IMG/VR virus record: IMGVR_UViG_3300041405_000148
Coordinates: 1 to 64,000 of that record
Length of the DNA stretch: 64,000 bases
Reading direction: 5' to 3' (one strand)
From: a virus
The notes under the pieces were generated by a model, which was given only the letters and a program-made list of their open reading frames with translations, did not search any database and had not been told where the DNA came from. Position numbers and translations under genes: made by a program. Below are positions 1-64,000 of this stretch, one piece after another (positions within the stretch are counted from its first letter, which is position 1; the number at the start of each line of letters is the position of its first letter).

Positions 1-47
1 TAAATTAGCACTTCAATTAATTGGGATTGAGAAAGAGGAAATTGAAA

Positions 48-248
48 ATGAATAAACAAGTCATTGTACAGCAAAAAGGTGGAGTTGGATTCTTAGGACT
101 TCTGACAATTGCCTTCATTGTTTTAAAGCTCATGGGAGTTATTGCATGGAGTTGGTTTTGGGTGCTAAGTCCAATTCTGATCCCAGTTATTCTTGCCCTT
201 CTGGGTTTTGTAGTTTTTATCATTGCAGCAGTAATTGCATCTAAATAA
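48..248 (+). CDS. Small two-helix membrane protein (Fragile-X-F-like)
   Basis: A 66-residue protein. A short N-terminal QKGGVGFLGLL segment is followed by two hydrophobic helices (about residues 12-32 and 38-63) separated by a tryptophan-rich turn (AWSWFWVLSP). The pattern matches small phage and bacterial proteins annotated as transmembrane Fragile-X-F, whose function is unknown. I chose the ATG at 48 over an upstream TTG because GAGG lies nine bases before it. It precedes the ssDNA-binding protein by 23 bases and is probably co-transcribed with it. Confidence 0.65.
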   Translation: MNKQVIVQQKGGVGFLGLLTIAFIVLKLMGVIAWSWFWVLSPILIPVILALLGFVVFIIAAVIASK

Positions 249-271
249 ATTAAAAGAGGAGAATTAAATAT

Positions 272-1294
272 ATGACAGTTCAAACCGTAATCAACCCAAT
301 TGACAACTCTGAAGTAACTCTGATCGAAGGTGTTATCCAGCGTATTATTTACAAGCCAGTTAAAAATGGTGTAGATAAATTTGGTAATACTCACAATGCC
401 ACCCTTCAGATCGACGGTGACTACATCAACTTTATTTCTATGAAAGTTAAAGAAGGTCGTGAACCTCAACTTCAGAAAGTATCTGGTACAGCACCGAACC
501 TTCAGTGGGAAGATATTAACGAAGGTGACACTGTTAAGGTTGTAGTTAAAGTTGGTGAATACAATGGCAAACCTCAGTATACCTCTGGTACATCTAAAAT
601 TAATATTCTGAAGAAAGGTGAAGGTGTTTCAAAACCAACTCAGAAAACACCTGTACAGAAGCCTGCAAACACTGGAGGCAATAAGAAAGTCTTTGGTGAG
701 ATCACTAATATTACCAATGGGGTTGCAAGCGTAGCTGATGAGAATGGTGAAGTTAAAGTTGTACTGGGTACTCATCAGACCGAAGTTAAGGTTGGCGGGC
801 GAGTAACTGCCTTTATTGATGCTACAGGTGTTATCGTTTCTGGCTTTAAATTCTACCCAGCTAAAGTTGCTAAAGATGATTTGGGCATTAAAGTTGGCAA
901 TAGTTTCAGTGTAGCTCTTGAGGCAGGTTTCGTTACGGCTTCTAAAGACATTGTAGAAACACTCCCAGAGCTTGTAGGGAAGATTGATACTGCTCGTGAT
1001 GCTGTGGCTAAGGAAAACTCTTCAATGGATTCTTATGCCCTTGGGGCGCGTTTTGGACAGAGTGTTGTGTCAGCTGCCCGGCTTGCTAAAAAAGGTACAG
1101 GTATTGACAAAATTCTTGACGAAGCAGTTGTGATCTTCAATGCACTAAATCAGGTTGAAGCAACAGTTCGTTCAGGTAATGAAACTGCAAAACTGGAACC
1201 TTCTAAGACTGTGAGTGCAGCTCCAGAGCCACAGGCAGATGTGCCATTCAATGATGGTTCAGAAGTGGATTGGGATGATACAATCCCATTTTAA
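272..1294 (+). CDS. Single-stranded DNA-binding protein
   Basis: A 340-residue protein. The N-terminal half looks like an OB fold (residues 10-115, beta-rich). A proline/lysine linker (118-135), a second beta-rich segment (136-195) and a helical region follow. The C-terminal 20 residues are acidic and end in WDDTIPF, very like the DDDIPF tip by which bacterial SSB proteins recruit partners. It is therefore likely to coat ssDNA during phage replication and dock repair enzymes. It is much longer than E. coli SSB (about 178 residues), so it is a phage-specific architecture rather than an ordinary SSB. The start has GAGGAG upstream, and a hairpin terminator follows. Confidence 0.65.
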   Translation: MTVQTVINPIDNSEVTLIEGVIQRIIYKPVKNGVDKFGNTHNATLQIDGDYINFISMKVKEGREPQLQKVSGTAPNLQWEDINEGDTVKVVVKVGEYNGKPQYTSGTSKINILKKGEGVSKPTQKTPVQKPANTGGNKKVFGEITNITNGVASVADENGEVKVVLGTHQTEVKVGGRVTAFIDATGVIVSGFKFYPAKVAKDDLGIKVGNSFSVALEAGFVTASKDIVETLPELVGKIDTARDAVAKENSSMDSYALGARFGQSVVSAARLAKKGTGIDKILDEAVVIFNALNQVEATVRSGNETAKLEPSKTVSAAPEPQADVPFNDGSEVDWDDTIPF

Positions 1295-1315
1295 GGTTTA
1301 AATAAATAAATAAAT

Positions 1316-1337
1316 AAGGCTCCCATTTGGGAGCCTT
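1316..1337. terminator. Bidirectional hairpin terminator
   Basis: Perfect 9-bp stem AAGGCTCCC / GGGAGCCTT with a four-base loop, AT-rich on both sides. It lies between the convergent SSB gene and the leftward fibre gene and can end both transcripts. Confidence 0.85.
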
Positions 1338-1343
1338 TATTGT

Positions 1344-2510
1344 TTATACCGACATTCCGGTTGTTGCTAGTTCTGTAAAAGGATATACGACTGCTCCAGA
1401 CAATCCTACAAGTACAGGATTTGATGAAGGAGCACCACAGCCATACAACTTACCACCAAGAAGCATTATATTAGAGACTATAGGGTTTGTATTAGCTCTA
1501 ATGGTTAAGATGGTTCCATTTGGAATATAAGATGGCATCTGCGTATAGACTGCTAAATTAGAAGATGGTAGATCCCCTACCTGTACACCTCTTGCTGTAT
1601 TATTAACACCTGTATAATAAAACGTTCCATTATTATTTAAAAATGTATGACCAACAGAAGCGGTAATAGTAAGTGAGGTAGGATCTGTAACTGAAAATAT
1701 TGAGGTTTTAGTTGTCCTAAAGTTTTCTGTTGTATAAGGACTATTTACACCATCTCCTAATTGCCCTAAATATTCTACACCAAGACCATAAATATCATAA
1801 CCTGTAGATGTTTTCTTATAGTAGATGTTATCTCTAGTACCAATAGAAAAATCCTCTACACCTGTATCAATAGTTACGAGATTAGGATTGCTTGTTGTCA
1901 AACTTCCCATATTACCTAACTGGGATCTGCCTGCGCCTTTAAATGTTCCATCTGTATAAAGTATGTATACTGTATTGTCAAATCCAGATTGACCCACATC
2001 TACTTTTTTAACACCTGTTTCAGTCTTTAGTACCATATTTGGGTAAGCACCACCTGTAGCTCCTGTGAACATAGCTCCTGTCGAATTACTTCCCATTATG
2101 CCCATAGTACCATCAGTAAAACATAGTGCAAAGTTTTCAGCACCAACACCGCCATCATTTACAGTTTTAGCTGAAACAGCCGACATAAAGTTTGTGATAT
2201 CTGTTAAGGTATAAACAAAAGTTGTAATGTTACCCTTTAAAGGTGTTTGCAATCCTGTAAATAACCATGTATTATCCTTCTTATGGATAACAAGAGTAGA
2301 TGTACCCAACCAGAAGCTAGAAACAGAATCAGAGATAAGTGTCCATGTTGTCACGTTAGTATTACCATTACCTAAAACAACACCACTACCTACACCATAT
2401 AATTTACCTGTATCTGTTAAAGCAATAAGAGTACCTGCATTTCTTTGTGCTCTTACAATATTAATATTGTTTACTGTTTTCTTTTGCGCAGCTATTAACA
2501 TTTCAAGCAT
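1344..2510 (-). CDS. RCC1-repeat-like tail adhesin
   Basis: A 388-residue protein, the last gene of the leftward structural block. It has repeated strands ending in motifs such as GKLYGVGSG..LGNG, GRSQLGNMG, YGLGVEYLGQLGDG and GKLYGCG. These recall RCC1/BNR-type beta-propeller repeats, which also occur in phage tail tip proteins. Its position after the collagen-like fibre and a small assembly-type protein suggests a receptor-binding subunit. It stops one base before the next gene's terminal codon region, so translation is probably coupled. The propeller assignment is by motif only. Confidence 0.5.
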   Translation of the reverse strand: MLEMLIAAQKKTVNNINIVRAQRNAGTLIALTDTGKLYGVGSGVVLGNGNTNVTTWTLISDSVSSFWLGTSTLVIHKKDNTWLFTGLQTPLKGNITTFVYTLTDITNFMSAVSAKTVNDGGVGAENFALCFTDGTMGIMGSNSTGAMFTGATGGAYPNMVLKTETGVKKVDVGQSGFDNTVYILYTDGTFKGAGRSQLGNMGSLTTSNPNLVTIDTGVEDFSIGTRDNIYYKKTSTGYDIYGLGVEYLGQLGDGVNSPYTTENFRTTKTSIFSVTDPTSLTITASVGHTFLNNNGTFYYTGVNNTARGVQVGDLPSSNLAVYTQMPSYIPNGTILTIRANTNPIVSNIMLLGGKLYGCGAPSSNPVLVGLSGAVVYPFTELATTGMSV

Positions 2511-2511
2511 A

Positions 2512-3147
2512 TTAACTCCTAAATGTATCCGGGACTTCTGGTAGATCTTCTACTTTAGTTGCTGAGTTTACTGAAGATGTAAATGCCCAATATTGCATAT
2601 ATATTTTATATCTGTAAGATAAAGATTGTGAAATAAAATCTAATGCTTGTTGTTTAGTTAACGTAGTTTTAAATTTTTCATTAAAGTAGTAACTAAAAGT
2701 AGTATCAGAAGAAGAATTAACATAAGCTTCAAAACAAATAAGTTTTGCAATATCCTCATCAGTAAGTTTCGTTGTTAATTGTTCATCGTCTAAGGTGAAG
2801 GAATAACCTTGGTCTAAATCATTTTGAATAATAAGGGAAGTAGAGTCAATCTTTTCTTGTTTTGATTGTGCAAGAACTTGGATTAACTCTTCTTCTGTAT
2901 AATTTCTGGATGTGTAGGTTTTATACCACTTACCATCTTCACCTTTAGCAGGAGTACCTTCAGTAATAACATCACCTTCAGGGATTTCACTATCAAGAAC
3001 AGGAAAATAGCCAAAAGGTTCTAGTACTTCTTGTTGAGGTGTTTCAGGAAAACTAACATTTTTATATTCATTTCTTACATCATTAAAATATTTAGGATAA
3101 CTCATATCCCCTATTCTAATTAATCTTGTATACGGTAAAATAGTCAT
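2512..3147 (-). CDS. Tail-fibre-associated protein, possible assembly chaperone
   Basis: A 211-residue acidic protein. The N-terminal part (1-85) is polar with many prolines. The central part (85-190) is helical and contains LAQSKQEKIDSTSLIIQNDL, a pattern seen in DUF4376-like C-terminal regions of phage tail fibre proteins. It sits between two fibre genes. It is probably a fibre accessory or chaperone; I do not recognise a firm family. Confidence 0.4.
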   Translation of the reverse strand: MTILPYTRLIRIGDMSYPKYFNDVRNEYKNVSFPETPQQEVLEPFGYFPVLDSEIPEGDVITEGTPAKGEDGKWYKTYTSRNYTEEELIQVLAQSKQEKIDSTSLIIQNDLDQGYSFTLDDEQLTTKLTDEDIAKLICFEAYVNSSSDTTFSYYFNEKFKTTLTKQQALDFISQSLSYRYKIYMQYWAFTSSVNSATKVEDLPEVPDTFRS

Positions 3148-3160
3148 TTATTTCTCTCTT

Positions 3161-3184
3161 AAAAAGGAGAGGTATTTCCTCTCC
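3161..3184 (-). terminator. Terminator after collagen-like fibre gene
   Basis: On the minus strand GGAGAGG and CCTCTCC form a 7-bp stem with a five-base loop followed by TTTTT, just after the stop of the fibre gene. Confidence 0.8.
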
Positions 3185-3192
3185 ATTAAATA

Positions 3193-5538
3193 TTAATAAC
3201 CCGCAGGAGTGAATCCATTTAAATGTGCTCCGGTCCAGTAGAGTATTACTGTAGTTTCTGTAGTAGCAAACACTGGAGCAATACCTCCTGACCAATTTAC
3301 TGTATTTGTCCAAGATACAGCGCCAGAATTACCTGTAAAGGTAATTACAATAGGCATTGATCTTCCTGTTGGTAGATTAGTTATTGAAAGTGTCCTGGCA
3401 GTACTTAAATCAACAGTAAATGTTTGGTTTGAAGAAACATCAAGTGTAGCTGTTGTAGCTACTATTGATAAATCATAACGATTTAACCTTCTCCATGCAC
3501 CATTAGAGCGAACATACTGTTGGCCTGCAACGGCTGGTGCTTCATCTATTGGTGTGAAAGTTACCCATGCTCCACTATTTCTGGCATAAAAAGTACCATC
3601 ATTTGGGGCATCTGAAATACCAGCTGCAACAACAGCCCAACCACCATTTTTTCTGGCATATTGTGACCCATCATTTGGTGCTTCTCTTACTGCAAGTGAA
3701 GACCAAGCTCCATCTTGACGTACATATGGGGTTCCATCACTAGGTGCATCATAAACATTACCACCGCCAAAAGTACCAAGTTGTGACCACTGTGTGTCGC
3801 TGGTTTTTTGGTAATAGATGTTGGTGTCACGATCTATGTAAAAATCACCTTGGCGGCCTGTAACAGCATTTGGTGGTCCAGATAAGTTTATCCATAACGT
3901 ACCTTGTTCACCTTGAATACCTTGAGCACCATCCTGACCGTCAGGCCCTGCTGGACCTACAGGACCAATATTAGTCCCCATATTAACCCAAGAATTACCA
4001 TCCCAGATGTAGGTTTCTCCATTGACATAATACATATCTGCCACATTATTACCAGTTGTTGGCAGGTTTGCAACGTCAGTTAGGTAACCTTTGGCTAATA
4101 CAGAATGTCCGTCTGCACCATCTGTCCCGTCTGTCCCATTCGTACCGTCCGTACCATCTCTTCCGTTTACACCATCTGTGCCTTTGGCACCGTCTAGCCC
4201 TTGGTAAGAAACAGAGTAGCTTGTTACTGTTGTTGAATCTGTTAAAGTGTATAGTACCCTAGTCCACAGGTATTGACCTTGTGCTAAGATTGGCACTGTC
4301 GATGACCAAACTCCAGTTGGAGGTGTGGTTGGGTCAAGACTTAGTTGATATGTAACATCAGTGCTGGCTATTCCAATTCCGTCTTTTCCGTCAACACCAT
4401 CCTCTCCTGCAATCTTACCAACATTTGTAAAACTTGTTGCATCAGTTAACCAGATAAAAAGTTCATTATCTGCACCAACCAGATATGCATCACCAGCAGA
4501 AGCTGTTGTAGGTAAGTCAGATTGTGTATCTAGATGATCAAGGATCTCAATCCCTGCACCATCCTTGCCCGGCACACCTTGTATACCTTGTGGTCCATCA
4601 ATGCCATCCCGGCCATCCTTTCCGTCCAGACCGTCTTTTCCATCTACACCATCAGCACCCGGATCACCTTTAGTGCCTTGTGGGCCTTGTATTTTACCTA
4701 AGTTTACCCATGATGCCCCATTTGAAACGAATGCTTCTAGATTTATAACATAAAGCCAATTAAGATTATCTTGACCAGATTGAGGTAAACTGTTAACATC
4801 TGCCAGTGTTCCCCTGAAATCAAGAGCTACAGCATTAGCACCTTGTGGACCAGTAGAACCTTGTGGACCAGGATCTCCTTTAACACCTTTTTGAGCTATT
4901 AAGAAGTCAGTTTGTGTCCCTTGATTACCAGCCGCTAACCAAATTTGATATGTCGATTTACCTTCAGGTCCTTGCTCACCAACAACAGACCATTGTGTTG
5001 AATCCCAAACCCACATTTGCTCTTGGATAATGTAAGCATCACCAGGTTTGTTATTAGTTTTTGGTAGATTATCTGTAGAAGCAAAAGACCCTCGTATGTT
5101 TAAGCCAGAGCCAGTTGTACCCTTTAATGAGTCCAACCATTGTTGTTCTGTTTTTACTGGTGAGTCTGTAGTTGTATCTACATAAATTTCGTAAGCGGAT
5201 TTACCGCCTGGAGATTTTTCTAAAGAAAGTACCCTATTGTCAAGGTTTTTGTAATCAGAGGAAATTGCATCTAAGTAACTACCATTACCTCTGTTAATCC
5301 AAGCAATAGAGGATACACCACCTGTATCATTAGGTACAGAGTTTTTTGGAACCACCTTAGGTAGGCTACCCATCCATTGGTAATAGTTACCATCTCCACC
5401 TGATGAAGTTGACCACAGAAGGATCTCTCTTTGTTGTGTTAAAGTAAAACCAGTAGAGAAAGAACCTCTCTTTCTATAATAAGCTTCTTCTGTATCAGAA
5501 GTGTAACTATTTGGCCTTGTTAATTTAAATTCTGCCAT
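3193..5538 (-). CDS. Tail fibre with collagen-like repeats
   Basis: A 781-residue fibre. The N-terminal segment MAEFKLTRPNSYTSDTEEAY looks like a virion-attachment domain. It is followed by several Gly-X-Y stretches (GPQGSTGPQG, KDGLDGKDGRDGIDGPQG, TDGTNGTDGTDGADG). Between them are repeated 'LPTTG..DAY.V...L..WD...W..VG' modules, which look like beta-structured knobs. Near the C terminus there are four copies of an 'AP.DG..YAR..GAW' repeat. Such collagen-like shafts are common in phage fibres and trimerise. I set the start at 5538, where GAGG precedes the ATG, rather than an in-frame codon five residues upstream. Confidence 0.8.
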   Translation of the reverse strand: MAEFKLTRPNSYTSDTEEAYYRKRGSFSTGFTLTQQREILLWSTSSGGDGNYYQWMGSLPKVVPKNSVPNDTGGVSSIAWINRGNGSYLDAISSDYKNLDNRVLSLEKSPGGKSAYEIYVDTTTDSPVKTEQQWLDSLKGTTGSGLNIRGSFASTDNLPKTNNKPGDAYIIQEQMWVWDSTQWSVVGEQGPEGKSTYQIWLAAGNQGTQTDFLIAQKGVKGDPGPQGSTGPQGANAVALDFRGTLADVNSLPQSGQDNLNWLYVINLEAFVSNGASWVNLGKIQGPQGTKGDPGADGVDGKDGLDGKDGRDGIDGPQGIQGVPGKDGAGIEILDHLDTQSDLPTTASAGDAYLVGADNELFIWLTDATSFTNVGKIAGEDGVDGKDGIGIASTDVTYQLSLDPTTPPTGVWSSTVPILAQGQYLWTRVLYTLTDSTTVTSYSVSYQGLDGAKGTDGVNGRDGTDGTNGTDGTDGADGHSVLAKGYLTDVANLPTTGNNVADMYYVNGETYIWDGNSWVNMGTNIGPVGPAGPDGQDGAQGIQGEQGTLWINLSGPPNAVTGRQGDFYIDRDTNIYYQKTSDTQWSQLGTFGGGNVYDAPSDGTPYVRQDGAWSSLAVREAPNDGSQYARKNGGWAVVAAGISDAPNDGTFYARNSGAWVTFTPIDEAPAVAGQQYVRSNGAWRRLNRYDLSIVATTATLDVSSNQTFTVDLSTARTLSITNLPTGRSMPIVITFTGNSGAVSWTNTVNWSGGIAPVFATTETTVILYWTGAHLNGFTPAGY

Positions 5539-5555
5539 CTTATCCTCAATCACTT

Positions 5556-5580
5556 AAAATAAAGGCCACTCTGTGTGGCC
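5556..5580 (-). terminator. Terminator after tailspike gene
   Basis: On the minus strand a 6-bp stem GGCCAC / GTGGCC with a five-base loop is followed by TTTATTTT. It separates the tailspike gene from the collagen fibre. Confidence 0.75.
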
Positions 5581-5590
5581 TATTTAATTA

Positions 5591-8206
5591 TTAGGTAGTT
5601 GGATACCAAGTCTTATTTGAAGGATCTGATAATAAGTACCAGTTACTTCCATTTGAAAAAATTGGTTGTAGTGCAGGAACCATTTTGGTATCTCTACATA
5701 ATACTAATCCATAAACATGTGTGGCAACATTAGGTAACTCTGCAAAGTTGTAAACAGGCATTCTAATAGAACCACCTGAATCTTGTGAAGAGATATAATT
5801 AGTATTTCCATTTACAGTTACTGGTAAATAAGGAACACCACCAAGAATAGTCCTTTCACCCTTTATTGCCAACTTACCTGTATTCATATCAAAAGCAAAG
5901 CCATTAGTCCCATTGTTTACAGCCCAACGTGCTAATGCCCTTGGTGTTGTTGTAGTAACAGCCGAAGACAATGCCATAACAGGTTCAAAGAAAAAGTGCA
6001 AACCAGAGTCATAATAAGACTTATCAGACGTATCAATAAAAACAGATACTGACGGCGTGTAATCACGCATCAGAACAAAGATACGTTGCCTGCTTGCAGA
6101 TGTCTGGATATAAGCTACATCCAAAATAGGCGAAGCTCCTTCACTATACCATGTCACAGAGTTCTTAGTTGCATCACCTTTATTCTGAATAAAGATTTTA
6201 CTACGACCTCCACCAAAAGATGTTCCACCAGGAGAGATGTCCCCAGATGCATTATCATAGTGACCTGCACCAACTAAATCAAGAACTGCACTCTGCCCTG
6301 TCTCAGTAAAGCCAATATTACCAATTTCAAACCACTGAGAAGTTGCACCTGGATTTTTAAGTTTATATGGAGAAGTTGCATAACCATAACTTAAGCTTCC
6401 ATCAATTAAGATGCCTTTATTAGTTGTCCTTACTTTTCCAGATTCATATACAGAGTTTACCCAACTAGGTATACCTTTATAAACACCGTCAACCGTATCC
6501 ATTGCTTGAGTGTACCCAGAATCTGTATAGCTAATACCCTGTCCATTAGCAAAACGTTCTTGTGTTATGATTAGCTTAGTATATTGTGCAGCAGATGGTA
6601 ATGCAGAGTTCTCTTGTGTAACCAGAGAAAGTGTCCAATCACCTTGAGAGATATCAAATGCTTTGTTATTTTTATCAAACCAAACGTTGTGCATTGAAGA
6701 TTGAGTTGCACGAATAACGTCAATAGCATACTGGTCTCCAGTATGTCCTTCAAAGTTAGAGTTTTTGATCTCAATCGCTGTACTGTGATCCCAGACACCT
6801 TTTGTAGTGTTAGACCAACGAGCACGGAAGAAAGAAGCATTACCACCTGAAGAATAACATTGGTCTAATAATGTGTCAATTGTATCAAAAACATCAAGAA
6901 CCCTTCCACCAGTGGCACGAGCACGGATGTTGCTAAAACGGCAATATGCACCTGCAACCACATTGTTTACAAAATAAGGTTGAACTGTATCAATGACATA
7001 CTTTTGGTCTTGGTAAATATTGTCCTTAGCGCCCCAGAATATTACATTTGCGATTTCACAATAACGAGCCACTGTTGTAAACATTGCCTTAGTTTGTGTC
7101 TTGCTGAATGGAATTATTCTTACTGCTGGAATTCGTCCATAACTTACTTCTGGCCCACGCAACTTAAAGCTACTGATTTCTGCCGATCCAGTATCAATAA
7201 CATCAATACAAATTTTACCGGCTGGCAAGACAATACCTCTGTTATAAGTTGGGTGTTGCTTGTAAGAATAGTCATGCATTCTTTTTACCGCTGCGGTATC
7301 ATCTGTGACTCCATCCATAGTTGCACCAAAATGTGTCACATCAAGTGTCGCCAATTCCTCTTTTGCCCTAGACCAACCACCAGATGAATTTACTCTGAAA
7401 AATGTACCACCGTCATCTACGGAAACAGAATCAGAGATATAATAAAATTTACCACCACCTAAGCTGGAGCCATTATTATAACCTTTAACAACTACTTTTT
7501 GATTAGTTTTTGTTGGTAATAGAGTTCTTAGTGCAGGACAACTGCCCAACTCACCAATCATACTAGAGCCAATATTAGATGCCAAAACTGTAGCTTGGAT
7601 ATAATCCGAAGCCCCTGACTCTATTTTACCTAAATAAGCAAAGAGCAAGTTAGGTAATCCCGATACAGGGTCTACACCCAAAGGCTCTTTCAAAATGATC
7701 TGACTATTTTCAATGGTATAAGCTTGGTTAGGTATTTGAACAACACCATTAATAGTGACAATTGCTGTATCAAAAACATATGGAGGGGAGATAACAGTCT
7801 CTTCTCCTGTTGCAGTTTCATATAACCACGGATATACATCACTGGCAACCTGCTGTTGTTGTACGCTATACAACACCCAATTACTATCACCTACAGGTGT
7901 AGTCAACATTTTTACAGGGGTATTTGTGGTTGCTTTAGGTGCGTAGTAATACGCGCTAAGGACTCCATTTGAAAAGAATCTTAATTGATTAAAAACTGTT
8001 TCACTTTGGTTTGACGCCCAATCTATAGGACTTTTAAAGAAAAAGTTATCTGTATAAGCTTTTCTTACAGTCGGGATAGGACCGTTTAAAGTTGCAACTT
8101 CTTCCGTTGCATCACCGTTTATAATTCCACCTAACTGATTGCTCGAAAAAATTGCTAGGTCTACAGCCTGCTCAAAAGATGTAGCAGGATAATCTGGAAA
8201 TGCCAT
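5591..8206 (-). CDS. Tailspike, pectate-lyase-like beta-helix
   Basis: An 871-residue protein. The N-terminal 200 residues resemble a virion-binding region. At about residues 285-310 it has VTHFGATMDGVTDDTAAVKRM, the hallmark entry of the pectate lyase 3 superfamily beta-helix found in many phage tailspikes that bind or cleave surface polysaccharide. The body is Gly/Asn/Ser-rich and repetitive up to residue 700, and a beta-rich C-terminal domain follows. A depolymerase activity is likely but catalytic residues cannot be assigned from sequence alone. Confidence 0.75.
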   Translation of the reverse strand: MAFPDYPATSFEQAVDLAIFSSNQLGGIINGDATEEVATLNGPIPTVRKAYTDNFFFKSPIDWASNQSETVFNQLRFFSNGVLSAYYYAPKATTNTPVKMLTTPVGDSNWVLYSVQQQQVASDVYPWLYETATGEETVISPPYVFDTAIVTINGVVQIPNQAYTIENSQIILKEPLGVDPVSGLPNLLFAYLGKIESGASDYIQATVLASNIGSSMIGELGSCPALRTLLPTKTNQKVVVKGYNNGSSLGGGKFYYISDSVSVDDGGTFFRVNSSGGWSRAKEELATLDVTHFGATMDGVTDDTAAVKRMHDYSYKQHPTYNRGIVLPAGKICIDVIDTGSAEISSFKLRGPEVSYGRIPAVRIIPFSKTQTKAMFTTVARYCEIANVIFWGAKDNIYQDQKYVIDTVQPYFVNNVVAGAYCRFSNIRARATGGRVLDVFDTIDTLLDQCYSSGGNASFFRARWSNTTKGVWDHSTAIEIKNSNFEGHTGDQYAIDVIRATQSSMHNVWFDKNNKAFDISQGDWTLSLVTQENSALPSAAQYTKLIITQERFANGQGISYTDSGYTQAMDTVDGVYKGIPSWVNSVYESGKVRTTNKGILIDGSLSYGYATSPYKLKNPGATSQWFEIGNIGFTETGQSAVLDLVGAGHYDNASGDISPGGTSFGGGRSKIFIQNKGDATKNSVTWYSEGASPILDVAYIQTSASRQRIFVLMRDYTPSVSVFIDTSDKSYYDSGLHFFFEPVMALSSAVTTTTPRALARWAVNNGTNGFAFDMNTGKLAIKGERTILGGVPYLPVTVNGNTNYISSQDSGGSIRMPVYNFAELPNVATHVYGLVLCRDTKMVPALQPIFSNGSNWYLLSDPSNKTWYPTT

Positions 8207-8219
8207 TTACTCTCCTTGG

Positions 8220-8693
8220 TTAACGCAAAAGTGCGTAAACATAATTAGCTAAAATGAAAACCTGCCAATAAGTTCCTTTTAAGGATTTCTCATTTTTCTT
8301 ATAAAGCAGGTAACTTAAAAATACCTCGTTGCTATACTTTCCGATATCATTACAAAATAAAAATAATATCTCAGATATGAAATCGTTCCTCATTATCCAA
8401 TGATCTATTGTGAGGAGAAATAGTGGACAAATTAAAGTTGGGACATAACAAAGTACAAAAAGGTTCCTCAAAATATTATCTTTCACAAACTGCAAAGTAA
8501 AAAATAACAAGGTAATCTCTGAAAGAGTTATTATGATTAAATACTCAGAAACAAAGAATCCAATATATGAGTACAAAACACTATCAAGTATGAAGTCTAT
8601 TGTGAGGAATGCACAAAGTGTCTTAACACTCCTACAATTAATCAGGTAAATGGAGAAGAGATAAATCATTAGGTATTGTTCTAAAGCTAACAA
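8220..8693 (-). CDS. Polytopic membrane protein of unknown function
   Basis: A 157-residue, very hydrophobic protein with about four or five predicted membrane helices (roughly residues 5-20, 28-50, 52-70, 75-95 and 140-156). The start is TTG, preceded by AAGGAGG. It lies between the tailspike and a coiled-coil membrane protein. No family was recognised; O-antigen modification or superinfection exclusion are possible roles for such a location. Confidence 0.5.
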   Translation of the reverse strand: MLALEQYLMIYLFSIYLINCRSVKTLCAFLTIDFILDSVLYSYIGFFVSEYLIIITLSEITLLFFTLQFVKDNILRNLFVLCYVPTLICPLFLLTIDHWIMRNDFISEILFLFCNDIGKYSNEVFLSYLLYKKNEKSLKGTYWQVFILANYVYALLR

Positions 8694-8729
8694 CTTACCT
8701 CCTTTTACCTCACCTTAGTTTTAAAATTA

Positions 8730-9056
8730 TTAATGCTTATCTACAAGTTTAGTTAACATATCTTTAAGAGGGTCGATTTTAAGATCCATAGTTTTTTCGA
8801 GTCTTCTTTCTAAGACATCGTTACCCTTCTCCATACTCACTAATAAATCACCAAACAATTTCTGGAGCTGTTCTTGAGTTACAAAGGTAGCTTCCATTTT
8901 AATCATAGTACGATTCAGTGTATCATAATCGTCTTGGATTTTTGTTATTGCCTCATCTTGCTTTCTTAACTTATCTCTAAACATGGCATATAAAATACCA
9001 ATCACAGGGAAAACAGCTACCTTAACTACATCCCAAAGTATGGCCCATGATAGCAT
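8730..9056 (-). CDS. Single-helix membrane protein with coiled coil, possible holin accessory
   Basis: A 108-residue protein. One membrane helix (about residues 4-24) is followed by a long amphipathic, charged helix to the end. This layout occurs in DUF-type holin-associated and antiholin-like proteins. It lies downstream of the fibre assembly gene. The lysis role is a guess. Confidence 0.45.
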   Translation of the reverse strand: MLSWAILWDVVKVAVFPVIGILYAMFRDKLRKQDEAITKIQDDYDTLNRTMIKMEATFVTQEQLQKLFGDLLVSMEKGNDVLERRLEKTMDLKIDPLKDMLTKLVDKH

Positions 9057-9068
9057 AGAGCCTCCTTA

Positions 9069-9617
9069 TTATGTTGTGGGAATCTCAGGCCAGACTACGC
9101 CGGTTGGATAAGATTCCTGAATTGATACACGATTCAAAAGAACTACATATTTTTGAAGATTTTTTAATCTTTCTTTTTCTTCATCCGTAGCCATTTCTAG
9201 ATCTTTAGCAAACTGAAGTGGATTTATTAATACCATAGCATCTGAAATCTTTGATTTCACAACAGAATCAACTTGTGATTTTATTTCTTCAGAAGAATAC
9301 ACCCTTTTACTTATTGTATGATTTTCTTCATTAAACACCCAACTTGAATCTAATTTAAGGTCTTCAGTTGCATCTCCAAGTTCTATTTCAGCTACACTCT
9401 TATCAACAGGGTATAAAGAACTCACATCTTCACTATAAGAAGTTATGACATTATCTTCATCAAACACAATTTTTATGGTATTATCTTTAAAGTCTTTTTG
9501 ACAGTCATACCAATCAAGCCCACACTCAGATTTAAGGAAAGATATATTTAAGCTTTTAAGTTCTTTTTTATCATCCCCTTCTGGTACATATTTTCTAAAA
9601 TTTTTAATCAATATCAT
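9069..9617 (-). CDS. Tail fibre assembly protein (Caudo_TAP-like)
   Basis: A 182-residue protein. The C-terminal part reads as the tail fibre assembly family: YSSEEI, a helical segment, INPLQFAKDLEMATDEEKERL, then YVVLLNRV and a terminal WPEIPTT. These proteins act as chaperones for the adjacent fibre. Its ATG overlaps the stop of the upstream fibre gene by four bases, the usual fibre-chaperone coupling. I chose the ATG at 9617 over a codon seven residues upstream. Confidence 0.75.
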   Translation of the reverse strand: MILIKNFRKYVPEGDDKKELKSLNISFLKSECGLDWYDCQKDFKDNTIKIVFDEDNVITSYSEDVSSLYPVDKSVAEIELGDATEDLKLDSSWVFNEENHTISKRVYSSEEIKSQVDSVVKSKISDAMVLINPLQFAKDLEMATDEEKERLKNLQKYVVLLNRVSIQESYPTGVVWPEIPTT

Positions 9618-10561
9618 AGTTGTCCCACTGTATACCAATTACCACCAACAAATTTTTGGATAGGTTTAAAATATATTGTATCTCCCCCAGGGTTTGAACC
9701 CTCTGTCAACCAACCAATCATAACACCACCACCATCAGCTACAGCTTGTCCTCCACCAGGGATAACCTTGCTATATGTGGACCCCAACCGAATATCAGAC
9801 ACATAAGCATTACCTACATAAGTTTTATAACTCTGGAGATCGTTGTTTACATTCCCTATGCTATTATTAACATTATTATTAATATTAACAAAATAGTCAT
9901 ATCTTAAAAGAGAGTTAGGTGCACCTTCTTGTGCTGTGGAAGACCTAGGGTTAGAAATGTCCACATGCCCATCGTCCCACAATGCTATGTTTGCTGAAAT
10001 ATTCAGGTTATCAGATCTTATTCTGTTAATTGTTAGTGCAGATCCTAAAGAATTATTAGAGTCTATGCTACCTGTATTTCTACCATCATATGTTTGCAAG
10101 AAAAATGTTGGGTTGTCTACTACGTTGGACCCTCGGCTTATAATATCCCCAGCATAAATACTTCCTGCACTATCTCTTTTTATAAGAGTGTTAGGTGTTG
10201 CTAAATGGGTTGCATCTGATATATCTGCGCTCAAGTGTTTGTGACTGTTGTCAAGAACTTGAATATTTGCGGTTATTTCTTTGTTACCATTCCATAAGGC
10301 AGTGCCAGTAAGGTCTCCAGCAAAATTTATTTTTGTGCCCGTGTTAGGTAGGTAGGTAGGTAAGGACTCATCAGTTAAAAATCTTATCCATTTACCTATG
10401 GTATTAAATTGCCAGTTAACTTCTTCCGCAGTTGGTATTTGACCTTTATCCCATCCTGTTGTACGTATAATATCCCTTGTTCTAACTTTGTTTGCTTGAC
10501 CTGTGGCAGGCAAGTTAACATCATCTGTAGCCCAATCAGGGTAATATGTAGGCTTAGCCAA
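9614..10561 (-). CDS. Tail fibre protein
   Basis: A 315-residue protein. The N-terminal segment MAKPTYYPDWATDDVNLPATGQANKVRTR, with GWDKGQIPTAEEVNWQFN after it, matches the baseplate-attachment region of many myophage fibres. A Gly/Asn-rich shaft with HLSADISDATHLATPNTLIKRD follows, then a beta-rich C-terminal tip. It is followed by its probable assembly chaperone. The N-terminal part contains a (TACC)4 coding microsatellite. Confidence 0.75.
   Translation of the reverse strand: MAKPTYYPDWATDDVNLPATGQANKVRTRDIIRTTGWDKGQIPTAEEVNWQFNTIGKWIRFLTDESLPTYLPNTGTKINFAGDLTGTALWNGNKEITANIQVLDNSHKHLSADISDATHLATPNTLIKRDSAGSIYAGDIISRGSNVVDNPTFFLQTYDGRNTGSIDSNNSLGSALTINRIRSDNLNISANIALWDDGHVDISNPRSSTAQEGAPNSLLRYDYFVNINNNVNNSIGNVNNDLQSYKTYVGNAYVSDIRLGSTYSKVIPGGGQAVADGGGVMIGWLTEGSNPGGDTIYFKPIQKFVGGNWYTVGQL
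10345..10360. repeat. Tetranucleotide repeat (TAGG)4 in fibre gene
   Basis: Four perfect tandem TAGG units inside the fibre gene, in the segment encoding LPTYLP. Slippage by one un it would shift the reading frame. Confidence 0.8.
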
Positions 10562-10571
10562 TTTAAACTCC

Positions 10572-11204
10572 TTAATTTATTTGGGTCAGCAAAGACGCCA
10601 TGTGCCCAATATCAGATCCACCTGAATCTTTCTCAAAAATAGAACCAAAACCACCAAATTGTTTAGGTGGAGTCTGGTCATATATAGATTGAAAACCTAA
10701 TGGCAATCCAGATTTACTTCCTATTCTGTAACTAGATAAAATAGGAAAAACTTTTAATAACTCATCTATTGCATATTCTGTATCTAGACATCCACTGTAA
10801 AAGAAAACATCAAATGATTTCTTTCTACCAACATAAGTATTTATACTATCTTCGTCTGTACCTGTGAATCTAGAAAGCATGTCAATAATTTGAGGTCTCG
10901 TTCCTGAAGTCTGAGTTCTATATGATCTTATTTTTAAAACAATTCTGTAATCCTCATCAGATGCACCATTTCTTGGTACACCTAACTCTTCTCCAATATT
11001 GTCTAGGTAAACACCAGTGGAGGTATTGATAAGTCTTAACTTACCAACACCGATCACAGCATCATCAAGAACTTGTTTCATTTCTGCTATTAAAGCCAGT
11101 ATTGTAACAATGTTAGATGAATCTTTAAATTGTTCTAAAAGAAGGTCAAATGAATCATTAACCACACTCTCTCTGTACTGAATGTGATCTACATTTGTCG
11201 CCAT
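10572..11204 (-). CDS. Baseplate protein, DUF2612-like
   Basis: A 210-residue protein. The segment LDNIGEELGVPRNGASDEDYRIVLKIR, followed by a 'T..G..P..I..ML' segment, matches DUF2612 proteins, which lie after the gpJ-like gene in many contractile phages and join the wedge to the fibre. Its place between baseplate J and fibre fits that role. Confidence 0.7.
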   Translation of the reverse strand: MATNVDHIQYRESVVNDSFDLLLEQFKDSSNIVTILALIAEMKQVLDDAVIGVGKLRLINTSTGVYLDNIGEELGVPRNGASDEDYRIVLKIRSYRTQTSGTRPQIIDMLSRFTGTDEDSINTYVGRKKSFDVFFYSGCLDTEYAIDELLKVFPILSSYRIGSKSGLPLGFQSIYDQTPPKQFGGFGSIFEKDSGGSDIGHMASLLTQIN

Positions 11205-11213
11205 CTTAACTCC

Positions 11214-12707
11214 TTAAACTAACTGAAGGAAATTTATATCCTCAGAAGCTATCACAGGTATCCCTGCAAAACCTGAGATAATATCTGCTGTTGTATAAGA
11301 ACTGTCCGCAGCTGAAGTAAGTTTTGTTTCTACTTTTAACTGAGTCAAACGCCCGTAAGCTACAGAGTTAAACACAACACCTTGAAGTTGAGCATTGAAA
11401 ACTGGAGACCCTATATTAAACGAAGCCGCTAGAACTTTATAATTTGCTCTTATGGCAGCAATTTCTTCATCAGTTAGTGCTTGGTCGTTCACTGTCTTAT
11501 ATGTAACTCTCACAGAGTAATTAGTCTCATCTGCCGGAGTAAATTTTATAATTTCTGTTGAACCATCCTCTAACATTATTGTACTACTTACTGTACCAAA
11601 AGTCAAAGTATTTATAGGCTTCTTCTCATACAACGTCTGTGCTATGTTTGCAGTCTCTCCACCTAAAACAACTGTATTAAAAGTAAATGCCGGAGCTTCT
11701 GGGGTATCTATCGTGGTAGGGTTATCATAAATCCTAACCCGCTGGACACCATCGAGATCTGAAATAGCTTTATATATAGCAGGTCGAGTTGACGCATTAG
11801 CTTCATCTACTGTATCATTAAAACGTACTCTATATTCAGCATCTGTCTCAACCTCCCTCCCAGAGTAGAATTCAGAGAAATTCCCAACTGAAACATACCC
11901 AGATGGCGGAGTTGGTGTCACACCTGTTATCTCACCAACATATAAATTATTAATACCGGGTAAAGTGGAAGTAACTGGAATTAAACTCCATTTAGTACCT
12001 AAATTTGCACTTGCAAAAAATCTTGTTGCAGTGTTCAGCCCAACAGGATTTGTTTTATCTGATTGTAAGAAGCCAACATAAAGTGCATTTGTGTTTGAGT
12101 CAACAAAAACCTTAGAGGTTTCTGTGGAATCAATTGACCCTGAAATGAATGTAGCAAGTGTTTGCAATGCATTTGTGGTTGTTGTGTTTATTACAATTGT
12201 TTTTGTTGATCCAGTTTTCACATCAACAATACTAAATGTAACAGATGAACCCGCTGCTGCTAATTCATTTTTTGTCAGTGTATAAGCACCTATCCTTTCC
12301 CTCAAAGGTGTGTCAGTAGATACTTGATAATTTTGACCATTTGCTGAAGAAAAATAGGTTGAAGTGTTTACATTATAAGTCCAAGATGCATTTTTATCTG
12401 TTTTTATGAACGCATAACCTGTACTAGGTAATGCACCCTTCCTAAAAACACCTCTACGGGATAAGATTTCATCAAGATAAATTCCTTCTGCACCATCATA
12501 AGTTTGACTGTTGTAAACAGCTTGTAATGCTTCCCATATTAACATATCTTGATAAGCAAATATGCTAAGTAATTGTCCAGTTATTGAAGAGTTCCCTACA
12601 TTTAATTCTGTGCCAAATGTCGTTCTTGCTTTATCATAATAAAGCTCTCTCCAATCCTCGTATGAAGGTATTTGTAAACCATACTCTGTTAGTCCAAAAT
12701 CACTCAC
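11214..12707 (-). CDS. Baseplate J-like protein
   Basis: About 497 residues. The N terminus has LTEYGLQIPSYEDWRELYYDKARTTFG, then LSIFAYQDMLIWEALQAVYNSQTYDGAEGIYLDEILSRRGVFR. This is the typical gpJ/Mu gp47 start, where the protein forms the wedge that links spike to fibre. A GREVETDAEYRVRF segment near residue 290 is also family-typical. I prefer the GTG at 12707, which is preceded by GAGGAG, over an upstream TTG; this start overlaps the end of the membrane protein gene by eight bases. Confidence 0.8.
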   Translation of the reverse strand: MSDFGLTEYGLQIPSYEDWRELYYDKARTTFGTELNVGNSSITGQLLSIFAYQDMLIWEALQAVYNSQTYDGAEGIYLDEILSRRGVFRKGALPSTGYAFIKTDKNASWTYNVNTSTYFSSANGQNYQVSTDTPLRERIGAYTLTKNELAAAGSSVTFSIVDVKTGSTKTIVINTTTTNALQTLATFISGSIDSTETSKVFVDSNTNALYVGFLQSDKTNPVGLNTATRFFASANLGTKWSLIPVTSTLPGINNLYVGEITGVTPTPPSGYVSVGNFSEFYSGREVETDAEYRVRFNDTVDEANASTRPAIYKAISDLDGVQRVRIYDNPTTIDTPEAPAFTFNTVVLGGETANIAQTLYEKKPINTLTFGTVSSTIMLEDGSTEIIKFTPADETNYSVRVTYKTVNDQALTDEEIAAIRANYKVLAASFNIGSPVFNAQLQGVVFNSVAYGRLTQLKVETKLTSAADSSYTTADIISGFAGIPVIASEDINFLQLV

Positions 12708-12954
12708 TTGATTTCTTCTCCTCATCATCTTTGATTGCAATTCCCCAACGTAATGTGATAAGCTTGCTTACCAAGTTAGGGGCAACAACAACCGTTGCGT
12801 AGATCCAAGCATACCATTCAGGTATTGCTGTGAAAAAACCCATTCTTAAAAATACGGCGGTCATTGCCGCCATCCCAATATTGCTCCATAATCTTGTATG
12901 AGAGACTTTTTGATCTATCCCTTCTGGGGTTATTAAGTCTTTTAAAAAGCTCAT
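12700..12954 (-). CDS. Small membrane protein, holin-like (DUF2644-like)
   Basis: An 84-residue protein with two hydrophobic segments (about 22-40 and 44-66). SHTRLW...YATVVVAPNLVSKLITLRWG recalls DUF2644-type membrane proteins seen in Mu-like phages. It sits inside the baseplate operon, translationally coupled to the J gene. A holin role is possible but not shown. Confidence 0.5.
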   Translation of the reverse strand: MSFLKDLITPEGIDQKVSHTRLWSNIGMAAMTAVFLRMGFFTAIPEWYAWIYATVVVAPNLVSKLITLRWGIAIKDDEEKKSSE

Positions 12955-12987
12955 TCTGGTCTCACTTAATAAACTACAAGTTATAAA

Positions 12988-13515
12988 TTAATTTTTCCAA
13001 CTGTTTATCCAGCTGGCATAAGTATTTGCAGGGAGACCTTCATAATTAATAAAATAGAACAATCTGTTAGCTGCATTTTGTAAATCTGTTACACCGCAAT
13101 CTACACGAGAATTTTGATCACCAGAATCTGGATAATCCCATTCTGTTGCAGGGGAATTTAAGATTGCTACAGTTACTTCGCCATCAGGAGTAACTATTTC
13201 AGCTGTAAAAGAATATTCTCTTGTGACACGATCCCAAGTTGAATTAAAACTGGTGACTGCCTCTACGCCATCCTCATCCCGTATCTCTGATAAAAGAAGT
13301 ACATCAACATCTTCTTTTCTTCTTGCCTGACTTATGATCTGTTGCATATAAGGTATGCCATAATCCAGATCTATAAACCATTCATTCTCAAAAGTTTTAA
13401 GTCTGATGCCAAGTCTTTGTCTGACTTCATCAGGGTTTTTTGTTGTAAATTGCAACTCTCCATTTGCAATAACTAAATCATTTGAAATTTGATCAAGTAG
13501 TAAGTCAAAAGCCAT
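12988..13515 (-). CDS. Baseplate wedge protein (gp46/gp25-like)
   Basis: A 175-residue protein beginning MAFDLLLDQISNDL. It continues with KNPDEVRQRLGIRLKTFENEWFIDLDYGIPYMQQII and LLLSEIRDEDGVEAVTSF, the signature of Mu gp46/DUF2634-type wedge proteins related to T4 gp25. I chose the second of two adjacent ATGs because of its spacing from AGGAG. Confidence 0.75.
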   Translation of the reverse strand: MAFDLLLDQISNDLVIANGELQFTTKNPDEVRQRLGIRLKTFENEWFIDLDYGIPYMQQIISQARRKEDVDVLLLSEIRDEDGVEAVTSFNSTWDRVTREYSFTAEIVTPDGEVTVAILNSPATEWDYPDSGDQNSRVDCGVTDLQNAANRLFYFINYEGLPANTYASWINSWKN

Positions 13516-13524
13516 CATATCTCC

Positions 13525-14187
13525 TTACACTGGCTTGCCAGTATTACTGCCGCCAGACTGTACACCAGAATGAACATGTGATAAGAATCTTTGATAAAAA
13601 TCATTTAGATTTACACCACTTGCTGTTATCACATTTCCATCAGGGGTAATCTTCAATCCATTAACTTCTACATTACCATCTGGTTTGGCTGTTATAGTTG
13701 CAGATCCATTTTGGAAATTCATAGTGCCATCAGGTTTTAATAACAGTTTTGCTTGGTCATTTTCTAATAAAACATCTTCGTTTGAAATTTCTTTTGCATT
13801 ACCCGCAACTGAAATGCAAGGAATAACACCTATTGGGAATAATCCAAGATAGTTTGTCAGTACAGGATTTACTGCTTCGGTTCCTGTTCCAGAGAGTACA
13901 TTTGTAGGATCTCTTTCAGAGAATAAAACTAAAACAGTATCCCCTGATTTAACAGGAAAAGTGATCCTTGCCAATCCTCCGCTCAGTACAACCAGAGGCA
14001 CTCCACTTAGCTCAGGGTAAGCTATAGTTTTGTTAACACCAATCTGTGTTTTCACAAGAGGTAAGACGCTTGCCCTACCTGAGTCATAATCAACAGAAGT
14101 GATCTTAGCTGGCAGTATTGTATGCACATCTGCTAAACTATTTTGTATAAGATTTCCCAGACTTGTTGTAAATCTATCTGGATTCAT
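13525..14187 (-). CDS. Baseplate central spike (gpV/gp138-like)
   Basis: A 220-residue protein with an OB-like N-terminal domain (residues 15-110) and a repetitive beta-rich spike (130-195). The tip SHVHSGVQSGGSNTGKP contains the HxH motif that binds iron in P2 gpV and phi92 gp138 spikes. It should be the membrane-piercing spike. Confidence 0.85.
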   Translation of the reverse strand: MNPDRFTTSLGNLIQNSLADVHTILPAKITSVDYDSGRASVLPLVKTQIGVNKTIAYPELSGVPLVVLSGGLARITFPVKSGDTVLVLFSERDPTNVLSGTGTEAVNPVLTNYLGLFPIGVIPCISVAGNAKEISNEDVLLENDQAKLLLKPDGTMNFQNGSATITAKPDGNVEVNGLKITPDGNVITASGVNLNDFYQRFLSHVHSGVQSGGSNTGKPV

Positions 14188-14218
14188 TTTACACCTTATT
14201 AATTTTATGAACTATAAC

Positions 14219-15190
14219 TTACTTTGAAATAGTTGCATCTATCTTAACTGCCTGAATCTTAGTAGTCCAATCACTCTCTTCAAAACTTCCTGTATGAACA
14301 ACTTTAGTTACCTTTAAAGCACCTTCATAAGATTTTGATTTGACATATACAGTTGTTTCAGGCAATATAGACCCGTCTAGTTGACAAGAAAAACCTAAGC
14401 CATCTGATGGGGTTTTGTTTTTCTTACTCTTTTTACTACCTTGGCTTAATGGTTCAGGGCTAGATTTCAAACCTGTCTCATCCGATAAGTAAGCAGATTG
14501 CTGTGGCAATTTTTTATCTCTCGGTGTAATATAAATTGCACCATCTTGAATAGAAAAGTTGTGATTAATACTTTCCGTTATCTTCTGAAGTTGAGATGCA
14601 GTATTACCTACAAAACCAACAGGAGAGTTAAATGTCGATAAGTCACTACTAATTTCGATAACACCAAGAGTTGTACCTAAATCTTTTGACAAGTCAGTTA
14701 TAACGTTCTTGACGGGTGTTCCAGCAGGGTAGCTTCTGGATGTCATGGACTCTCCCATGTTAACACCGCCATCAGTACACCTTAATTTTGTTTCCCTAGT
14801 ACCACGCTCCCATTTATCTGAGATTTTTGCCACAGTTCCTTTAAAGATAGTCTTTACTTCATCTTTATAACCAGCTTCAAGGATTATAGCTAGTGTGTGG
14901 TCTATATTATTGTTAATATAGTTAACCAAGTCATCACTTAAGTTAAAAATAGTGATCTCACCTTTATTAGGTTCTTTCCCACTATCTTTAGTTATTGTAA
15001 AGGAAATCTGATGGGTTGTCAATTCATAAGCATTCTTTTTATCTTTTGAATTTTGAAGATTTTTATCCAAGTCAATCGGGGAAGTAAATGAAGATGATTC
15101 ATTTGTCATCTTAGTTAGGTTAACAGGTGTACCAAATCGTAAACTATAGACATGTCCAAACCTATAAGGTAGTTCTTCTGAGTTTACCAT
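14219..15190 (-). CDS. Baseplate hub protein (gpD/gp44-like)
   Basis: A 323-residue protein. It contains ISFTITKDSGKEPNKGEITIFNLSDDL, then TIFKGTVAKISDKWERGTRETKLRCTDGG, then AGTPVKNVITDLSKDLG, typical of the hub protein that sits above the spike in Pam3/Mu-like baseplates. It is next to the spike gene, as expected. A lysine-rich linker (about 240-255) splits the C-terminal domain. Confidence 0.7.
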   Translation of the reverse strand: MVNSEELPYRFGHVYSLRFGTPVNLTKMTNESSSFTSPIDLDKNLQNSKDKKNAYELTTHQISFTITKDSGKEPNKGEITIFNLSDDLVNYINNNIDHTLAIILEAGYKDEVKTIFKGTVAKISDKWERGTRETKLRCTDGGVNMGESMTSRSYPAGTPVKNVITDLSKDLGTTLGVIEISSDLSTFNSPVGFVGNTASQLQKITESINHNFSIQDGAIYITPRDKKLPQQSAYLSDETGLKSSPEPLSQGSKKSKKNKTPSDGLGFSCQLDGSILPETTVYVKSKSYEGALKVTKVVHTGSFEESDWTTKIQAVKIDATISK

Positions 15191-15192
15191 TT

Positions 15193-15537
15193 TTAACCTC
15201 CAATATAATCTTCTGTTGTGGAATCAATGTAAAGTAAGCGGAACCTTTTATCTATGCCCATGTGGTCAAAATCAGGTCTACCCCAAAGATTAACAACATC
15301 TATAGCATAAAGCTCACCTGGTGGAACTCCCTCTAAATGGTAGTAAGGCTTTAACAAATTAAAGCCATTAGTCACCTTAAAACTAACAGAAGGATCTTGA
15401 CCTGTTGCACCTAAGTAAGCTTGCCAAGATTCATCTCTGTTAATCCACTTTAAACGAAGGTCATAACTTTCATCTTCCAATGTAATGCGATATGTCACAT
15501 CAACATCTTCACCACACTTTAAATACCAATATGACAT
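15193..15537 (-). CDS. Baseplate plug protein, Pam3 gp18-like
   Basis: A 114-residue beta-rich protein. The pattern 'YDLRLKWINRDESWQAYL....G....FKVTNGFNLLKPY...GVPPGELYAIDV' and the final 'FRLLYID' resemble the small plug protein of cyanophage Pam3-type baseplates. Position between hub and Dit-like genes agrees. The family call is from memory of the pattern. Confidence 0.6.
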   Translation of the reverse strand: MSYWYLKCGEDVDVTYRITLEDESYDLRLKWINRDESWQAYLGATGQDPSVSFKVTNGFNLLKPYYHLEGVPPGELYAIDVVNLWGRPDFDHMGIDKRFRLLYIDSTTEDYIGG

Positions 15538-15545
15538 ATTGCCCC

Positions 15546-16244
15546 TTACTTGTTAGCCTCTAAATTTATTTTCCTTGCTTCTTCCATAGTTTTTCTATGG
15601 TTAGCCTGGTCTTCTGCAACCTGCTTTGAAGCACCGCCACCATTTTTATTTGCAGCTACTGTTTTCTTTGCAGACTTTTTAACATTTAAACTTACACTTT
15701 TTGCATATGCAAATCTAATCTCTTCAAAATCTATAGAGAACGCAACCGCATCTTGAGGTTCTTGTGAAAAGCTGACTTTCGTTATTACCACATTCTCAAT
15801 TTTCTGGTGTTCAGAAAAGAATGTAAAAGTCTTCTTAGCTTGATAAAGAGTTTCAAGTGCATCTATCGCAGCCATCACTCTTTCATAACCTGTCCCACGA
15901 GAGCCAAACAATTCATTTTTGTGGCCTTCAATTGGAGTATCGCTGATAATACCTTCCAAGGTATAAGTGTTGTTCCTAACAGAAAGATGATCAGATATCT
16001 CTGAGCCAGATGTAATAGGATATTTACTCACATCTGCTGACCAGTTACTTTTTAATGATGTAGTGACATCCAAAGCTATCAGTATTTGAGTTTCACTTGA
16101 TTCTATTTGACCATCTTTATCTGTTTTAACAGTTTTATCAGATGAATATGGATATTTCCTTGACCCTAAAAACACATAAGTTATTTTATCATTGGTAGGG
16201 TCTTTTATTAAGGAGCTGTTATCATAAGTTGTTGCAGTTGCCAT
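15546..16244 (-). CDS. Baseplate/tail protein, Dit-like N-terminal domain
   Basis: A 232-residue protein. Residues 75-175 contain SEISDHLSVRNNTYTLEGIISDTP and MAAIDALETLYQAKKTFTFF...VVITKVSFSQEPQDAVAFSIDFEEIRFA. This is the ring-forming Dit-like domain that starts the baseplate on the tube. The C terminus (190-232) is basic and probably flexible. AGGAGG precedes the ATG. Confidence 0.7.
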   Translation of the reverse strand: MATATTYDNSSLIKDPTNDKITYVFLGSRKYPYSSDKTVKTDKDGQIESSETQILIALDVTTSLKSNWSADVSKYPITSGSEISDHLSVRNNTYTLEGIISDTPIEGHKNELFGSRGTGYERVMAAIDALETLYQAKKTFTFFSEHQKIENVVITKVSFSQEPQDAVAFSIDFEEIRFAYAKSVSLNVKKSAKKTVAANKNGGGASKQVAEDQANHRKTMEEARKINLEANK

Positions 16245-16253
16245 CACCCCTCC

Positions 16254-18230
16254 TTAGTTGTAAGATGTCATATTGTCAATATCAAACGACAAGTCATCCA
16301 ATCCATTGTGGTAAATATCCATAGCCTGAGCACTAAAGGCACGTGAAAACTCTCCAGAGTTAGGATCAATTTGTATTGTCATCTTGATCTCAGTAGGACT
16401 TTTAGTTACTGGGGATTGCAGGTATGGGTTATAAAAACTTCCACTATTCATCCCATAGATACTGTTTGGACTAGCCATTGTCGGACTAAACATTTTACCT
16501 ATAAAGTCATCTATTCCACCAAAAGTATCTTGATACCAACTAACTGCACTACCTACATGGCTGTCTTTATAATAAAGTCCATTATCACTAACTTGCTTGT
16601 GTTCTCCACCTGGGAGCCAGTCAAGTAATTTTATAAACCTACCTGTAGTCTCACCGACGAAAGAACCTAACTCTTTCACAATAGGAGAAAGACCAGCCAA
16701 CTCTTTTCCAAGATTACCTGAATCTATCCCAGCCTGTTTTAATCCATCAACAAAACTTGATGAGAACTTTGAACTAAAGACTGTATTAGCAGCATCATAA
16801 GTTGCCGACATATCTGACAACTGCTTCAAGTTTTCCTTTTCTTTCTCTGTAACCAAGAAACCATTTGTTGCTAGGTCCTTTAAAGCTCTATTAAATTCTG
16901 AAGCATTTGGACCTAATGCATTTATGATATAAGTAAAGTCGTTAATACCTTCACTTAGAGCTGTCCCTAGGTTCTCAGTCTCTTGCTGCGTTAGTTTTGC
17001 TTGTTTACCAACACGTTGTAGAAGTAGAGCTAATTCTGTTGGTCCTTTAACACTTTGAATTGTTTTAATTGCTTCATCTCTGCCATACCCAGCACGGGTT
17101 GTCATGATTTTAACAAGATCCCCTAATTCACCACCACCGCTAAAATTCCAATCACCACTTTTCTTTTCTTGCTTCCAACTGCCTAAAGAAAGTTGACCAA
17201 CTTTGTCACGAACATCTTTTGCAATATCAGAGATTTTTTCATAACTTAACTCAAGACCTGGGCCACGGAGAGATGCCAACTGCAAGGCTTGTGCTTCTTC
17301 TGAGCTAACACCCATAGCATTTACACGAGATAGTCCTCTGGAGGTTTGTACACCTGTGTTAAGACCATTACGGGCTGCATTAGCGCCCATGTAACCGGCT
17401 CCAACAGCACCTAATACACCCAGGCCAAGAGCTTTACCACCCAAACCTAAACCTGCACTTCCACCCTTACGTAAGTCCTGAAGTCTTTCTTTCAGAGTTT
17501 TTGCAGCCGAAGATTGATCACGAAAAGTTTTCAATAGTTGTCTTGACTCTTGTCTGAAATCTGCAATATCTGAATGTCCATTTCTGTAAGCTTTATTAAG
17601 CTCTTCCATTCTTCTTGCAGCATCTTCTATTTGTTTTGGTTTGAGGTTTAACCTTCCGATGTCAAATGCAAACTGTTTGCTGACACGATTAGAAACTTTA
17701 TCTCTTTTCTCTTGAGCTGTCCTTTCCTTTAGTATTTGCTTTCTTTGAGCATCTACTTGACGTTGTTGTTCCAGCATACTACGATTGTACGCTTCCATCC
17801 TAGCTTTTTCTTGCTTCTTGAAGTCTTGTTCAAAAGCTTTGGCAGACTCAGCAGCAGACGTTGGGGTTCCACCTAGACGACCACCACTTAATCTCTTGTT
17901 AATCTCTTGTTGGGCCTTTTTAGCTCGTTGTGCTGACTCCTTCTCAGCTTGCAATCGTGCTTTAGCAACTCGCCTTACTTCTTCTCTGGCTTCTTTTATT
18001 TTTCTTCTTGCTTCTGCATTTGGACTAGAAGAGCCACCAGAACTACCACCGCCAGCTGCACCTCTCCTACCACCACCGCCATTACCTCTGCCACTTGAAG
18101 TGCCCCTAAGTTTATTCATAAGGTTTTGAAGATCCCTCATCTCCTTACGAACTTTCTTCATACTGGCTCTGTCAGTTTGATAAATTACTTTGTTTATCAA
18201 AGTTGCGGCTTCAACTTTACTTCCCGCCAT
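16254..18230 (-). CDS. Tail tape measure protein
   Basis: A 658-residue protein. It starts with a long charged helical region (residues 20-245), including a Gly/Arg-rich stretch at 45-70. A glycine-rich hydrophobic segment (LGLGGKALGLGVLGAVGAGYMG, 255-280) and more helix follow. This composition and its place between the tail chaperones and Dit-like gene define a tape measure, which sets tail length. It is short for a contractile tail, suggesting a tail of moderate length. Confidence 0.8.
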   Translation of the reverse strand: MAGSKVEAATLINKVIYQTDRASMKKVRKEMRDLQNLMNKLRGTSSGRGNGGGGRRGAAGGGSSGGSSSPNAEARRKIKEAREEVRRVAKARLQAEKESAQRAKKAQQEINKRLSGGRLGGTPTSAAESAKAFEQDFKKQEKARMEAYNRSMLEQQRQVDAQRKQILKERTAQEKRDKVSNRVSKQFAFDIGRLNLKPKQIEDAARRMEELNKAYRNGHSDIADFRQESRQLLKTFRDQSSAAKTLKERLQDLRKGGSAGLGLGGKALGLGVLGAVGAGYMGANAARNGLNTGVQTSRGLSRVNAMGVSSEEAQALQLASLRGPGLELSYEKISDIAKDVRDKVGQLSLGSWKQEKKSGDWNFSGGGELGDLVKIMTTRAGYGRDEAIKTIQSVKGPTELALLLQRVGKQAKLTQQETENLGTALSEGINDFTYIINALGPNASEFNRALKDLATNGFLVTEKEKENLKQLSDMSATYDAANTVFSSKFSSSFVDGLKQAGIDSGNLGKELAGLSPIVKELGSFVGETTGRFIKLLDWLPGGEHKQVSDNGLYYKDSHVGSAVSWYQDTFGGIDDFIGKMFSPTMASPNSIYGMNSGSFYNPYLQSPVTKSPTEIKMTIQIDPNSGEFSRAFSAQAMDIYHNGLDDLSFDIDNMTSYN

Positions 18231-18249
18231 AGGAACTCCTTAATTAAAT

Positions 18250-18269
18250 AAGCCTCAAAGTCGAGGCTT
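18250..18269 (-). terminator. Weak hairpin after tail chaperone
   Basis: A 5-6 bp stem (GCCTC / GAGGC) followed by TTATTTAATT on the minus strand, overlapping the stop of the chaperone extension. Probably an attenuating terminator only. Confidence 0.4.
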
Positions 18270-18443
18270 TAACTGTCTAAGTTTTTCTGCTTCATGTGCT
18301 TTTATTGATAAGTCCACATTATGTAACCCCGCGACATAATCTTGTAAACTTAATCCTTCGTATAAATCAAGAAAATAATATATATCAAACTCATCTAAAG
18401 AAGATCGTGTCTCACTAGTCTCTTTTGTTATTTTAAGGTACAT
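18255..18443 (-). CDS. Tail assembly chaperone, T-type frame (C-terminal part made by frameshift)
   Basis: The segment from the first ATG is 62 residues, but the same frame stays open upstream through the end of the preceding gene (to about 18545). It encodes NPTIKRAVETAYSSAGFNWVANMYLKI there. In contractile and lambda-like phages the chaperone after the tube gene is made as a short G form and a longer frameshifted GT form. The frame offset here is +1 (equivalent to -2). Mu is reported to use a -2 shift, so the case fits. No separate Shine-Dalgarno sequence is obvious for the ATG. Confidence 0.6.
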   Translation of the reverse strand: MYLKITKETSETRSSLDEFDIYYFLDLYEGLSLQDYVAGLHNVDLSIKAHEAEKLRQLKPRL

Positions 18444-18508
18444 ATTGGCTACCCAGTTAAAACCAGCACTAGAATAAGCTGTCTCTACTGCTCTTTTAAT
18501 CGTGGGGT

Positions 18509-18991
18509 TTAGTCCTGATTGCCCAGTTTGACTACTGGCAGAATTGAGGTTATAAGACTTTCGAAACCGATCTCGAAAAAAGGGGCGTAGTTCACCTCAA
18601 GAACTTTTGCTACCACCTGAAGTACAACTTCATGTTTACCTAAGAACGTCGTGTCGAAAGTTTGAGTTACTGGCTGATTGTTATAATAAACATCATCCAG
18701 AATTGTACCAAGAAAGACTAGTAGATCATTTTCTTCCATAGTATTGAATAGTTGAATTAAAGCTGCTGGTAATGCATCAGCAAAAGCTTCATCTTGTGGT
18801 GTCACACTTCCAAGCATTGAAAATGGAACATAAAAATATTTACCAACCAAAGGGATTCTTGAGAAAACCTTAGTTGGACTCCAGTGTAAAAGGCGGAATT
18901 TCATCTGTTCACCTTTTGCTGTTCTAGCTACAAACTCAGTTTCAGGACGTGCTACAGCTTTCATCGCTTGCATTTGACTCATATCTGACAT
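18509..18991 (-). CDS. Tail assembly chaperone, G-type
   Basis: A 160-residue protein between the tube and tape measure genes, the standard site for the tail chaperone. It contains AKGEQMKFRLLHWSPTKVFSRIPLVGKYF, then MLGSVTPQDEAFADALPAALIQLFNTM. The last residues overlap an open frame that continues into the next gene in a different frame, so a longer GT product is expected. Confidence 0.65.
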   Translation of the reverse strand: MSDMSQMQAMKAVARPETEFVARTAKGEQMKFRLLHWSPTKVFSRIPLVGKYFYVPFSMLGSVTPQDEAFADALPAALIQLFNTMEENDLLVFLGTILDDVYYNNQPVTQTFDTTFLGKHEVVLQVVAKVLEVNYAPFFEIGFESLITSILPVVKLGNQD

Positions 18992-19020
18992 ATAATAACC
19001 TCAAATTTTGTTTAGACCAA

Positions 19021-19045
19021 AAAATAGCGCATCCTTGCGCTATCC
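19021..19045 (-). terminator. Terminator after tail tube gene
   Basis: An 8-bp stem ATAGCGCA / TGCGCTAT with a three-base loop, followed by TTTTTT on the minus strand. Confidence 0.8.
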
Positions 19046-19053
19046 TTTAGTAA

Positions 19054-19536
19054 TTATAATACTGAAATTCCTTTAATACCATTCAGAGCACCAAGAGCAG
19101 TACTCACACCCAGTGAACGAGTGATAGTTGCATCTTTAAGTCCAATTACCCAGTCAACAGTACCGGTTTCGACACCAATAGACATATCGGGTTGCGTCTG
19201 TATCCATCCAATAGTCTGAATACTGAAACCTTTTGGATCTGATAAATACACAGGGAAAGCAACAACTCTTGTTAGGTACATTTGCTCGTGCCATGAACAC
19301 AAAACTTCATTGGCATCAGATGTACTTTGTAGAGAAATAGTTAAAGTTCCCAATTTATTACGCTGAAGGGCTAAAGAAGTATCCCCATCTGTGCCTGTAT
19401 AAGGAGTAATAATATCCCCTGTTTTAGAAACAGCAATTTTAGTGTCATCAGCATAGCCGTAAGGTTCCCATCCACCTAAAAGCAGTGTAACCTCAGACGG
19501 ATCAAAGGCTGTTAGACCTGTTAGTAGTTGATCCAA
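19054..19536 (-). CDS. Tail tube protein
   Basis: A 160-residue protein directly after the sheath gene. It contains GGWEPYGYADDTKIAVSK, GDTSLALQRNKLGTLTISLQSTSDANEVL and a GWIQTQPDMSIGVETGTVDWVIGL segment. This is the DUF3277-type tube of Mu/Pam3-like contractile tails. It should polymerise inside the sheath. Confidence 0.8.
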   Translation of the reverse strand: MDQLLTGLTAFDPSEVTLLLGGWEPYGYADDTKIAVSKTGDIITPYTGTDGDTSLALQRNKLGTLTISLQSTSDANEVLCSWHEQMYLTRVVAFPVYLSDPKGFSIQTIGWIQTQPDMSIGVETGTVDWVIGLKDATITRSLGVSTALGALNGIKGISVL

Positions 19537-19555
19537 TTTAATCTCCTTGAATTAT

Positions 19556-19578
19556 AATAAAAAGGGGCTTTCGCCCCT
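19556..19578 (-). terminator. Terminator after tail sheath gene
   Basis: Stem GGGGC / GCCCC closed by a GAAA tetraloop, followed by TTTTT on the minus strand. Confidence 0.85.
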
Positions 19579-19585
19579 AACTTGA

Positions 19586-20956
19586 TTAACGGTCTACAAG
19601 AACGTTAACTTTAACTTTAACGTAGTGAATGAATCCAGCATAAACATATTCAACCACGACACCATTAAGGATACGTTGAGTAATATCGTCGATAGAGATG
19701 TCTGCACGATCAGGAACAAAAATAGTAGGACGTAGATCCTCTTTTAGTCCAGTTTCTTCAGAAACATTAATCTCATTAGCAATAGAACCATTCAGCAAAC
19801 CAATGTTAATTGGATTGTCAAAGATTGCTTGTTTAATCTGTGCAAGACCTTTGGAAGTGAAGCGTACACCTTTCAGTAGATCGGACTGGCGTTTCAGGAG
19901 ACCAAAAAGACTTTCTGCTACACGGGCTTTCACCCAAAGTGCATGATGAATCACATCACAGAAGTTACCGCTGACCATACGACCATCACGATAGAAATTG
20001 ACTCCATACTCACGACGATATATATTACCATTTTGAGCAACAATATTCGTTTCTTGAGTTGGTGTCAGTTGCTGTGGGGTAACTCCAACAAGTGTCTTAC
20101 CATGAAGCGTTGTTGTGCCTGGATCAGCTGCTGCCATTGCACCAACAATTGCTGCCTCTGGGAACAGAGAATCTGCATCCGTTCTCCACATAGCAAAGCC
20201 AGTGTTGTTGTAACCACGTCCAGTCAACTCAGACAGAAGGTTGCCCTCATCTGCATTAACAATCGCTGGGTCTTGAGAACTCGTCCAGTAGATCTTGTCA
20301 TGCTCTTGAGCATAACCAGCTAGGTCAAGAACATCTTCATCCTGGTGCGTATCACTTACCATCCAGAACCAAGTGTTATTTTCTTGAGCAACAGCTGAGA
20401 TATCTTCAAGTACATTATTTACAGCTGCACGTGTGATGGTTGTGTTGTTACCTACACCAACCTCAATGTGACTTCCCGAAACAGGAGTTAATACTAAAGT
20501 ATTTCCAGTTCCCACAGTTGCAGTAATTTGTGGACCCCATGTTGCATCTGCTGCGATTAAAGTACTTAGTCCTGTTGCAATTTCAGTTGCTGTTGCAGAA
20601 GCATCAGAAGTGAAATTAAATACTTTTGTTGTAGCACCTTTTTTAAGGGTGACAGTATAGAGTGTACTATTTTGTGCTGTAAAACTAATATTAAAATTAG
20701 CAACATCACGCTTACCAACTATAACCTGGCCGGGTGCTCCAACACCCTGGAACATTAAAGAAGCCATTTTATAAGCAGGGCTTTCGGTTGTAAAACCAGC
20801 CTGTAGCATAGCATCTGAAGATGTGAAAACATCTACAACATTCCCTGTAGCATTATGTGCTGCCAGAATTAGTGGTATATCGAAACGTGCAGTTTCAATT
20901 ACTGCCGTTCCATAGGCCAGTGTGACCTCAATAACTTTATCAATTAAAGTTGCCAT
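19586..20956 (-). CDS. Tail sheath protein
   Basis: A 456-residue protein. It contains FDIPLILAAHNATG, SLMFQGVGAPGQVIVGKRD, LPDR-type C-terminal segments and a terminal VYAGFIHYVKVKVNVLVDR. It has the DUF3383 sheath features of contractile tails: an N-terminal strand, a central insertion with GYNNTGFAMW, and a C-terminal conserved strand. It contracts around the tube during injection. Confidence 0.85.
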   Translation of the reverse strand: MATLIDKVIEVTLAYGTAVIETARFDIPLILAAHNATGNVVDVFTSSDAMLQAGFTTESPAYKMASLMFQGVGAPGQVIVGKRDVANFNISFTAQNSTLYTVTLKKGATTKVFNFTSDASATATEIATGLSTLIAADATWGPQITATVGTGNTLVLTPVSGSHIEVGVGNNTTITRAAVNNVLEDISAVAQENNTWFWMVSDTHQDEDVLDLAGYAQEHDKIYWTSSQDPAIVNADEGNLLSELTGRGYNNTGFAMWRTDADSLFPEAAIVGAMAAADPGTTTLHGKTLVGVTPQQLTPTQETNIVAQNGNIYRREYGVNFYRDGRMVSGNFCDVIHHALWVKARVAESLFGLLKRQSDLLKGVRFTSKGLAQIKQAIFDNPINIGLLNGSIANEINVSEETGLKEDLRPTIFVPDRADISIDDITQRILNGVVVEYVYAGFIHYVKVKVNVLVDR

Positions 20957-20982
20957 GTCTTATATGGTCTCCTTTAGGCATG

Positions 20983-21666
20983 TCATGTTGTTTTAAATTC
21001 AACGTTAAATGTTTGAGAAACAGCGGTTCTGAGGCCACGTTTTAATTTCTCTTGAACTTCTGATGATCCTTCATTAGGGCCATTATAGAAATTGTATAAT
21101 TCATCAAAACCTAACTCTACTTCTATCCTCTCTTCATCACCCACAGGTAAATTTGTAAAGATAGAACCAGTAATGGTTTCGATTGGTGTTGTTTTTACGA
21201 TATCTTTTGATTTGATACAGACATTAAATACTGCTGTAACCCTTGCTCTTTTTTCTGTTTGTGCTCCGTCGAATACCGTATTTGCTGGAACTGCATTCCC
21301 AATACTGAGAAAGCCAATGCCTTTGGAATACAAACGTTGATATCTCTCCTCTTGAAATCCCCTCAGAGCTTGAATTAAAAGAGCCAAATTTGCCATTGGT
21401 CTTCCTGACCTCGCAAAGAATTCAACAGTAATCCTTAAATCTAAAACAGCATCAAATCGATCTTCGCTTATTGATGTAGTATCACCCCAACCAGAATCTC
21501 TGTAATCAATGATACCTACTCCAACAGATGGTGTGATCTGAGCAGGCCAAGGTTGGTCCATAAGGAATACACTTAAACCTGTCACATCATTTACGAATAG
21601 ACCGAGTTGTTCCAAAACATAGTCTTCGACTTGAGCCATAGTCTCATACGAGAACTTCTGGGCCAA
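20983..21666 (-). CDS. Neck/tail terminator protein (gp12-like)
   Basis: About 227 residues. The segment MAQVEDYVLEQL...LDLRITVEFFARSGRPMANLALLIQALRG resembles the phage neck terminator family that caps the tail below the head. I prefer the TTG at 21666, which lies six bases after AAGGAGG, to a further upstream GTG. It overlaps the previous gene by 23 bases. Confidence 0.6.
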   Translation of the reverse strand: MAQKFSYETMAQVEDYVLEQLGLFVNDVTGLSVFLMDQPWPAQITPSVGVGIIDYRDSGWGDTTSISEDRFDAVLDLRITVEFFARSGRPMANLALLIQALRGFQEERYQRLYSKGIGFLSIGNAVPANTVFDGAQTEKRARVTAVFNVCIKSKDIVKTTPIETITGSIFTNLPVGDEERIEVELGFDELYNFYNGPNEGSSEVQEKLKRGLRTAVSQTFNVEFKTT

Positions 21667-22081
21667 AGTCTCCTCCTTCTGTATTTGTTTGGTCACGTGA
21701 GTTATTAGTAACCTCTTTTACAGCAACACAATGGTAGTGCAATAAAAAAGAAGTCCTATTCCAATCCTTGAAATTATAAACAGAGTACCATTGACCATCA
21801 ATTTCTATTTGGTCTGAAAGTTGATTGGTATTTTCTTCTAATCCAGAAATTGGTGTTTCTGTCCAAAACTGATAAATAGCTCTGGATCTATATCCTTCAG
21901 GTAAAGCTTGCAATGTATGTCCATCAATAGGTTGTACACTAGTATATGCAATATTAAACATAGTATATTCAACTGTTGTAGCTTTATTACCAAAAATGGA
22001 ATCACCACTATTTACATACTTCCTGTGTCTTCCTACATAAGATTTTGGTTCGATCAAAGTCATCTCTGATAAAAGAGACAT
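21644..22081 (-). CDS. Head-closure-type protein
   Basis: A 145-residue protein in the head-tail joining cluster. It is mostly beta-structured: YTSVQPIDGHTLQALPEGYRSRAIYQFWT, then DQIEIDGQWYSVYNFKDW. This 'I..DG.WY.V...DW' pattern is common in head closure/stopper proteins. The exact family was not recognised. Confidence 0.5.
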   Translation of the reverse strand: MSLLSEMTLIEPKSYVGRHRKYVNSGDSIFGNKATTVEYTMFNIAYTSVQPIDGHTLQALPEGYRSRAIYQFWTETPISGLEENTNQLSDQIEIDGQWYSVYNFKDWNRTSFLLHYHCVAVKEVTNNSRDQTNTEGGDFGPEVLV

Positions 22082-22124
22082 AAACCCTCCTTACACTTTA
22101 TTTTAGCATGGAGTCAACATTAAA

Positions 22125-22598
22125 TCAAGATTTTTCATTAATCTTCCATTCGGCACTGTTAAGAAGTTCATTTGTTTCTACCAAAATCGTTGAAGAACCC
22201 TTTTTGGTTACAGTTGAAGGGGCAAGAGGCTGGAATCTTTGACTCATAATACTACGCTGGATTGTTCTGACGCCCATCCTTCCTACTGGTGAGAAAGAGA
22301 TAGATGCAGTTTTTCTTTTAAAAAGGTAGTCAATAGCTGCTTTTCTCATAATGGCTATGTCTTTATCATTTAAAACATACGCACTATAAAATACAAAAGG
22401 ACGGGCAGGTATGTTTCGCTTTGTACTTCCATACTCTTGTATAAGAGCAAGACTACCCATTGGTAAACCAGATGCTTTGTGTGTCTTATCTCCATAATAT
22501 CCATACTCCACCTCAATTTGTTCTAGTCGGTACTCTCTTTCTTGTAACCTATCATAGAAACTATCATCCCATGTGGATTTGACTTTTACATAAGACAT
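22125..22598 (-). CDS. HK97 gp10-like tail component
   Basis: About 157 residues. The motif IPARPFVFYS, with LIQEYGS before it, is the hallmark of virion morphogenesis proteins of the gp10/gpS type that act at the head-tail joint. The ATG at 22598 is preferred over an upstream codon because the N-terminal extension overlaps the neighbour; the two genes are adjacent. Confidence 0.6.
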   Translation of the reverse strand: MSYVKVKSTWDDSFYDRLQEREYRLEQIEVEYGYYGDKTHKASGLPMGSLALIQEYGSTKRNIPARPFVFYSAYVLNDKDIAIMRKAAIDYLFKRKTASISFSPVGRMGVRTIQRSIMSQRFQPLAPSTVTKKGSSTILVETNELLNSAEWKINEKS

Positions 22599-22599
22599 T

Positions 22600-23112
22600 T
22601 TATCTACCTCTTCTTCCCCAAGGGTTAAATGGATCAAAAGGATTTATCGGGCGTCGATTCCTATCTATGCCAAAACATTTAAGACCATTTACAGAATTTC
22701 TGTCTGTATTCACTCGATCTATTTCCGCTCTATCCACTCCACCTATGATAACTGTTTTACCTACTTTAGATGGTTGTCCCGGTAATGTCAGATCACCTTT
22801 TAAATATCCATTTAATATGTTCTGCCACTTACTGATATACTCCCCTGTCGTTTCAACGGAAACTTGAACCTGACCCACTTTCTCTGTACGTTTATATCCG
22901 TCATTGCTCGTTGGTGCGTTAGGATCTGTATAAACAAGGTAATATAAACAATCTATAGTTGCATTGTATAATACAATACCTTCTTGAGATGGATCAGGAT
23001 ACACACCCAACCACTTCTCAATATTAGCGTCTATTACGGCATCAGGTAAGAGCAATACAGATGGGTTAAAGCAATAGCTGCGAACTTTGTCAATTTGCGC
23101 CTGAGTTGCCAT
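22600..23112 (-). CDS. Head-tail connector (adaptor) protein
   Basis: A 170-residue protein. The N-terminal half is helical (IDKVRSYC, LPDAVIDANIEKWLGVYPD, NATIDCLYYLVYT), as in Ad1-type head-tail adaptors. The C terminus is Arg/Pro-rich (INPFDPFNPWGRRGR). Position after the capsid genes supports the call. Confidence 0.6.
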   Translation of the reverse strand: MATQAQIDKVRSYCFNPSVLLLPDAVIDANIEKWLGVYPDPSQEGIVLYNATIDCLYYLVYTDPNAPTSNDGYKRTEKVGQVQVSVETTGEYISKWQNILNGYLKGDLTLPGQPSKVGKTVIIGGVDRAEIDRVNTDRNSVNGLKCFGIDRNRRPINPFDPFNPWGRRGR

Positions 23113-23122
23113 AAAGACCTCC

Positions 23123-23530
23123 TTATTCTGATTCCATAATTGCAGTCAGGATATCTTCTTTCTTCATAGCGTTGCTAACATCAAGACCTTTTTCTTTCGC
23201 CATTGCGAGAAGTTCAGCTTTGGTCAGGTCAGAAAGTTTCTCTTTTTCTTCAGGTTTTACTTTCTCAAGATAACCCTGTTCAAATGTCAGGATGTATCCA
23301 TTGTTGAACTCTAAACAAGCATTAGGAACTACTCTGATACCGTACACATCATGAATCTCTTGGCAAAGGTGTACAAAGTTGATTCCACTGATGATACCAG
23401 ATTTTTTACTGAAGAACGAATAGTTTGGCACACTTTTTGTTGTGTCAGGATCTGCACCTAAGACTTCAATGAATTTCAGTAAATCATTAAAATTTTGAAA
23501 ATAACGCTGGTTTTCTTTAATTTGATACAT
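23123..23530 (-). CDS. Head-region protein with HeH/LEM-like C-terminal domain
   Basis: A 135-residue protein. The C-terminal 40 residues (LSDLTKAELLAMAKEKGLDVSNAMKKEDILTAI) match the small helix-extended-helix fold seen in phage head-tail proteins. The N-terminal part is not recognised. It lies between the capsid and connector genes. Confidence 0.5.
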   Translation of the reverse strand: MYQIKENQRYFQNFNDLLKFIEVLGADPDTTKSVPNYSFFSKKSGIISGINFVHLCQEIHDVYGIRVVPNACLEFNNGYILTFEQGYLEKVKPEEKEKLSDLTKAELLAMAKEKGLDVSNAMKKEDILTAIMESE

Positions 23531-23544
23531 TATTATGTCTCCAT

Positions 23545-23580
23545 AAAAAGAAAGGGAGATAGCCCTAAGACTATCTCCCT
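23545..23580 (-). terminator. Terminator after major capsid gene
   Basis: A perfect 9-bp stem GGGAGATAG / CTATCTCCC with an eight-base loop, followed by TTTCTTTTT on the minus strand. Confidence 0.85.
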
Positions 23581-23602
23581 TATAAACTTTAGTTAGGCAC
23601 TA

Positions 23603-24616
23603 TTAAGGAGTTACACCTTGGATAGCAGATCTAACAACCAGTTCTGGACGAGTGTTCACTGCCAGCAGAGAGAACTCAGTTTCAATGTGTGCAGTACGAT
23701 GATCTTGCAGCATGTACATGTAGAACTCTTGTGCAACTTGGTTAGCAGCATCAAGACTGTCAGCAGGTGCATAGAATGCCTGGAACATATTCGTCACGCC
23801 AGTAGGCAGGAAGTATGCTTCATTTGCAGGAACAGTACCTGATTTGTCTTCGATATAAAGAACACCGTTGAATTCCCAAGAACGTGAGTCAGCGTTTCCA
23901 CCGATACGGTCACGAAGTGGGTTATTCAGTCCTGCAATACCTTGGTATGCAGCACGGGTGAAGTTGTTGCTTACCAGAGCCTGGAAGTAACGACGACCAC
24001 AAATTGCAACAACATCAGTAAAGTTAGTGCCAGTACCTTTGTTATCGATAATGTGACCACGAATACGCTGTTCTACAACGTCAATTGGGTTATCAGTTGT
24101 GGAAGTGAAGTCAATTTCAACGAATTCCTGGGTCTGACCCCAAACCTGGTAGTAGTCATAATGCTCATCAGCATTGTCAGCAGTGATACCTGCATAACTA
24201 CGGCCCATTACAGCTTCAGTAAAGATACGCTCTTTAGTTGTAGCTTCTGCTTCACGGATCTGGCGAAGTTTGTTCTGAATTGCAGTCTGAACAGTCAGAG
24301 GTGCATCAGTACCAAGTTCCAGAAGAGAGGTGAAGTTCTGAATATCTACAGCTTTCATGTTGGCATCAACAGGGAAGAATGGAACAATCAGAGCTTTTTC
24401 GCTTGGACGGTTTCCACCAATCCAGTTACGTTCACCTTGACGCTGACGCGCCTCGATCAGTACTTCCTGATCAACCTGACGCTGTACGCGAACAGTAGTA
24501 GATGTATCGTAGTTAATGTCGAACAGGTTCAGACTTTCGATAACACCTTCACGACGAGTCGTGATATCAATCAGTGGAGACAGATCGTAAAATTGATCGT
24601 CTAAATAACGTGGCAT
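23603..24616 (-). CDS. Major capsid protein (lambda gpE-like, HK97 fold)
   Basis: A 337-residue protein. It contains NLFDINYDTSTTVRVQRQVDQEVL, the 'VPFFPVDANMKAVDIQNF' strand, and TNFTDVVAICGRRYFQALVSN, all typical of the gpE-type capsid family. It follows a decoration protein and a scaffold. Its GC-richer, regular codon use fits high expression. Confidence 0.85.
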   Translation of the reverse strand: MPRYLDDQFYDLSPLIDITTRREGVIESLNLFDINYDTSTTVRVQRQVDQEVLIEARQRQGERNWIGGNRPSEKALIVPFFPVDANMKAVDIQNFTSLLELGTDAPLTVQTAIQNKLRQIREAEATTKERIFTEAVMGRSYAGITADNADEHYDYYQVWGQTQEFVEIDFTSTTDNPIDVVEQRIRGHIIDNKGTGTNFTDVVAICGRRYFQALVSNNFTRAAYQGIAGLNNPLRDRIGGNADSRSWEFNGVLYIEDKSGTVPANEAYFLPTGVTNMFQAFYAPADSLDAANQVAQEFYMYMLQDHRTAHIETEFSLLAVNTRPELVVRSAIQGVTP

Positions 24617-24632
24617 TTAATTTCCCTCTAAA

Positions 24633-25046
24633 TTAAGTTGTACGAATAAAAGGTTTAAGGACTTTATCAGTCAGCTTCAGACCTTTCTCATCAAGTGCTG
24701 CGACTCCGGCATCATCGATAGCGTTACCGTTAGAGTAGAACACTTTATCGCGGTCGAGGGTTACATCACGTTTTGCAACAACAGCTTTGAATTCCTGACC
24801 TACTGGAATATTTTCAAAACCGAAAGCTGCTTCATCAGTCCAGACAAAAATTGTATCTGCTGCACCAGCATTAGCTGCTTCAGTGCCGTCAGTTGCAATA
24901 ACAGACCCAAGCTGAAGTGTGTCAGTTTTAGTCAGAGTAACTTCACGGAACGCATGTCCGATATCGCTACCCATTACATAACCAAGGACAACATCAGAGA
25001 ATTTGTACTGATAAGTCCAAGTTGGTGTAAAAGCTTGTTTTGGCAT
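24633..25046 (-). CDS. Capsid decoration protein (gpD-like)
   Basis: A 137-residue protein immediately before the major capsid gene. It contains GYVMGSDIGHAFREVTLTKTDTLQLGSVIATDG and GFENIPVGQEFKAVVAKRDVTLDRDKVFY, the beta-tulip pattern of lambda gpD-like head stabilisers. Confidence 0.75.
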   Translation of the reverse strand: MPKQAFTPTWTYQYKFSDVVLGYVMGSDIGHAFREVTLTKTDTLQLGSVIATDGTEAANAGAADTIFVWTDEAAFGFENIPVGQEFKAVVAKRDVTLDRDKVFYSNGNAIDDAGVAALDEKGLKLTDKVLKPFIRTT

Positions 25047-25063
25047 TTTATGCTCCTGTTAAA

Positions 25064-26155
25064 TTATTTCTTAGCCCAGCTTGCAGCGATATCAGAAACT
25101 TTACTGATAGCATCCCTAGCTCCAGTCTTAACCTCTACGCCTTTTTCTTCGGCAAATTCGGCTTTAACTTTTTCAATTTCACTGAAAGCTTTATTTAGAG
25201 CTTCTACAAAGATAAAAGAATCTTCTGGAGACTTAATCAGTGCCTTAACAAGCTCACCAACTTTTTCATCTTCAATGAAACCAAAACCTTTTACAAGGTC
25301 AGTGTAAGTTTTTTCAACACGCTCTGCTTCTGCTTTTTCTACAGCAACCAAGCGGGTCTGTGCATCAGTTAAAGACTTTTTAAGATCTTCTTTTTCTTGT
25401 TTTTCAGCTTGAACAGCTTCATCAACCAGACTCTTTAGGAGTTCCTTGGCTTCTTCGCTTTTCAGAATTTCTTTAATATCCAATTGAGGTTCCTCATTTG
25501 TTTTTATGATTACTTCAGAGGGATCATTCTCCTCTGATTTAATGTCCTCTGATTTAATCACAGAGTGTTTTTCTATCTGTAGTTTTTGTTTCGCAATCAG
25601 CTCAGATACTTTAGTTTTAACATCCTCACGAGATTCAGATTTAACTAAAAGAGCCAAGACTTCTGCTTCAACAGTGTCACGTACAGAATCAGAAACTAAA
25701 ACTTCACCATCTATTTCAACATAGCTGGATAAAGAGATAACAGGAGTAGCCACATCATTTAACGTAACAGTTGTTCCATTTATTGAGTAACTTACTGAAT
25801 ATAATCCTTCATCAGTTAAAAATATTGCGATAGTGTCGTCATAATCTACAAGCCAGGTAATTTCCCACCAGTCAACATAATTCTTGTCGCTGATAGCATC
25901 TTGAAGAAGACGATAAGTGTCATTTGCAAAAAGAGCTTTTTCTAATTTTTCGGTGTTGACACCAATCTCTTTTAGCTTTAAAATCATCTCATCGTTAACT
26001 TCTAAATTATCTGATTTGAATAAAAGTGGTTTGTTGTAACCAGAAGCAGCACCACCTTGAAAGTCAAAGGTAAGAGCAATATGTGCTCCAAGTGTGTCTT
26101 CTGATTCTTCGAAGTCAAATGTAACGTCTTCGAGGTATGCGGATGGTTTTGCCAT
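25064..26155 (-). CDS. Head scaffold protein
   Basis: A 363-residue protein. The N-terminal third is beta-rich (1-160). The rest is a highly charged helical region with Lys/Glu repeats (KSEDIKSEENDPSEV, LKSEEAKELLKSLVDEAVQAEKQEKEDLKKSL) typical of capsid scaffolds. It overlaps the protease gene by one base, the usual protease-scaffold coupling. It probably fills and is removed from the prohead. Confidence 0.65.
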   Translation of the reverse strand: MAKPSAYLEDVTFDFEESEDTLGAHIALTFDFQGGAASGYNKPLLFKSDNLEVNDEMILKLKEIGVNTEKLEKALFANDTYRLLQDAISDKNYVDWWEITWLVDYDDTIAIFLTDEGLYSVSYSINGTTVTLNDVATPVISLSSYVEIDGEVLVSDSVRDTVEAEVLALLVKSESREDVKTKVSELIAKQKLQIEKHSVIKSEDIKSEENDPSEVIIKTNEEPQLDIKEILKSEEAKELLKSLVDEAVQAEKQEKEDLKKSLTDAQTRLVAVEKAEAERVEKTYTDLVKGFGFIEDEKVGELVKALIKSPEDSFIFVEALNKAFSEIEKVKAEFAEEKGVEVKTGARDAISKVSDIAASWAKK

Positions 26156-26622
26156 TAATCCTCCAAAGGTACTCGTCTACCACGAGCGCCAATAGAAATT
26201 CCTTTAAAGATACCATCTTTCCTTTTTTGCCAGAGTTCAGGATCATGGAATTTCAGTTTAACGAGTGGCAACCCTTCAGGAACAAGCTCATCTCCGATCA
26301 TACAATCGCACTCATTAACCCAAGCTCTAGTTGGTGAGAATTGATCGGTGTTTACAGCGTGTCCGAAGTTACCTTTAATTTTATGGATGTTGGTATTGAA
26401 GTTATCTACCATTTTACGAATCTCAGCTTCTGTCATAGCCTCTCCGTGAGCATCAGCTTCTAACGGAGCACAATAAAGGACTTCGATACTTTCCATCTTT
26501 TCATCTTCAAATTTCTTTACAACAGGAACTGAAAGATCTTGTGGAGGAATATCGAAATCTTCATCAGGAGCAGATTCGACAAATTTTTTAAATAACTCAA
26601 CTATGGTTGACTTGTTTAACAA
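26155..26622 (-). CDS. XkdF-like prohead protease
   Basis: About 156 residues. VLYCAPLEADAHGEAMTEAEIRKMVDNF, then FGHAVNTDQFSPTRAWVNEC, then GLPLVKLKFHDPELWQKRKDGIFKGISIGA matches the XkdF-type serine protease of phage proheads. The GHAV histidine and the final SIGA serine are candidate catalytic residues. I prefer the TTG at 26622, six bases after GGAG. Confidence 0.7.
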   Translation of the reverse strand: MLNKSTIVELFKKFVESAPDEDFDIPPQDLSVPVVKKFEDEKMESIEVLYCAPLEADAHGEAMTEAEIRKMVDNFNTNIHKIKGNFGHAVNTDQFSPTRAWVNECDCMIGDELVPEGLPLVKLKFHDPELWQKRKDGIFKGISIGARGRRVPLED

Positions 26623-26660
26623 AGTTTTCTCCAAAATAATTAAGTTATTTCCTAATACTC

Positions 26661-26689
26661 ATTGTATAGGAAGTTTTTAAGAAAGTCAA
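26661..26689 (-). promoter_or_regulatory. Strong sigma70-like promoter for head genes
   Basis: On the minus strand TTGACT (26689-26684), a 17-base spacer and TACAAT (26666-26661). The -10 is followed by GAGTATTAGG, which also follows the portal promoter. Confidence 0.75.
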
Positions 26690-26720
26690 CATATTTATCA
26701 AAAAATATTAAATATATTTA

Positions 26721-28301
26721 TTAAGATGCATTTTCTGTGTTAAGAGAAGATGTGTCGTCTACAGCTACAGCAGTTGAAGTTCCGTTCCCGTTTGTCCCTT
26801 GTGCCATACCATCTCCAGAACGACTTGTAGAGTTAGGAACAAACTTAGCCATGAAATCTGCCAGTTTATTTTCATCTAAAAGTATTTCATCAGGGATTTG
26901 ATATTTAATCCCACACATGGACATAAACTCATTCATAACTTCTGGTGTCAGTGGTACAGCACCTACAGCAATAATACGCTGGATCATTTTTGAGTTTGCT
27001 TCTATGTCTGGATCACCTACTTCACCAGGTACGAATACAGGCATATCTTCATCAGAAAGATACATACCGTTGAGTGCTAATAACTGTGGAATAAAATCTT
27101 TATTCAGGACATCAGTACAACCCTTAACATCATGCTCTACGAACTGAGAATGCAAGTTTTGTTTGTTATCACTAAGGTTATAAGAACCACCATCACCAGA
27201 ACCCATAATAAGTACATAAGCACCGAAGCCATCATAAATATCTTTCTTACGTTCATTCTTTAAAGTCTGTGTGTCAAATTGCTTACCAGAACCTTCAATA
27301 CCTAAGAACTTTATTGAGTACTGTTTTATACCATTACCTTGTTCTTGAACATCAGAAGGTATGATCATAAAACTTTGTTCGCCAGCATGGAGGTTTGCCA
27401 TTTGGCTTTTCAGCACTTCAATACTATATGCTTCATCACTGTTAGGATCTTCAGCTGCCTTATTCATGATTTCTGCTGGTACTTCTAATACAGGCATACC
27501 ACCCATATCTTTTGCCACACCAACGACTTCATACTCAGCAATAAGAGTTTTCTCTTTCCAAGGTCTGTACAGACTTGCCAGAGGTGATTTACCCATTGGA
27601 TTTGTATCAGTGATTTGTTCACCAAAAAGTAAGAATTTATTCCTTGGAATATAAATCTCACCAACTAATGGTACAGTATTTCCATCAGTGAATGAAGTTG
27701 CATTTGGAATATTCTGATAAACACCAAGAACTTCTCTTCCATCTTCTGAGTACTTAAATGGACGACTCTTTCTCAATGTTGTCTGGGGTCTTGCTGCAAG
27801 TTTTTTGACTTTGTATTTACCTACATATTCACCACTAAGAACTTTGGTATAAACTTTCTCAAGAACAGAAAAGCCATGAACTTTATAAGTTAGTGCCTCT
27901 CTTATTGCTTGTTTTAAAGTTTGACCATCCATGTTCTTCAAACACCACTTTACAAACTTAGCGGCATCCTCTGACTGTTTGCTCTCTTTATTAAAAGTAA
28001 CTTCGAAATCATCAAAAGCTCTCTCAACAAAAAGTCCATTAGCGCGAAGTGCTGTAGCGACATCCTGATCTAAGGCCATTTCTTCAAATGTATCTATACA
28101 ACGAGGCCATGCAATTTCATAATCCTTGATGAAACTTGTGTAGATGTTTATTGTGCTTAAAGCTGTAGTACCAATCTCCCCTAATTTTAGACGAGATGTT
28201 ACTTGATCTGTGTTGCCAGCTTTGCTAACATCTCCTGACTGAGATTTCTTAGAGAGATTGTCCCAATAAGGAGATTTCTTGGTGTAGTTTCTTTTTGCCA
28301 A
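26721..28301 (-). CDS. Portal protein (DUF935, Mu gp29-like)
   Basis: A 526-residue protein. It contains EEMALDQDVATALRANGLFVERAFDDFEV, KQAIREALTYKVHGFSVLEKVY, SPLASLYRPWKEKTLIAEYEVVGVAKDMGGMPVLEVPAE and a phenylalanine/glutamine-rich central stretch. This is the DUF935 portal family used by Mu and relatives. The C terminus is Asn/Ser-rich. It forms the DNA entry ring. Confidence 0.85.
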   Translation of the reverse strand: MAKRNYTKKSPYWDNLSKKSQSGDVSKAGNTDQVTSRLKLGEIGTTALSTINIYTSFIKDYEIAWPRCIDTFEEMALDQDVATALRANGLFVERAFDDFEVTFNKESKQSEDAAKFVKWCLKNMDGQTLKQAIREALTYKVHGFSVLEKVYTKVLSGEYVGKYKVKKLAARPQTTLRKSRPFKYSEDGREVLGVYQNIPNATSFTDGNTVPLVGEIYIPRNKFLLFGEQITDTNPMGKSPLASLYRPWKEKTLIAEYEVVGVAKDMGGMPVLEVPAEIMNKAAEDPNSDEAYSIEVLKSQMANLHAGEQSFMIIPSDVQEQGNGIKQYSIKFLGIEGSGKQFDTQTLKNERKKDIYDGFGAYVLIMGSGDGGSYNLSDNKQNLHSQFVEHDVKGCTDVLNKDFIPQLLALNGMYLSDEDMPVFVPGEVGDPDIEANSKMIQRIIAVGAVPLTPEVMNEFMSMCGIKYQIPDEILLDENKLADFMAKFVPNSTSRSGDGMAQGTNGNGTSTAVAVDDTSSLNTENAS

Positions 28302-28346
28302 GATTATTTCCTCTTACGTTGAATGTATATTACTAATCTAATACTC

Positions 28347-28375
28347 ATTTTACACTAAAAAGGTTATAATGTCAA
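28347..28375 (-). promoter_or_regulatory. Strong sigma70-like promoter for portal gene
   Basis: On the minus strand TTGACA (28375-28370), a 17-base spacer and TAAAAT (28352-28347), followed by GAGTATTAG as at the protease promoter. Confidence 0.75.
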
Positions 28376-28385
28376 CAAAGTTACT

Positions 28386-29942
28386 TTATCTTCTTCTCCT
28401 ACGACTTTTTATTGTTGGAGCTGAAACAACAGGGATCTTAACTGCTGTGAAAATGACCTCTTTACAAAGGGTATTATATGCAGAAGCGGCACTATCCGCC
28501 CAATCATCTTTTCTGGTAGATGTAGACCTATCACCATTAAAAGATTCTAATTCTTTATAAAAAGCTTCCAGTGTTGCAGAGTTAGGGAAACTATCTTCCA
28601 CAATATAAACTGAACCATTTTGACAAGCAGAACTGAAAGGCATAAACCTGATCATTTTCTTTTGGTTAGAAGGTGTCGGATCTGGTTTAACTTTAAAACC
28701 ACTTTGATTTAACTTTTTAGCAGCTTCTGTATACTCTACAATACCTGCTGCCGGGTCTTTCGGTAAAATGATAGTACACTCATAACCATCAATTTCAGCT
28801 TGAGATGCAATTAATTTATCCCTGTCGCCTGGTCTTTTCCTGAACCTGCCATAAACCATAGTCTTTTCATCAAAGGTTTCATCATCATAATCACCAAAGA
28901 TATAAATGAATCCATCTTTATCTTTCGCCATTTTAACTGATGCTGTAAAGTCAGGGTGTCTGTTTGTATCAGAAGGTTCATTATATGCTTTATCCCAAGC
29001 ACGAACAAACTTAAAACTTCTTCTAAAATCTTTCGGCAAGTCTGCAAGTTTCTTCGTGTGCAACCACTCTCTATCCCATACGTTAGCACCTTCAGGACGA
29101 ACAAGCCAGTTTCCATCTAAAAGACGAGCACGTTGAATTTTGGTCTGAGCTTTTAGGTTAGAAAGATATTTAGGGTTAGCACGGATCAGTTCAGGGTTGT
29201 CAAATATGTTCCCATTGATGAAGCAGAAAGTCATAGGTGGAACATAGACTCGTTCACCTGTATTATCATTGTCAACATAACATAAATCTGGGTATTCCAG
29301 AGCGAGTTCTTCTGGCGTATCTGCGAAAACTGGTTTGTCTTCTACAATAACGAAATAACGTATTTTACCACAACGGTCTTCACGTGGGTAACCTTCTTCA
29401 TCAAGATACCACTGAACCCAAGATAATACCCAACTGTCCGGGTCTGGGTTAGTTGAAGCCATACAGAACGAATCTGTCTCTGACGCAGAACGCAGACGAC
29501 CTATTAGATAAAGGAATTGTGTCTGGGAAAAGTGCGTCAGCTCATCAAAGGCTACCATTGAATACTGTAGACCCTGATGGTTACCTTCCGCATCGCCTTC
29601 ATTCTCCAAGTGGGTGAATTTTAATGTACCACCTTTGGTGTTTCCAAAGATGATCTCCATATCTTTCTCACGGATTCGTGGTTGAAGTTGCGAGTAAAGT
29701 TTTTTAGCTTCTGTAAATAATCCACCTGCACCTCTGAGTGGTGGCGATGTTCTACGAAAAAGAACACCTTCAAAATTTGGATCGTGAGCTGCATATTTTA
29801 AAGCTTTCAAAAGAATTAAACGAGACTTACCTGAACCAGCAGCACCACCGTATATCATTACGTCAGCTTTTGTATCCAGGGCCATTTTCTGTTTTCCTTC
29901 TTGAGCTTTAAAAACAATCTCTTGTTGTTTCTTAATAGCCAA
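28386..29942 (-). CDS. Terminase large subunit
   Basis: A 518-residue packaging motor. Walker A is MIYGGAAGSGKSRLIL near residue 30. The Walker B-like strand is YSMVAFDELTHF near residue 130. The nuclease part carries RAWDKAYNEPSDTNRHPDFTASVKM and FIYIFGDYDDETF near residue 310, and a later DDWADSAASAYN with acidic metal ligands. The C terminus is very basic (KSRRRRR). A promoter lies just upstream and the portal follows downstream. Confidence 0.9.
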   Translation of the reverse strand: MAIKKQQEIVFKAQEGKQKMALDTKADVMIYGGAAGSGKSRLILLKALKYAAHDPNFEGVLFRRTSPPLRGAGGLFTEAKKLYSQLQPRIREKDMEIIFGNTKGGTLKFTHLENEGDAEGNHQGLQYSMVAFDELTHFSQTQFLYLIGRLRSASETDSFCMASTNPDPDSWVLSWVQWYLDEEGYPREDRCGKIRYFVIVEDKPVFADTPEELALEYPDLCYVDNDNTGERVYVPPMTFCFINGNIFDNPELIRANPKYLSNLKAQTKIQRARLLDGNWLVRPEGANVWDREWLHTKKLADLPKDFRRSFKFVRAWDKAYNEPSDTNRHPDFTASVKMAKDKDGFIYIFGDYDDETFDEKTMVYGRFRKRPGDRDKLIASQAEIDGYECTIILPKDPAAGIVEYTEAAKKLNQSGFKVKPDPTPSNQKKMIRFMPFSSACQNGSVYIVEDSFPNSATLEAFYKELESFNGDRSTSTRKDDWADSAASAYNTLCKEVIFTAVKIPVVSAPTIKSRRRRR

Positions 29943-29971
29943 GCGGCCTCCTTATTAGTTAATCTAATGTT

Positions 29972-30001
29972 AGTATACCCCCTTAACATAACTTTTGTCA
30001 A
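29972..30001 (-). promoter_or_regulatory. Promoter for terminase gene
   Basis: On the minus strand TTGACA (30001-29996), an 18-base spacer and TATACT (29977-29972). It lies between the tRNA-block terminator and the terminase start. Confidence 0.7.
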
Positions 30002-30030
30002 GAGTCAATAGATTTATCTAAATTTAGGCA

Positions 30031-30056
30031 ATAAAAAACCACCCGAAGGTGGTTGA
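30031..30056 (-). terminator. Terminator closing the tRNA block
   Basis: On the minus strand AACCACC and GGTGGTT form a 7-bp stem closed by a TTCG tetraloop, followed by TTTTTTAT. It separates tRNA/ncRNA transcription from the terminase operon. Confidence 0.85.
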
Positions 30057-30061
30057 TTATT

Positions 30062-30136
30062 TTTGCAGGTCTCACTCTTATACCGGGCTTAAATTGCATA
30101 CCATCCCGATAGAGTCCCTGTATGCTGCACTGCAAA
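30062..30136 (-). ncRNA. Structured RNA candidate 1 (pseudoknot)
   Basis: A 75-base intergenic segment between the last tRNA-like gene and the terminator. The ends pair over 7 bp (30130-30136 with 30062-30068). An inner hairpin pairs 30120-30125 with 30096-30101. Its loop (30105-30115) can pair with downstream bases 30074-30087 over 11 bp with two small bulges, forming a pseudoknot. No ORF is seen. The paired ends and complementarity are read directly; the existence of the RNA is inferred. Confidence 0.5.
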
Positions 30137-30141
30137 TTGTG

Positions 30142-30209
30142 TGGGACTGTGGATTCTAACCACGTCTTAGATACCCTGTACCTACGTTCTCCATTGAACT
30201 ATGTCCCAA
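30142..30209 (-). pseudogene. tRNA-like sequence, degenerate
   Basis: It has a D arm (GTTC..GAAC), a T arm with loop TTAGAAT instead of TTCGAAT, and 5-bp acceptor pairing GGGAC / GTCCC. The anticodon arm (TAGGT / ATCTA, loop ACAGGGT) lacks T at position 33, and no CCA is encoded. I cannot assign an identity. Confidence 0.45.
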
Positions 30210-30211
30210 CT

Positions 30212-30288
30212 TGGTACACCGTACAGGAGTCGAACCTGTAACCTACTGCTTAGAAGGCAGCTAAACTATCCAATTGTTCTAACGGTGC
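30212..30288 (-). tRNA. tRNA-Arg (TCT)
   Basis: Acceptor GCACCGT pairs with ACGGTGT (one G-U). The anticodon loop is CTTCTAA, the T loop is TTCGACT, and 3' CCA is encoded. It reads AGA. Confidence 0.85.
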
Positions 30289-30340
30289 ATTTTATCTTAT
30301 ATCCATTATACTTTCAACATCCTTAAAGTACAATCTTTTT

Positions 30341-30426
30341 TGGTACCTCCAGCCAGACTCGAACTGACACAACCAATAGTCGAGGGATTTTAAATCCCTT
30401 GTGTCTACTAATTTCACCATCTGGGC
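30341..30426 (-). tRNA. tRNA-Leu (TAA), damaged acceptor stem
   Basis: Class II body very like enterobacterial tRNA-Leu: D arm GGTGAAATTAGTAGACAC, anticodon loop TTTAAAA, long variable arm and encoded CCA. The 5' acceptor strand GCCCAGA does not pair properly with the 3' strand TGGAGGT, so function is doubtful. An intact TAA gene lies at 31372-31459. Confidence 0.65.
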
Positions 30427-30432
30427 AAATAT

Positions 30433-30618
30433 TTACTCTTGTATATCCTGATAAGCCGATTTATAACCACGATTCCAGGCATATTGCAACATAAGATTAA
30501 GACTTTTTAGTTGATCTTCACTCCATCCTTTTGTGGAAGGAATATTTTTATTTGAAGAATCTGCATTACTTGCATCTTCCATAATTTCATTAACATCATT
30601 ATGAATATAACCAGCCAT
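30433..30618 (-). CDS. Hypothetical 61-residue protein
   Basis: A small acidic protein (MAGYIHNDVNEIMEDASNAD at its start) with a helical C terminus, WSEDQLKSLNLMLQYAWNRGY. The ATG at 30618 has GAGG upstream; a longer reading would run through the neighbouring tRNA gene. No family recognised. It lies within the tRNA block. Confidence 0.6.
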   Translation of the reverse strand: MAGYIHNDVNEIMEDASNADSSNKNIPSTKGWSEDQLKSLNLMLQYAWNRGYKSAYQDIQE

Positions 30619-30650
30619 TTTTATAACCTCAAACTTAAATAGTTTAATTA

Positions 30651-30727
30651 TGGTAGCCCTTGTTGGACTTGAACCAGCGATCAATCGATTATAAGTCGAG
30701 TACTCTGACCAACCGAGCTAACGGTGC
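30651..30727 (-). tRNA. tRNA-Ile (TAT), damaged acceptor stem
   Basis: Anticodon loop CTTATAA on a TCGA stem, D arm GCTC..GAGT, and encoded CCA. The 5' strand GCACCGT, identical to that of the neighbouring tRNA-Arg, cannot pair with the 3' strand AAGGGCT. The T stem also has a mismatch. It looks like a chimera of two tRNA genes. Confidence 0.65.
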
Positions 30728-30733
30728 ATTGTT

Positions 30734-30819
30734 TGGTGGAAGGTGTGGGATTTGAACCCACGAACCCTTTCGGATTTACACATTAGCAGTGTGCTGTCTT
30801 ACCACTTGACTAACCTTCC
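30734..30819 (-). tRNA. tRNA-Ser (GCT)
   Basis: Perfect acceptor GGAAGGT / ACCTTCC, long variable arm (TCCGAAAGGG), T loop TTCAAAT, anticodon loop CTGCTAA and encoded CCA. Confidence 0.9.
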
Positions 30820-30822
30820 TTA

Positions 30823-30937
30823 AAAATGTTTATGTCCGGCACTCTCTACAGGTGGTCAATCCCGTCTATAGGGCATCCACATCTATTGTGGTTGACCTAG
30901 CCCCTAAGATGAAAGAAAGCACCAGCATAAACACTTT
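30823..30937 (-). ncRNA. Structured RNA candidate 2 (long terminal stem, pseudoknot)
   Basis: A 115-base segment between tRNA-Ser and tRNA-Cys whose two ends pair over 24 bp with one bulged base. Outer 12 bp: 30926-30937 with 30823-30834. Bulge: 30835. Next 12 bp: 30914-30925 with 30836-30847. Several pairs are G-U only when read as minus-strand RNA, which sets the strand. Inside, 30892-30897 pairs with 30854-30859 and stacks on hairpin 30877-30881/30887-30891. Bases 30900-30906 can pair into that domain at 30869-30874. No ORF is seen. It resembles, in layout only, Y-type or other stable phage RNAs. Confidence 0.65.
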
Positions 30938-30942
30938 AAAAT

Positions 30943-31018
30943 TGGAAGACGGTACGGGACTCTAACCCGCATGTAACGAATTTGCAATTCGCTGCCTAAA
31001 ACATTCAGCCAACCGTCC
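30943..31018 (-). tRNA. tRNA-Cys (GCA)
   Basis: Acceptor GGACGGT / ACCGTCT, anticodon loop TTGCAAA, discriminator T, encoded CCA. The T loop is TTAGAGT, so the invariant C56 is A. The D loop has GT in place of the usual GG, which could restore a U19-A56 tertiary pair. Confidence 0.8.
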
Positions 31019-31021
31019 TAT

Positions 31022-31110
31022 TGAATTAGTGTCCGTATCGTGGACTAACGTTTCACTTCGCAGGTGAAATTCTTCTTCTAGCAGAAGATGGTATGACTAG
31101 TCAGGATTGT
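31022..31110 (-). ncRNA. Hairpin-rich intergenic RNA segment
   Basis: Four short hairpins in a row: 31023-31048 (TTAG..CTAA with TCC..GGA), 31051-31069 (TTTCAC / GTGAAA, loop CTGCGAA), 31074-31087 (CTTCT / AGAAG) and palindrome TGACTAGTCA at 31094-31103. No ORF and no closing stem was found. It may be a processing spacer or another stable RNA. Confidence 0.35.
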
Positions 31111-31114
31111 TTGG

Positions 31115-31241
31115 TTTAGAGTCCTTAGTTCCTCAAACCTCTACTGAGGATGAAAGTACATGTACCAGTCATCCCGTTCGTTTTCTGCGGCCTCTGCCTT
31201 TCGACACTCCACTGAGTAGGACCTTTCCTAAGAACTCTAAA
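31115..31241 (-). ncRNA. Structured RNA candidate 3 (14-bp terminal stem)
   Basis: A 127-base segment between two tRNA genes. Its ends pair over 14 bp (31228-31241 with 31115-31128), one of them a G-U pair as minus-strand RNA. Inside are hairpins 31131-31135/31145-31149 and 31148-31153/31169-31174, the latter enclosing the palindrome GTACATGTAC. No ORF. Same layout as candidate 2: tRNA-sized gap, closed ends, minus strand. Confidence 0.6.
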
Positions 31242-31243
31242 TT

Positions 31244-31325
31244 TGGCGCTCATCCGAGGATTCGAACCTCGATACCTTCTGGTGGCCTACCAGCGTAGCA
31301 CTTACCATCTCAACCTTTCATAGCC
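31244..31325 (-). pseudogene. tRNA-like gene, damaged 5' half
   Basis: The 3' half is canonical: T arm CGAGG TTCGAAT CCTCG, 3' strand GATGAGC, discriminator G, encoded CCA. The 5' half has no strand that pairs with GATGAGC, and the arm CTGGT AGGCC ACCAG gives no standard anticodon loop with T33. Identity undetermined. Confidence 0.5.
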
Positions 31326-31371
31326 TTGGGTTGCAACCCTATCTATCCTCAGTTGGTGCATGAGCATTGTT

Positions 31372-31459
31372 TGGTGCGTCTGGTCGGGATCGAACCGACA
31401 TGCCCATTACGGGCGGGAGATTTTAAGTCTCCTGTATATACCAATTTCACCACAAACGC
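31372..31459 (-). tRNA. tRNA-Leu (TAA)
   Basis: Intact class II tRNA. Acceptor GCGTTTG / CAGACGC, anticodon loop CTTAAAA, long variable arm (CCCGCCCGTAATGGGC), T loop TTCGATC and encoded CCA. Confidence 0.9.
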
Positions 31460-31467
31460 ATTAAATC

Positions 31468-31740
31468 TTATTCTTTGTCTTGACCTTTACGATCTTTCTT
31501 CGTCTTGCCAGTACGAATACGATGTGAAGCAGCGATAACTGTACCACCCTCTGTACGAGAGGTTGACTCCCAGTAATACTCTACATTACCATCTTCATCT
31601 TTACGCTTCTTCATCACAGAAGTTGTTGTAGTCTTTCCACCCAGACGAATCTGACGTGGATCAGAATGAGTCTGTGTAGACTTAGACTGAAACTGGAAAG
31701 GCTGAATGATTGCATCAATTGCAGAAGTTTTATTAGTCAT
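31468..31740 (-). CDS. Hypothetical 90-residue basic protein
   Basis: Basic protein rich in Thr, Lys and Arg. The C-terminal half reads KKRKDEDGNVEYYWESTSRTEGGTVIAASHRIRTGKTKKDRKG, likely a small beta hairpin domain with charged tails. A good Shine-Dalgarno (AGGAG) precedes it. No family recognised. It lies within the tRNA block between a Leu and a CAT-anticodon gene. Confidence 0.65.
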   Translation of the reverse strand: MTNKTSAIDAIIQPFQFQSKSTQTHSDPRQIRLGGKTTTTSVMKKRKDEDGNVEYYWESTSRTEGGTVIAASHRIRTGKTKKDRKGQDKE

Positions 31741-31764
31741 ATTTATTCTCCTATTATTTAATTT

Positions 31765-31839
31765 TGGTGGCCCCCCAGGGTTACGATCCCTGCCTAAAGT
31801 CTTATGAGGACTCTACTCTCGCCAGTGAGTTATGGGGCC
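31765..31839 (-). tRNA. tRNA with CAT anticodon (Met, or Ile2 if lysidine-modified)
   Basis: Acceptor GGCCCC / GGGGCC, anticodon loop CTCATAA, encoded CCA. The T loop is ATCGTAA. The GGCCCC acceptor resembles enterobacterial tRNA-Ile2, which needs TilS, more than elongator Met. Confidence 0.7.
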
Positions 31840-31871
31840 TTGTGTCTATTCACTTACTTTACCAGAATTCA

Positions 31872-32042
31872 CTACTTCGTGTCAACTGATTGTTGTACTA
31901 ATTTTTCATCTTTTTCTTTGGGGCGTCGTTCAGCAAGAAGTTCTCTTGCTGTCTTGACTCGGCCAAGTTTAACATCAGTCTCAGATAAGTCAACAATTTT
32001 TAAAATTGAATCCATATCAGTGTTATTGATTTCTTTTTCCAT
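31872..32042 (-). CDS. Hypothetical 56-residue acidic protein
   Basis: Small acidic helical protein starting MEKEINNTDMDSILKIVDLS and continuing ETDVKLGRVKTARELLAERR. GAGGTG precedes the ATG. It follows a terminator that ends the Lpp-like gene. No family recognised. Confidence 0.65.
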   Translation of the reverse strand: MEKEINNTDMDSILKIVDLSETDVKLGRVKTARELLAERRPKEKDEKLVQQSVDTK

Positions 32043-32056
32043 TACGCACCTCTAAC

Positions 32057-32089
32057 TAAAAAAGGACACCAAGTTGCCCTGATGTCCTT
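32057..32089 (-). terminator. Terminator after Lpp-like gene
   Basis: On the minus strand a 9-bp stem AAGGACATC / GGTGTCCTT (one G-U), loop of ten, followed by TTTTTT. Confidence 0.8.
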
Positions 32090-32122
32090 ACTATAATCGA
32101 AGTGCTTACTTCAAGTCAACCA

Positions 32123-32356
32123 TTATTTACGATAAGTTGTCACTTGATTATCAAGACGTTGGTTAGCACGTGCTGCTTCACCTTTAGCCTGATCTACATC
32201 CTGACGTAGAGAAACAACATCTTTCTCTAAAACATCAACTTTCTGTTGAACAACTTTTACATCCGTTTGAACTTGGTCAAGGGTAGCATGTTCAGAAGAA
32301 CAACCAGCTAAAGCCAGAGTACCTGCAAGGATTGCACCAAGAATTACTTTATTCAT
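32123..32356 (-). CDS. lpp: Braun lipoprotein (Lpp) homologue
   Basis: A 77-residue protein. It has a signal peptide with lipobox LAGC (Cys at residue 19), then a heptad-repeat helix with EHATLDQVQTDVKVVQQKVD and a C-terminal segment AARANQRLDN..TTYRK. That end is nearly identical to E. coli Lpp, including the terminal Arg-Lys, whose Lys is linked to peptidoglycan in the host. So it should be a lipidated, trimeric outer-membrane protein able to attach to murein. It is most likely captured from a host. It is a lone leftward gene with its own terminator, in the phage tRNA region; a role in stabilising the envelope or blocking other phages is inference. Confidence 0.85.
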   Translation of the reverse strand: MNKVILGAILAGTLALAGCSSEHATLDQVQTDVKVVQQKVDVLEKDVVSLRQDVDQAKGEAARANQRLDNQVTTYRK

Positions 32357-32384
32357 TATTAAATCTCCTTTATTGAGTTGATGC

Positions 32385-32400
32385 GGAAAATCCGCTATAG
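32385..32400 (-). promoter_or_regulatory. Leader hairpin before lpp homologue
   Basis: Perfect short hairpin GCGGA AAA TCCGC in the 5' leader, with -35/-10-like elements nearby (TTGATT, TATAGC, 15-base spacer) that are only a weak promoter match. Confidence 0.35.
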
Positions 32401-32457
32401 GACTATCTTAACATAATCAAAACCTTAAGGCTTTGAGATTAATCTTATTTATTTAAA

Positions 32458-34563
32458 TCAAACACCTTCCACACGGATCTTAACTGTTGCACCTGGAGAC
32501 ATCGTTAAACTGTTTGTACCAGAGAGCAAGATTGTAACAATAACTGTGTTTGTGAAAACTGCACCTGAAAGGCTTGTTGATGTTGCAGTATAAGTGTTAA
32601 CTGTTGCTTGACGAATCCCACCAAGGTTACTTCCTGTACTTAATGCTGTTGCCTGTACATCTAAGATCTCTGTAAAATCTGTACCTAAACTAAGTGTCCA
32701 AGATCCAGCTGAGTCGGCAGTTACTGTGTAGTACTTAACTTTCACCCCTGAAACCTGAGTACCTGCTTGACGAAGATATCTTGTTCCTTGAGCTGATGGA
32801 GCTGCACCGATATCTGTAGAGCTTAAAACAACTGCACCTGTCTTTGTGTTGACTGACGTGACCGGAGCTGCTGTAAGAAATCCTGCATCATTGGTAAGTT
32901 GACTTAAACTTGTTGGCACCACAGGTTTACCCGTCAGATCAGCATAACTCCCACTGAACAACGTAGGCTTATTCTTTATATAATCAAGAGCCGTTGTATT
33001 TGTTTGTGTCCAGTTTGACTGTATCTGTGCTGCTGGGATAACAGGAGTTCCTGTTAAAGAGCTGTATGGTATTGTAGAACCTGTACCAATTTTACTGTCC
33101 AGCGCTGTCTGTAAACCACTCACTTCTGAGATACTATGTGTGTGATCAACAGCTGCTGCACCTACATCACTTGCTGTTAAAGTTACTGCTCCAGTTTTAC
33201 TGTTAACTGATACAACAGGATAATTCACCACAGGTATAGTTGGTTTATTTTTGATGAAATCAACTGCTGAGGTATTTGTCTGACTCCAATCAGATTGAAC
33301 TTGACTTGCAGGGATTGTTGGCTTGTTAGATAATGAATTATAACTGCCATCAAATAAAACTGGCTTATCTTTTAAATCTGTGTATGACCCTGTTTGTGAG
33401 ACTGTTGAGAGCGTTGGTAGACCAGTAAGGTCAGAATACTTACCAGAGAATAATGTTGGCTTATTGGAAAGATCATTGTAACTCCCGCTAAATAATTCTG
33501 GTTTATTACTCAAGTCTTCGTAAAGACCTGAAGTTGCTACTTCAGACAGGACAGGTGCATCTTCGATTTGATTGTAAGAGAAGCTAGAACCTTCTGTCAT
33601 TTTACCATCAAGACTAGATTGTAACCCATCTATCTCACTTATTGAGTGGCTATGTATCACCTCAGCAGCACCCACATCAGAGGCTGTTAATTTCACATCC
33701 CCTGTCTGGTCATTGACAGAATCTACAGGATAATCAACCTCATTTGCAACAGGTTTATTTACGAGATCTTCATAATTCCCTGTAAAAGCAACCTTTGAAA
33801 TGTCGTTAGCGCCAAGTAACCCGACATACTCACCTCTTTGAACATAGGCACTCATCTTAGGGACATTGTTAGAAGAACCTTTTAAGGATACACTGTCTGC
33901 TAAGATCTCATATGTTAACTCTGTACCTGCTGACAATGGAACTGGTGAGTCTTTAAAATCAATGATATTTTCACCAACCTGAAAGTCATAACCAGTTTCT
34001 TGCCCTAAGTATGCAGCTTTAGTTGGAAGATATTTTAAAGTTATATTACCTTTTGAGATCCTGATTCTGACATTCTTCATAGTAGATGCAGCTGTAAGTA
34101 TAATACTATTTGTTCTTGCATCCAACTGTGTCACATATTTAAATGTTAATGGATTGGTTGTTATTGTTTTCGTGTCTTCAGGCGAACCATCATACCTAAA
34201 CTCACCTTCCAGTAACTTAAAGTAGAAAGGTTTAGAGGATGCTCTATCTCTTGGAACATAATAATCCACAAGTTGGTATTGTTTTTGGTCTAAGTGATTA
34301 TACAAACCTAAGTAACCTGAAGCTTCAGAGACGGTGATCAAGTCCCCGAAATTTACAGAGCCTGACTCAACACCAAAATGGTCAGGAGCCAGAACAGTAC
34401 CATCAGACAACTGACGTATACCTATTCCTACCAACTTACCCACTGAGTTTTTCACAAAAACCTGATTGACAGGCATTTCTTTGAGAAGTTGAGTTGAAGT
34501 ATCTTCTCCTGGAGTTGAAGCAGAACCTCCGCTACCAGTCATATAATATGGTTTAACTGTCAT
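32458..34563 (-). CDS. Large fibre protein with repeated YxDLxxKP modules
   Basis: A 701-residue protein. The first 260 residues look like a virion-binding region. Residues 260-590 hold about ten repeats of the type 'G.Y.DL..KP.LF' and two copies of 'V.SVN.KTGAV.LTASDVGAA...H.HSISE..GLQ.ALDSK'. The C-terminal 110 residues are beta-rich. Such repeats occur in head-fibre and side-fibre proteins. It lies apart from the main fibre cluster, next to a small virion-like protein and spanins, so it could be a head fibre. Confidence 0.7.
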   Translation of the reverse strand: MTVKPYYMTGSGGSASTPGEDTSTQLLKEMPVNQVFVKNSVGKLVGIGIRQLSDGTVLAPDHFGVESGSVNFGDLITVSEASGYLGLYNHLDQKQYQLVDYYVPRDRASSKPFYFKLLEGEFRYDGSPEDTKTITTNPLTFKYVTQLDARTNSIILTAASTMKNVRIRISKGNITLKYLPTKAAYLGQETGYDFQVGENIIDFKDSPVPLSAGTELTYEILADSVSLKGSSNNVPKMSAYVQRGEYVGLLGANDISKVAFTGNYEDLVNKPVANEVDYPVDSVNDQTGDVKLTASDVGAAEVIHSHSISEIDGLQSSLDGKMTEGSSFSYNQIEDAPVLSEVATSGLYEDLSNKPELFSGSYNDLSNKPTLFSGKYSDLTGLPTLSTVSQTGSYTDLKDKPVLFDGSYNSLSNKPTIPASQVQSDWSQTNTSAVDFIKNKPTIPVVNYPVVSVNSKTGAVTLTASDVGAAAVDHTHSISEVSGLQTALDSKIGTGSTIPYSSLTGTPVIPAAQIQSNWTQTNTTALDYIKNKPTLFSGSYADLTGKPVVPTSLSQLTNDAGFLTAAPVTSVNTKTGAVVLSSTDIGAAPSAQGTRYLRQAGTQVSGVKVKYYTVTADSAGSWTLSLGTDFTEILDVQATALSTGSNLGGIRQATVNTYTATSTSLSGAVFTNTVIVTILLSGTNSLTMSPGATVKIRVEGV

Positions 34564-34572
34564 ACTAACCCC

Positions 34573-34842
34573 TTATTCAAAAACCTGAACACAAACAGCA
34601 CCAGAGCCATAAATCCAAACTCCTGAAATAGAAGCTGAAGTCACAACACAAGTTTCATTAGACATTAACAAGTAACCATCTCTTGATGAAGCTATAGGTT
34701 GTGTTGATCGGACTTGGATATAAAGACCAGTAGCAGTTTTATTCTGTATTAATAAGTTAGTACCTTTTGGGATCTTTGTCGCAGCGTATACATCTGTATA
34801 GCCAGTATTTGAAATTCTTATGTCTGGTATTGTGTCTGCCAT
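34573..34842 (-). CDS. Small beta-rich virion-like protein
   Basis: An 89-residue protein (MADTIPDIRISNTGYTDVYA at start) of alternating hydrophobic strands. It lies nine bases before the large fibre gene and is probably its partner or a base for fibre attachment. A leader hairpin-prone AT-rich segment precedes it (34843-34930). Confidence 0.5.
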   Translation of the reverse strand: MADTIPDIRISNTGYTDVYAATKIPKGTNLLIQNKTATGLYIQVRSTQPIASSRDGYLLMSNETCVVTSASISGVWIYGSGAVCVQVFE

Positions 34843-34933
34843 AATAAAAAACCCTTTTAATCAAAAATACGAAAGAAGTATTTCTCCTTACAATATTTTA
34901 TCATAAAAGGGCTTTAAGATCTACAAATTTGTG

Positions 34934-35188
34934 TTAATTTTGTTGTGTAACTCTGTTTATGATCCTAACAGTGCTCCCTTGTTGGTTAACTAAGTATGCA
35001 GATTCATCACAATAAATTAGAATTTCATCACCATCAGAAATAACTTTAGCTATTGGCATCTCCTTTGTTGTAGGGTGGTAAAGAAGAACTTCTGTCTTCA
35101 CACCCACTTCATGATAAACTTCTTCCTCTTTAACAAACATGCCATGATCTTCATAATCAGCTGGACGAACGATTTTTAATGTATACAT
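34934..35188 (-). CDS. Hypothetical 84-residue protein
   Basis: Beta-rich protein (MYTLKIVRPADYEDHGMFV..., VLLYHPTTKEMPIAKVISDGDEILIYCDESAYLVN). No family recognised. It lies between the spanin pair and the fibre gene, with a normal Shine-Dalgarno. Confidence 0.6.
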   Translation of the reverse strand: MYTLKIVRPADYEDHGMFVKEEEVYHEVGVKTEVLLYHPTTKEMPIAKVISDGDEILIYCDESAYLVNQQGSTVRIINRVTQQN

Positions 35189-35202
35189 TTATTTCTCCCT
35201 AG

Positions 35203-35553
35203 TTATTTAATTACACCACTTGCCACTAATCTTTTATAATACTGACTCCATTCCCTACGAATATCCCTGTCCTGCTGCCATAATTTTGAATTGTTTCTTG
35301 TTATCACTTCTAATGCAGCTGAATTAGTTGCACCATTCTTCAGTTGCTCTTCTGTTGGCTGCTCCGGTGGTAATGGATCTTCCAACCAAGCAGGGTCAGC
35401 TTTTTCTACGGGAATACTTGACACTACAGCGCAATTATTCGGGTAGACTGTCTTTGTAGAGCTGCAACCACTTAGGATCAAGACAAAGCTTGCTGCCATC
35501 AGAAGTTTTGCTGTATTCAACGACTTTTGTTTGCACTTTATCACTTTTTGCAC
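35203..35553 (-). CDS. Outer-membrane spanin (Rz1-like lipoprotein)
   Basis: A 116-residue protein with a signal peptide ending in lipobox LSGC (Cys near residue 30), then a proline-rich segment (DPLPPEQPTEEQ). It starts out of frame inside the Rz-like gene, overlapping its last 119 bases, the classic overlapping Rz/Rz1 arrangement. It should bridge to the inner-membrane spanin and fuse the membranes at lysis. Confidence 0.8.
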   Translation of the reverse strand: MQKVIKCKQKSLNTAKLLMAASFVLILSGCSSTKTVYPNNCAVVSSIPVEKADPAWLEDPLPPEQPTEEQLKNGATNSAALEVITRNNSKLWQQDRDIRREWSQYYKRLVASGVIK

Positions 35554-35860
35554 CTCTGGACTTTTCGAGTAAACGGTACTTTTCTTTTTGGTTAGTTATT
35601 TCTTCATTCAGAGTTAATCTGTCAGCGTTAGCTGCATCCAATCGTTTTTGATACTCTTCCTTAAGCTGTTGCTGCACTTTCTCATCTTGAACTTGTTGAT
35701 AAGCAATACCATCTTGATACTTTGAATTGCCGTAATGATGTAAAGCCAACCAACTCAACAGTAAGGCAACTAAAGCAATAACAACAAATCTCAATACTTT
35801 ATTTTGCCAAAGATTTTTAATTGTAACTATTAATACAGATGCACCCACAAACCCTCTCAT
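35435..35860 (-). CDS. Inner-membrane spanin (Rz-like)
   Basis: A 141-residue protein with one N-terminal membrane helix (about 22-42) and a long periplasmic coiled coil (DEKVQQQLKEEYQKRLDAANADRLTLNEEI). The C terminus is LCLDPKWLQLYKDSLPE. This is the type II inner spanin layout. The exact start is uncertain: a GTG five codons in also fits a Shine-Dalgarno. Confidence 0.8.
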   Translation of the reverse strand: MRGFVGASVLIVTIKNLWQNKVLRFVVIALVALLLSWLALHHYGNSKYQDGIAYQQVQDEKVQQQLKEEYQKRLDAANADRLTLNEEITNQKEKYRLLEKSRGAKSDKVQTKVVEYSKTSDGSKLCLDPKWLQLYKDSLPE

Positions 35861-36074
35861 ACTCTTTTAAGGCGATCTCCCGACATGAAGTACAAAAGTT
35901 TTCCAAAGATTTGCTTTCGTTAGTGTCGCCAGGTTTATCTTCCTCTTGGGTATAATCTTCCAAGTCTAATTCCCGTTCGAGGTCTTTTTTAAGGGATTGA
36001 CGATCAAAATCATTTTTGTGGTCTTTATGCCAACCCCCTTTATTAAAATCATACTTACTGACTGGATTTCTCAC
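35817..36074 (-). CDS. Hypothetical 85-residue protein with Cys cluster
   Basis: Charged protein (HKDHKNDFDRQSLKKDLERELDLEDYTQEEDK) ending with FCTSCREIALKEYERVCGCICINSYN, a CxxC plus CxC cluster that may bind metal. It overlaps the start of the inner spanin by 44 bases. No family recognised. Confidence 0.5.
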   Translation of the reverse strand: MRNPVSKYDFNKGGWHKDHKNDFDRQSLKKDLERELDLEDYTQEEDKPGDTNESKSLENFCTSCREIALKEYERVCGCICINSYN

Positions 36075-36086
36075 TCCTTGCCCTCC

Positions 36087-36371
36087 TTATTTATTAAGGT
36101 TTATGATTTGCCCATTCTGCAATACAGTAGTTGTCCCATCAGCGAACGTCTTAGTTACAGTTCCGGGAGTACCGTCATTACCAGGACAGGTAGTAGTTGA
36201 AGCCTTAAAACGACCTGTTTTCATGTCATTAAGTACAAAAGTAGAACACCGACCTACCTCCACAACTTGTGTTTCAGTGATTTTTGTTTCAGTAGTAGTC
36301 TTAGTTTCTGCATACATACTACCAGAGAAAATCAACAGCAATGGGAATGCAAGTATAGCTAGTTTTTTCAT
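36087..36371 (-). CDS. Secreted periplasmic protein of unknown function
   Basis: A 94-residue protein with a clear signal peptide (MKKLAILAFPLLLIFSGSMYA, cleavage before ETK). The mature part is Thr-rich (TKTTTETKITETQVVEVG) with two cysteines (CSTF, TTCPG) that could form a disulfide. A good promoter precedes it. No family recognised; it fits with the spanins and envelope genes nearby. Confidence 0.6.
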   Translation of the reverse strand: MKKLAILAFPLLLIFSGSMYAETKTTTETKITETQVVEVGRCSTFVLNDMKTGRFKASTTTCPGNDGTPGTVTKTFADGTTTVLQNGQIINLNK

Positions 36372-36402
36372 TTAATTTCTCCTGAAATTAGGGTTGAACC
36401 TG

Positions 36403-36431
36403 ATTGTACATGTTTACAAATCTTAAGTCAA
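36403..36431 (-). promoter_or_regulatory. Promoter for secreted protein/spanin operon
   Basis: On the minus strand TTGACT (36431-36426), a 17-base spacer and TACAAT (36408-36403). Confidence 0.75.
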
Positions 36432-36441
36432 GATATAAAAC

Positions 36442-36471
36442 AAAAAACCCCTGACATTTCTGACAGGGGTT
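36442..36471 (-). terminator. Terminator
   Basis: On the minus strand AACCCCTG / CAGGGGTT stem with an inner CA/TG pair, followed by TTTTTTG. It ends the gene at 36478-36786. Confidence 0.85.
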
Positions 36472-36477
36472 AAAATA

Positions 36478-36786
36478 TTATTCAATTTTTAACAGAAGTC
36501 CCGCAGGTTTTCCATCATCTTCCTCTGAAGAATTTCCATCATCTTCATCATCTTTTTCATACATTTCAAGACTTGTTTCAACATACTCTTTAATAGTTTT
36601 AGCAGCTGACAGTCTGTTTGTTGGTGATGCACTTTCGTTATTCATGATTGTGATTAGAAGATTTATTGCTTGAGGATATGCATTAACAAGATCTTCTTGA
36701 CCTTTCACAACGTTCATTTGTAGATCATGCAGAAGTTTACTCATACGGTCTGGGCGACCTCTGCCTCTTTTTTTAATTCCAGCCAT
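36478..36786 (-). CDS. Candidate terminase small subunit
   Basis: A 102-residue protein. It starts MAGIKKRGRGRPDRMSKLL, with an AT-hook-like GRGRP. A helical segment follows with YPQAINLLITIMNNESASPTNRLSAAKTIKEYVE, then an acidic tail ending in PAGLLLKIE. The 'RLSAAKTI.EY' helix and final hydrophobic tip are typical of small terminases. It is 6 kb from the large subunit, separated by tRNAs and fibre genes, so the call is tentative. GTGAGG precedes the chosen ATG. Confidence 0.45.
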   Translation of the reverse strand: MAGIKKRGRGRPDRMSKLLHDLQMNVVKGQEDLVNAYPQAINLLITIMNNESASPTNRLSAAKTIKEYVETSLEMYEKDDEDDGNSSEEDDGKPAGLLLKIE

Positions 36787-36943
36787 ATTAGCCTCACTTA
36801 GTTTAAATAAAAAGAAAGCGGCACAGAGGCCGCTGACTATCGAATGCATATAAAGACTTTCTGCAAGAGGAGGAACAGATTGTCAACTCTTTAAAGGAGT
36901 TATGCTACTCCAGATTAACGGCTCTGGTTATGCTCGTTTTATT

Positions 36944-37014
36944 TGGCAGGGGTAGAGAGATTCGAACTCTCGCATCCGGGTTTGGAATCCTTCTGGCTGC
37001 CTCAGCATACCCCA
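36944..37014 (-). pseudogene. tRNA-like gene (Trp/Gly-like), damaged anticodon stem
   Basis: Acceptor GGGGTA / TACCCC, T arm GAGAG TTCGAAT CTCTC, G discriminator and encoded CCA are good. The 3' anticodon strand CCCGG has no complementary 5' strand. The D arm is shortened, giving 68 bases without CCA. The loop contains TTCCAAA, compatible with Trp (CCA) or Gly (TCC). Probably a deletion derivative. The gap at 36850-36943 upstream of it has two 5-bp hairpins and no ORF. Confidence 0.5.
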
Positions 37015-37020
37015 ACTGTT

Positions 37021-37096
37021 TGGAAGCGGATACCGAAATCGAATCGGTCTGGAGAGGCTTATGAGACCCCTGAACTCACCAGAGTTCTAATCCGCA
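37021..37096 (-). tRNA. tRNA-Met (CAT)
   Basis: Pairs 2-7 GCGGAT / ATCCGC, position 1-72 unpaired (T-T), anticodon loop CTCATAA, D arm GAAC / GTTC, T loop TTCGATT, encoded CCA. The unpaired 1-72 recalls initiator tRNA, but no three G-C pairs are seen in the anticodon stem. Confidence 0.8.
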
Positions 37097-37097
37097 A

Positions 37098-37283
37098 TTA
37101 TTCTATTTCTTTAAAATAAGGTTGATCTAAAATACCATACCTCTTTTCAACTTTTTTAAGTCTTACATCACAAACTAAACCATCAGAATTAAAGCAATAC
37201 TGAATCTTAGAGAAAGTTAAATTGCCATCCGAATCAAAGCCTGTTTGGACTTTCTTGCCAGAATCAACCCAGTTTTCTTTCAT
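37098..37283 (-). CDS. Hypothetical 61-residue protein
   Basis: Small protein MKENWVDSGKKVQTGFDSDG followed by LTFSKIQYCFNSDGLVCDVRLKKVEKRYG. Repeated 'F.SDG' turns suggest a beta hairpin fold. The ATG at 37283 has AGAGG; a longer reading would run through the adjacent tRNA. No family recognised. Confidence 0.6.
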   Translation of the reverse strand: MKENWVDSGKKVQTGFDSDGNLTFSKIQYCFNSDGLVCDVRLKKVEKRYGILDQPYFKEIE

Positions 37284-37299
37284 AAAACCTCTTTTAAGT

Positions 37300-37384
37300 T
37301 GGTACATCAGGTGAGACTCGAACTCACACAGGTTGCCCCGCCAGAACCTAAATCTGGTGCGTCTACCAATTTCGCCACTGATGC
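37300..37384 (-). tRNA. tRNA-Leu (TAG)
   Basis: Acceptor GCATCAG / CTGATGT, anticodon loop TTTAGGT on CCAGA / TCTGG, long variable arm, T loop TTCGAGT and encoded CCA. Confidence 0.9.
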
Positions 37385-37394
37385 ATTTGTTTAG

Positions 37395-37454
37395 TTTGCT
37401 CTGATACGCTACACGTAAATCCTGCAAGCCCGAAGGTCTCTACAGGAGAGCAAA
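37395..37454 (-). ncRNA. Structured RNA candidate 4 (closed 60-base fold)
   Basis: Ends pair over 8 perfect bp (37447-37454 with 37395-37402). A second hairpin, 37441-37446 with 37421-37426, stacks directly on it and is capped by CC TTCG GG. An 18-base single-stranded side remains on the 3' side, like candidate 1. No ORF. Confidence 0.5.
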
Positions 37455-37459
37455 TTAGG

Positions 37460-37551
37460 CGTCGCTCTAGGGAATTGAACCCCAGTCAGGATGCGCAGTC
37501 CTGTCCACCAAGGATAGTGAGGAATCGAACCTCAGTCATACCAGACACGAC
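37460..37551 (-). tRNA. tRNA-Arg (GCG) with an extra hairpin in the D region
   Basis: Acceptor GTCGTGT pairs with GAGCGAC (one mismatch), anticodon loop CTGCGCA on CAGGA / TCCTG, T loop TTCAATT, 3' end GCC-T rather than CCA. Between acceptor and anticodon arm lie about 41 bases instead of 19. They include TGAGG TTCGATT CCTCA, a complete T-arm-like hairpin. Either a D-region insertion or a fusion of two damaged tRNA genes. Confidence 0.5.
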
Positions 37552-37557
37552 ATAATT

Positions 37558-37633
37558 TGGTGGAGACGAAGAGAATTGAACTCTTTACAGGAAAGGTGCA
37601 AACCTTCCTCGCTACCTTAGTACATGCGCCCCC
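37558..37633 (-). tRNA. tRNA-Ala (TGC)
   Basis: Acceptor GGGGGCG / CGTCTCC pairs fully with two G-U pairs. Anticodon loop TTTGCAC, T arm AAGAG TTCAATT CTCTT, encoded CCA. The D stem is weak. Confidence 0.7.
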
Positions 37634-37664
37634 AAATTTTTGCGCCCCTTTGTAGTGAATGTCT

Positions 37665-37762
37665 TTAAGTGGAGTCTTTAATGCAAGCAATAAATTTCCT
37701 CACACACTTAATCTTAGACCTACTCAGCTGGACGGCTTTAGGAAAGCGTCCTTTCCCTTCTC
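37665..37762 (-). ncRNA. Hairpin-rich intergenic segment
   Basis: Between tRNA-Ala and tRNA-Phe. Contains stem 37705-37711 / 37665-37671 (TTAAGTG / CACTTAA) and a 9-bp hairpin with one bulge at 37731-37752 (GGAC-GCTTT / AAAGC-GTCC). No closing stem and no convincing ORF. Confidence 0.35.
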
Positions 37763-37765
37763 ATT

Positions 37766-37841
37766 TGGTGGAACCTCTCAGAATCGAACTGAGTCCTCAT
37801 CGTCTTCAGCGACACGCGCGAACCATCTACGCCAAAGTTCC
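37766..37841 (-). tRNA. tRNA-Phe (GAA)
   Basis: Acceptor GGAACTT / AGGTTCC, anticodon loop CTGAAGA, T loop TTCGATT, encoded CCA. Confidence 0.9.
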
Positions 37842-37896
37842 ATATTCACTGTCGATTGGTTAACTGAATCTCCAACTCCCCACAATGAATTTTAAT

Positions 37897-37974
37897 TGGT
37901 CTCCCCTCCTGGATTCGAACCAGGGACCCGATGCATCCAAAGCACCTACGCTGACCAGACTGCGCTAAGGAGAG
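37897..37974 (-). tRNA. tRNA-Pro (TGG)
   Basis: Acceptor CTCTCCT / AGGGGAG, anticodon loop TTTGGAT, T loop TTCGAAT, encoded CCA. Confidence 0.9.
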
Positions 37975-38038
37975 ATAGTTTTACTTTTTGATAATCCAGA
38001 AGTATCGGAAAAACTGGAACCAGCTGGCAAGCTGAGTT

Positions 38039-38114
38039 TGGCAGGTCTGCCTTGACTTGAACAAGGGCTACGAATTTCAAAGACTCGTGTGCTAACCAAT
38101 TACACCACAGACCT
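38039..38114 (-). tRNA. tRNA-Gln (TTG)
   Basis: Perfect acceptor AGGTCTG / CAGACCT, anticodon loop CTTTGAA, G discriminator, encoded CCA. It is followed by a small hairpin CAGCT TGCC AGCTG and a run of T (38005-38034), a possible processing or weak termination site. Confidence 0.9.
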
Positions 38115-38122
38115 ATTAAATT

Positions 38123-38196
38123 TGGAGCATCCTACGAGACTCGAACTCGTGACATCGACTTGGAAGGACGAGATGTTACCACTACACCAAGAATGC
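38123..38196 (-). tRNA. tRNA-Gly (TCC)
   Basis: Acceptor GCATTCT / AGGATGC, anticodon loop CTTCCAA, T discriminator, encoded CCA; one mismatch in the anticodon stem. Confidence 0.85.
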
Positions 38197-38203
38197 TTTA
38201 ATC

Positions 38204-38279
38204 TGGTTGTCTCAACAGGGAACGATCCTGTGACCTCACCCTTATCAGGGGTGCGCTCTACCAACTGAGCTATGAGACA
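38204..38279 (-). tRNA. tRNA-Ile (GAT)
   Basis: Acceptor TGTCTCA / TGAGACA, D arm GCTCAGTTGGTAGAGC, anticodon loop CTGATAA, encoded CCA. The T loop is ATCGTTC. Confidence 0.9.
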
Positions 38280-38288
38280 ATTATTCTT

Positions 38289-38495
38289 TTAACGATTGAT
38301 CTGATGTCCGATAACGCCACCAACAGCAGCACCACCTAAAGTCCCAAGACCTGAACCGTTTGTTAAAACTGAACCACCTATTGCACCTACACCTGCACCA
38401 ATTGCTGTGTTACGATCACGTTGTGACATATTAGAACAACCTGAAACAGAAGCGGCTAAAACAACAGCCAGTAGGATAGCAGAAACTTTTTTCAT
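38289..38495 (-). CDS. osmB: OsmB-like lipoprotein
   Basis: A 68-residue protein. Signal peptide with lipobox VSGC (Cys at 20), then SQRDRNTAIGAGVGAIGGSV, GSGLGTLGGAAVGGVIGHQ. This is almost the E. coli OsmB sequence, an osmotically inducible lipoprotein with a glycine-zipper membrane segment. The ATG at 38495 has GAGGT upstream; a longer reading would enter the tRNA-Thr gene. It sits alone among tRNA genes and is probably host-derived. Function in infection is unknown. Confidence 0.8.
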   Translation of the reverse strand: MKKVSAILLAVVLAASVSGCSNMSQRDRNTAIGAGVGAIGGSVLTNGSGLGTLGGAAVGGVIGHQINR

Positions 38496-38525
38496 TTTTA
38501 CTACCTCATTTGTTTTAATGAAACT

Positions 38526-38600
38526 TGGTGCTCCCACACTGAATCGAACAGAGATTAACGGGTTACAAAGCCGCAGTAATAGCCATTATACGATAGGAGC
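38526..38600 (-). tRNA. tRNA-Thr (TGT)
   Basis: Acceptor GCTCCTA / TGGGAGC, anticodon loop TTTGTAA, T loop TTCGATT, encoded CCA; one mismatch in each of the anticodon and T stems. Confidence 0.8.
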
Positions 38601-38606
38601 ATAAAT

Positions 38607-38689
38607 TGGCTGGGGAGGTGGGATTCGAACCCACGTTGTCTTTCGACATGGATTAACAGTCCACCGCTAAACCACTCAGCTACACCCCA
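38607..38689 (-). tRNA. tRNA with Asn anticodon (GTT) and serine-type long variable arm
   Basis: 83 bases. Acceptor pairs six of seven (GGGGTG strand against CTCCCC). 3-bp D stem GCT / AGC, anticodon loop CTGTTAA on GTGGA / TCCAT. The variable region is 13 bases with GTC GAAA GAC, T arm GTGGG TTCGAAT CCCAC, G discriminator and encoded CCA. Ordinary tRNA-Asn has a 5-base variable loop. A long variable arm is the main identity element for seryl-tRNA synthetase, which does not read the anticodon. Confidence 0.8.
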
Positions 38690-38705
38690 ATAATTCTTAT
38701 TCAAC

Positions 38706-38868
38706 TAATCATTCCACGAGGCTCCTCTCATCCTCGTCATTCTATCCGGTGCACTCGGCTTAGGAGTCCGTTACTTGGGAATCTACATGGTAGGAGCCGA
38801 TCCTCCCTCGAATTACCTCACAGTTGTATGCCTACATCTGCTTTCGATCCTTGCTAACAAAATGATTA
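38706..38868 (-). ncRNA. Structured RNA candidate 5 (closed 163-base fold)
   Basis: Ends pair over 8 perfect bp (38861-38868 with 38706-38713, TAATCATT / AATGATTA). Inside, TCGGCT / AGCCGA pairs 38795-38800 with 38755-38760 and ACGAGG / CCTCGT pairs 38732-38737 with 38716-38721. It fills the gap between tRNA-Asn-like and tRNA-Lys genes. No ORF. Confidence 0.5.
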
Positions 38869-38881
38869 TGTAAATAAAAAC

Positions 38882-38956
38882 TGGTTGATCGGGTGAGGTT
38901 CGAACTCACGTCTCGATGCTTAAAAGGCACCTGCCTAACCACTTGGCTACCGATCA
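38882..38956 (-). tRNA. tRNA-Lys (TTT)
   Basis: Perfect acceptor TGATCGG / CCGATCA, anticodon loop CTTTTAA, T loop TTCGAAC, encoded CCA. Confidence 0.9.
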
Positions 38957-38965
38957 ATTAAAACA

Positions 38966-39084
38966 TTAAAAACTGACTGAAGTAAAAGGGGATTAAGGAT
39001 TGCCCCTCTTTCCTTGCCCGAAGGCTGTTTCACCAATTGAAGTTTGTATTTTGGTTGCTGAACTACTTCATTGTCAGTTCTTAA
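38966..39084 (-). ncRNA. Structured RNA candidate 6 (18-bp terminal stem, pseudoknot, UUCAGCAA motif)
   Basis: Ends pair as AACTGAC + TGAAGT against ACTTCA + GTCAGTT (13 bp with a two-base bulge; 39065-39079 with 38971-38983), and five more weaker pairs extend outward. Inside are GCC TTCG GGC, an 8-bp hairpin with GGGG / CCCC, and AAGGA / TCCTT that can pair into that hairpin's loop as a pseudoknot. A hairpin at 39039-39069 carries TTCAGCAA, shared with candidate 7. The 3' strand runs into TTTTT. It nearly abuts tRNA-Asp. Confidence 0.6.
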
Positions 39085-39087
39085 ATT

Positions 39088-39164
39088 TGGCGAGGATGAC
39101 GAGATTCGAACTCGCATTTTCCGCATAGACAGTGCGGTACAATTACCCAGTCTGCCACATCCCC
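39088..39164 (-). tRNA. tRNA-Asp (GTC)
   Basis: Acceptor GGGGATG / CATCCTC, anticodon loop CTGTCTA on CCGCA / TGCGG, G discriminator, encoded CCA. Confidence 0.9.
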
Positions 39165-39221
39165 ATGTATTTAATCTAACATAAATACCTACATCAAATC
39201 AAGATATTTATCTTATTATTT

Positions 39222-39312
39222 TGGCGGAAGCGGAGAGAGTCGAACTCTCAAGGCGCTGTTAACGCTCGGCTGTTTTCAAGACAGTTTTCGTCGCCAATCG
39301 ATTTGCACTTCC
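39222..39312 (-). tRNA. tRNA-Ser (TGA)
   Basis: Class II. Acceptor GGAAGTG / CGCTTCC, anticodon loop CTTGAAA, long variable arm (GAGCGTTAACAGCGC), G discriminator, encoded CCA. Confidence 0.9.
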
Positions 39313-39320
39313 ATTTTGTT

Positions 39321-39398
39321 TGGTATCCCCACCGAGACTCGAACTCGGCCCTCCAGATTGAAAGTCTGGCGATCTAACCAACTAATGCATATGGCGAT
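39321..39398 (-). tRNA. tRNA-Glu (TTC)
   Basis: Anticodon loop CTTTCAA on CCAGA / TCTGG, T arm CCGAG TTCGAGT CTCGG, encoded CCA. The acceptor has one G-G mismatch (ATCGCCA against TGGGGAT) and the D stem is weak. Confidence 0.75.
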
Positions 39399-39404
39399 GT
39401 TGTT

Positions 39405-39486
39405 TGGTGGGGCCACCTGGATTCGAACCAGGGCGTGGTATGCTAGATTTACAGTCTAGTGCGTTCGGCCTCTCTGCCATGTCCCC
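39405..39486 (-). tRNA. tRNA-Tyr (GTA)
   Basis: Acceptor GGGGACA / TGGCCCC (one mismatch), anticodon loop CTGTAAA, class II variable region, T loop TTCGAAT, encoded CCA. Confidence 0.85.
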
Positions 39487-39494
39487 AAAATTAA

Positions 39495-39665
39495 TTACAA
39501 CGGATTACGTGGACCACGACCCCTAAAGAGTTCAATGAGCCAAATAACAATTGCTACTACAAAAACAATCTTAGCTGCCATTGCTGCTGTTCCAGCTAAA
39601 ACACCGAAACCTAAAGCTGCTGCAAGTAAAGCCACTACCAAGAAAATTAAGCCCCATCCTAACAT
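39495..39665 (-). CDS. ytjA: YtjA-like (DUF1328) small membrane protein
   Basis: A 56-residue protein: [20 protein letters not shown], then [20 protein letters not shown], then [16 protein letters not shown]. This matches E. coli YtjA/DUF1328 almost residue for residue ([27 protein letters not shown]), with two membrane helices. Shine-Dalgarno CAGGAG is seven bases before the chosen ATG. It is the third small host-like envelope gene in this block. Confidence 0.8.
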
Positions 39666-39761
39666 AACATTTCTCCTGTGTCAATGGGTTTTATTAAGAT
39701 ACTTCAGTATATTCAGAAGGTCTGTTTTTAGTGTTTTATCCAGTTAAACTATCAAGTCAAA

Positions 39762-39840
39762 GACCTGAGCCGGATTCGAACCGACAACGCTCCTTTAGCA
39801 GAGGAATTTTAGTGTTGCTGAAAAACCTTCTTGAATTTGG
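39762..39840 (-). ncRNA. tRNA-like 3' half with upstream UUCAGCAA hairpin (candidate 8)
   Basis: Reading leftward: a hairpin carrying TTCAGCAA (39803-39830), then an anticodon-like arm TTCCT CTGCTAA AGGAG, a T-like arm GTCGG TTCGAAT CCGGC and 3' strand TCAGGTC. No 5' acceptor strand (GACCTGA) exists nearby, there is no CCA, and the serine-type anticodon GCT comes without a long variable arm. It may be a dead tRNA or a tRNA-mimicking module of an RNA that follows the Ro60-like gene. Confidence 0.45.
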
Positions 39841-39912
39841 TATGGCAGAAGAATTTTGGTTTACATTTCAATTGTAAGTAATTGCGGTATTTCTTCTTAC
39901 CTAATCTTAAAA

Positions 39913-40004
39913 CTTATTTTTGAAAATCACAGAAGAACCCTTGGTTTCTTTAAGCTAGAAGTTTGTGATTGCTGAATGTCTTCATCATGATCTTCAAGAA
40001 TAAG
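39913..40004 (-). ncRNA. Structured RNA candidate 7 (17-bp terminal stem)
   Basis: A 92-base segment directly downstream of the Ro60-like gene on the same strand. CTTATTCTTGAAGATCA (40004-39988) pairs with TGATTTTCAAAAATAAG (39929-39913) with one C-A mismatch and one G-U. Inside is a hairpin GAAG..CTTC (39958-39983) carrying TTCAGCAA, shared with candidates 6 and 8. No ORF in 39667-40111 was found. Confidence 0.6.
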
Positions 40005-40063
40005 TCTTTGTTTATTAACTTATGTACTTGATTTAAGTCCAAAGTTATTTACTTATGTACTTA

Positions 40064-40092
40064 CTTTAACATAAGGGCTAACTCCATGTCAA
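40064..40092 (-). promoter_or_regulatory. Possible promoter for ncRNA/tRNA transcription
   Basis: On the minus strand TTGACA (40092-40087), 17 bases, TTAAAG (40069-40064). The -35 is perfect and the -10 poor. The repeated word TTATGTTA also occurs near the terminase promoter and at 39180. Confidence 0.4.
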
Positions 40093-40111
40093 CCCTTTTA
40101 TTAAGTTTTTA

Positions 40112-41572
40112 TTAGAAATCGTAACGAGGTACGTTAACTAATGTTTTTACCACATTAACAGGATTCAGGTCTCCTGTCAACACCCCTTTCATCACTGAAG
40201 GAGAAAAACCTGACACAAGAGCTACACCTTGGTCGTTGACCTGCACAGGAGAGTTCCCTAATTGCTTAGAGTGAACGTTCCAGAACACAATCTGAGGCAT
40301 CTGATAACCCGCTACTTCATACTTCTGGCGAATCGCTTCAAAGTTAGTCACTTGAGGTGTCCGGTTATACCAGCTACCATAACCTCCTGTTGCTTGGTTG
40401 AACTCCATGTCAGAGACAATCAGGATTTTCGTAGGCATCTCATTTTCAGAAATACGATTACTGATTGCCAGGTCCAGAATCACATCGAAGGTCTTCTGAA
40501 GGTCAGTGCTGCCACCCCAAGAAGCCTGACGAACATAATTAACCTTCTGACCGATAGTCATTGAATCACTGACTTCAATGAAGTGCGGGTTGTCTTCAAA
40601 GGTGATCATCTTGTTACGGAAGACACCAGTATTTCGCTCCGCAATATACAATCCGAGAGAGATTGCGACATCCATTGCTGAAGTCTCACCTGCTACGCGG
40701 CTTTCCATTGAACTTGACACGTCAACTACCGAAATCAAACGTTCGCTTGTCCCTTCCATATAATCAGGAAGAGCTTTCCATTGTGCGTTCGATACAGTCT
40801 GATCACCGTACTTAACTGATTTAACGATATCATATGGATAAACTGCACCAGCATTAACTTTAGCAGAGCCATCGTCTTTAATCAATGCTTCTTTGTAAGC
40901 AGTATAACGATCACTGTCTACACGATTAAATAAACGCTGATAACGTGAAGCAGCCAGAGAAGGAAGCTTGCTGTAATCAATCTCTGAGTAATCTTTTCGT
41001 GACAGCTTCTGTTCCACTGTATCAGAAAGAGTAGAAAGCATCTTATTGTACTCTTGGTAACTCAGTTTCATTGCTTTAGTTAATGTCTTGGCATAAACCT
41101 TATTTGCAGATGTTGCATTTCCACGCATACGTGGCATCCACTTTGCAACTAATGCTGCACGAGATTTATCAGTCAATGCTTGAATGATAAAATCAATTGC
41201 CTCTGCCTGAACAGGTGTTCCGATAGCAGCCAGGATATCATCCCAACGACCAAGTTCTGGGATCTTGACAAGCAGACGCTTAGCCAACTCTGGATTTTGC
41301 ATTGCAATATTACGAAAAGTTTTACGGAAAATATTTCGCTCACCCATTCCACCGCGAACATCTCGTGAGTATAAAAGGATACGAACAGCTGTCTCTGCAT
41401 CCTCATCATAAGCTTTCCAAAACATATCTTCTGAAATAACAGAAGGATTGCTACGCAAAGAACCGATCTTAAAGAAAAGATCTACGTTAGCATTTAGTGA
41501 AGATTGATGAGTAACGGCACCGTTCAGCGTGACTTGAGTCTTAGTTTTGCTTGCATCAAACAGTTTGGACAT
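40112..41572 (-). CDS. Ro60-like TROVE/vWA RNA-binding protein (DUF2828-like)
   Basis: A 486-residue protein. The N-terminal TROVE-like helical repeats include AVRILLYSRDVRGGMGERNIFRKTF and LVKIPELGRWDDILAAIG, then AALVAKWMPRMRG. The C-terminal von Willebrand A domain has a MIDAS motif DVSSSMES (near residue 285) and a second metal-site region GGSTDLQKTFD. In animals and Deinococcus, Ro60/Rsr forms a ring that binds Y RNAs and misfolded or structured RNAs and works with RNases. Here it stands with its own promoter beside the tRNA and structured RNA block. It is the natural candidate partner of those RNAs (inference). Confidence 0.85.
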   Translation of the reverse strand: MSKLFDASKTKTQVTLNGAVTHQSSLNANVDLFFKIGSLRSNPSVISEDMFWKAYDEDAETAVRILLYSRDVRGGMGERNIFRKTFRNIAMQNPELAKRLLVKIPELGRWDDILAAIGTPVQAEAIDFIIQALTDKSRAALVAKWMPRMRGNATSANKVYAKTLTKAMKLSYQEYNKMLSTLSDTVEQKLSRKDYSEIDYSKLPSLAASRYQRLFNRVDSDRYTAYKEALIKDDGSAKVNAGAVYPYDIVKSVKYGDQTVSNAQWKALPDYMEGTSERLISVVDVSSSMESRVAGETSAMDVAISLGLYIAERNTGVFRNKMITFEDNPHFIEVSDSMTIGQKVNYVRQASWGGSTDLQKTFDVILDLAISNRISENEMPTKILIVSDMEFNQATGGYGSWYNRTPQVTNFEAIRQKYEVAGYQMPQIVFWNVHSKQLGNSPVQVNDQGVALVSGFSPSVMKGVLTGDLNPVNVVKTLVNVPRYDF

Positions 41573-41609
41573 ACTTGTTCTCCTTTAATTGATATTTATT
41601 TCGTTGTGG

Positions 41610-41639
41610 ATACTATCAAAAGTTATGTATGCGTGTCAA
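41610..41639 (-). promoter_or_regulatory. Promoter for Ro60-like gene
   Basis: On the minus strand TTGACA (41639-41634), an 18-base spacer, TAGTAT (41615-41610), then AGGAG before the ATG. Confidence 0.7.
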
Positions 41640-41642
41640 GCA

Positions 41643-41915
41643 TTAATCAAAACTATTTTCATAACCACCTGAATTACCCAAATACAAATCACTTACAGCT
41701 TGATGTTCATACTCTCTGTCAGAGTCCGATGTATCAAAAGCATAAGATGAGCATTTAGAGCAATAAGGTGATTCTTGTATCCCATTTTTAACATTATACG
41801 AGTTGTGATTCAACATAGAGTCACACGCTCGACATCTAAAATAAAAATTATATTTTGGTTTAGTTTCGGTTTGCGGTAAATCAATACCGTCTTGTAAGTT
41901 TTGTTTGTTTTCCAT
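41643..41915 (-). CDS. Small zinc-ribbon protein
   Basis: A 90-residue protein with CRACDSML and CSKCSSYAF, two CxxC pairs 25 residues apart, a likely zinc ribbon. The C terminus is acidic and Tyr-rich. Function unknown. A promoter with a spacer inverted repeat precedes it. Confidence 0.6.
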   Translation of the reverse strand: MENKQNLQDGIDLPQTETKPKYNFYFRCRACDSMLNHNSYNVKNGIQESPYCSKCSSYAFDTSDSDREYEHQAVSDLYLGNSGGYENSFD

Positions 41916-41952
41916 TTAAGTTCCATAAAAAGGTTGAATTAATCTCCTCTTT

Positions 41953-41982
41953 ATGATAAACCAAAACACATCCTTGTGTCAA
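41953..41982 (-). promoter_or_regulatory. Promoter with operator-like inverted repeat
   Basis: On the minus strand TTGACA (41982-41977), 18-base spacer, TATCAT (41958-41953). The spacer begins with ACACA AGGA TGTGT, an inverted repeat touching the -35, a possible operator. Confidence 0.65.
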
Positions 41983-42079
41983 TTAACCAAAATTTTACTT
42001 GCTATTTATAAAAGAATTCCTTTCCTCAACAGAGATTGTTGAAAAATAAAATTTAAATAAATCTCTCAACGTACCTCCA

Positions 42080-43780
42080 TTAAAGATATTTTTTAATCTC
42101 TTGTGAGACATTCTCACGGATCTCAACCAGACTCTGTTTACGAACAAGCTGACCATCTTTGAAAACAATCGCAAGTTCATTCTCCGGTGCAGAAATATCT
42201 TCGAATGACAAACCATCTACCAGAAGATAATCTCCCTCAGAGTCTTTAACTACATTTAGGAAACCTTTAGCTGATTTCTTTTTAACATCCGTTTTAGGTT
42301 CTTTGCTTACCAAGATCTCTTCACCATCAATGATAGAGCCTGTTGCTTTACAAGCAAAACCGAATGTGTCACGGGTACTGTAGTTGTAAGTATAACTACC
42401 GATACCGAATACAATGTTGCTTGATGCAAAGCCTTTTGCTTCCAGGCGTTCAAAGATCTCAGTTGCGCGTTTCAAGGTGATTGAATCACCATAGATAACA
42501 CCTACATGTGTGTCCAGAACTTTGTAACCTTTGGAGTTAACTTCACCACCAAAGATTCCCCAAAGCACTTCAACAGAACCTTTTGCTTCATGTTCAGGGA
42601 TTTCATAATCATAATCTGAATCTTCTGGTTCAGGGCAAGCAATAAACTTACCTTCATCTTGAATGAAGAAAGCTTCCCAAGATGAAATTGCATCAACATC
42701 CCAAGTGTTAAGTTCTTCTCTGGAACTTACTTCAACATAATTGTAACCTGCAACAACTTTAACTGGATCACCAGAGTCAGGACGGAATACCAGACGACCT
42801 TCACGAGCCATGATCTCCTCTTTCAGTGCAGGCGCAATCTCAGTCAGAACACTCCAGTAATCATAGCTGTCAGCAACATAAGATGCAAATCCATTTGGAT
42901 AAATCTGAGTAATGTAACTTTTTAAAAATGATTCTTCAGCCATGTGACGTTTAACATCAATTGACCATTCAGTTTTTGCTCCTGGAATCGTAGCTTCAGC
43001 TTTAGCAATAATAGCGCCAATATTGGTTGTTGCAACAGAATGCTCAGAAGCTGGGATTGAACCTGCCACAAAAGTTTCTTCACCATCGTAAAAATCTTCA
43101 GCGTACTGGATTGCCAGAACAGTATCAGTACCTTTGAAGCTCAGGATGTGACCGAAGCTTGAGCCATAACCGTCATAAATGCCAGATAGACCACGGAATG
43201 CAAAGTCATGACCCTGGAAGTCAACATGTAGATTGTTGTCACAGGTTTTCTCAGCGTAACGTTCAAACAACAGACGGTAGTTAAAAGCTGTAGTTGCGTT
43301 AGTGATGACTTTCCAAGTTTCTGCTGAAAGTGCAGACTCAAAATAATTTGTCAGCCATGCAAAGCGATCATCTGTGTTGTGAACAGTGTAAATTGGAACT
43401 TGAATTGGACACAGTGTACCTTCTGGAAGACAACGGATTTCCAAAGGCAGATATCCCAGATCGTGAAGTTCTTCAATATGTGTAACATCCAGGTCTACGT
43501 TCAGAGATTTATCTACCAAACGTTTGTACTGAGAAACAACTTTGTCTTTGGCTTGGTTAAAGAAACCTTCGTTCCACATATCCATAATAAATGATTGAAC
43601 AACACCTTGTACACCTGCTACCAGGACCGCATGCGGGGCATCAGGAACATAATGTTGAAAAAGTTTATCAGCCCGTGGAGTAAAGTTACTGAAAATCAAA
43701 GTTGTCAGTGGGTTATACTGGTTAATATGCCCGATCTTGTAAAAGTCCGTTGAAAACAGTGGGTTAGGTTTACGGCTCAT
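42080..43780 (-). CDS. NAMPT-like transferase (NadV / Namat)
   Basis: About 566 residues. It begins MSRKPNPLFSTDFYKIGHINQYNP and has the phosphoribosyltransferase-type core with DFQGHDFAFRG, ATTNIGA, YVADSYDYWSVL, LVFRPDSGDPVKV, LDTHVGVIYGDSITL and SSNIVFGIGSYTYNYSTRDTFGFACKAT. This is the nicotinamide phosphoribosyltransferase family. Next to a PRPP-synthetase-like gene, it matches the NARP1 pair reported in phages, in which this enzyme (Namat) joins nicotinamide to ADP-ribose pyrophosphate to remake NAD+. A plain NMN-forming NadV is the alternative. Confidence 0.85.
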   Translation of the reverse strand: MSRKPNPLFSTDFYKIGHINQYNPLTTLIFSNFTPRADKLFQHYVPDAPHAVLVAGVQGVVQSFIMDMWNEGFFNQAKDKVVSQYKRLVDKSLNVDLDVTHIEELHDLGYLPLEIRCLPEGTLCPIQVPIYTVHNTDDRFAWLTNYFESALSAETWKVITNATTAFNYRLLFERYAEKTCDNNLHVDFQGHDFAFRGLSGIYDGYGSSFGHILSFKGTDTVLAIQYAEDFYDGEETFVAGSIPASEHSVATTNIGAIIAKAEATIPGAKTEWSIDVKRHMAEESFLKSYITQIYPNGFASYVADSYDYWSVLTEIAPALKEEIMAREGRLVFRPDSGDPVKVVAGYNYVEVSSREELNTWDVDAISSWEAFFIQDEGKFIACPEPEDSDYDYEIPEHEAKGSVEVLWGIFGGEVNSKGYKVLDTHVGVIYGDSITLKRATEIFERLEAKGFASSNIVFGIGSYTYNYSTRDTFGFACKATGSIIDGEEILVSKEPKTDVKKKSAKGFLNVVKDSEGDYLLVDGLSFEDISAPENELAIVFKDGQLVRKQSLVEIRENVSQEIKKYL

Positions 43781-43831
43781 CATTAAACTCCTTATATAAA
43801 GTGGTCTTTGACCCCTTAAACAGTTTTAAAA

Positions 43832-44698
43832 TTAATTGGAAGAAGGTACGTCTTTCAGGATACTTTTTGTATTACGACCTTCAACATTGAAAGACCATGT
43901 GTTTCGGCTGTAAACATTATCGATCACACCATCAAAGATGTCAACACCTTTACTGAAAATTCCGTGTGTGATGTAAAGATCTACCTGAACTGCACCTTTC
44001 TCACGAAGTGCTTTAGCCAATGGGATGAACGTACCCCCAGCGTCGATCAGATCATCTACAATAAGAACTTTGCGACCATTAACATCATCATACACTTTAG
44101 TCTCAATGATTTTTCCATCTTTTGTATCACGAATTTTATCTGCTTTGATAATATCAACACCACCCAATGCCTGAGAAAGTTTCAGAACTTTCTTCTGAGA
44201 CCCTGCGTCAGGTGAGACCAGAGCAATATTTTCACTCTTAATATGGTCACCAAGCAGAGCAACAACAATCTCATGCTGAGACCGAGATGCAACATTATCA
44301 ATAAGCGCCGGGGAAACATCTGAGTGAGGGTCTTCCACCAAGACACGATTGAATCCAGCGGTGTTCAGAAGTGTTGCATAAACAGCTGCTGATAAAGCTT
44401 CACCTTCTTCACAAGCTCTGTCCTGACGAGCTGCTGGAATGTAAGGCATTTCCAGCAGCAGGCTACTTGAACCCGGAAGGAAAGCAGGTAGACGTTTAAT
44501 CGCGTCAGCTAAGAGTAAAGTCGTAAGAAAACTCTCTGCTGAAGTAATGTATGCATAAATGTTAGCAGATGAGATAAGCTCATCAATCTCAGAAACATTT
44601 TTGATCTTCACATGACACTCGCCACCTGAAAATGTGAACATATCCAGTTCAAGGGTGATCTCTTTACCTGTAGCTGTTATAATCACTGACTTAATCAT
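43832..44698 (-). CDS. PRPP-synthetase-like enzyme (Prs / Adps)
   Basis: A 288-residue protein. It contains EMPYIPAARQDRACEEGEALSA (flag/ATP region), VLVEDPHSD, ALVSPDAGSQKKV and the PRPP-binding loop VLIVDDLIDAGGTF. It belongs to the ribose-phosphate pyrophosphokinase family. In NARP1 the homologous enzyme (Adps) pyrophosphorylates ADP-ribose instead of ribose-5-phosphate. It lies eight bases after the PcfJ-like gene and 50 bases before the NAMPT-like gene in one operon. Confidence 0.85.
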   Translation of the reverse strand: MIKSVIITATGKEITLELDMFTFSGGECHVKIKNVSEIDELISSANIYAYITSAESFLTTLLLADAIKRLPAFLPGSSSLLLEMPYIPAARQDRACEEGEALSAAVYATLLNTAGFNRVLVEDPHSDVSPALIDNVASRSQHEIVVALLGDHIKSENIALVSPDAGSQKKVLKLSQALGGVDIIKADKIRDTKDGKIIETKVYDDVNGRKVLIVDDLIDAGGTFIPLAKALREKGAVQVDLYITHGIFSKGVDIFDGVIDNVYSRNTWSFNVEGRNTKSILKDVPSSN

Positions 44699-44706
44699 AA
44701 TTTCTC

Positions 44707-46206
44707 CTATTTAAAATAATAATCGTAAACTGACTTGTATGAAAGTGGATCATACGGATTAAACTTCAGCATGTCAACAGGAAATTCAATTCCATGCAGG
44801 TATCCAGGGTTTTCTTCAATGATCTTAAACAGCTCTAGGTCATGGTCACAAACAAAGTCAACCCCGTTTAGTCTTGAGATAATCAGGTCTGCTAAGAAAA
44901 CCTGCATCATATCTTGAATTTTTCCATTTGCAAAAGAATAATGTTGATCGAACTCCCAAGTTGGGACTACTTTTAAGCTAGTTGGAGCAACTTCCTCAGA
45001 ACTTTCAACAACCAGATCCTCAAAACACGTAACATGCCTTGAACTTCTTCCTTTGTTCAGACCTAACGTTGAGACTCTTTTCCCATCTTTCTTTATTGAG
45101 TACACAAGGTATTCACCCTGAGCAACATTACCTGCATAGCTGCCTACACAATGGCGCATCTCAACACCCTCTTGGTGGATCGCATACCGAGAGTCTAACA
45201 ACTCAATTTCGTAACTGCCAACTTTGAGATATTTATCCTCAATAGAGTCAAGACATTTGATAGGTTCTGGTGAATACATTTGTTCATTTATCTTCTGTGT
45301 AAACAAATCATGCACCTTTTCAAAACTGTCAATGTCATATTTCCAAATGTTAAACTTAACTCCCAGTTGGTCTGCCATACGTTTTGTATCGATGATTTTT
45401 GTCATCTTGTTCCTTGCTATACGAATAACAGCACTAGTAACATGACACATCGGGACGGATGAAATTATATTTTTATTAACAAAATCATAACCATAATCAG
45501 ATTTCCAATATTTCCTAAAATGCATAAAAAGTTTATTTGCAAGCAATGTGCTTGGAATTTTCTCTAATTCTAAAAGGATCTCTCTGAGTCCATCATCTAA
45601 ACTAGATAAACCTAAAGAAAAACAATCAGTATAATCATCCAAAGCTTTTACAAGCAAATTATTTCTATGGAAGCTGTTTTTGCACAACCTCTTCCAGAGA
45701 GACTTACCAAAGTTATCTCTTAACTCTTTTGGATTTTTCTTCATACAAAAAACCCAAGGAAGAATGTTTTTTAAATTGTCATTTAGTGTCTCACGAAGAA
45801 GAGGTTCAGTTTTAACTACATCCTGGAATCTTCCCGCTGAGACCATCCCTCCACGACCTCGTGCAAGGAGATCAACAAGGTCTAACCTTGGTTGGACTTT
45901 AGTATAAAATTCAGCTGCATTCCAAAGCTTAAGAGCTTTTGAAGGAGTACAACCAAGGATCTCTGAACACTTCTGATAAAAATTTTTGTGATAAAGTTTA
46001 CGATCAGCTTGCTCTTGAGCATACACATGAGCATCTCGAAACTGTTCTTTGCTTAGTACTCTTGATAAAAAATCATTCAGCAATGGTGACCCACCTCTAA
46101 CTCTGTGCGGAAACCTGTTTTTCGTGAAGAACACAACATTGTCCGCACTTGAACTCATCTTACCAAAGCTAACCTTGCCTTCTTCTGAAACTCTTAGATT
46201 GATCAT
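44707..46206 (-). CDS. PcfJ-like protein
   Basis: A 499-residue protein. The long N-terminal part is not recognised. The C-terminal third has the PcfJ-like signature 'RYAIHQEGVEMRHCVGSYAGNVAQGEYLVYSIKKDGKRVSTLGL', with the HCV..Y motif. PcfJ-like proteins occur on conjugative plasmids and phages; function is unknown. It is the first gene of the operon that carries the NAD-related pair. Confidence 0.7.
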   Translation of the reverse strand: MINLRVSEEGKVSFGKMSSSADNVVFFTKNRFPHRVRGGSPLLNDFLSRVLSKEQFRDAHVYAQEQADRKLYHKNFYQKCSEILGCTPSKALKLWNAAEFYTKVQPRLDLVDLLARGRGGMVSAGRFQDVVKTEPLLRETLNDNLKNILPWVFCMKKNPKELRDNFGKSLWKRLCKNSFHRNNLLVKALDDYTDCFSLGLSSLDDGLREILLELEKIPSTLLANKLFMHFRKYWKSDYGYDFVNKNIISSVPMCHVTSAVIRIARNKMTKIIDTKRMADQLGVKFNIWKYDIDSFEKVHDLFTQKINEQMYSPEPIKCLDSIEDKYLKVGSYEIELLDSRYAIHQEGVEMRHCVGSYAGNVAQGEYLVYSIKKDGKRVSTLGLNKGRSSRHVTCFEDLVVESSEEVAPTSLKVVPTWEFDQHYSFANGKIQDMMQVFLADLIISRLNGVDFVCDHDLELFKIIEENPGYLHGIEFPVDMLKFNPYDPLSYKSVYDYYFK

Positions 46207-46245
46207 TTTTTCTCCTATGTAATTTAATTCTACTTAACCTAAAAT

Positions 46246-46274
46246 ATACTACCAAACCACCTACACCTTGTCTA
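46246..46274 (-). promoter_or_regulatory. Promoter for PcfJ-like/NAD operon
   Basis: On the minus strand TAGACA (46274-46269), a 17-base spacer and TAGTAT (46251-46246), followed by TTTTAGG. Confidence 0.6.
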
Positions 46275-46309
46275 GAACCTGGCACATTGAAATTTACAAC
46301 AAAAAAGAC

Positions 46310-46338
46310 TTGACAAAATAAATTTTTGTGTTATTTTA
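46310..46338 (+). promoter_or_regulatory. Plus-strand promoter reading into a hairpin
   Basis: TTGACA (46310-46315) with TATTTT after 16 bases (46332-46337). Transcription would start just before the hairpin at 46347. Confidence 0.6.
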
Positions 46339-46346
46339 AAGATCTT

Positions 46347-46398
46347 TATAGAACATGAACGGAGGTCGAAGACCGGAGTGAATGTTCTATTTCTTTTT
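46347..46398 (+). ncRNA. Short promoter-proximal hairpin RNA or attenuator
   Basis: A perfect 9-bp stem ATAGAACAT / ATGTTCTAT encloses a 25-base loop with GGTC GAA GACC, and is followed by TTCTTTTTG. Placed at the expected start of the promoter at 46310, it would give an RNA of about 50 bases ending at this terminator. No ORF follows for 560 bases on this strand. Confidence 0.55.
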
Positions 46399-46561
46399 GT
46401 TTTTATTCTTTTTGGTTTTGTTTTTTATTAAGTTATTTAATAAATTATTATAAAACGTAGTGACTAATAATTTATATGTGTTTGTTTTTAAAAATTTATA
46501 TACTAGATATAACATAGATCTCTATAGTAAAAACCTTAGGTTAAGTGTTCTCGATCTAGAG
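46399..46561. other. AT-rich intergenic segment, nothing assignable
   Basis: T-rich then AT-rich sequence without an ORF on either strand. It includes the short palindrome AACC TTA GGTT near 46527. I see no tRNA, terminator or repeat array. Confidence 0.5.
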
Positions 46562-46822
46562 TTAGTACTCTGCTTTCTGAGTTTCCATAGGATTGTAGAT
46601 ACCATAACACATGTGATCATACAACACTGGCATATCTACCTCAGTCATCAAGACAACTCCCCACCTGTCCTCCTTTTCCACATCCTCTATGCGGATACCT
46701 TCACTCTTGTGTTTATGGAACTCACTCACATTACCACCTGTAAAATCAGACTTAGGTGTTAAGTCAGCTCTTCTCTCTTGCAAACTAAAAATTAACTTCA
46801 AAATGTTAGATTTCTTTTTCAT
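46562..46822 (-). CDS. Hypothetical 86-residue protein
   Basis: Charged protein MKKKSNILKLIFSLQERRADL with a beta-rich C terminus (EDRWGVVLMTEVDMPVLYDHMCYGIYNP). AGGAGG precedes its ATG, so I rejected a longer TTG-started reading. It has a promoter back-to-back with that of the plus-strand operon. Function unknown. Confidence 0.65.
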   Translation of the reverse strand: MKKKSNILKLIFSLQERRADLTPKSDFTGGNVSEFHKHKSEGIRIEDVEKEDRWGVVLMTEVDMPVLYDHMCYGIYNPMETQKAEY

Positions 46823-46845
46823 AATTCCTCCTGATAAGAATAGTG

Positions 46846-46876
46846 CTAAGATATACCAAGCATAAAAGCCTGTCAA
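46846..46876 (-). promoter_or_regulatory. Leftward half of divergent promoter pair
   Basis: On the minus strand TTGACA (about 46876-46871), about 17 bases, TATCTT. The -35 lies about 15 bases from the -35 of the rightward operon promoter, so one regulator could control both. Confidence 0.55.
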
Positions 46877-46891
46877 ACTCTTTCTGAGGGC

Positions 46892-46920
46892 TTGACAAAG
46901 TAAACCTAAGCGATGATACT
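46892..46920 (+). promoter_or_regulatory. Promoter of the rightward operon
   Basis: TTGACA (46892-46897), 17-base spacer, GATACT (46915-46920) with an extended TGAT before it. It precedes the first gene of a chain of closely packed plus-strand genes. Confidence 0.7.
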
Positions 46921-46965
46921 CCTGAATCAAGAAAACGTCTTAGAATGCGAAACAGGAGGTCTCAG

Positions 46966-47157
46966 ATGGGTATAAAGAAGCGTAACAGGATGCGGAACCA
47001 AGAATCTGACAAATCCTTGTGGTGGTGTGGTTGTGATCGTGAGTTGACAAGTGATGTGAACGTGTGTAGGATGTGTGGACAGAAACGTAAGCATCTCAAT
47101 AAAAAGTTGAAGAATGCAAATTTTGATGAAAAGACGGAGTTAGATTTAGATGACTGA
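46966..47157 (+). CDS. Small zinc-ribbon-like protein
   Basis: A 63-residue basic protein with CGC and CRMCGQKRK, likely binding zinc, and an acidic tail. AGGAGG lies nine bases before the ATG. First gene of the operon; overlaps the next by eight bases. Possibly a regulator, function unknown. Confidence 0.6.
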   Translation: MGIKKRNRMRNQESDKSLWWCGCDRELTSDVNVCRMCGQKRKHLNKKLKNANFDEKTELDLDD

Positions 47158-47455
47158 ATTTGAGACTATCATGGAAGCCAATACAAAACCTGCGCGTACA
47201 CGCCGTAAACCGCCTATGGAGCCAAAAGAACGTTTATTCCTTGATAGGGTACGGGATGTGAGGTTATCGCTTCTGGATGGCTTACAAACGCTTGTGGTGG
47301 TGTCTCATCATAGAGCTTTTGAAGATATCTTTGTGCAATACACACCTTCAATGAAGCTCTATGCAAAAAAGAGCACTTTAGTGATAAAAACTATTGACGA
47401 AGTGACAGCAGAAGATTTAGACTCATGGAACTTCATTGAACTGGATAAGGATTAA
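47150..47455 (+). CDS. Hypothetical 101-residue protein
   Basis: Proline/arginine-rich N terminus (TKPARTRRKPPMEPKERLFLDRV) and a beta-rich C-terminal half. Translationally coupled to its neighbours. No family recognised. Confidence 0.6.
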   Translation: MTEFETIMEANTKPARTRRKPPMEPKERLFLDRVRDVRLSLLDGLQTLVVVSHHRAFEDIFVQYTPSMKLYAKKSTLVIKTIDEVTAEDLDSWNFIELDKD

Positions 47456-47457
47456 TC

Positions 47458-47757
47458 ATGAAAGAAAATTTTTTGCAACATCAAATTGGGTTCATTCAAG
47501 AGACAGTGAAAACGTTGTCTGAGTTCTTTGAGGAACCAGTAACAGTAGAATTTTTGGATTATCATCTCTTTGCTGTAGCTGTTTTTGATTGTGATTCAGA
47601 CCAGATGATCTCTGTTGTTAAGAAGAGGTTGTTTAATTGGCAACTGGAGAACACACCACATTGGAATGAGAAACTTATTAGGATCACAGATCAGGAGGGT
47701 AAATGTCTCTTAGATTCGACGGCCCAGAGCCAACAAATTATGATTTTACAGTTCTAA
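47458..47757 (+). CDS. Hypothetical 99-residue protein
   Basis: Mixed alpha/beta protein with helix HQIGFIQETVKTLSEFFEEP and strand-rich LFAVAVFDCDSDQMISVVKKRLF. Its last 55 bases overlap the next gene. No family recognised. Confidence 0.6.
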   Translation: MKENFLQHQIGFIQETVKTLSEFFEEPVTVEFLDYHLFAVAVFDCDSDQMISVVKKRLFNWQLENTPHWNEKLIRITDQEGKCLLDSTAQSQQIMILQF

Positions 47758-47993
47758 CAGAGATCTTAGAGGAAGATTATGCTGGCGTTCGTAGTACATA
47801 CGACATCCTGGTAGAACTCCTACAAGACCTTCCACCAGAGAAGAAATTAGCTTTTAGTATAGTTCATACACATTTGCAAGAAGCTAAAATGGCTTTGGAG
47901 ATTGCAAGCAAAGAACTTTATGATGTAAACTTTAGTTTAAACAATCACATAGACTACAAATGGGAGGCTGATGATGACAACAAAGAAAGTTAA
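47703..47993 (+). CDS. Hypothetical 96-residue helical protein
   Basis: Acidic helical protein (FTVLTEILEEDYAGVRSTYDILVELLQDLPPEKKLAFSIV). GGAGGG precedes the ATG. Function unknown. Confidence 0.6.
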   Translation: MSLRFDGPEPTNYDFTVLTEILEEDYAGVRSTYDILVELLQDLPPEKKLAFSIVHTHLQEAKMALEIASKELYDVNFSLNNHIDYKWEADDDNKES

Positions 47994-48375
47994 AGATCTA
48001 AGAGGTAAAGAACTTGATATGGCTATGGCGATTGCGCTTGGTTTTGAAATGAAGTTATCAGCCTTTGGTACGTGGCGCTGGTATACCTTTGGAAATGAAA
48101 AATACCCAGCTTTTTACAATAGTGACGTGGAAAATTTTCATCCAACAAAAGATTGGAAGTTTATGGGAACACTCATTGATGAGCATGGTATTGAATTTAA
48201 GTGGGTTTCAGATGCGACAGTGGAATGTTATTCCCATACTTTAACTGAGTATCATGCTGTTGGTCATTCACATCTGGAAGCGGCATGTAGATTACTTGTG
48301 CTCAGCTTTGTTGGTGAAGAGATTGAGATCCCTGTGGAGGTTATGGAGGCTTACAATGGCAAAAGCACCAGCTAA
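47974..48375 (+). CDS. NinX-like protein (DUF2591)
   Basis: A 133-residue protein. VKDLRGKELDMAMAIALGFE at the start and HSHLEAACRLLVLSFVGEEIEIP near the end match DUF2591/NinX proteins of lambdoid and other phages, whose function is unknown. I used the second of two adjacent ATGs. Confidence 0.7.
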   Translation: MTTKKVKDLRGKELDMAMAIALGFEMKLSAFGTWRWYTFGNEKYPAFYNSDVENFHPTKDWKFMGTLIDEHGIEFKWVSDATVECYSHTLTEYHAVGHSHLEAACRLLVLSFVGEEIEIPVEVMEAYNGKSTS

Positions 48376-48451
48376 GAAACGTGCTCCAGCTAAATCAAAG
48401 GCTAAGTCAACCATAAAAGCTCCTGTAAAACCAAAGTTTGATGGAGGTTAA
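48356..48451 (+). CDS. 31-residue Lys/Ala/Pro basic peptide
   Basis: A very small ORF, MAKAPAKKRAPAKSKAKSTI followed by KAPVKPKFDGG, overlapping the end of the NinX-like gene by 20 bases. GGAGG lies ten bases before the ATG. The composition recalls histone H1 tails and would bind nucleic acid or acidic surfaces. Confidence 0.55.
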   Translation: MAKAPAKKRAPAKSKAKSTIKAPVKPKFDGG

Positions 48452-49228
48452 ATGAAAATTAAGATAGGACAAAATTTTGAATCAAAACAAGGGGATTCTT
48501 TTACAGTTATTTCTAAATGCCGTGAAATTTACGGTAACAAACTTGAAACTATTTATTACGTAAAATTTAACCATGAAAACACACCAAAAAATTTTCTAGT
48601 TAGGACAATTGGGTCTTCCATACTTAAAGGTATTGTTGAAAATCCATATTACCCCAGTTTTCATGGCGTGGCTTTCAAAGGTGACACGAAAACCTCTTGC
48701 ATTAGAAGTCAAGCGGGAAAGGTTTGGTGTCAAATGATAGAAAGATGCTTTAACATGAAGGTAAAGGAAAAGAATCCCACTTACAGGGAAAGTTTATGTT
48801 GTAGTGAATGGTTAAACTTTAGTTTATTTGAGCAATGGTACAACTCTAAAAATGTGCCAGAAGGTTACAAAATTTCTTTGGACAAAGATGCAAAAATAAA
48901 GGGTAACAAAACCTATTCACCTGAGACATGTTGTTTGGTTCCTAGATATTTTAATTCACTTTTTACGAAATCTGATGCGTCTAGAGGTAGATTTATGATA
49001 GGCGTAAGTTATCATAAAAGATTGAATAAATTCAAATCTAGTGTTAGCTATCTTAACAAAAGTAAACATTTAGGCTACTTCAATACTGAAAGGGAAGCTT
49101 TTTTAGTGTATAAATTTGAGAAGGAAAAGATCATTAAAGAAGAGGCCGATAAGATATTTAAGCTTGGTTTTATCTCTAAATCAGAGTATGAGCAAATACT
49201 TACTTATGAGGTTAATGAGTATGATTAA
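48452..49228 (+). CDS. HNH/AP2-type homing endonuclease-like protein
   Basis: A 258-residue basic protein. The central part KVWCQMIERCFNMKVKEKNPTYRESLCCSEWLNFSLFEQWY and ISLDKDAKIKGNKTYSPETCCLVP is the pattern of phage HNH-like endonucleases. The end (GVSYHKRLNKFKSSVSYL..HLGYFNTEREAFLVYKFEKEK) is an AP2-like DNA-binding domain. It is probably a mobile gene inserted into the operon. Confidence 0.7.
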   Translation: MKIKIGQNFESKQGDSFTVISKCREIYGNKLETIYYVKFNHENTPKNFLVRTIGSSILKGIVENPYYPSFHGVAFKGDTKTSCIRSQAGKVWCQMIERCFNMKVKEKNPTYRESLCCSEWLNFSLFEQWYNSKNVPEGYKISLDKDAKIKGNKTYSPETCCLVPRYFNSLFTKSDASRGRFMIGVSYHKRLNKFKSSVSYLNKSKHLGYFNTEREAFLVYKFEKEKIIKEEADKIFKLGFISKSEYEQILTYEVNEYD

Positions 49229-49496
49229 AAAGGTTAATACTAAAAAGTTTGACAAAGAGGCTTTTGTCTTTGATACACCTGTTGAAGAGATTGAAAAAGC
49301 ACTGCAACGTTTGGAAGAGCAAGAAGCTGACCCTATGGCTGATCCACTTACAAAAGACCAGATCTATTACTGGGTTGTCTGGCTTAACTCCTTACCAGAT
49401 GCAAAGAAAAGGGGAATGACTCATGTTCCCACTTGTGCTATAGAAAATGCTGTGTTAGGATTATACGATAAATCCACGAAGAGGAAATCCAAATGA
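49221..49496 (+). CDS. Hypothetical 91-residue protein
   Basis: Protein with helix TPVEEIEKALQRLEEQEADP and DQIYYWVVWLNSLPDAKKRG. The start at 49221 overlaps the upstream stop and has GAGG at suitable distance. Function unknown. Confidence 0.6.
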   Translation: MIKKVNTKKFDKEAFVFDTPVEEIEKALQRLEEQEADPMADPLTKDQIYYWVVWLNSLPDAKKRGMTHVPTCAIENAVLGLYDKSTKRKSK

Positions 49497-49696
49497 AAGT
49501 ACAATTTAAAGAGTTTAATCACAAAGGTATAACGTTTTTAGCAACAGGCTTTATTTATTATAATAACAACACTGACCTTCCTTACGTTGCACAACGTGCA
49601 GATGGCAAAGAGGAGTATTTTCATTCTTATAGTGAGGCTCTTGAATTCATTGGTGAAGGTCTTAATAAACCTACAGCTTGGACAATTGGAGACTAA
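49493..49696 (+). CDS. Hypothetical 67-residue protein
   Basis: Small beta-rich protein (MKVQFKEFNHKGITFLATGF). ATGA overlap with the gene before. No family recognised. Confidence 0.6.
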   Translation: MKVQFKEFNHKGITFLATGFIYYNNNTDLPYVAQRADGKEEYFHSYSEALEFIGEGLNKPTAWTIGD

Positions 49697-49697
49697 A

Positions 49698-50231
49698 ATG
49701 GCGAAGAAAAAAGGTTTATCTGCTGTTTGGTTAGATGCAATGAATAAAGCAGAGTGTAGTCTTATCAATGACCCTAGATTCGGCGCCGTTTACACAGATG
49801 TAGAGCCTGTCTTGGGTGCGTTACGGGATTTAACTAAAGGAGTTAAAATAAATCTTGATGCACCCATTTTAGATGAACCTGAAGGTATTAATATTTGGGT
49901 TGATGACATTCGTGACCCAGCAGACTATGGTTATCCTAATGCTGTATGGTGTAAAGACTCTTCACAATTCCTGACCAAGCTCATGTGTCTTGTTCTTGAT
50001 GGCGAGGTGGATAGTTTAGAAGCAGTACACTTTGACAATGATCTTGGGGAAAAGACAGAAGGTTATGATCTTTTTGTGTTTTTAGAAGAAGCACTTCATA
50101 AAGGTTCCTTCAAGAATTTGAAGGAGATTTATGTTCATTCTTCAAACCCTTCAGCTGTGCATAAGTTCATGCTTGCTAAGGACAGTTTGAAAAAGTATTT
50201 CGGTATCGAAATGATCCGCAATCAGTACTAG
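49698..50231 (+). CDS. Cyclic-phosphate-processing receiver-like (cpREC) domain protein
   Basis: A 177-residue protein. INIWVDDIRDPADYGYPNAVWCKDSSQFLTKL, then AVHFDNDLGEKTEGYDLFVFLEE and a final VHSSNPSAVHKFM match the small receiver-like domain predicted to handle cyclic phosphates at RNA ends, often encoded beside RNA ligase and kinase genes. Such genes lie 2-3 kb downstream here. Activity is predicted, not proven, for the family. Confidence 0.65.
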   Translation: MAKKKGLSAVWLDAMNKAECSLINDPRFGAVYTDVEPVLGALRDLTKGVKINLDAPILDEPEGINIWVDDIRDPADYGYPNAVWCKDSSQFLTKLMCLVLDGEVDSLEAVHFDNDLGEKTEGYDLFVFLEEALHKGSFKNLKEIYVHSSNPSAVHKFMLAKDSLKKYFGIEMIRNQY

Positions 50232-50250
50232 CATATTTAAAGGAGATAAA

Positions 50251-50460
50251 ATGCAAAAAGATTTAGAGAAAGCAAAATTACGCCTACAGGTTATTGAAGA
50301 TTTAATTCTTAAAGGTGACATACACCCTGACCCAGACTGGAGTTGGGATTTGGAAGTTATCTGCTTAGAACACGATATAGCAGTTTTTAATTTTGCAATT
50401 GAGAAAGGCCACACTGATTTTAATCAAGCTTGTGAAGCTTGCTACAAGTTTCTTAACTAA
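50251..50460 (+). CDS. Hypothetical 69-residue protein
   Basis: Small helical acidic protein (MQKDLEKAKLRLQVIEDLIL, then DWSWDLEVICLEHDIAVFNFAIEKGH). GGAG precedes the ATG. Function unknown. Confidence 0.6.
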   Translation: MQKDLEKAKLRLQVIEDLILKGDIHPDPDWSWDLEVICLEHDIAVFNFAIEKGHTDFNQACEACYKFLN

Positions 50461-50470
50461 AGGGGAAAAT

Positions 50471-50626
50471 ATGGCAACACTTTACGTTTTGTTTGCAATT
50501 TACACAGGAAATGGACCATCACATGTTACAGCAGAGTTTAACTCTCAAGGTGCATGTGAAATGGCCCTTTCAGAAGGTAAACGAGTTAATGTCTTTGACA
50601 GAGGGTTTTGTAGTCCTAAAGGCTAA
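50471..50626 (+). CDS. Hypothetical 51-residue protein
   Basis: Small protein MATLYVLFAIYTGNGPSHVT with FNSQGACEMALSEGKRVNVFD. AAAGGGG precedes the ATG; a longer upstream reading overlaps the previous gene and lacks a Shine-Dalgarno. Function unknown. Confidence 0.55.
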   Translation: MATLYVLFAIYTGNGPSHVTAEFNSQGACEMALSEGKRVNVFDRGFCSPKG

Positions 50627-50648
50627 TAATATTAAGTAAGGAGGTATT

Positions 50649-51143
50649 TTGGATATTTTACAAGAGTTAGGTGTCAATTTCACAACAGGTAACCTATCTG
50701 AGGGCTTGCACTGGAGAGTTCATAATTATGTACAGACTCAGGCAAGATTTCATGAAGCATTACATGCTCTTCGTCAATCTTATATGATCCGGGAAGATCC
50801 TGTAGTTGTAAAGAAATTCCTGTTTCCTTATGATTATCTGGATGTGCAAGAAGTTGTAGATTTTTATGCTGAAATTAAAGCTTACATCAGCGAAATGGAA
50901 TCAGAAGATTGGATTTTCCATCGTATGGAAGAGGTTGATGAAGATTTTAATAACAGCAGTCACAACGACTACGAAGATATCCGGCGTGTTGTTTATATCC
51001 ATGCTCTAATAAAAAGTGATGATCAGCCAACAACGTATGAACAAGAACAGGCTTTGCGTTTATACAAAATCACAAGGCGTGACTTTGAGCAAGCACGAGA
51101 AGGTTTGGAATATGAGATGAGGAAATTTGCAAATGAAGTATAA
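50649..51143 (+). CDS. Hypothetical 164-residue acidic protein
   Basis: Helical acidic protein starting at TTG, preceded by AAGGAGG. Contains LDVQEVVDFYAEIKAYISEMESEDWIFHRMEEVDED. Overlaps the next gene slightly. No family recognised. Confidence 0.6.
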   Translation: MDILQELGVNFTTGNLSEGLHWRVHNYVQTQARFHEALHALRQSYMIREDPVVVKKFLFPYDYLDVQEVVDFYAEIKAYISEMESEDWIFHRMEEVDEDFNNSSHNDYEDIRRVVYIHALIKSDDQPTTYEQEQALRLYKITRRDFEQAREGLEYEMRKFANEV

Positions 51144-51558
51144 TACTTTTTGGGGTTATATATTTTGGACTTTACTTCTCTTATCTACTGTGTCAGACTT
51201 ACGCCCTATATTGATTAACTTCTGGGAAGTACTTTACAATGGAAGTTTTGGAAATGTTCATGTGATTTTTTGGATTCCGATTCACATCCTCTTGATAGCT
51301 GTCCTAGTGTTGAAAGTGTCACTTCTTCGTTGGTTCTTTCCTCGAAACACAGAAAGACGTTATGATTTATTCGGTATAAGAGAGATTTGTGGATTGTGTG
51401 CTGGGATGTCTACATTTTTAGCATTACCAGTGTTAATTGCTGTAATTATGAATGGTGGCTTGAAAACATATCAGATCCCGCAAATGATACAAATCATTAG
51501 CTATTTGGCTACACCATTTTTGTTTATTTATTATATAGTTAGGGAGGAAGAACGATAA
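51133..51558 (+). CDS. Polytopic membrane protein
   Basis: A 141-residue protein with four hydrophobic segments (about 8-25, 43-64, 86-108 and 115-135) and short loops. No family recognised. Its stop overlaps the start of the phosphoesterase gene. Confidence 0.6.
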   Translation: MKYNTFWGYIFWTLLLLSTVSDLRPILINFWEVLYNGSFGNVHVIFWIPIHILLIAVLVLKVSLLRWFFPRNTERRYDLFGIREICGLCAGMSTFLALPVLIAVIMNGGLKTYQIPQMIQIISYLATPFLFIYYIVREEER

Positions 51559-52097
51559 TGTTCATTAGTTCAGATTTACATTTCTGCCACAAAAGAGTAA
51601 AGGAGTTCTGCCCTAAGACTCGCCCGTGGGAAACACTTGAAGAAATGCAGGAAGACCTGATCAACAAGTGGAATGCCTGTGCAACAAAACCCGGCGTTAA
51701 AATGTTCCATTTAGGTGACTTCTCTTTTGGTCTGGAAGAAGAGACTGACGCCATTGCTTCACGTCTCAAAGGAGATATTACTTTTATCGTTGGCAACCAC
51801 GACAGAGGCTACACCCGTGATATCTTGGCAAAATACGGTGAAGTCAAATATTATGATGAGGTAAAGTACAATAAACACTTCTTCTGTCTGATGCACTACC
51901 CTTTACTGGACTGGAACAAAAAAGCGAGAGGATCTATCATGCTTCATGGTCATACGCATGGTTCGATCATTGAGACAGAGACTTCTCGTGGAAAAACTAT
52001 GGACGTTGGCTGGGATATTTACGAAAAGTTCTTGCATTTCGACGAAATAATTGAAATGATGAGCCATCGAGAAATTATGCCTATCGGTCATCATTAA
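51558..52097 (+). CDS. Calcineurin-like metallophosphoesterase
   Basis: A 179-residue protein with the full metal-site series: SSDLHFCH (residues 4-11), HLGDFSF, VGNHDRGY, MHYPLLDW and GHTHGS. Members cleave phosphate mono- or diesters, including 2',3'-cyclic nucleotides. Ten bases before the RNA ligase gene, so an RNA end-processing role is plausible. Confidence 0.8.
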   Translation: MFISSDLHFCHKRVKEFCPKTRPWETLEEMQEDLINKWNACATKPGVKMFHLGDFSFGLEEETDAIASRLKGDITFIVGNHDRGYTRDILAKYGEVKYYDEVKYNKHFFCLMHYPLLDWNKKARGSIMLHGHTHGSIIETETSRGKTMDVGWDIYEKFLHFDEIIEMMSHREIMPIGHH

Positions 52098-52106
52098 GAG
52101 GTAAAT

Positions 52107-53024
52107 ATGAAGTTTGAATGTAAAGATTTGATTTCACAAGGTATTGTAAAAGCTAAAACTTATACAGAAGGACCTTATGCTGGTCTTTCAGTTCTTAAAT
52201 ACTCAAATTCTGTGTTTTGGGATAACCGCTGGGGCGAGGATTCTCGCCTATTAGATTGTCGTGGGATGGTCGTTGACCAAGAGGATAATGTTGTCATTTG
52301 GCCTTTTACTAAAATCTTTAACCGCTTCGAGAACGATACTGACTTACCTTTAGATCAAGAGGTGATTTGTGTACGTAAAGTTAATGGCTTTATGGGAGCG
52401 ATGAGTGTTTACAAAGGTGAGTTGATTGTATCTACCACAGGAACACTTGATTCTGAATTTGCACAAATGGCAAAAGAGAAGATCACAGCAGCAATGCCGG
52501 ATGGAATGCTGGATTATTTCGTGAAAAACGCAGGACCATGCACACTTATCTTCGAAATCTGTGACGATAGTGATCCACACATTGTTGCGGAAGAAGCTGG
52601 TGCTTATCTGATTGGTTGCCGTGTCCACCTGAGTGGTGGTATGCTTCCAGAATGGGACCTTGATAGGGTTGCAGAGCGATATGGCTGGAAACGTGCTGGC
52701 TGGGAAGTTATCCCATTTGGCGATGTTGTTTACAATTCTAAAGTTATCAAGCATGAAGGTTATGTGATCCGTGATGCCAACTCTGGTGAGTTGTTACTGA
52801 AAATAAAATCACCTCACTACCTAACAAAGAAATTCTTTATGCGTGGTAGTGTTAAGAAGTGTGAAGCTATTTGGGAACATGGTGATCGTGTGAAGCAAAT
52901 TGTTGAAGAGGAGTACTACCCTCTTGTAGACTTCATCAAAACAACTTTCACAAAAGAGCAGTGGCTCATTATGAATGAACAACAGCGTGGGACAGTTATT
53001 GCACAATTTTTAGAGGGGGATTAA
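52107..53024 (+). CDS. RNA ligase (T4 Rnl1-like)
   Basis: A 305-residue protein. Ligase motif I is RKVNGFMGAM (Lys near residue 91), preceded by LDCRGMVVD. Motif III/IIIa is TLIFEICDD, motif IV HEGYVIRD, motif V LLLKIKS. It would seal RNA 5'-phosphate and 3'-OH ends, for example in tRNAs cut by host anticodon nucleases. Its stop overlaps the kinase gene start. Confidence 0.8.
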   Translation: MKFECKDLISQGIVKAKTYTEGPYAGLSVLKYSNSVFWDNRWGEDSRLLDCRGMVVDQEDNVVIWPFTKIFNRFENDTDLPLDQEVICVRKVNGFMGAMSVYKGELIVSTTGTLDSEFAQMAKEKITAAMPDGMLDYFVKNAGPCTLIFEICDDSDPHIVAEEAGAYLIGCRVHLSGGMLPEWDLDRVAERYGWKRAGWEVIPFGDVVYNSKVIKHEGYVIRDANSGELLLKIKSPHYLTKKFFMRGSVKKCEAIWEHGDRVKQIVEEEYYPLVDFIKTTFTKEQWLIMNEQQRGTVIAQFLEGD

Positions 53025-53428
53025 TGGCAACACTCTACATTGTTCGTGGTGTATCAGGTGCAGGGAAAAGCACCTTTGCACAAGTTCTGGCTTCTTCTTT
53101 AGGGATTAATTTCTATGAAGCAGATCAATTTGCTTATGATGAAGAAGGTAATTATAATTTTGACGTAAATAAGCTAGGCTTTTATCACTCAGCCTGCCAA
53201 CATATAGTTCTTTCTGAACTCGCTAATGGTTGGGATGTGATTGTGTCCAACACCTTTACAACTGAAAAAGAACTTGCACCTTATTTGGCAATTGCTAAAG
53301 AATTGGATTGCAAAGTTATCAGTTTGGTGGTAGAAAATCGTCATGGCAATGAGAGTATCCATGATGTGCCTTACACAACCCTTGTACGACAGGAGCAACG
53401 TCTTCGTAACTCGATTAAGTTACGTTAA
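53024..53428 (+). CDS. P-loop polynucleotide kinase-like protein
   Basis: A 134-residue protein with Walker A GVSGAGKST and a C-terminal ENRHGNESIHDVP..L like the T4 Pnk kinase domain. There is no phosphatase domain. ATGA-coupled to the RNA ligase gene, so it probably supplies 5'-phosphates for ligation. Confidence 0.75.
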   Translation: MATLYIVRGVSGAGKSTFAQVLASSLGINFYEADQFAYDEEGNYNFDVNKLGFYHSACQHIVLSELANGWDVIVSNTFTTEKELAPYLAIAKELDCKVISLVVENRHGNESIHDVPYTTLVRQEQRLRNSIKLR

Positions 53429-53441
53429 CAAAAGGAGATAT

Positions 53442-54116
53442 ATGGAAAACATAATTATTACAACTTTTTATACTGGTCAATCTGACCCGCAAAGAAACAT
53501 TATCTGGGAGCCGGACTACAGCAAGCTTGAAAAGCTGATTGAAAGCGTTGTCTCTAAGAAAGAAAAGCTTGTGATCCTTCATGACTGCTTTGATGTAGAG
53601 GATACCGAGTTTGTCACCCACATCAAAGTCAAATGCAAAATAAATCCTTATTACCAGAGGTGGAAACATATCCTTGACTACCTCTTACGGAACCAAAATG
53701 TTGATAAGATCTTTTGTGTTGACGGTACAGATGTAACTATGTTAAAGTCTCCTTTCCAAGATATGGAATCAGGCAAACTTTATGTCGGTGACGAAACTAA
53801 AGTCCTTGGTGACCCATACACAAGGACGGATTGGCCTCACAGTTTTATGCAAGAATTTGTGAATAAGAATCTTGGTAAAACACTGCTCAACGCGGGACTT
53901 TGTGGTGGCGATAGAGAGACTGTCTTAGATTTTCTTGCCTTGATGAGTACACTTTATGATATTTATAAAGAAGAAAAGCTAAGTCCATTTGACATGAGTC
54001 TTTTCAATATGGTATGTTATGATTACTTTAGTCGTGAGTTGGTTCATGGTGAAAAGGTAAATACTGTATTTCAATCATTTACACCAAATCAAGCCAGTTG
54101 GTGGATGCACAAATAA
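53442..54116 (+). CDS. Probable GT-A-type glycosyltransferase
   Basis: A 224-residue protein. IFCVDGTDVTMLKSPF resembles a DxD-type metal/nucleotide-sugar site, and LNAGLCGGDRETVLDFL resembles the NAG..GG acceptor loop of GT-A enzymes. The target (DNA base, tRNA or surface sugar) cannot be told. AAGGAG precedes the ATG at 53442. Confidence 0.5.
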   Translation: MENIIITTFYTGQSDPQRNIIWEPDYSKLEKLIESVVSKKEKLVILHDCFDVEDTEFVTHIKVKCKINPYYQRWKHILDYLLRNQNVDKIFCVDGTDVTMLKSPFQDMESGKLYVGDETKVLGDPYTRTDWPHSFMQEFVNKNLGKTLLNAGLCGGDRETVLDFLALMSTLYDIYKEEKLSPFDMSLFNMVCYDYFSRELVHGEKVNTVFQSFTPNQASWWMHK

Positions 54117-54127
54117 GGAGAACTTTA

Positions 54128-54535
54128 ATGTGTGACAAGTCTTGCAACGGTTGTCCGTTTGCTTTTACAGAAGAGTCAGAAATAATTCAAAATTATGGAT
54201 GCTTACCAACACCAATGGAGATCGTGAGGATGCGGGTAGAATTCGGTAAAACTTGGGCTTGTCACAAAGAACCAACTAAGCCATGCTCAGGTAGCATCTC
54301 ATACCTAAAAGAGAAAGGTCATCCATACAAGATGATTGATAAAGAGTTGGTAACAGAGCAGTCTGACTTCTTGTTTGGTTTTGGTAAATTACTCAGGGCA
54401 GAAGAAAAAGTAAAAGAACTTGAAAAAAGTAATGAAAGATTATTGACAGATTCACGTCAATGGAAGAAAATGTTTGAAACAGCCGAAAGGTTGATCCGTA
54501 GAATTAAGAGGAAGGAGAAACAGAATGTCACATAA
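54128..54535 (+). CDS. Hypothetical Cys-rich protein with coiled-coil tail
   Basis: A 135-residue protein. The N-terminal CDKSCNGCPF with later GCLPT, WACHKEP and KPCSG could bind metal. The C-terminal 50 residues are a charged coiled coil. Overlaps the next gene by 11 bases. Confidence 0.6.
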   Translation: MCDKSCNGCPFAFTEESEIIQNYGCLPTPMEIVRMRVEFGKTWACHKEPTKPCSGSISYLKEKGHPYKMIDKELVTEQSDFLFGFGKLLRAEEKVKELEKSNERLLTDSRQWKKMFETAERLIRRIKRKEKQNVT

Positions 54536-54935
54536 TGATAAACGCACACCACACACTGACGCACTTGACACACTAGGTTATCTTCATAAAGAAGAAGAAA
54601 ATCGAGACGCTATTCATTTAGCCGTTGAGCAGGTTGAAGCAGGTGAAAATCTTAAACCAGGAGACCATATTGGATTTGGTGAAGATGGAAAGGTTTATAA
54701 GAATCGACGTAGGGCTGGTAAGGCATTAGGGATCGTTGACCCGTTCTTGACGGAAGTTGTCCTCCCAGGTGAAATGTTTTGGTTGGTGGTTTATCCTCGT
54801 CAGGTAACTTCTCTTCGCCATGTATGGGTCCATCCAGATTTTCCTGAAAAAGTCGAAGAACTATCTCTGGAAGAACTTAGCACTGAAGATCTTCTGGCAG
54901 AGATCGGAAAGCGAGCCACAGCTCCAAAAAAGTAG
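54525..54935 (+). CDS. Hypothetical protein with programmed frameshift site at its end
   Basis: A 136-residue protein in the zero frame. It contains DAIHLAVEQVEAGENLKPGDHIGFGEDGKVYKN and LRHVWVHPDFPEKVEELSLEELSTEDLL, seen in phage proteins of unknown function. The last codons are CCA AAA AAG TAG, so the stop directly follows the slippery heptamer A AAA AAG. The -1 frame is open from there for another 310 bases. Confidence 0.65.
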   Translation: MSHNDKRTPHTDALDTLGYLHKEEENRDAIHLAVEQVEAGENLKPGDHIGFGEDGKVYKNRRRAGKALGIVDPFLTEVVLPGEMFWLVVYPRQVTSLRHVWVHPDFPEKVEELSLEELSTEDLLAEIGKRATAPKK

Positions 54936-55246
54936 TAACCCAAGTTGTTAATGCCCTCGGTTATACAGAAGAGGACGTAAAGGCAGCTTGGGATTGGGTT
55001 AACAATTACGCTGAAGAACTTAGTGGTTCTGATTATGAGGACAATAGTTACACCACAGATGCTGAAGAACTTATGGGTTATGCAGACAGTCATGTCAACA
55101 GCTCTGAGAGATGGGGTGGAGATTATTTATGTATGGGTGGTCTTCTAGAGGGTGAATATACTTCATCAGAGTTTTGGGATAATTATGAAATCATTCGTGG
55201 TGTTCGTATCATTGATCGCCATAACTTCTTTACTTGTTCTTGTTAA
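54936..55246 (+). CDS. C-terminal extension reached by -1 frameshift
   Basis: About 104 residues, beginning VVTQVVNALGYTEEDVKAAW after the slip and ending DRHNFFTCSC. Composition is that of a real acidic protein. There is no Shine-Dalgarno plus start codon near its beginning, and the first in-frame ATG (about 55072) has none either. Most likely it is translated as a fusion with the preceding gene (about 240 residues in all). A base-call error making one split gene is the alternative. A weak stem TAACC / GGTTA follows the slip site. Confidence 0.6.
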
Positions 55247-55255
55247 GGAGATAAT

Positions 55256-56005
55256 ATGCGTAGGCTAATTCTTATCTCAGGTGCTGGACTTTCTGTTGAA
55301 AGTGGTATCAGGGCTTTTCGTACAGACACTGATTCTGGTAAAGCAATGTGGGATGAATATGACTTAGAAGAAGTTTGTAACATCCATGCATTCCGTGGTA
55401 ACTTCTACCATAAGACACATAACTTTTATAACAAGCGTCGCGTGGAGTTGGGTACAGTAGAGCCTAACCTTGCACATTGTAGAATCGCAGAATGGTCCAA
55501 AGCTTATGCAGGTCAAGTTGTAAACATCACAACAAATGTTGATGATCTACTAGAGCGGGCTGGTGTGTTTGGTGAAGTTCTACACGTTCATGGTTTTCTT
55601 CCTGAAATTATAGTCCAAGATGAACCTTTGCAAGTTAAGAGAGTAGAGAACGTAGGTTACAATGAGATTAACCCTGATGATTATGAATGGTGTAAACCTA
55701 ACGTAGTTTTCTTTGGAGAAAACGCACCTTTATACGGTGAGATGTATTCCATCTTAGACTCTTTGACAGTTCAGGATTTGGTTATTGTGGTTGGTTGTTC
55801 TAACCAAGTGATTAACTTCTTTTGGGATCTAATCCCTAAAGCAAGGTCTTTAGGTATAAAAATTCATTGTGTTAATCCAGGCACTTTGTATCATGAAGAA
55901 CAGATCATTGAAGAAGTTGGCGGAACCTGCTGGAGAGCTGGTGCAGTTGAAGTTTTCAGCAACCCAAAATTCATTGAAATTGTTGAAAAACATTTGGAGG
56001 GCTGA
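55256..56005 (+). CDS. Sir2-family NAD-dependent protein
   Basis: A 249-residue protein. ISGAGLSVESGIRAFR (residues 7-22) is the NAD-binding GAGxSxxSGIPxFR loop. ITTNVDDLLERAG corresponds to TQNID.L, and LHVHGFL holds the catalytic His. PNVVFFGE and VVGCSNQV also fit. Zinc-binding cysteines are missing. It may deacylate proteins or consume NAD+. The phage also carries NAD+-synthesis-type genes. Confidence 0.8.
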   Translation: MRRLILISGAGLSVESGIRAFRTDTDSGKAMWDEYDLEEVCNIHAFRGNFYHKTHNFYNKRRVELGTVEPNLAHCRIAEWSKAYAGQVVNITTNVDDLLERAGVFGEVLHVHGFLPEIIVQDEPLQVKRVENVGYNEINPDDYEWCKPNVVFFGENAPLYGEMYSILDSLTVQDLVIVVGCSNQVINFFWDLIPKARSLGIKIHCVNPGTLYHEEQIIEEVGGTCWRAGAVEVFSNPKFIEIVEKHLEG

Positions 56006-56006
56006 T

Positions 56007-56612
56007 TTGGAAACTAAACCAAGTGAGATGGATTTCATTGATCATATTATAAAAAGAATGGCACCTTTGTACCATGAAATTAGTTTAAAAACTAAATTTG
56101 ATCTTGATAAACAGATTTTGACCTTCTATCTTTGGAACCTTTCTGGTCAATTAAAAGGTTTTCAAAGATATAATTGGCAGGGCAAAAAGACTATCAGCAA
56201 CTCTGAAGAAGGAAAATATTTCTCAATAAGTCCTGGAGGTTGCGAAGTATATGGGTTAGAATGGCTTAACCCAGACCTACCAGTGACGTTTATCTGTGAG
56301 GGAATTTTTGATGCAATAAGCTTGCTTAATTTTGGCAATGCTGTTGCAGTGCTAACCAATGATCCAAAACCTTTGAAAGAGCAACTTAGGCTTCTACCAG
56401 GCAAGAAGGTCGTTGTTTGTGACAATGATAAAGCTGGGAGAAAACTGGCTAAGTATGGAGATGATTATGTCCTTTGTCCTGAAGGTGAAGATCCAAATAG
56501 TATGAGCATGGCAGATCTAAAAACTTTACTCGGTGATTACGCTCTTGAGAGAGACTTCTTTCAAGACACTTTCCGTCACTGGTGGAATAAACAAGATATC
56601 CTTTTGGAGTAA
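56007..56612 (+). CDS. Toprim-domain protein, primase-like
   Basis: A 201-residue protein starting at TTG after GGAGG. TFICEGIFDAISLLNFGNAVAVLTN and KKVVVCDNDKAGRKLAKYGDDY give the Toprim Glu and Asp-x-Asp. A leading FSISPGGCEVYGLEW segment recalls the primase RNAP basic domain. No zinc-finger or helicase domain is present. It probably helps replication priming. Confidence 0.7.
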   Translation: METKPSEMDFIDHIIKRMAPLYHEISLKTKFDLDKQILTFYLWNLSGQLKGFQRYNWQGKKTISNSEEGKYFSISPGGCEVYGLEWLNPDLPVTFICEGIFDAISLLNFGNAVAVLTNDPKPLKEQLRLLPGKKVVVCDNDKAGRKLAKYGDDYVLCPEGEDPNSMSMADLKTLLGDYALERDFFQDTFRHWWNKQDILLE

Positions 56613-56620
56613 CTTGATAA

Positions 56621-57460
56621 ATGAATTACTATAATGAGTGGGACAAGCCAACCGCCAATTGGTTGCGTGAGTTGATAAAAAGGAAACTATTACCGGAGGG
56701 GTATGTAGATGAAAGATCAATTACTGAAGTCACCGCTTCAGACCTGGAAGGATTTACACAATGTCACTTTTTTGCAGGAATTGGGGGATGGTCAAGGGCT
56801 TTGCAACTCTGTCGTATACCCTCAACTGTCAAATTGTGGACAGGATCACCACCATGCCAACCATTTAGCCAAGCAGGATCACAAAGAGGTAAGTTTGATG
56901 AAAGACACCTTGCCCCAACCTTCCTCAAACTTATTGACCAGTGTAAACCTCCAATCGTGTTTGGAGAGCAGGTTGCAAAAGCGGTTGAAGACGGCTGGCT
57001 CGATGATCTTCACGTTGAGTTTGAAAAACAGGGTTACGCAATCGGGACTTCCATTTTGTCAGGTGGTATCGTCGGTGCACCGCACAAAAGGGAACGATTA
57101 TTTTTCGGGGCAATACGCAGCGTGGTTGACTCCAACCGTCACGAATATTGGAGCAAGGTCTTTAGAGGCAATGGAAAAGCGTATGGCACAGAGATTATCG
57201 ACTGGAAGGAAATCTTTGAGTCCTGGAAATCTATGGGAACAGGTTCGAATGTATTGGGGAGTTGGGACAGTGGAAGACCAAATCTATGCAGAGACGGGAA
57301 GTTCAGAATTATTGAACCCTCTATTCCCTTGTTGGTTAATGGCATTTCCTCTGGAATGGGACGATTGCGGGGCTTCGGTAATGCAATAATTCCCCCTTTG
57401 GCTGCATCTTTTATACAAGATTTCCTAATTTCATGTGATGAAAATATTAAAGGTGGTTAA
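56621..57460 (+). CDS. C5-cytosine DNA methyltransferase
   Basis: A 279-residue enzyme. Motif I FAGIGG (residues 50-55), motif IV GSPPCQPFS with the catalytic Cys, motif VI-like GEQV in place of ENV, and GAPHKRERLFF. The C-terminal part CRDGKFRIIEPSIPLL...GRLRGFGNAIIPPLAASFI carries motifs IX-X. It likely protects phage DNA from restriction. A second gene of 681 bases lies entirely within it in the +1 frame. Confidence 0.85.
   Translation: MNYYNEWDKPTANWLRELIKRKLLPEGYVDERSITEVTASDLEGFTQCHFFAGIGGWSRALQLCRIPSTVKLWTGSPPCQPFSQAGSQRGKFDERHLAPTFLKLIDQCKPPIVFGEQVAKAVEDGWLDDLHVEFEKQGYAIGTSILSGGIVGAPHKRERLFFGAIRSVVDSNRHEYWSKVFRGNGKAYGTEIIDWKEIFESWKSMGTGSNVLGSWDSGRPNLCRDGKFRIIEPSIPLLVNGISSGMGRLRGFGNAIIPPLAASFIQDFLISCDENIKGG
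56709..57389 (+). CDS. Nested gene in +1 frame of methyltransferase (methylase-associated 'LNPxFxxWLMxFPxxW' protein)
   Basis: 226 residues fully inside the methyltransferase gene. It has its own ATG preceded by CGGAGGGG at good spacing. Conserved-looking stretches: LESRLQKRLKTAGSMIFTLS, VTQSGLPFCQVVSSVHRT, WLTPTVTNIGARSLEAMEKR, STGRKSLSPGNLWEQV and LNPLFPCWLMAFPLEWDDCG. These match a module that I know from other phages and bacteria at the C terminus of, or beside, C5 methylases. Such a coherent family signature is not expected by chance in a shadow frame. Confidence 0.6.
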   Translation: MKDQLLKSPLQTWKDLHNVTFLQELGDGQGLCNSVVYPQLSNCGQDHHHANHLAKQDHKEVSLMKDTLPQPSSNLLTSVNLQSCLESRLQKRLKTAGSMIFTLSLKNRVTQSGLPFCQVVSSVHRTKGNDYFSGQYAAWLTPTVTNIGARSLEAMEKRMAQRLSTGRKSLSPGNLWEQVRMYWGVGTVEDQIYAETGSSELLNPLFPCWLMAFPLEWDDCGASVMQ

Positions 57461-57461
57461 A

Positions 57462-58727
57462 ATGGAACAAATCAATAACACTCTTTATGCACTAAACAAA
57501 GATGGTTCTTTTCAAGAATGGAAGGTCTTTGCAGAAGGATCAAATGTAATTGTTCAGTTTGGAAAAGTGGGAGGAAAGACTCAGACGAAGATCACAGAAT
57601 GCTCACCTAAAAATGTTGGTCGTGCCAACGAAACTTCTGCTGAGCAACAAGCTGTCCTTGAGGCAAAATCTAAGTGGGAGAAGCAAGTTCGCTTGGGTTA
57701 TCGTGAATCAACAGAAGAGCTGGAGGATGAAGAGCAGTTCTCACCTATGCTCGCACATGACGCTATCAAACGTAGTAAAGATATCATCTACCCTTGCTAT
57801 GTTCAGCCTAAACTTGATGGTCTGCGTTGTCTTGTGACATTTGATGAGCAAGGAGAACCTGTATTCAATAGTCGTGGCAATAAAACTTACCCAATTCAAG
57901 GTAAGATTATTGAGCAGATTAAAGAGTTGCGTAAAGCAACAGGGTTTGACATGTTCGATGGTGAAGTCTATTTGCACGGCCTGAGTCTTCAGAAGATTGT
58001 ATCTCTAGCTAAGAAGTGGCGATCTAAAGAAGATATTGATGCTGAGATCAATAAAGAGTATTTAGCAGAAGTTAAAAAATGGCAGAAATCACCAGAAGCT
58101 TATGTCAAACCTGAACCTAATGTTAATAAGTATTCTAGTTATACCTCAGATGACTTGGAGTTCCATATTTTTGATATTCCATCTAAAGGTAAAGTGTGGG
58201 ATTCGGATAACGGTTATGAAAGTTCATGGGATTATAATGAGCATCCTTGCCGTTATGCGGATCTAATGAACACTGATAGCCTAGTTTCTAAACTGTCCTT
58301 AAGTAAGATCAAAGTAGTTCATGGAAGTTTTATGGAAGATGAAGACCAGGTTAAAGACGTTATTGGTGTTTATATGCAAGGTGGTTATGAAGGAGCTATC
58401 ATTCGCAACTTCAAAGGTCTTTATGAATTTGGTCAACGTTCAAGCGATTTACAGAAGTGGAAAGAATTTCAGGAAACAGAAGTGTATGTTTATGATTATG
58501 AGATTGACAAGAACGATGAAGTTCTGTTACACTGCCGAATCAACTCAGGTGCTCTCCTTAAAGTTAAAATGAGAGGGACACACCAATACCGTGCATCCTG
58601 CATGTCTCTTGTCGGTAAATTTATTACAATCCGCTTTCAAGCGTACACTGATGACGGTGTGCCTCAGTTTGCTTCAGGTCTTTATGAACGAGAAGTGAAT
58701 CCTGAGACATGGGAGCCACTTTATTAA
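57462..58727 (+). CDS. ATP-dependent DNA ligase with N-terminal WGR domain
   Basis: A 421-residue protein. Residues 1-70 form a WGR-like domain (WKVFAEGSNVIVQFGKVGGKTQTKI). The ligase core follows: motif I YVQPKLDGLRCLV (Lys near 119), motif III FDGEVYL, motif IV YEGAIIRN and motif V LLKVKM. A C-terminal OB-like part completes it. WGR domains bind DNA ends in PARP enzymes. I chose the ATG at 57462, preceded by AAAGGTGG. Confidence 0.85.
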   Translation: MEQINNTLYALNKDGSFQEWKVFAEGSNVIVQFGKVGGKTQTKITECSPKNVGRANETSAEQQAVLEAKSKWEKQVRLGYRESTEELEDEEQFSPMLAHDAIKRSKDIIYPCYVQPKLDGLRCLVTFDEQGEPVFNSRGNKTYPIQGKIIEQIKELRKATGFDMFDGEVYLHGLSLQKIVSLAKKWRSKEDIDAEINKEYLAEVKKWQKSPEAYVKPEPNVNKYSSYTSDDLEFHIFDIPSKGKVWDSDNGYESSWDYNEHPCRYADLMNTDSLVSKLSLSKIKVVHGSFMEDEDQVKDVIGVYMQGGYEGAIIRNFKGLYEFGQRSSDLQKWKEFQETEVYVYDYEIDKNDEVLLHCRINSGALLKVKMRGTHQYRASCMSLVGKFITIRFQAYTDDGVPQFASGLYEREVNPETWEPLY

Positions 58728-58736
58728 GGAGGGAAA

Positions 58737-59099
58737 ATGATCTGGTACTTGTTGATTCAAATTTTAGCTGTACTGTTTTACATTGGAGTTATCTTTGTTT
58801 GGTATAAATTCAGGAAAGATAAATTAGATGACTTTATTGAATTTTCAATGGATAGGTGGAAAATCCTTCTTATTGCTTACTTTGTTATTTTCACCATTGT
58901 AACGATATTCCTGTTTGTGCCATTGAAAAATACAACCAAATGTGCAATTCATGGAAACTCCATGAACACAGAAACTAAATATAGCTGGGTAATGGGTTCT
59001 TGTCTTATGAAGACTAGGACCGGAGCATGGCTACCAATTAATATCAGTCGTGATCAACCTGAGGGTGAACATCACGATTCTACCGACTTAACTAACTAA
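58737..59099 (+). CDS. Two-helix membrane protein
   Basis: A 120-residue protein with helices at about 3-22 and 42-62 and a polar C-terminal domain with two Cys (KCAIHG, GSCLMK), probably outside the cytoplasm. AAGGAGGG precedes it. Function unknown. Confidence 0.65.
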   Translation: MIWYLLIQILAVLFYIGVIFVWYKFRKDKLDDFIEFSMDRWKILLIAYFVIFTIVTIFLFVPLKNTTKCAIHGNSMNTETKYSWVMGSCLMKTRTGAWLPINISRDQPEGEHHDSTDLTN

Positions 59100-59108
59100 G
59101 GAGACTTC

Positions 59109-59810
59109 TTGAATAATTTTTATAAACCTTTAGATTTTACTAAATATTTTGAACGTGTTGTTGATTGGAATGCAACTGCTCGCAATGGAAAACATGACTT
59201 CTCACAGAAAGCCAAAGATTTCCAACTGACTTTGGTTCAAGAGGAAATTAAAGAGTTCTTTGATGCTGTAGAAACTAATAATAAAGTTCTTGCTCTTGAT
59301 GGACTTTGTGACACATTTGTTACTGCCTCTTACCTTTATTTTCAGCAAAAAGGTGGAGAAAATATTAAGCCATTAATTATCAAATCACCTAATGATAATA
59401 TTGACTATGTTCGATCTCTGAAACTTTCAATGCAGACTCTTGAAATTGGTTTTCCAGGACCTGAGGGTTTAGATGCCCTTGATGTACTGAAGACCACTTG
59501 TACACTCCTTTACAATTTTGATGGTTGTACCACTAAAGCTCTGGAAGAAGTTCTTGACAGCAATGATAGTAAGTTCCCTAAGGTATATAATGTAAAAGGT
59601 ATGGATATTTTTTATGACCTGAATGGCAATGAAACAGACCCTGAAGTTGAGTGTCGTCAAATTGAACGTCGATCTGAAGGTAGGTATGCAGGTGTGAATT
59701 ACATCATTGTAGGGGAAGGTAGCGACCGCCGATTCATCTTTAAGTCTGACAAAGGTAAAATCGTAAAACCTTATAGTTTCTTTGAACCTAACCTTGCACA
59801 ATTCTGTTAA
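59109..59810 (+). CDS. MazG-like all-alpha NTP pyrophosphatase
   Basis: A 233-residue protein starting at TTG after AAGGAG. VQEEIKEFFDAVETNNKVLALDGLCDTFVTASYL has the EExxE..ExxD pattern of MazG/HisE-type enzymes that hydrolyse (d)NTPs. A C-terminal strand-rich domain (about 170-233) is not recognised. Confidence 0.7.
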   Translation: MNNFYKPLDFTKYFERVVDWNATARNGKHDFSQKAKDFQLTLVQEEIKEFFDAVETNNKVLALDGLCDTFVTASYLYFQQKGGENIKPLIIKSPNDNIDYVRSLKLSMQTLEIGFPGPEGLDALDVLKTTCTLLYNFDGCTTKALEEVLDSNDSKFPKVYNVKGMDIFYDLNGNETDPEVECRQIERRSEGRYAGVNYIIVGEGSDRRFIFKSDKGKIVKPYSFFEPNLAQFC

Positions 59811-59819
59811 GGAGTTATA

Positions 59820-60119
59820 ATGGGGATACAACACAAAGCAGTTATTGGAGTAGGTCTGCCAGCAAAAGAACTTTGCAGTGATCATGATGAGTTTGAAGAA
59901 AAGTATGGTGATCACTGGGAGGTATTGGAACTTGTTTCACCTTGGTATGATGCTGATTATAGATATTGTCAGGCGGGTGTGATTGTCTATCAGATTGAAG
60001 ATGGTTCACTTGATATTGATTTAGTTTACTTAGAAGATGGAATTAAAGTTGCAATGGATGAGTTCAAAGAGATAACAGGTCAATCTGGAAAGATGTTCTT
60101 ATCTACTTATGGCTACTAA
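59820..60119 (+). CDS. Hypothetical 99-residue protein
   Basis: Alpha/beta acidic protein (MGIQHKAVIGVGLPAKELCS, WEVLELVSPWYDADYRYC). AAGGAG precedes it. Function unknown. Confidence 0.6.
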   Translation: MGIQHKAVIGVGLPAKELCSDHDEFEEKYGDHWEVLELVSPWYDADYRYCQAGVIVYQIEDGSLDIDLVYLEDGIKVAMDEFKEITGQSGKMFLSTYGY

Positions 60120-60128
60120 GGAGTAGAA

Positions 60129-60398
60129 ATGTCACAGATTTTACAAACGTTTATTAAACACATGATCAACCGTTTACATGAAGCTGGGATTGATAATCCC
60201 ACACAAGAAGTGATTTCTTGTATGTTTGGAGGTAAAAAGTTGAAATTCAGGTTGTACTCACAAGAACAGTGGGATACAATGATCCAAGGTCAAAGTGAAG
60301 CAGTTAAGCTCTTCGCAGACAGAGGGATTTCTCATCAACCTGATGCAGTGATCACTCATAAAGATAAAGTTTATCTTGTACGACTAATCAAAGACTAA
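60129..60398 (+). CDS. Hypothetical 89-residue protein
   Basis: Mixed alpha/beta protein (LQTFIKHMINRLHEAGIDNP, WDTMIQGQSEAVKLFADRG). No family recognised. Confidence 0.6.
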   Translation: MSQILQTFIKHMINRLHEAGIDNPTQEVISCMFGGKKLKFRLYSQEQWDTMIQGQSEAVKLFADRGISHQPDAVITHKDKVYLVRLIKD

Positions 60399-60421
60399 TT
60401 AAATTATATAAGGAGTTAAAT

Positions 60422-60766
60422 ATGGACTATCCAATTACAGGTCAAATTTCTATCGGTGCTTACCATGTATCTGACGAAGATGATTTAATTGACTTTTATG
60501 AGTACCTTCAAAAAACTCATGGTCAAGAGTTCGCAGATGAATTGGCTGAAAAACACCCTGATATTTTTGTAAAAACTTATAGTTTAACTCTGACACAGAA
60601 AGAGCTTGATGTTCTTCATCTTGTTATTGGTCACTGTATTTCTGAAGAGACAGCTAACATTCAAGAGATGATTGAACCATATGTCTCCCCAGAGTCACTT
60701 GACGATTATGATCGAGTGGGTTATAATCTTGATTCAGTCGATGGTCTTTGCATCCGTATTAATTAA
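60422..60766 (+). CDS. Hypothetical 114-residue acidic protein
   Basis: Acidic helical protein (DEDDLIDFYEYLQKTHGQEFADELAEKHPDIFVK). AAGGAG precedes it. Function unknown. Confidence 0.6.
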   Translation: MDYPITGQISIGAYHVSDEDDLIDFYEYLQKTHGQEFADELAEKHPDIFVKTYSLTLTQKELDVLHLVIGHCISEETANIQEMIEPYVSPESLDDYDRVGYNLDSVDGLCIRIN

Positions 60767-60775
60767 GGAGGTAAA

Positions 60776-60952
60776 ATGAGCAAGATTGATTTACAGCCAA
60801 CAGAAGAAATGATCAGTGCAGGTATTTCTGAACTAATTCAGGTAGACGAATACCGACACCTTTATCACTCTGGAGAAGGCCCCAGTGATGATGAACTTAA
60901 AGGTTTAGTGGTATTTATCTGGCAAGCAATGGTTTCTAAAGTAAATAAATAA
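60776..60952 (+). CDS. Hypothetical 58-residue protein
   Basis: Small acidic protein MSKIDLQPTEEMISAGISEL with LKGLVVFIWQAMVSKVNK at its end. AAGGAGG lies six bases before the ATG. It fits the tight spacing of the operon. Function unknown. Confidence 0.65.
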   Translation: MSKIDLQPTEEMISAGISELIQVDEYRHLYHSGEGPSDDELKGLVVFIWQAMVSKVNK

Positions 60953-60968
60953 GAGGAGATTTAAAATT

Positions 60969-61901
60969 ATGGCAAAGAACGGACTTTCTAAAGCATTTAA
61001 CGGTTTTGTGGTTTATGAGTCAAATGGCGAATACCCAATTGATATCCAAAAGATCCCAACCGTAGAGAATTTTGATTATTTGAAGTATGAAATCGCAGCA
61101 GAAGATGAAGTTTCTTCTATTGGATTTGAACCTGTTATTGAAATGGAAGTGACGACTGACGGTGAACTTGTTCGTGAAGAAGAATATGTGCATTCTGTCG
61201 GTACTTTTGATGTAATTAAGATCAAACAATCCAAACGAAAGGTTCCTGGGTCAGAGGTTAAAAAGATTGTTTCTGAGAAAACCCGCAAAGCGATTGCTGA
61301 AGCAGAAGAGCGCGGTCAAACGATTAAGGTTAATAAAGAACTTAAAGAAATGTTTAAAGAAGAAGCAATCAAGGAGCTGCTACCTCGCTGCTTTATTGAT
61401 GAATCCAGCACCTTTGTGTTCCTTGACAAAGTTACAGAGAAGCTTTATGTAGCTGTACCTTCTCACAAGAAAGCTGAAGATATTACTGCTTTTATTCGTA
61501 AGACTCTGGGCAGCCTGCCGATCACACCTCTGGTCACAGAGCGTGAGATTGTAAAAGCAATGACACAGTTTGTAACTTCTCAGCTGAATGATAAGATCAC
61601 CTTAGGCGATTTTGTTCAGATGGAAGATGAAGAAGGTGTTGTAGCATGGAAAAAAGAATCACTCTACAACTCTGATGCAAAAGAGCTGATTGAAAATTCC
61701 GAAAAGCTGGTCACAAAACTTGGCCTTAATTTTGATGGCGTAGTTTCTTTTACCATTGACAGTGACTATGTAATCTCAGGTGTTAAGTTTGAGAGTTACG
61801 TTACCGCAGAAGGTCATGACTTCTCATCTACATTCCTGCTGATCGCTAATGAAATCACAGGTGCAGTAAAAGAGCTGTTGAAAGAACTTGGTGAAGAATA
61901 A
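60969..61901 (+). CDS. RdgC-like recombination-associated protein
   Basis: A 310-residue protein. LLPRCFIDESSTFVFLDKVTEKLYVAVPSHKKAEDITAFIRKTLGSLPITPL is the core pattern of RdgC, a DNA-binding ring that inhibits RecA. Flanking helices RKAIAEAEERGQTIKVNKELKEMFKEE and the GDFVQMEDEEGVVAWKKESL strand also fit. RdgC-like proteins occur in Mu and other phages. It may limit host RecA action on phage DNA. Confidence 0.75.
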   Translation: MAKNGLSKAFNGFVVYESNGEYPIDIQKIPTVENFDYLKYEIAAEDEVSSIGFEPVIEMEVTTDGELVREEEYVHSVGTFDVIKIKQSKRKVPGSEVKKIVSEKTRKAIAEAEERGQTIKVNKELKEMFKEEAIKELLPRCFIDESSTFVFLDKVTEKLYVAVPSHKKAEDITAFIRKTLGSLPITPLVTEREIVKAMTQFVTSQLNDKITLGDFVQMEDEEGVVAWKKESLYNSDAKELIENSEKLVTKLGLNFDGVVSFTIDSDYVISGVKFESYVTAEGHDFSSTFLLIANEITGAVKELLKELGEE

Positions 61902-61914
61902 ATTCAAATAAATC

Positions 61915-61965
61915 TTGACTCTCAGGCCATCTTTTGATAGGATGGCCTCCTAAACCTCATAGGAG
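61915..61965 (+). promoter_or_regulatory. Promoter overlapped by inverted repeat, plus SD-masking hairpin
   Basis: TTGACT (61915-61920), 17 bases, TAGGAT (61938-61943). A perfect 8-bp inverted repeat AGGCCATC / GATGGCCT (61924-61931 and 61941-61948) spans spacer and -10, as an operator would. Downstream CTCCTA (61947-61952) can pair with TAGGAG (61960-61965), which includes the Shine-Dalgarno of the next gene. Confidence 0.6.
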
Positions 61966-61972
61966 AAACAAA

Positions 61973-62173
61973 ATGAAAAAATTAGCTTTCGTACTTTTAA
62001 CTCTAGCTGCTTTCAACGCCTCCGCTGTGAAGATTACACTTACAGATCCTTCAGAAGTTATCACAGGTGATACTAAACTGTGTATTTATGAAGGTCACGG
62101 CACTGAAGAGGTCTATGAGGTTGCAAAGAGTCAAAATTGCCCTTACGCAAAGACTTTTGAGACAGATGAATAA
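61973..62173 (+). CDS. Small secreted protein
   Basis: A 66-residue protein with signal peptide MKKLAFVLLTLAAFNASA and a short mature part with two Cys (KLCIYEG, SQNCPYA), probably periplasmic with a disulfide. It has its own regulated-looking promoter. Function unknown. Confidence 0.65.
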   Translation: MKKLAFVLLTLAAFNASAVKITLTDPSEVITGDTKLCIYEGHGTEEVYEVAKSQNCPYAKTFETDE

Positions 62174-62188
62174 TAGAAAGGAGGTTTA

Positions 62189-63286
62189 CTGAGTAAATTC
62201 GAAACAATCAGTTTAGAGGATCTTCCTAAGTACATTGATGAAAATACGAAGTTAGTCATTGACTACGATCAAATAGGATATCTTAGCTCCTCTGTCCTGG
62301 AGGGGCGTAAAATAGAAGCTGTACACAAAGCTTCTGGCAGAACTAAAGAGTTTAAGAACAAGACTGAGTTCTGGGGCAGAAAGAAAAACTCTTTAGAGGG
62401 AAGTTGGCTTGGTGATCAGAATGTCATGAGGGAAGCCAAAGGACAAACGCCTTTCACAAGAGAGGATTTTGAGATCCGTGAAGTTCAGGTTGCCCCTGAA
62501 CTGTCCCATGTTCTTTATGCAGCAAAAACAAAAGTTAATACAATTTGTGACCACCTTGGTATTGATAAATATTTCGGTGTTATCGGCAAAGGTGAAACAT
62601 TTAGGCATGAACTTGCTTTACCTGAGAAGTACAAATCCAACCGTGAAGAAGCACTCCGTCCAATATTCCTAACAGAAGCCAAAGATTATCTTGTAGAAAA
62701 GCATGGTGGCGAAATCGTTACAGGCATTGAAGCTGATGATCGTTTAACTCAATATGGTTATCAAGGATGGCTTGACTTCAAAAAGACTGGCAAGATCTCT
62801 TACCTTCCTGTTACGATGGATAAAGATAGCAACTCAACACCCTCAATTTATTTCAATCTCTACCGTTCAAACAATGCTTTTAAGCACATCAATCCTATCC
62901 TAATAGATGATGGAGTTGGTGAACTTTGGATGGATAAAGGTGAAGTGAAAGGTTACGGTGCCAAATGGCTTGCAGTACAGATGTGCAAGGGTGATAGCAG
63001 TGACCATGTTAGACCTTATCAAGACTTTGGTTTAACTTATGGAGATGCTACCTGTTACGCAGACTTTGCTGATGCAACAGACCACAAAGAGCTTTTTACA
63101 CGTGTCATGAACCGTTTTAAAGATTGGTTCCCGGACGGTGTGGAGTATGATGCCTGGACAGGTGAACATATGAAGATGTCAGCTGGTCAATGGGCCTCTC
63201 TTATGTTCAAACTCGTTTATATGCAACGTGTCCCACATGATCCTACAACTTTCGCCCGTGTCCTTAAACACTATGGGGTGATTTAA
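62189..63286 (+). CDS. 5'-3' exonuclease/flap-endonuclease-like protein
   Basis: About 365 residues. The frame opens from CTG at 62189, directly after AAGGAGG. It supplies LVIDYDQIGYLSSSVLEGRKI, the expected N-terminal acidic strand; the first ATG (62426) would remove this domain. GEIVTGIEADDRLTQYGYQGW and YLPVTMDKDSN are the central acidic motifs, as in T7 gp6 / T5-type exonucleases. It probably degrades or trims DNA in replication and recombination, coupled to the resolvase gene. Confidence 0.75.
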   Translation: MSKFETISLEDLPKYIDENTKLVIDYDQIGYLSSSVLEGRKIEAVHKASGRTKEFKNKTEFWGRKKNSLEGSWLGDQNVMREAKGQTPFTREDFEIREVQVAPELSHVLYAAKTKVNTICDHLGIDKYFGVIGKGETFRHELALPEKYKSNREEALRPIFLTEAKDYLVEKHGGEIVTGIEADDRLTQYGYQGWLDFKKTGKISYLPVTMDKDSNSTPSIYFNLYRSNNAFKHINPILIDDGVGELWMDKGEVKGYGAKWLAVQMCKGDSSDHVRPYQDFGLTYGDATCYADFADATDHKELFTRVMNRFKDWFPDGVEYDAWTGEHMKMSAGQWASLMFKLVYMQRVPHDPTTFARVLKHYGVI

Positions 63287-63858
63287 TGTTGATATTAGGC
63301 ATAGACCAGTCGATGAGCCATTGTGCAGCCGTTCTTACGGAGGACGGTATCGCCATAGAAAAACATGTATTTAGAACAGGTAGTTCAGGGTCAAAAACCA
63401 AAAGCAAAGGTGTTGTTTACTTCGATACCCAAGTTGAACAGATTATCTACATTATAGATAATCTTGTTGATCTGATCAACCGAATTAAGCCTGACGCTAT
63501 TGTTCTGGAGTCTCTTTCTTTTGCGTCTGTAGGGAATGCAACAAGAACCCTTGCCGGTCTTTACTTCTGTATTATGTATCAACTTTATAAACTTGGTTAC
63601 GGTGATAAAGTTCATCATTTAGCACCAACATCAATTAAGAGTTGGGCCAGGAATAAACTTCCTGAAGAACAGCAAACAGAGTTGAATAAGAAAGGAAAGA
63701 AGATAAAGAAAAAGATGGAGAAAAAAGATATGATTCAGGTAACTGAAATACTTGACTCAGAACTCCTAAAAGGGTATACTCTCGTGGCTGGTAAAGCAGA
63801 CATAGCTGATGCATTTATTCTTGCTAAATGTTATGAGGAAAGACAGGAGGAAAAATAG
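63286..63858 (+). CDS. RuvC-like Holliday junction resolvase
   Basis: A 190-residue protein with an RNase-H fold. LILGIDQSMSHCA carries the first catalytic Asp, DAIVLESLSFASVGNATRTLAGL the Glu, and GKADIADAFILAKCYEE the last acidic pair. A lysine-rich insertion (about 120-140) may contact DNA. Overlaps the exonuclease stop by one base. Confidence 0.8.
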   Translation: MLILGIDQSMSHCAAVLTEDGIAIEKHVFRTGSSGSKTKSKGVVYFDTQVEQIIYIIDNLVDLINRIKPDAIVLESLSFASVGNATRTLAGLYFCIMYQLYKLGYGDKVHHLAPTSIKSWARNKLPEEQQTELNKKGKKIKKKMEKKDMIQVTEILDSELLKGYTLVAGKADIADAFILAKCYEERQEEK

Positions 63859-64000
63859 TCTTTAAAAGGAAAAGAAGAGCTGTTAAATCTGTTACAAAAA
63901 CGGCTAAGAAGCGAAGAGAAAGTATACCTCTTAACCCTAAATACTGGTTGAAAAACACAACAGAAGTTAGACTTTGGTCAGAAGCAAACAAACCTGCCGA
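63855..64000 (+). CDS. Partial gene at window edge, non-ATG start
   Basis: An open frame, beginning after AGGAGG at ATA (63855) and overlapping the resolvase stop, continues to the window end. It encodes VFKRKRRAVKSVTKTAKKRR then ESIPLNPKYWLKNTTEVRLW. The N terminus is very basic. No family can be named from the fragment. Confidence 0.45.
   Translation, partial: MVFKRKRRAVKSVTKTAKKRRESIPLNPKYWLKNTTEVRLWSEANKPA

What the first reader, a model, noticed from the sequence alone, without database searches (positions are those of the whole stretch)
40112..41572. Ro60-like TROVE/vWA protein beside the structured RNA block: a possible phage Ro-RNP system
The protein has TROVE-like repeats and a MIDAS motif (DVSSS). 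Ro60/Rsr proteins bind Y RNAs, whose ends form a long stem with a bulge and whose bacterial forms include a tRNA-like module. Directly downstream on the same strand lie candidate 7 (long terminal stem) and a tRNA-like 3' half, then the rest of the RNA family. The combination suggests the RNAs are ligands or guides of this protein.
Basis: partly seen in the sequence, partly recalled or inferred. Interest (0 to 1): 0.85.

Follow-up and report, generated by a model that had tools for sequence, protein, structure and literature searches.

The report
Phage Ro60-like protein with Y RNAs
This virus of bacteria carries a gene for a ring-shaped RNA-binding protein related to the human Ro60 autoantigen, and right beside it small RNAs built like the known Ro60 partner RNAs, one of which holds a rearranged copy of the transfer-RNA shape; the pairing recurs, with a shared signature, in many unrelated phages and bacteria.

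Summary
The protein is real. ORF 40112-41572 (-), 486 aa, is a DUF2828/DUF7788 (phrog_850) protein with an invariant MIDAS, present in 681 phage records. Its AF2 model aligns end to end with Ro60 bound to RNA (Z 19.9, 406 residues). It fails the Pfam TROVE model, so it is a divergent Ro60-type clade. The adjacent ligand is also real: 281 nt downstream on the same strand lies a YrlA-type Y RNA (39715-39831), a circularly permuted tRNA inside a closing stem. Found in phages, the motif recurs in bacterial relatives of the gene used as held-out data: 136 elements in 58 of 76 loci, 2 on the opposite strand, mean 7 for permuted hexamers. Rfam lists none. 'The rest of the RNA family' is not supported as ligands: the block is mainly tRNA genes, and the RNA at 38695-38872 occurs in phages that lack the gene. 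Phage Ro/Y RNA systems were already reported, so this is a new variant. Binding and function are untested; I favour RNA surveillance, with nuclease decoy as main rival.

The parts
40112..41572 (-). Ro60-type (DUF2828/DUF7788, phrog_850) protein, 486 aa
   Evidence: fold match to Ro60 Z 19.9 over 406 aa
40709..40723 (-). codons of the MIDAS DxSxS motif (DVSSS, residues 284-288) in the vWA domain
   Evidence: D284, S286, S288 invariant in 31 relatives
40063..40092 (-). promoter-like TTGACA-18-TAAAGT between the gene and the RNA cluster
   Evidence: pattern scan, 10 of 12 positions (9 sites found against 6.0 expected, so weak alone); -10-like region partly kept in KP13-16 and phi1
39932..39983 (-). 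tentative short Y-like RNA 1 (GAAGA ... CAGCAA ... TCTTC)
   Evidence: CAGCAA at 39974; similar CAGCAA element in relatives; does not fold better than shuffles
39847..39897 (-). tentative short Y-like RNA 2 (AGAAGAA, AU, ACCGCAA ... TTCTTCT), motif variant
   Evidence: homologous elements with ACAGCAA in KP13-16 and phi1; fold not better than shuffles
39715..39831 (-). YrlA-type Y RNA: closing stem AGAAGGTTT/AGACCTTCT, CAGCAA, permuted tRNA module
   Evidence: conserved in 5 Klebsiella phage records, all gene-positive
39815..39820 (-). CAGCAA signature next to the closing stem
39769..39785 (-). T-arm of the permuted tRNA module
   Evidence: GTCGG-TTCGAAT-CCGGC
39752..39768 (-). acceptor-stem hairpin closed by UUU
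   Evidence: TCAGGTC-TTT-GACTTGA
39733..39749 (-). D-arm of the permuted tRNA module
   Evidence: GTTT-AACTGGATA-AAAC
38971..39079 (-). Y-like RNA without tRNA module: AACTGACaaTGAAGTA/TACTTCAGTCAGTT closing stem, then GTT-CAGCAA
   Evidence: fold z -3.9; homolog in Klebsiella phage phi1 L053 7981-8099 keeps CTTCAATTGGTGAAA with a different closing stem
37021..39486 (-). tRNA gene array downstream (not part of the RNP)
   Evidence: ARAGORN and Rfam
38695..38872 (-). unrelated conserved structured RNA in the array (not linked to the gene)
   Evidence: 28 phage records; 3 of 3 records checked lack phrog_850

Best explanation
The locus encodes a phage Ro ribonucleoprotein. A divergent Ro60-type protein (helical-repeat ring plus vWA domain with MIDAS) is encoded next to two, probably four, Y-like RNAs. 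I infer that the protein holds each RNA by its closing stem and the ACAGCAA motif beside it. One RNA carries a circularly permuted tRNA domain (T-arm, acceptor hairpin, UA, D-arm) that projects as an effector module recognised by tRNA-binding factors. By analogy with Deinococcus Rsr-Y RNA-PNPase, the particle most likely tethers a host exoribonuclease or tRNA enzyme to the ring and gates its hole, so that misfolded or damaged structured RNAs, including products of the phage's own large tRNA array, are degraded or checked during infection. Shown: fold, RNA anatomy, genomic linkage, conservation. Inferred: binding, tethering, surveillance. The confidence below is for the Ro-Y RNA partnership; the surveillance/tether role is about 0.45 given that partnership.
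For: Fold: Z 19.9 to Ro60-RNA 1yvp over 406 aa, Z 16-18 to Thermus phage Ro60 9l5y/9kop, Z 13.8 to Rsr 2nvo, the best vWA-only match at Z 11. YrlA match directly downstream. Of 26 permuted-tRNA cores that overlap no tRNA gene, 21 carry CAGC[AG][AC] 15-44 nt upstream, against 0 of 12 chance cores made by tRNA genes. Closing stems pair true flanks far better than swapped ones: mean 22.0 vs 13.1, 0 of 20000 permutations, N=20. Held-out bacterial relatives: 136 elements in 58 of 76 loci on the gene strand, 2 on the opposite strand, mean 7.0 for permuted hexamers. Covariance model above the control maximum (over 40 bits) in 7 of 13 gene-positive records not used in training and 0 of 8 gene-negative ones. 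blastn relatives of 39700-40010 occur only in 5 records, all carrying the gene.
Against: No binding or expression data for this phage. Six of 21 gene-positive records lack a YrlA-type RNA above the control level, and two of them (LAh_9, CF9) showed no recognised Y-like RNA. The protein fails the Pfam TROVE model. Gene-RNA adjacency could reflect a shared hotspot next to tRNA arrays. Two of the four RNAs in the window do not fold better than shuffles. The surveillance or tethering step rests on analogy only.
Confidence: 0.8

Rival explanations
1. Decoy or counter-defence: the tRNA-like Y RNA, held by the Ro protein, acts as a tRNA mimic that titrates or inhibits host anticodon nucleases or other tRNA-targeting defences, protecting the phage and host tRNAs.
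For: Permuted tRNA module without a free acceptor end; location in a large phage tRNA array and beside NAD-salvage genes (NAMPT, PRPP synthetase); PMC7790460 proposes competitive inhibition of an anticodon nuclease for Salmonella YrlA, whose fragments were not detected there when tRNAs were cleaved; tRNA cores of canonical order inside bacterial Y-like RNAs.
Against: Most Y-like elements have no tRNA module (median 88 nt, minimum 58), as in Listeria phages, so tRNA mimicry is not the common denominator. No direct data.
Confidence: 0.25
2. RNA-repair platform: the Ro-Y RNP scaffolds phage RNA ligases or kinases that mend cleaved tRNAs, as in rsr-yrlBA-rtcBA operons.
For: 14 of 20 gene-positive records encode a PF09414 or PF09511 RNA-ligase hit; Listeria LP-048 has RtcB-like and RNA ligase genes within 5 kb; PMC7824862 makes this proposal for jumbo phages.
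Against: The window's own record has no match to either ligase family; several gene-positive phages lack both.
Confidence: 0.15
3. The protein is a stray Ro-fold protein with another job (for example a virion-packaged protein), and the neighbouring RNAs are independent elements of the tRNA block.
For: The Listeria homolog CKA15_055 was found in purified particles (PMC12282133); at least one structured RNA in the block is unlinked to the gene.
Against: The stem + CAGCAA RNAs track the gene across phages and bacteria, on its strand and within about 1 kb, and occur in mycobacteriophages with no tRNA array next to the gene.
Confidence: 0.07
4. The tRNA-like RNA is only a decayed tRNA or a chance composite of tandem tRNA genes.
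For: Such composites do occur and match the RNA model weakly, up to 36.4 bits in gene-negative phages.
Against: The window element has a 3-nt acceptor loop and no CCA, overlaps no tRNA call, carries a closing stem and CAGCAA, and has covarying relatives.
Confidence: 0.02

Closest known systems
Bacterial Rsr-Y RNA RNPs (Deinococcus Rsr/Y RNA/PNPase; Salmonella rsr-yrlBA-rtcBA)
   Same: Ro60-fold protein with Y RNAs encoded beside it, one with a tRNA-like module of YrlA order; closing stem joins the RNA ends.
   Different: Protein is of the DUF2828/DUF7788 clade and fails Pfam TROVE; RNAs carry ACAGCAA beside the closing stem, a motif absent from the Rfam YrlA consensus; no rtcBA; PNPase link untested.
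Phage Ro systems: mycobacteriophage Ro-like proteins with Y RNAs (Chen 2014, known to me only as cited in PMC12282133), Thermus phage phiLo Ro60 (PDB 9l5y/9kop), Listeria phage CKA15_055
   Same: Phage-encoded Ro-fold protein; in LeBron, Rumpelstiltskin and Listeria phages Y-like RNAs lie next to the gene.
   Different: Here the motif and closing-stem rule are defined across phage groups and bacteria, and tRNA-less members are added, including three tandem RNAs in Listeria phages.
Rfam RF02553 YrlA
   Same: T-arm, acceptor hairpin, D-arm order; model positions 28-81 align.
   Different: 31.4 bits against a cut-off of 69; closing region differs; none of the 20 gene-positive phage records checked reaches the cut-off.
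T4 species 1 and 2 RNAs (rnaC, rnaD)
   Same: Stable structured RNAs inside a phage tRNA cluster.
   Different: T4 has no Ro gene; rnaC ends in an ordinary-order T-arm; CAGCAA closing-stem architecture not seen.

Membership tests
Ro60/TROVE-vWA proteins | Match to Pfam TROVE (PF05731) | tested here: not met
   window protein and 30 relatives hit DUF2828/DUF7788, none hits PF05731
Ro60/TROVE-vWA proteins | Helical-repeat ring followed by vWA, whole-length fold match to Ro60 | tested here: met
   AF2 pLDDT 80.8; 1yvp_A Z 19.9, 406 aa, rmsd 4.0; 2nvo Z 13.8
Ro60/TROVE-vWA proteins | vWA MIDAS residues | tested here: met
   D284, S286, S288, T356, D388 invariant
Ro60/TROVE-vWA proteins | Binds Y RNA and misfolded RNA | not testable with these tools
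   needs biochemistry
DUF2828/phrog_850 phage proteins | Profile match | tested here: met
   phrog_850 2.1e-153; 681 phage records
Bacterial Y RNA, YrlA type | Permuted tRNA module (T-arm, acceptor hairpin, D-arm) | tested here: met
   covariation in 16 relatives (the search selected for pairing)
Bacterial Y RNA, YrlA type | Rfam YrlA gathering score (69 bits) | tested here: not met
   31.4 bits
Bacterial Y RNA, YrlA type | 5' and 3' ends form a closing stem | tested here: met
   AGAAGGTTT/AGACCTTCT; flank-swap test 0 of 20000
Bacterial Y RNA, YrlA type | Encoded next to a Ro gene | tested here: met
   281 nt downstream, same strand
Phage/bacterial stem + ACAGCAA Y-like RNAs (defined here) | CAGCAA 0-3 nt after the 5' strand of the closing stem, near a DUF2828 gene, gene strand | tested here: met
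Phage/bacterial stem + ACAGCAA Y-like RNAs (defined here) | Motif restricted to DUF2828-type loci, absent from canonical TROVE loci | tested here: inconclusive
   4 elements in 7 canonical TROVE regions of Bacillota, 2 of them plausible
Rsr-Y RNA-PNPase machine | Y RNA tethers Ro to PNPase | not testable with these tools
   no interaction data
Ordinary tRNA gene | ARAGORN or Rfam tRNA call over 39715-39831 | tested here: not met
   no call there

The most novel reading that the evidence does not exclude
DUF2828-type Ro proteins of phages and bacteria form a separate Ro clade with its own class of Y RNAs, defined by a closing stem (consensus AARRYRC / GYRYYUU-G) and ACAGCAA, often in tandem arrays, with interchangeable inner modules: none, a permuted tRNA, or a tRNA of canonical order with a CAU anticodon. 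ACAGCAA would be the clade's Ro-binding determinant.
Probability: 0.6. Interest if true: 0.72.

Novelty: new variant of a known kind. Interest (0 to 1): 0.6.

Why it matters
Ro60 is a major human autoantigen whose basic function is still debated. Phages with small genomes offer a tractable system. A simple sequence rule (closing stem + ACAGCAA beside a DUF2828 gene) makes the RNA partners predictable in about 680 phage records and in many bacteria, proposes identities for unannotated RNAs beside CKA15_055 in Listeria phage CKA15 (PMC12282133 raised Y RNAs as one explanation for its abundant transcripts), and turns the question of what Ro-Y RNPs do into a phage-genetics experiment. The two topologies of the tRNA mimic, permuted and canonical, would also test whether tRNA mimicry or something else is the shared function.

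Tried and rejected
(1) Chance composite of tandem tRNAs: rejected for the window, but such composites set the noise level of the RNA model (up to 36.4 bits). (2) Rfam YrlA alone as a detector: too weak, also rings in tRNA-rich control genomes. (3) The other structured RNAs as Ro ligands: 38695-38872 occurs in phages without the gene; 31100-31245 has no blastn relatives in the phage collection; neither has CAGCAA. (4) One long RNA at 39848-39990: folds no better than shuffles (z +0.7); two short RNAs fit the relatives better but stay tentative. (5) Identifying the Listeria CKA15 region 26,236-26,727 with the Y RNAs: rejected; by alignment it maps to a ~500-nt RNA upstream of them. (6) Known defence system: no PADLOC or NCBIfam hit. 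(7) Sequence search of the PDB with the single protein: no hit; the profile gives only E 0.012 to phage TROVE structures. (8) CAGCAA as exclusive to DUF2828 loci: inconclusive. (9) The main papers on bacterial Y RNAs (Chen 2014; Sim and Wolin 2018; Sim 2020) are not in the library, so whether the ACAGCAA rule is already published could not be checked.

Full report
Observation. ORF 40112-41572 on the minus strand encodes 486 aa. Pfam gives DUF7788 (4.9e-52) and DUF2828 (7.7e-24); the Ro60 vWA model is below cut-off and TROVE PF05731 is not matched, for this protein or for 30 relatives. PHROGs gives phrog_850, 'RNA-binding protein' (2.1e-153). The MIDAS residues D284, S286, S288, T356 and D388 are invariant in 31 sequences. 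tblastn finds the protein in 681 phage records, from Escherichia and Salmonella (Felix O1 type) to Mycobacterium, Listeria, Campylobacter, Vibrio, Enterococcus and Staphylococcus phages. The window belongs to a 153,309-base virus record; its nearest relatives by this protein are Klebsiella phages of 137-150 kb, some classed as Stephanstirmvirinae.

Fold. An AlphaFold2 model from the window protein and 30 relatives (mean pLDDT 80.8) matches only Ro proteins over its whole length: Ro60 with RNA (1yvp, Z 19.9, 406 residues), Thermus phage phiLo Ro60 (9kop and 9l5y, Z 17.6 and 16.4), and D. radiodurans Rsr (2nvo, Z 13.8); the best vWA-only match is Z 11. So the protein is a Ro60-type protein by fold, though it is not in the TROVE Pfam family.

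The RNA next door. Rfam's YrlA model matches 39733-39788 (-), 31.4 bits, E 6e-5 in a 531-base scan, below its 69-bit cut-off. Read on the minus strand, the element is closing stem AGAAGGTTT, TT, CAGCAA, about 29 nt, T-arm (GTCGG TTCGAAT CCGGC), acceptor hairpin (TCAGGTC TTT GACTTGA), TA, D-arm (GTTT AACTGGATA AAAC), 9 nt, closing stem AGACCTTCT. This is a tRNA cut open after the D-arm and joined at the acceptor end. Its fold is better than shuffles (z -2.7).

A recurrent signature. I scanned the loci around gene relatives with a structural descriptor that asks only for the three arms. Of 26 hits that overlap no tRNA gene, 21 carry CAGC[AG][AC] 15-44 nt upstream; of 12 hits produced by ordinary tRNA genes, none does. 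Neither the motif nor the closing stem was part of the descriptor. In 20 motif-bearing elements the flank before CAGCAA pairs with the flank after the D-arm far better than with flanks of other elements (mean score 22.0 against 13.1; 0 of 20000 permutations). On 16 aligned cores, 12 of 15 pairs change on both sides (covariation 0.887 against 0.238 shuffled and at most 0.172 slid); because the descriptor selected for pairing, this last figure supports the model but is not an independent proof.

Elements without a tRNA module. The same closing stem + CAGCAA occurs as short RNAs beside the gene: 30 elements (some of them with the tRNA module) in 22 of 54 phage and viral loci, against a mean of 4.3 for permuted hexamers. 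In Listeria phage LP-048 three lie in tandem directly 5' of the gene (5663-5720, 5755-5809, 5822-5927), with a TTGACA box upstream. In Campylobacter phage NCTC12673 a 78-nt element lies just 5' of the gene.

Held-out test in bacteria. The motif came from phages. In 76 bacterial loci encoding relatives of the protein the same search gives 136 elements in 58 loci on the gene strand, 2 on the opposite strand, and a mean of 7.0 for permuted hexamers; the only comparable permutation is ACAGCA, which overlaps the motif itself. These loci are related to each other, so counts are not independent events. Over 203 elements the consensus is AARRYRC-NNA-CAGCAA ... GYRYYUU-G, median 88 nt. Rfam has no family over them at gathering score other than tRNA cores in a few; L138 3454-3546 and L191 3507-3603 enclose a tRNA of ordinary order with a UUCAUAC anticodon loop.

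Co-occurrence. With model R1, 15 of 21 gene-positive records score above 40 bits, 7 of them among 13 not used in training; 8 gene-negative phages with tRNAs score at most 36.4. blastn with 39700-40010 finds five records, all among the six whose copy of the gene is 60-80% identical; in KP13-16 at least five CAGCAA sites follow the gene within about 600 nt.

Other RNAs in the window. 38971-39079 has a 14-bp closing stem with a 2-nt bulge directly before GTT-CAGCAA, folds with z -3.9, and has a relative in Klebsiella phage phi1 (L053 7981-8099) that keeps CTTCAATTGGTGAAA but has another closing stem. 39932-39983 and 39847-39897 correspond to short CAGCAA elements of KP13-16 and phi1 but do not fold better than shuffles, so they are tentative. 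A promoter-like sequence lies at 40092-40063. The remaining block is tRNA genes and other RNAs. 38695-38872 is shared with Schitoviridae and Ackermannviridae phages; the three checked have no phrog_850.

What is known. Y RNAs near Ro genes have been reported in bacteria and mycobacteriophages (Chen 2014, as cited in PMC12282133). PMC12282133 suggested Y RNAs near the Listeria phage CKA15 homolog without identifying them, and found that protein in purified particles. Its most transcribed region (26,236-26,727) is not the CAGCAA cluster: by my alignment the cluster lies in the gap at about 25,215-25,611. LeBron's homolog is toxic when overexpressed (PMC13148394). PMC7824862 proposed RNA repair for TROVE proteins of jumbo phages. 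A phage Ro60 structure is in the PDB. The primary papers on bacterial Y RNAs could not be read.

Mechanism. Shown: a Ro-fold protein; adjacent RNAs with a shared closing stem and motif; conservation of that pairing. Inferred: the protein binds the stem and ACAGCAA; the tRNA-like module recruits tRNA-binding factors or a nuclease; the particle checks or degrades structured RNA. I put the Ro-Y RNA partnership at about 0.8, and the surveillance/tether role at about 0.45 given that partnership. The decoy rival explains the tRNA module but not the many module-free RNAs. RNA ligases co-occur in 14 of 20 gene-positive records but not in the window's own record, so an obligate repair role is unlikely here.

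Noticed in passing
window 38695-38872 (-): About 160-nt conserved structured RNA in the tRNA array, shared with Schitoviridae and Ackermannviridae phages that lack the Ro gene; no Rfam family matches it.
   Followed up: partly
window about 31250-31370 (-): tRNA-like RNA with a long insertion between the acceptor strand and the T-arm (TGCTCAT ... GGTTCGAATCC ... ATGAGCGCCA); T4 species 1 RNA (rnaC) also ends in a T-arm after a long structured part.
   Followed up: no
window 31110-31220, 30835-30925, 30070-30140 (-): Further RNAs with long terminal stems between tRNA genes, without CAGCAA; the first has no blastn relative in the phage collection.
   Followed up: partly
window 39226-39312 and 37558-37633 (-): Two tRNA-like genes missed by ARAGORN: one of tRNA-Ser/Sec type and one that reads as tRNA-Ala (UGC loop).
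   Followed up: no
L059 about 4420-5060 (Listeria phage LP-048): A roughly 500-nt structured non-coding RNA behind a strong promoter corresponds to CKA15 26,236-26,727, which by PMC12282133 yields most phage reads; unidentified and without CAGCAA.
   Followed up: partly
L138 3454-3546, L191 3507-3603, L157 3353-3457: Bacterial Y-like RNAs that enclose a tRNA core of canonical order (CAU-type anticodon loop in the first two), unlike the permuted module of YrlA.
   Followed up: partly
window 42080-44698 (-): Nicotinamide phosphoribosyltransferase and PRPP synthetase genes upstream of the Ro gene: a phage NAD-salvage pair beside the RNP locus.
   Followed up: no

What the first reader, a model, noticed from the sequence alone, without database searches (positions are those of the whole stretch)
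56709..57389. A complete second gene nested in the cytosine methyltransferase gene
The +1 frame is open for 226 codons, has its own strong Shine-Dalgarno and ATG, and encodes the signature of a methylase-associated module (SLES.L..R...GSMI, WLTPTV, EAMEKR...GR.SLSPGN, LNPLF..WLM.FP..WDDC). The zero frame encodes an equally coherent methyltransferase with motifs I, IV, VI, IX and X. Two conserved proteins overprinted over 680 bases are unusual.
Basis: partly seen in the sequence, partly recalled or inferred. Interest (0 to 1): 0.85.

Follow-up and report, generated by a model that had tools for sequence, protein, structure and literature searches.

The report
DNA methyltransferase subunits sharing one gene
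The same stretch of phage DNA is read in two frames to make two proteins, one carrying the catalytic core of a cytosine DNA methyltransferase and the other most likely carrying its target-recognition part; the arrangement is real and conserved in hundreds of phages and prophages, although one bacterial enzyme with two such polypeptides was described in 1995.

Summary
A 279-aa C5-methyltransferase frame (56621-57460) contains a +1-frame ORF (56709-57389, 226 aa) with its own Shine-Dalgarno and ATG. In 79 relatives picked by the outer frame alone, the +1 frame has no stop between codon 100 and motif IX (about 1.3 stops per locus expected for codons 100-150 after synonymous shuffling); the +2 frame shows no such depletion. 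A search by the nested protein's own motif gave 157 loci, all nested. Substitution patterns show which frame selection reads: the outer frame over motifs I-VIII and X, the nested frame over W-x-TP modules and an LNPxxxxWLMGxPxxW motif that matches C5-MTase motif IX. In a sister group motif IX lies in the outer frame, and selection there switches to the outer frame. So the nested protein is best read as the recognition/motif-IX (beta) subunit of a heterodimeric enzyme, the motif split published for M.EcoHK31I. In the wider family the modules form arrays of 1-5, recur at different positions and look like swappable recognition domains, all in the second frame; I found no description of this. Expression and methylation were not tested.

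The parts
56621..57460 (+). alpha: outer frame, C5 cytosine methyltransferase large subunit (motifs I-VIII and X), 279 aa
   Evidence: ORF; PF00145 8.4e-18; phrog_363 2.5e-65; AlphaFold catalytic part mostly pLDDT >90
56709..57389 (+). beta: nested +1-frame protein, 226 aa, recognition module plus motif IX subunit
   Evidence: ORF; phrog_1008 3.3e-14, matched by all 74 relatives; no Pfam or NCBIfam model
56695..56699 (+). GGAGG Shine-Dalgarno of beta, 9 nt before its ATG
   Evidence: sequence; 179 of 198 relatives have an open +1 ATG at alpha codons 20-40 (144.8 expected by shuffle), 135 with an SD-like 4-mer upstream
56768..56791 (+). alpha motif I (FFAGIGG region, SAM binding)
   Evidence: mostly invariant columns in A2
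56843..56866 (+). alpha motif IV with catalytic Cys79 (GSPPCQPF)
   Evidence: invariant or near-invariant columns; aligned to M.HhaI
56960..56977 (+). alpha motif VI, FGEQVA (EQV in place of ENV)
   Evidence: invariant G115, E116, Q117, V118
57083..57100 (+). alpha motif VIII (HKRERL)
   Evidence: R157 and R159 invariant
57113..57316 (+). alpha stretch between VIII and X, weakly constrained, little structure predicted
   Evidence: alpha pLDDT low over most of this stretch (about 43-61 from residue 180 on); alpha codon position 1 varies most
57123..57311 (+). beta W-x-TP module, single putative target-recognition module (WLTPTVTNIGARS...TGRKSLSPGNLWEQV)
   Evidence: module cluster of 7 loci; beta aa identity 0.72 against alpha 0.44
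57312..57359 (+). beta motif IX (LNPLFPCWLMAFPLEW)
   Evidence: L202, N203, P204, W209, L210, M211, P214, W217 invariant or near-invariant; same motif precedes motif X in-chain in sister enzymes
57362..57424 (+). alpha motif X (RLRGFGNAIIPPLAASFIQDF)
   Evidence: G253 and A255 invariant, N254 and I256 near-invariant; helix at good confidence

Best explanation
The locus encodes both polypeptides of a two-subunit cytosine-5 DNA methyltransferase on the same DNA. The outer frame makes alpha, the SAM-binding catalytic body (motifs I-VIII) plus motif X. A ribosome starting at an internal ATG about 29 codons in makes beta in the +1 frame; beta carries the target-recognition module and motif IX. Along the DNA the usual C5-MTase order is kept (I-VIII, recognition domain, IX, X), but the recognition domain and IX are read in the second frame. 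Alpha and beta are inferred to assemble into one enzyme that methylates a specific site, most likely protecting phage DNA from host restriction. Shown: both frames conserved and under selection, and which segment is selected in which frame. Inferred: translation by internal initiation, assembly, module function, target site, anti-restriction role.
For: Open +1 frame and stop depletion starting only after the nested start. Codon-position divergence between close relatives: alpha position 3 varies most over codons 1-140, alpha position 1 (beta position 3) over codons 140-220, then back after codon 240. In the true module clusters beta aa identity is 0.60-1.0 against 0.23-0.66 for alpha. The motif IX region is beta-selected in window-type enzymes (alpha pos1/pos3 divergence 0.198/0.105) but alpha-selected in sister enzymes that carry motif IX in-chain (0.190/0.453), while the recognition region stays beta-selected there (0.460/0.255). 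Other relatives have an alpha frame ending at or before motif VIII while the beta frame carries modules and IX, in one case also X (L299, L310, L311, L347). All 157 loci reached through the beta motif overlap alpha, in +1 apart from a few frameshifted copies. Literature: M.EcoHK31I consists of two polypeptides, the larger with I-VIII and X, the smaller with IX (PMC3404938).
Against: No expression, interaction or methylation data. The beta model is of low confidence (pLDDT 60) and finds no fold match, so a recognition-domain fold is not shown. Profile alignment of beta to canonical C5-MTases alone lands on motif IX but is not significant (E 0.48); the link depends on the L375-type sister enzymes (E 4.7e-4, probability 32%). 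PMC3404938 places the predicted recognition domain of M.EcoHK31I in the larger subunit. Whether M.EcoHK31I is homologous could not be tested, its sequence not being held. The window has Ala where nearly all relatives have Gly in motif IX (A212).
Confidence: 0.87

Rival explanations
1. The nested frame is not translated; it is open and looks conserved only because the outer protein and base composition are conserved.
For: Overlap with a conserved gene always gives some pseudo-conservation; even the +2 frame exceeds the shuffle null.
Against: Stops absent in +1 but not in +2, and not depleted before the nested start; beta-type substitution pattern in modules, with alpha identity falling to 0.23-0.5 in most clusters while beta stays at 0.6-1.0; frame of selection on motif IX switches with architecture; alpha frame ends early in some relatives while beta stays open.
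Confidence: 0.02
2. One protein made by programmed ribosomal frameshifting from alpha into the +1 frame after motif VIII, instead of two separate polypeptides.
For: Would put I-VIII, modules and IX in one chain; frameshifted or joined variants exist (L384 joins alpha motifs I-VI to beta; L227, L209, L087).
Against: The +1 frame is open from about codon 30, far upstream of VIII, and stops are not depleted before that point; ATG and SD-like sequence at the nested start in most relatives; motif X in the outer frame would be lost from the product; M.EcoHK31I is reported as two polypeptides (PMC3404938).
Confidence: 0.06
3. Beta is a separate accessory protein (for example an anti-restriction or regulatory factor) translated from the same DNA but not part of the methyltransferase.
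For: Beta has no solved relative by sequence and no Pfam or NCBIfam model; much of its N-terminal third is predicted without structure.
Against: Beta's best conserved stretch matches C5-MTase motif IX, which alpha lacks; in sister enzymes that motif sits in alpha just before X; beta always accompanies this alpha.
Confidence: 0.05

Closest known systems
M.EcoHK31I (YGGCCR; alpha and beta polypeptides; Lee, Kam and Shaw 1995, as cited in PMC3404938)
   Same: Two-polypeptide C5-MTase; larger polypeptide with motifs I-VIII and X, smaller with motif IX; from memory (paper not held) the beta gene is nested in alpha in another frame.
   Different: EcoHK31I belongs to a restriction-modification system; no endonuclease was recognised among the window neighbours examined. 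PMC3404938 puts its predicted recognition domain in the larger subunit; here selection puts the variable modules in the small, nested one. Homology untested.
M.AquI (CYCGRG)
   Same: C5-MTase split into two polypeptides.
   Different: M.AquI splits after I-VIII, with distal variable region, IX and X in the small subunit (PMC3404938); here X stays in the large one. L310 comes closer to the AquI division: beta with modules, IX and X.
Multispecific C5-MTases of Bacillus phages (SPR, phi3T, H2)
   Same: Tandem target-recognition domains in a phage orphan MTase (PMC8936443); relatives here carry 1-5 modules.
   Different: Tandem domains there lie within the one MTase coding sequence; here the modules lie in the overprinted frame. 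The window has one module.
PHROG families phrog_1008, phrog_31772 and phrog_363
   Same: phrog_1008 matches all 74 beta proteins and phrog_31772 matches 68; phrog_363 matches alpha; all labelled DNA methyltransferase.
   Different: The labels do not say that the families are encoded on the same DNA.

Membership tests
C5 cytosine DNA methyltransferase (alpha) | Motif I, PCQ catalytic motif IV, motif VI Glu, motif VIII RxR, motif X GN | tested here: met
   all present; VI reads EQV in place of ENV
C5 cytosine DNA methyltransferase (alpha) | Motif IX in the same chain | tested here: not met
   No LTPxExARxQGFP-type motif before X in alpha; canonical enzymes from the same genomes have it; here the matching motif is in beta
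M.EcoHK31I-type two-polypeptide C5-MTase | Large polypeptide I-VIII and X; small polypeptide with IX | tested here: met
   (motif IX assigned through the sister enzymes)
M.EcoHK31I-type two-polypeptide C5-MTase | Small-polypeptide gene nested in the large one in another frame (from memory for EcoHK31I) | tested here: met
   whether EcoHK31I itself is nested could not be checked in held text
M.EcoHK31I-type two-polypeptide C5-MTase | Sequence homology to M.EcoHK31I alpha and beta | not testable with these tools
   EcoHK31I sequence not identifiable in the collections
M.EcoHK31I-type two-polypeptide C5-MTase | Both polypeptides needed for methylation | not testable with these tools
   Needs a bench assay
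M.AquI-type split | Motif X with IX in the small subunit | tested here: not met
   Motif X is in alpha, 57362-57424
Multispecific phage C5-MTase | Several tandem recognition domains | tested here: not met
   Window beta has one W.TP module; many relatives have 2-5

The most novel reading that the evidence does not exclude
A large, largely unrecognised family of phage and prophage C5-MTases keeps its target-recognition modules, as arrays of 1-5 interchangeable cassettes, in the +1 frame of its own catalytic gene. Motif IX (and sometimes X) can pass between frames by frameshift, so one DNA segment evolves new specificities in one frame while serving as a tolerated linker in the other.
Probability: 0.65. 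Interest if true: 0.8.

Novelty: new member of a known kind. Interest (0 to 1): 0.62.

Why it matters
Long same-strand overlaps with two selected proteins are rare and hard to prove. Here hundreds of natural variants show which frame each segment serves, and motif IX switches frame between sister groups. It suggests that many 'DNA cytosine methyltransferase' annotations lack a subunit encoded on the same DNA, so that alpha expressed alone from a recoded gene may be inactive. The module arrays offer a route to predict and swap methylation specificity, and the family is a natural test bed for overprinting.

Tried and rejected
Single-sequence scan of viral contigs with beta: no relatives. Beta AlphaFold model pLDDT 60; Foldseek against PDB gave nothing significant. 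phmmer and hmmsearch of beta against PDB sequences: none. PADLOC: none for beta. Beta against canonical C5-MTases without the sister enzymes: E 0.48. Papers: the 1995 EcoHK31I paper and a 2010 NAR paper are not held; ten searches found no description of this overprinted family. Three plasmid neighbourhoods of relatives gave no R-M partner that would link to EaeI. Module cluster 3 is a misparse of the TWKxxxTPSG region, where alpha is the selected frame; ignored. The family-wide module region mixes different modules, so it is not used; the per-cluster counts are. One Pfam scan failed on wrong coordinates and was not repeated.

Full report
What is there. The outer frame (alpha, 56621-57460, 279 aa) is a C5 cytosine methyltransferase (PF00145 8.4e-18; phrog_363 2.5e-65). 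The +1 ORF (beta, 56709-57389, 226 aa) starts with ATG nine bases after GGAGG. Beta matches phrog_1008 at 3.3e-14 and nothing in Pfam, NCBIfam or PADLOC. The window is part of a 153,309-base virus record. Its nearest methyltransferase relatives among named phages are in Seunavirus and Krischvirus, where only alpha is annotated or there is no annotation at all; some Kagunavirus records annotate both ORFs, the inner one as 'Mte8-like'.

More than chance. tblastn finds beta relatives in 140 phage records. Among 80 IMG/VR loci picked by alpha alone plus named phage loci, all 88 have the +1 frame open over most of alpha: mean 89% against 44% for synonymous shuffles, 66 of 88 individually at or below 1%; the +2 frame matches its null. 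With alpha-picked loci only, +1 stops are absent from codon 100 to motif IX, nearly absent from 36 to 100, and not depleted in codons 1-24. That boundary coincides with the usual beta start (mostly codons 24-39 of alpha), which argues for internal initiation. The shuffles do not model phylogeny, so these numbers are contrasts with the +2 frame and the 5' segment, not exact probabilities.

Which frame is selected where. Alpha position 3 is beta position 2, and alpha position 1 is beta position 3, so the most variable codon position tells which frame constrains a segment. In the five closest relatives alpha position 3 varies most up to about codon 140, alpha position 1 between 140 and 220, and alpha position 3 again after 240. 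Across 1743 pairs the beta motif IX segment varies 0.198/0.066/0.105 at alpha positions 1/2/3, and the segment after it 0.168/0.143/0.395. Beta proteins carry mostly 1-5 modules beginning W-x-TP. Grouping 418 modules gives 23 clusters of four or more; the true modules show beta-type divergence, with alpha-frame identity much lower than beta-frame identity, and the same module type occurs at different positions of different arrays. This looks like shuffling of target-recognition domains. That they recognise DNA is inferred from their place between motifs VIII and IX and their variability.

Motif IX and sister architectures. Beta ends in LNPxxxxWLMGxPxxW. A DNA-pattern scan for the NPxWVEWLMG form found 120 ORFs; in 93 of them the alpha frame holds the C5 motif IV in the ORF that spans the motif. 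One, L375, is different: the same motif lies in the methyltransferase chain itself, directly before motif X. A search with L375 gave 27-29 such enzymes, where motif X follows at a nearly fixed distance (+28, sometimes +40), and 48 relatives with a nested motif. The in-chain enzymes that I translated still have a nested +1 ORF, now shorter and holding modules only, ending about 10 codons before motif IX. There, selection on the recognition region is in the beta frame, while selection on IX-X is in the alpha frame. In other relatives the alpha ORF ends at or before motif VIII and beta carries modules and IX, in L310 also X. The same enzyme parts are thus distributed between the two frames in three ways, which is hard to explain unless both products belong to one enzyme.

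Generality. Searches anchored on the beta motif in viral and in bacterial genome contigs, without asking for alpha, gave 157 loci; in every one beta overlaps alpha, in +1 apart from a few frameshifted copies. Canonical single-chain C5-MTases from the same bacterial genomes have motif IX in-chain and only short +1 open runs. All 74 aligned beta proteins match phrog_1008, so beta is already a recognised phage family; what I did not find in the literature is that it is encoded inside alpha.

Structure. Alpha is predicted with confidence over motifs I-VIII (pLDDT mostly above 90) and at the motif X helix, but not between residues about 180 and 250, the stretch where beta is selected. Beta alone is predicted poorly except for a helix and hairpin at residues 73-123, as may be expected of a subunit that folds on its partner; this is not evidence for the fold.

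Known background. PMC3404938 states that M.EcoHK31I has two polypeptides, the larger with motifs I-VIII, X and a predicted recognition domain, the smaller with motif IX; PMC3439449 calls it naturally split. I recall, without being able to check, that the small gene is nested in the large one. By motif division the window locus is the same kind of enzyme. The selection data suggest that the recognition part of this family sits in the small subunit; whether that also holds for M.EcoHK31I is open. Tandem recognition domains are known from Bacillus phage enzymes (PMC8936443).

Verdict. Real overprinting, most likely a two-subunit phage methyltransferase of the M.EcoHK31I kind. As a single locus it is a new member of a known kind; the family-wide pattern of module arrays in the second frame, and of motif IX moving between frames, is the part that deserves follow-up.

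Noticed in passing
L006:2580-3914 and L005:2580-3926 (Klebsiella phages ZX4 and YX3973): The beta frame runs without a stop past the alpha stop into an endonuclease VII gene in the same frame (annotated as a separate gene in ZX4); a possible beta-endonuclease fusion.
   Followed up: partly
L087, L209, L222, L227: Frameshifted copies in which parts of alpha and beta exchange frames, for example beta N-part joined to alpha motif X; sequencing error, decay or natural fusions.
   Followed up: no
L384 (ORF 4035-5112 in strand coordinates): A single ORF joining alpha motifs I-VI to beta modules and motif IX; possible recent one-chain fusion.
   Followed up: no
55256-56005: Sir2-family gene (PF02146, 3.2e-24) two genes upstream of the methyltransferase in this phage.
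   Followed up: no
60969-61901: RdgC-like gene (PF04381, 8.4e-38), a recombination-associated protein in a phage genome.
   Followed up: no
57342-57344: The window's beta has Ala where nearly all relatives have Gly in motif IX (WLMAFP in place of WLMGFP).
   Followed up: no
L086:2001-2591 (Escherichia phage pangalan): The +1 frame opens only at about alpha codon 60 with no nearby ATG, so beta is N-terminally shorter or starts differently.
   Followed up: no
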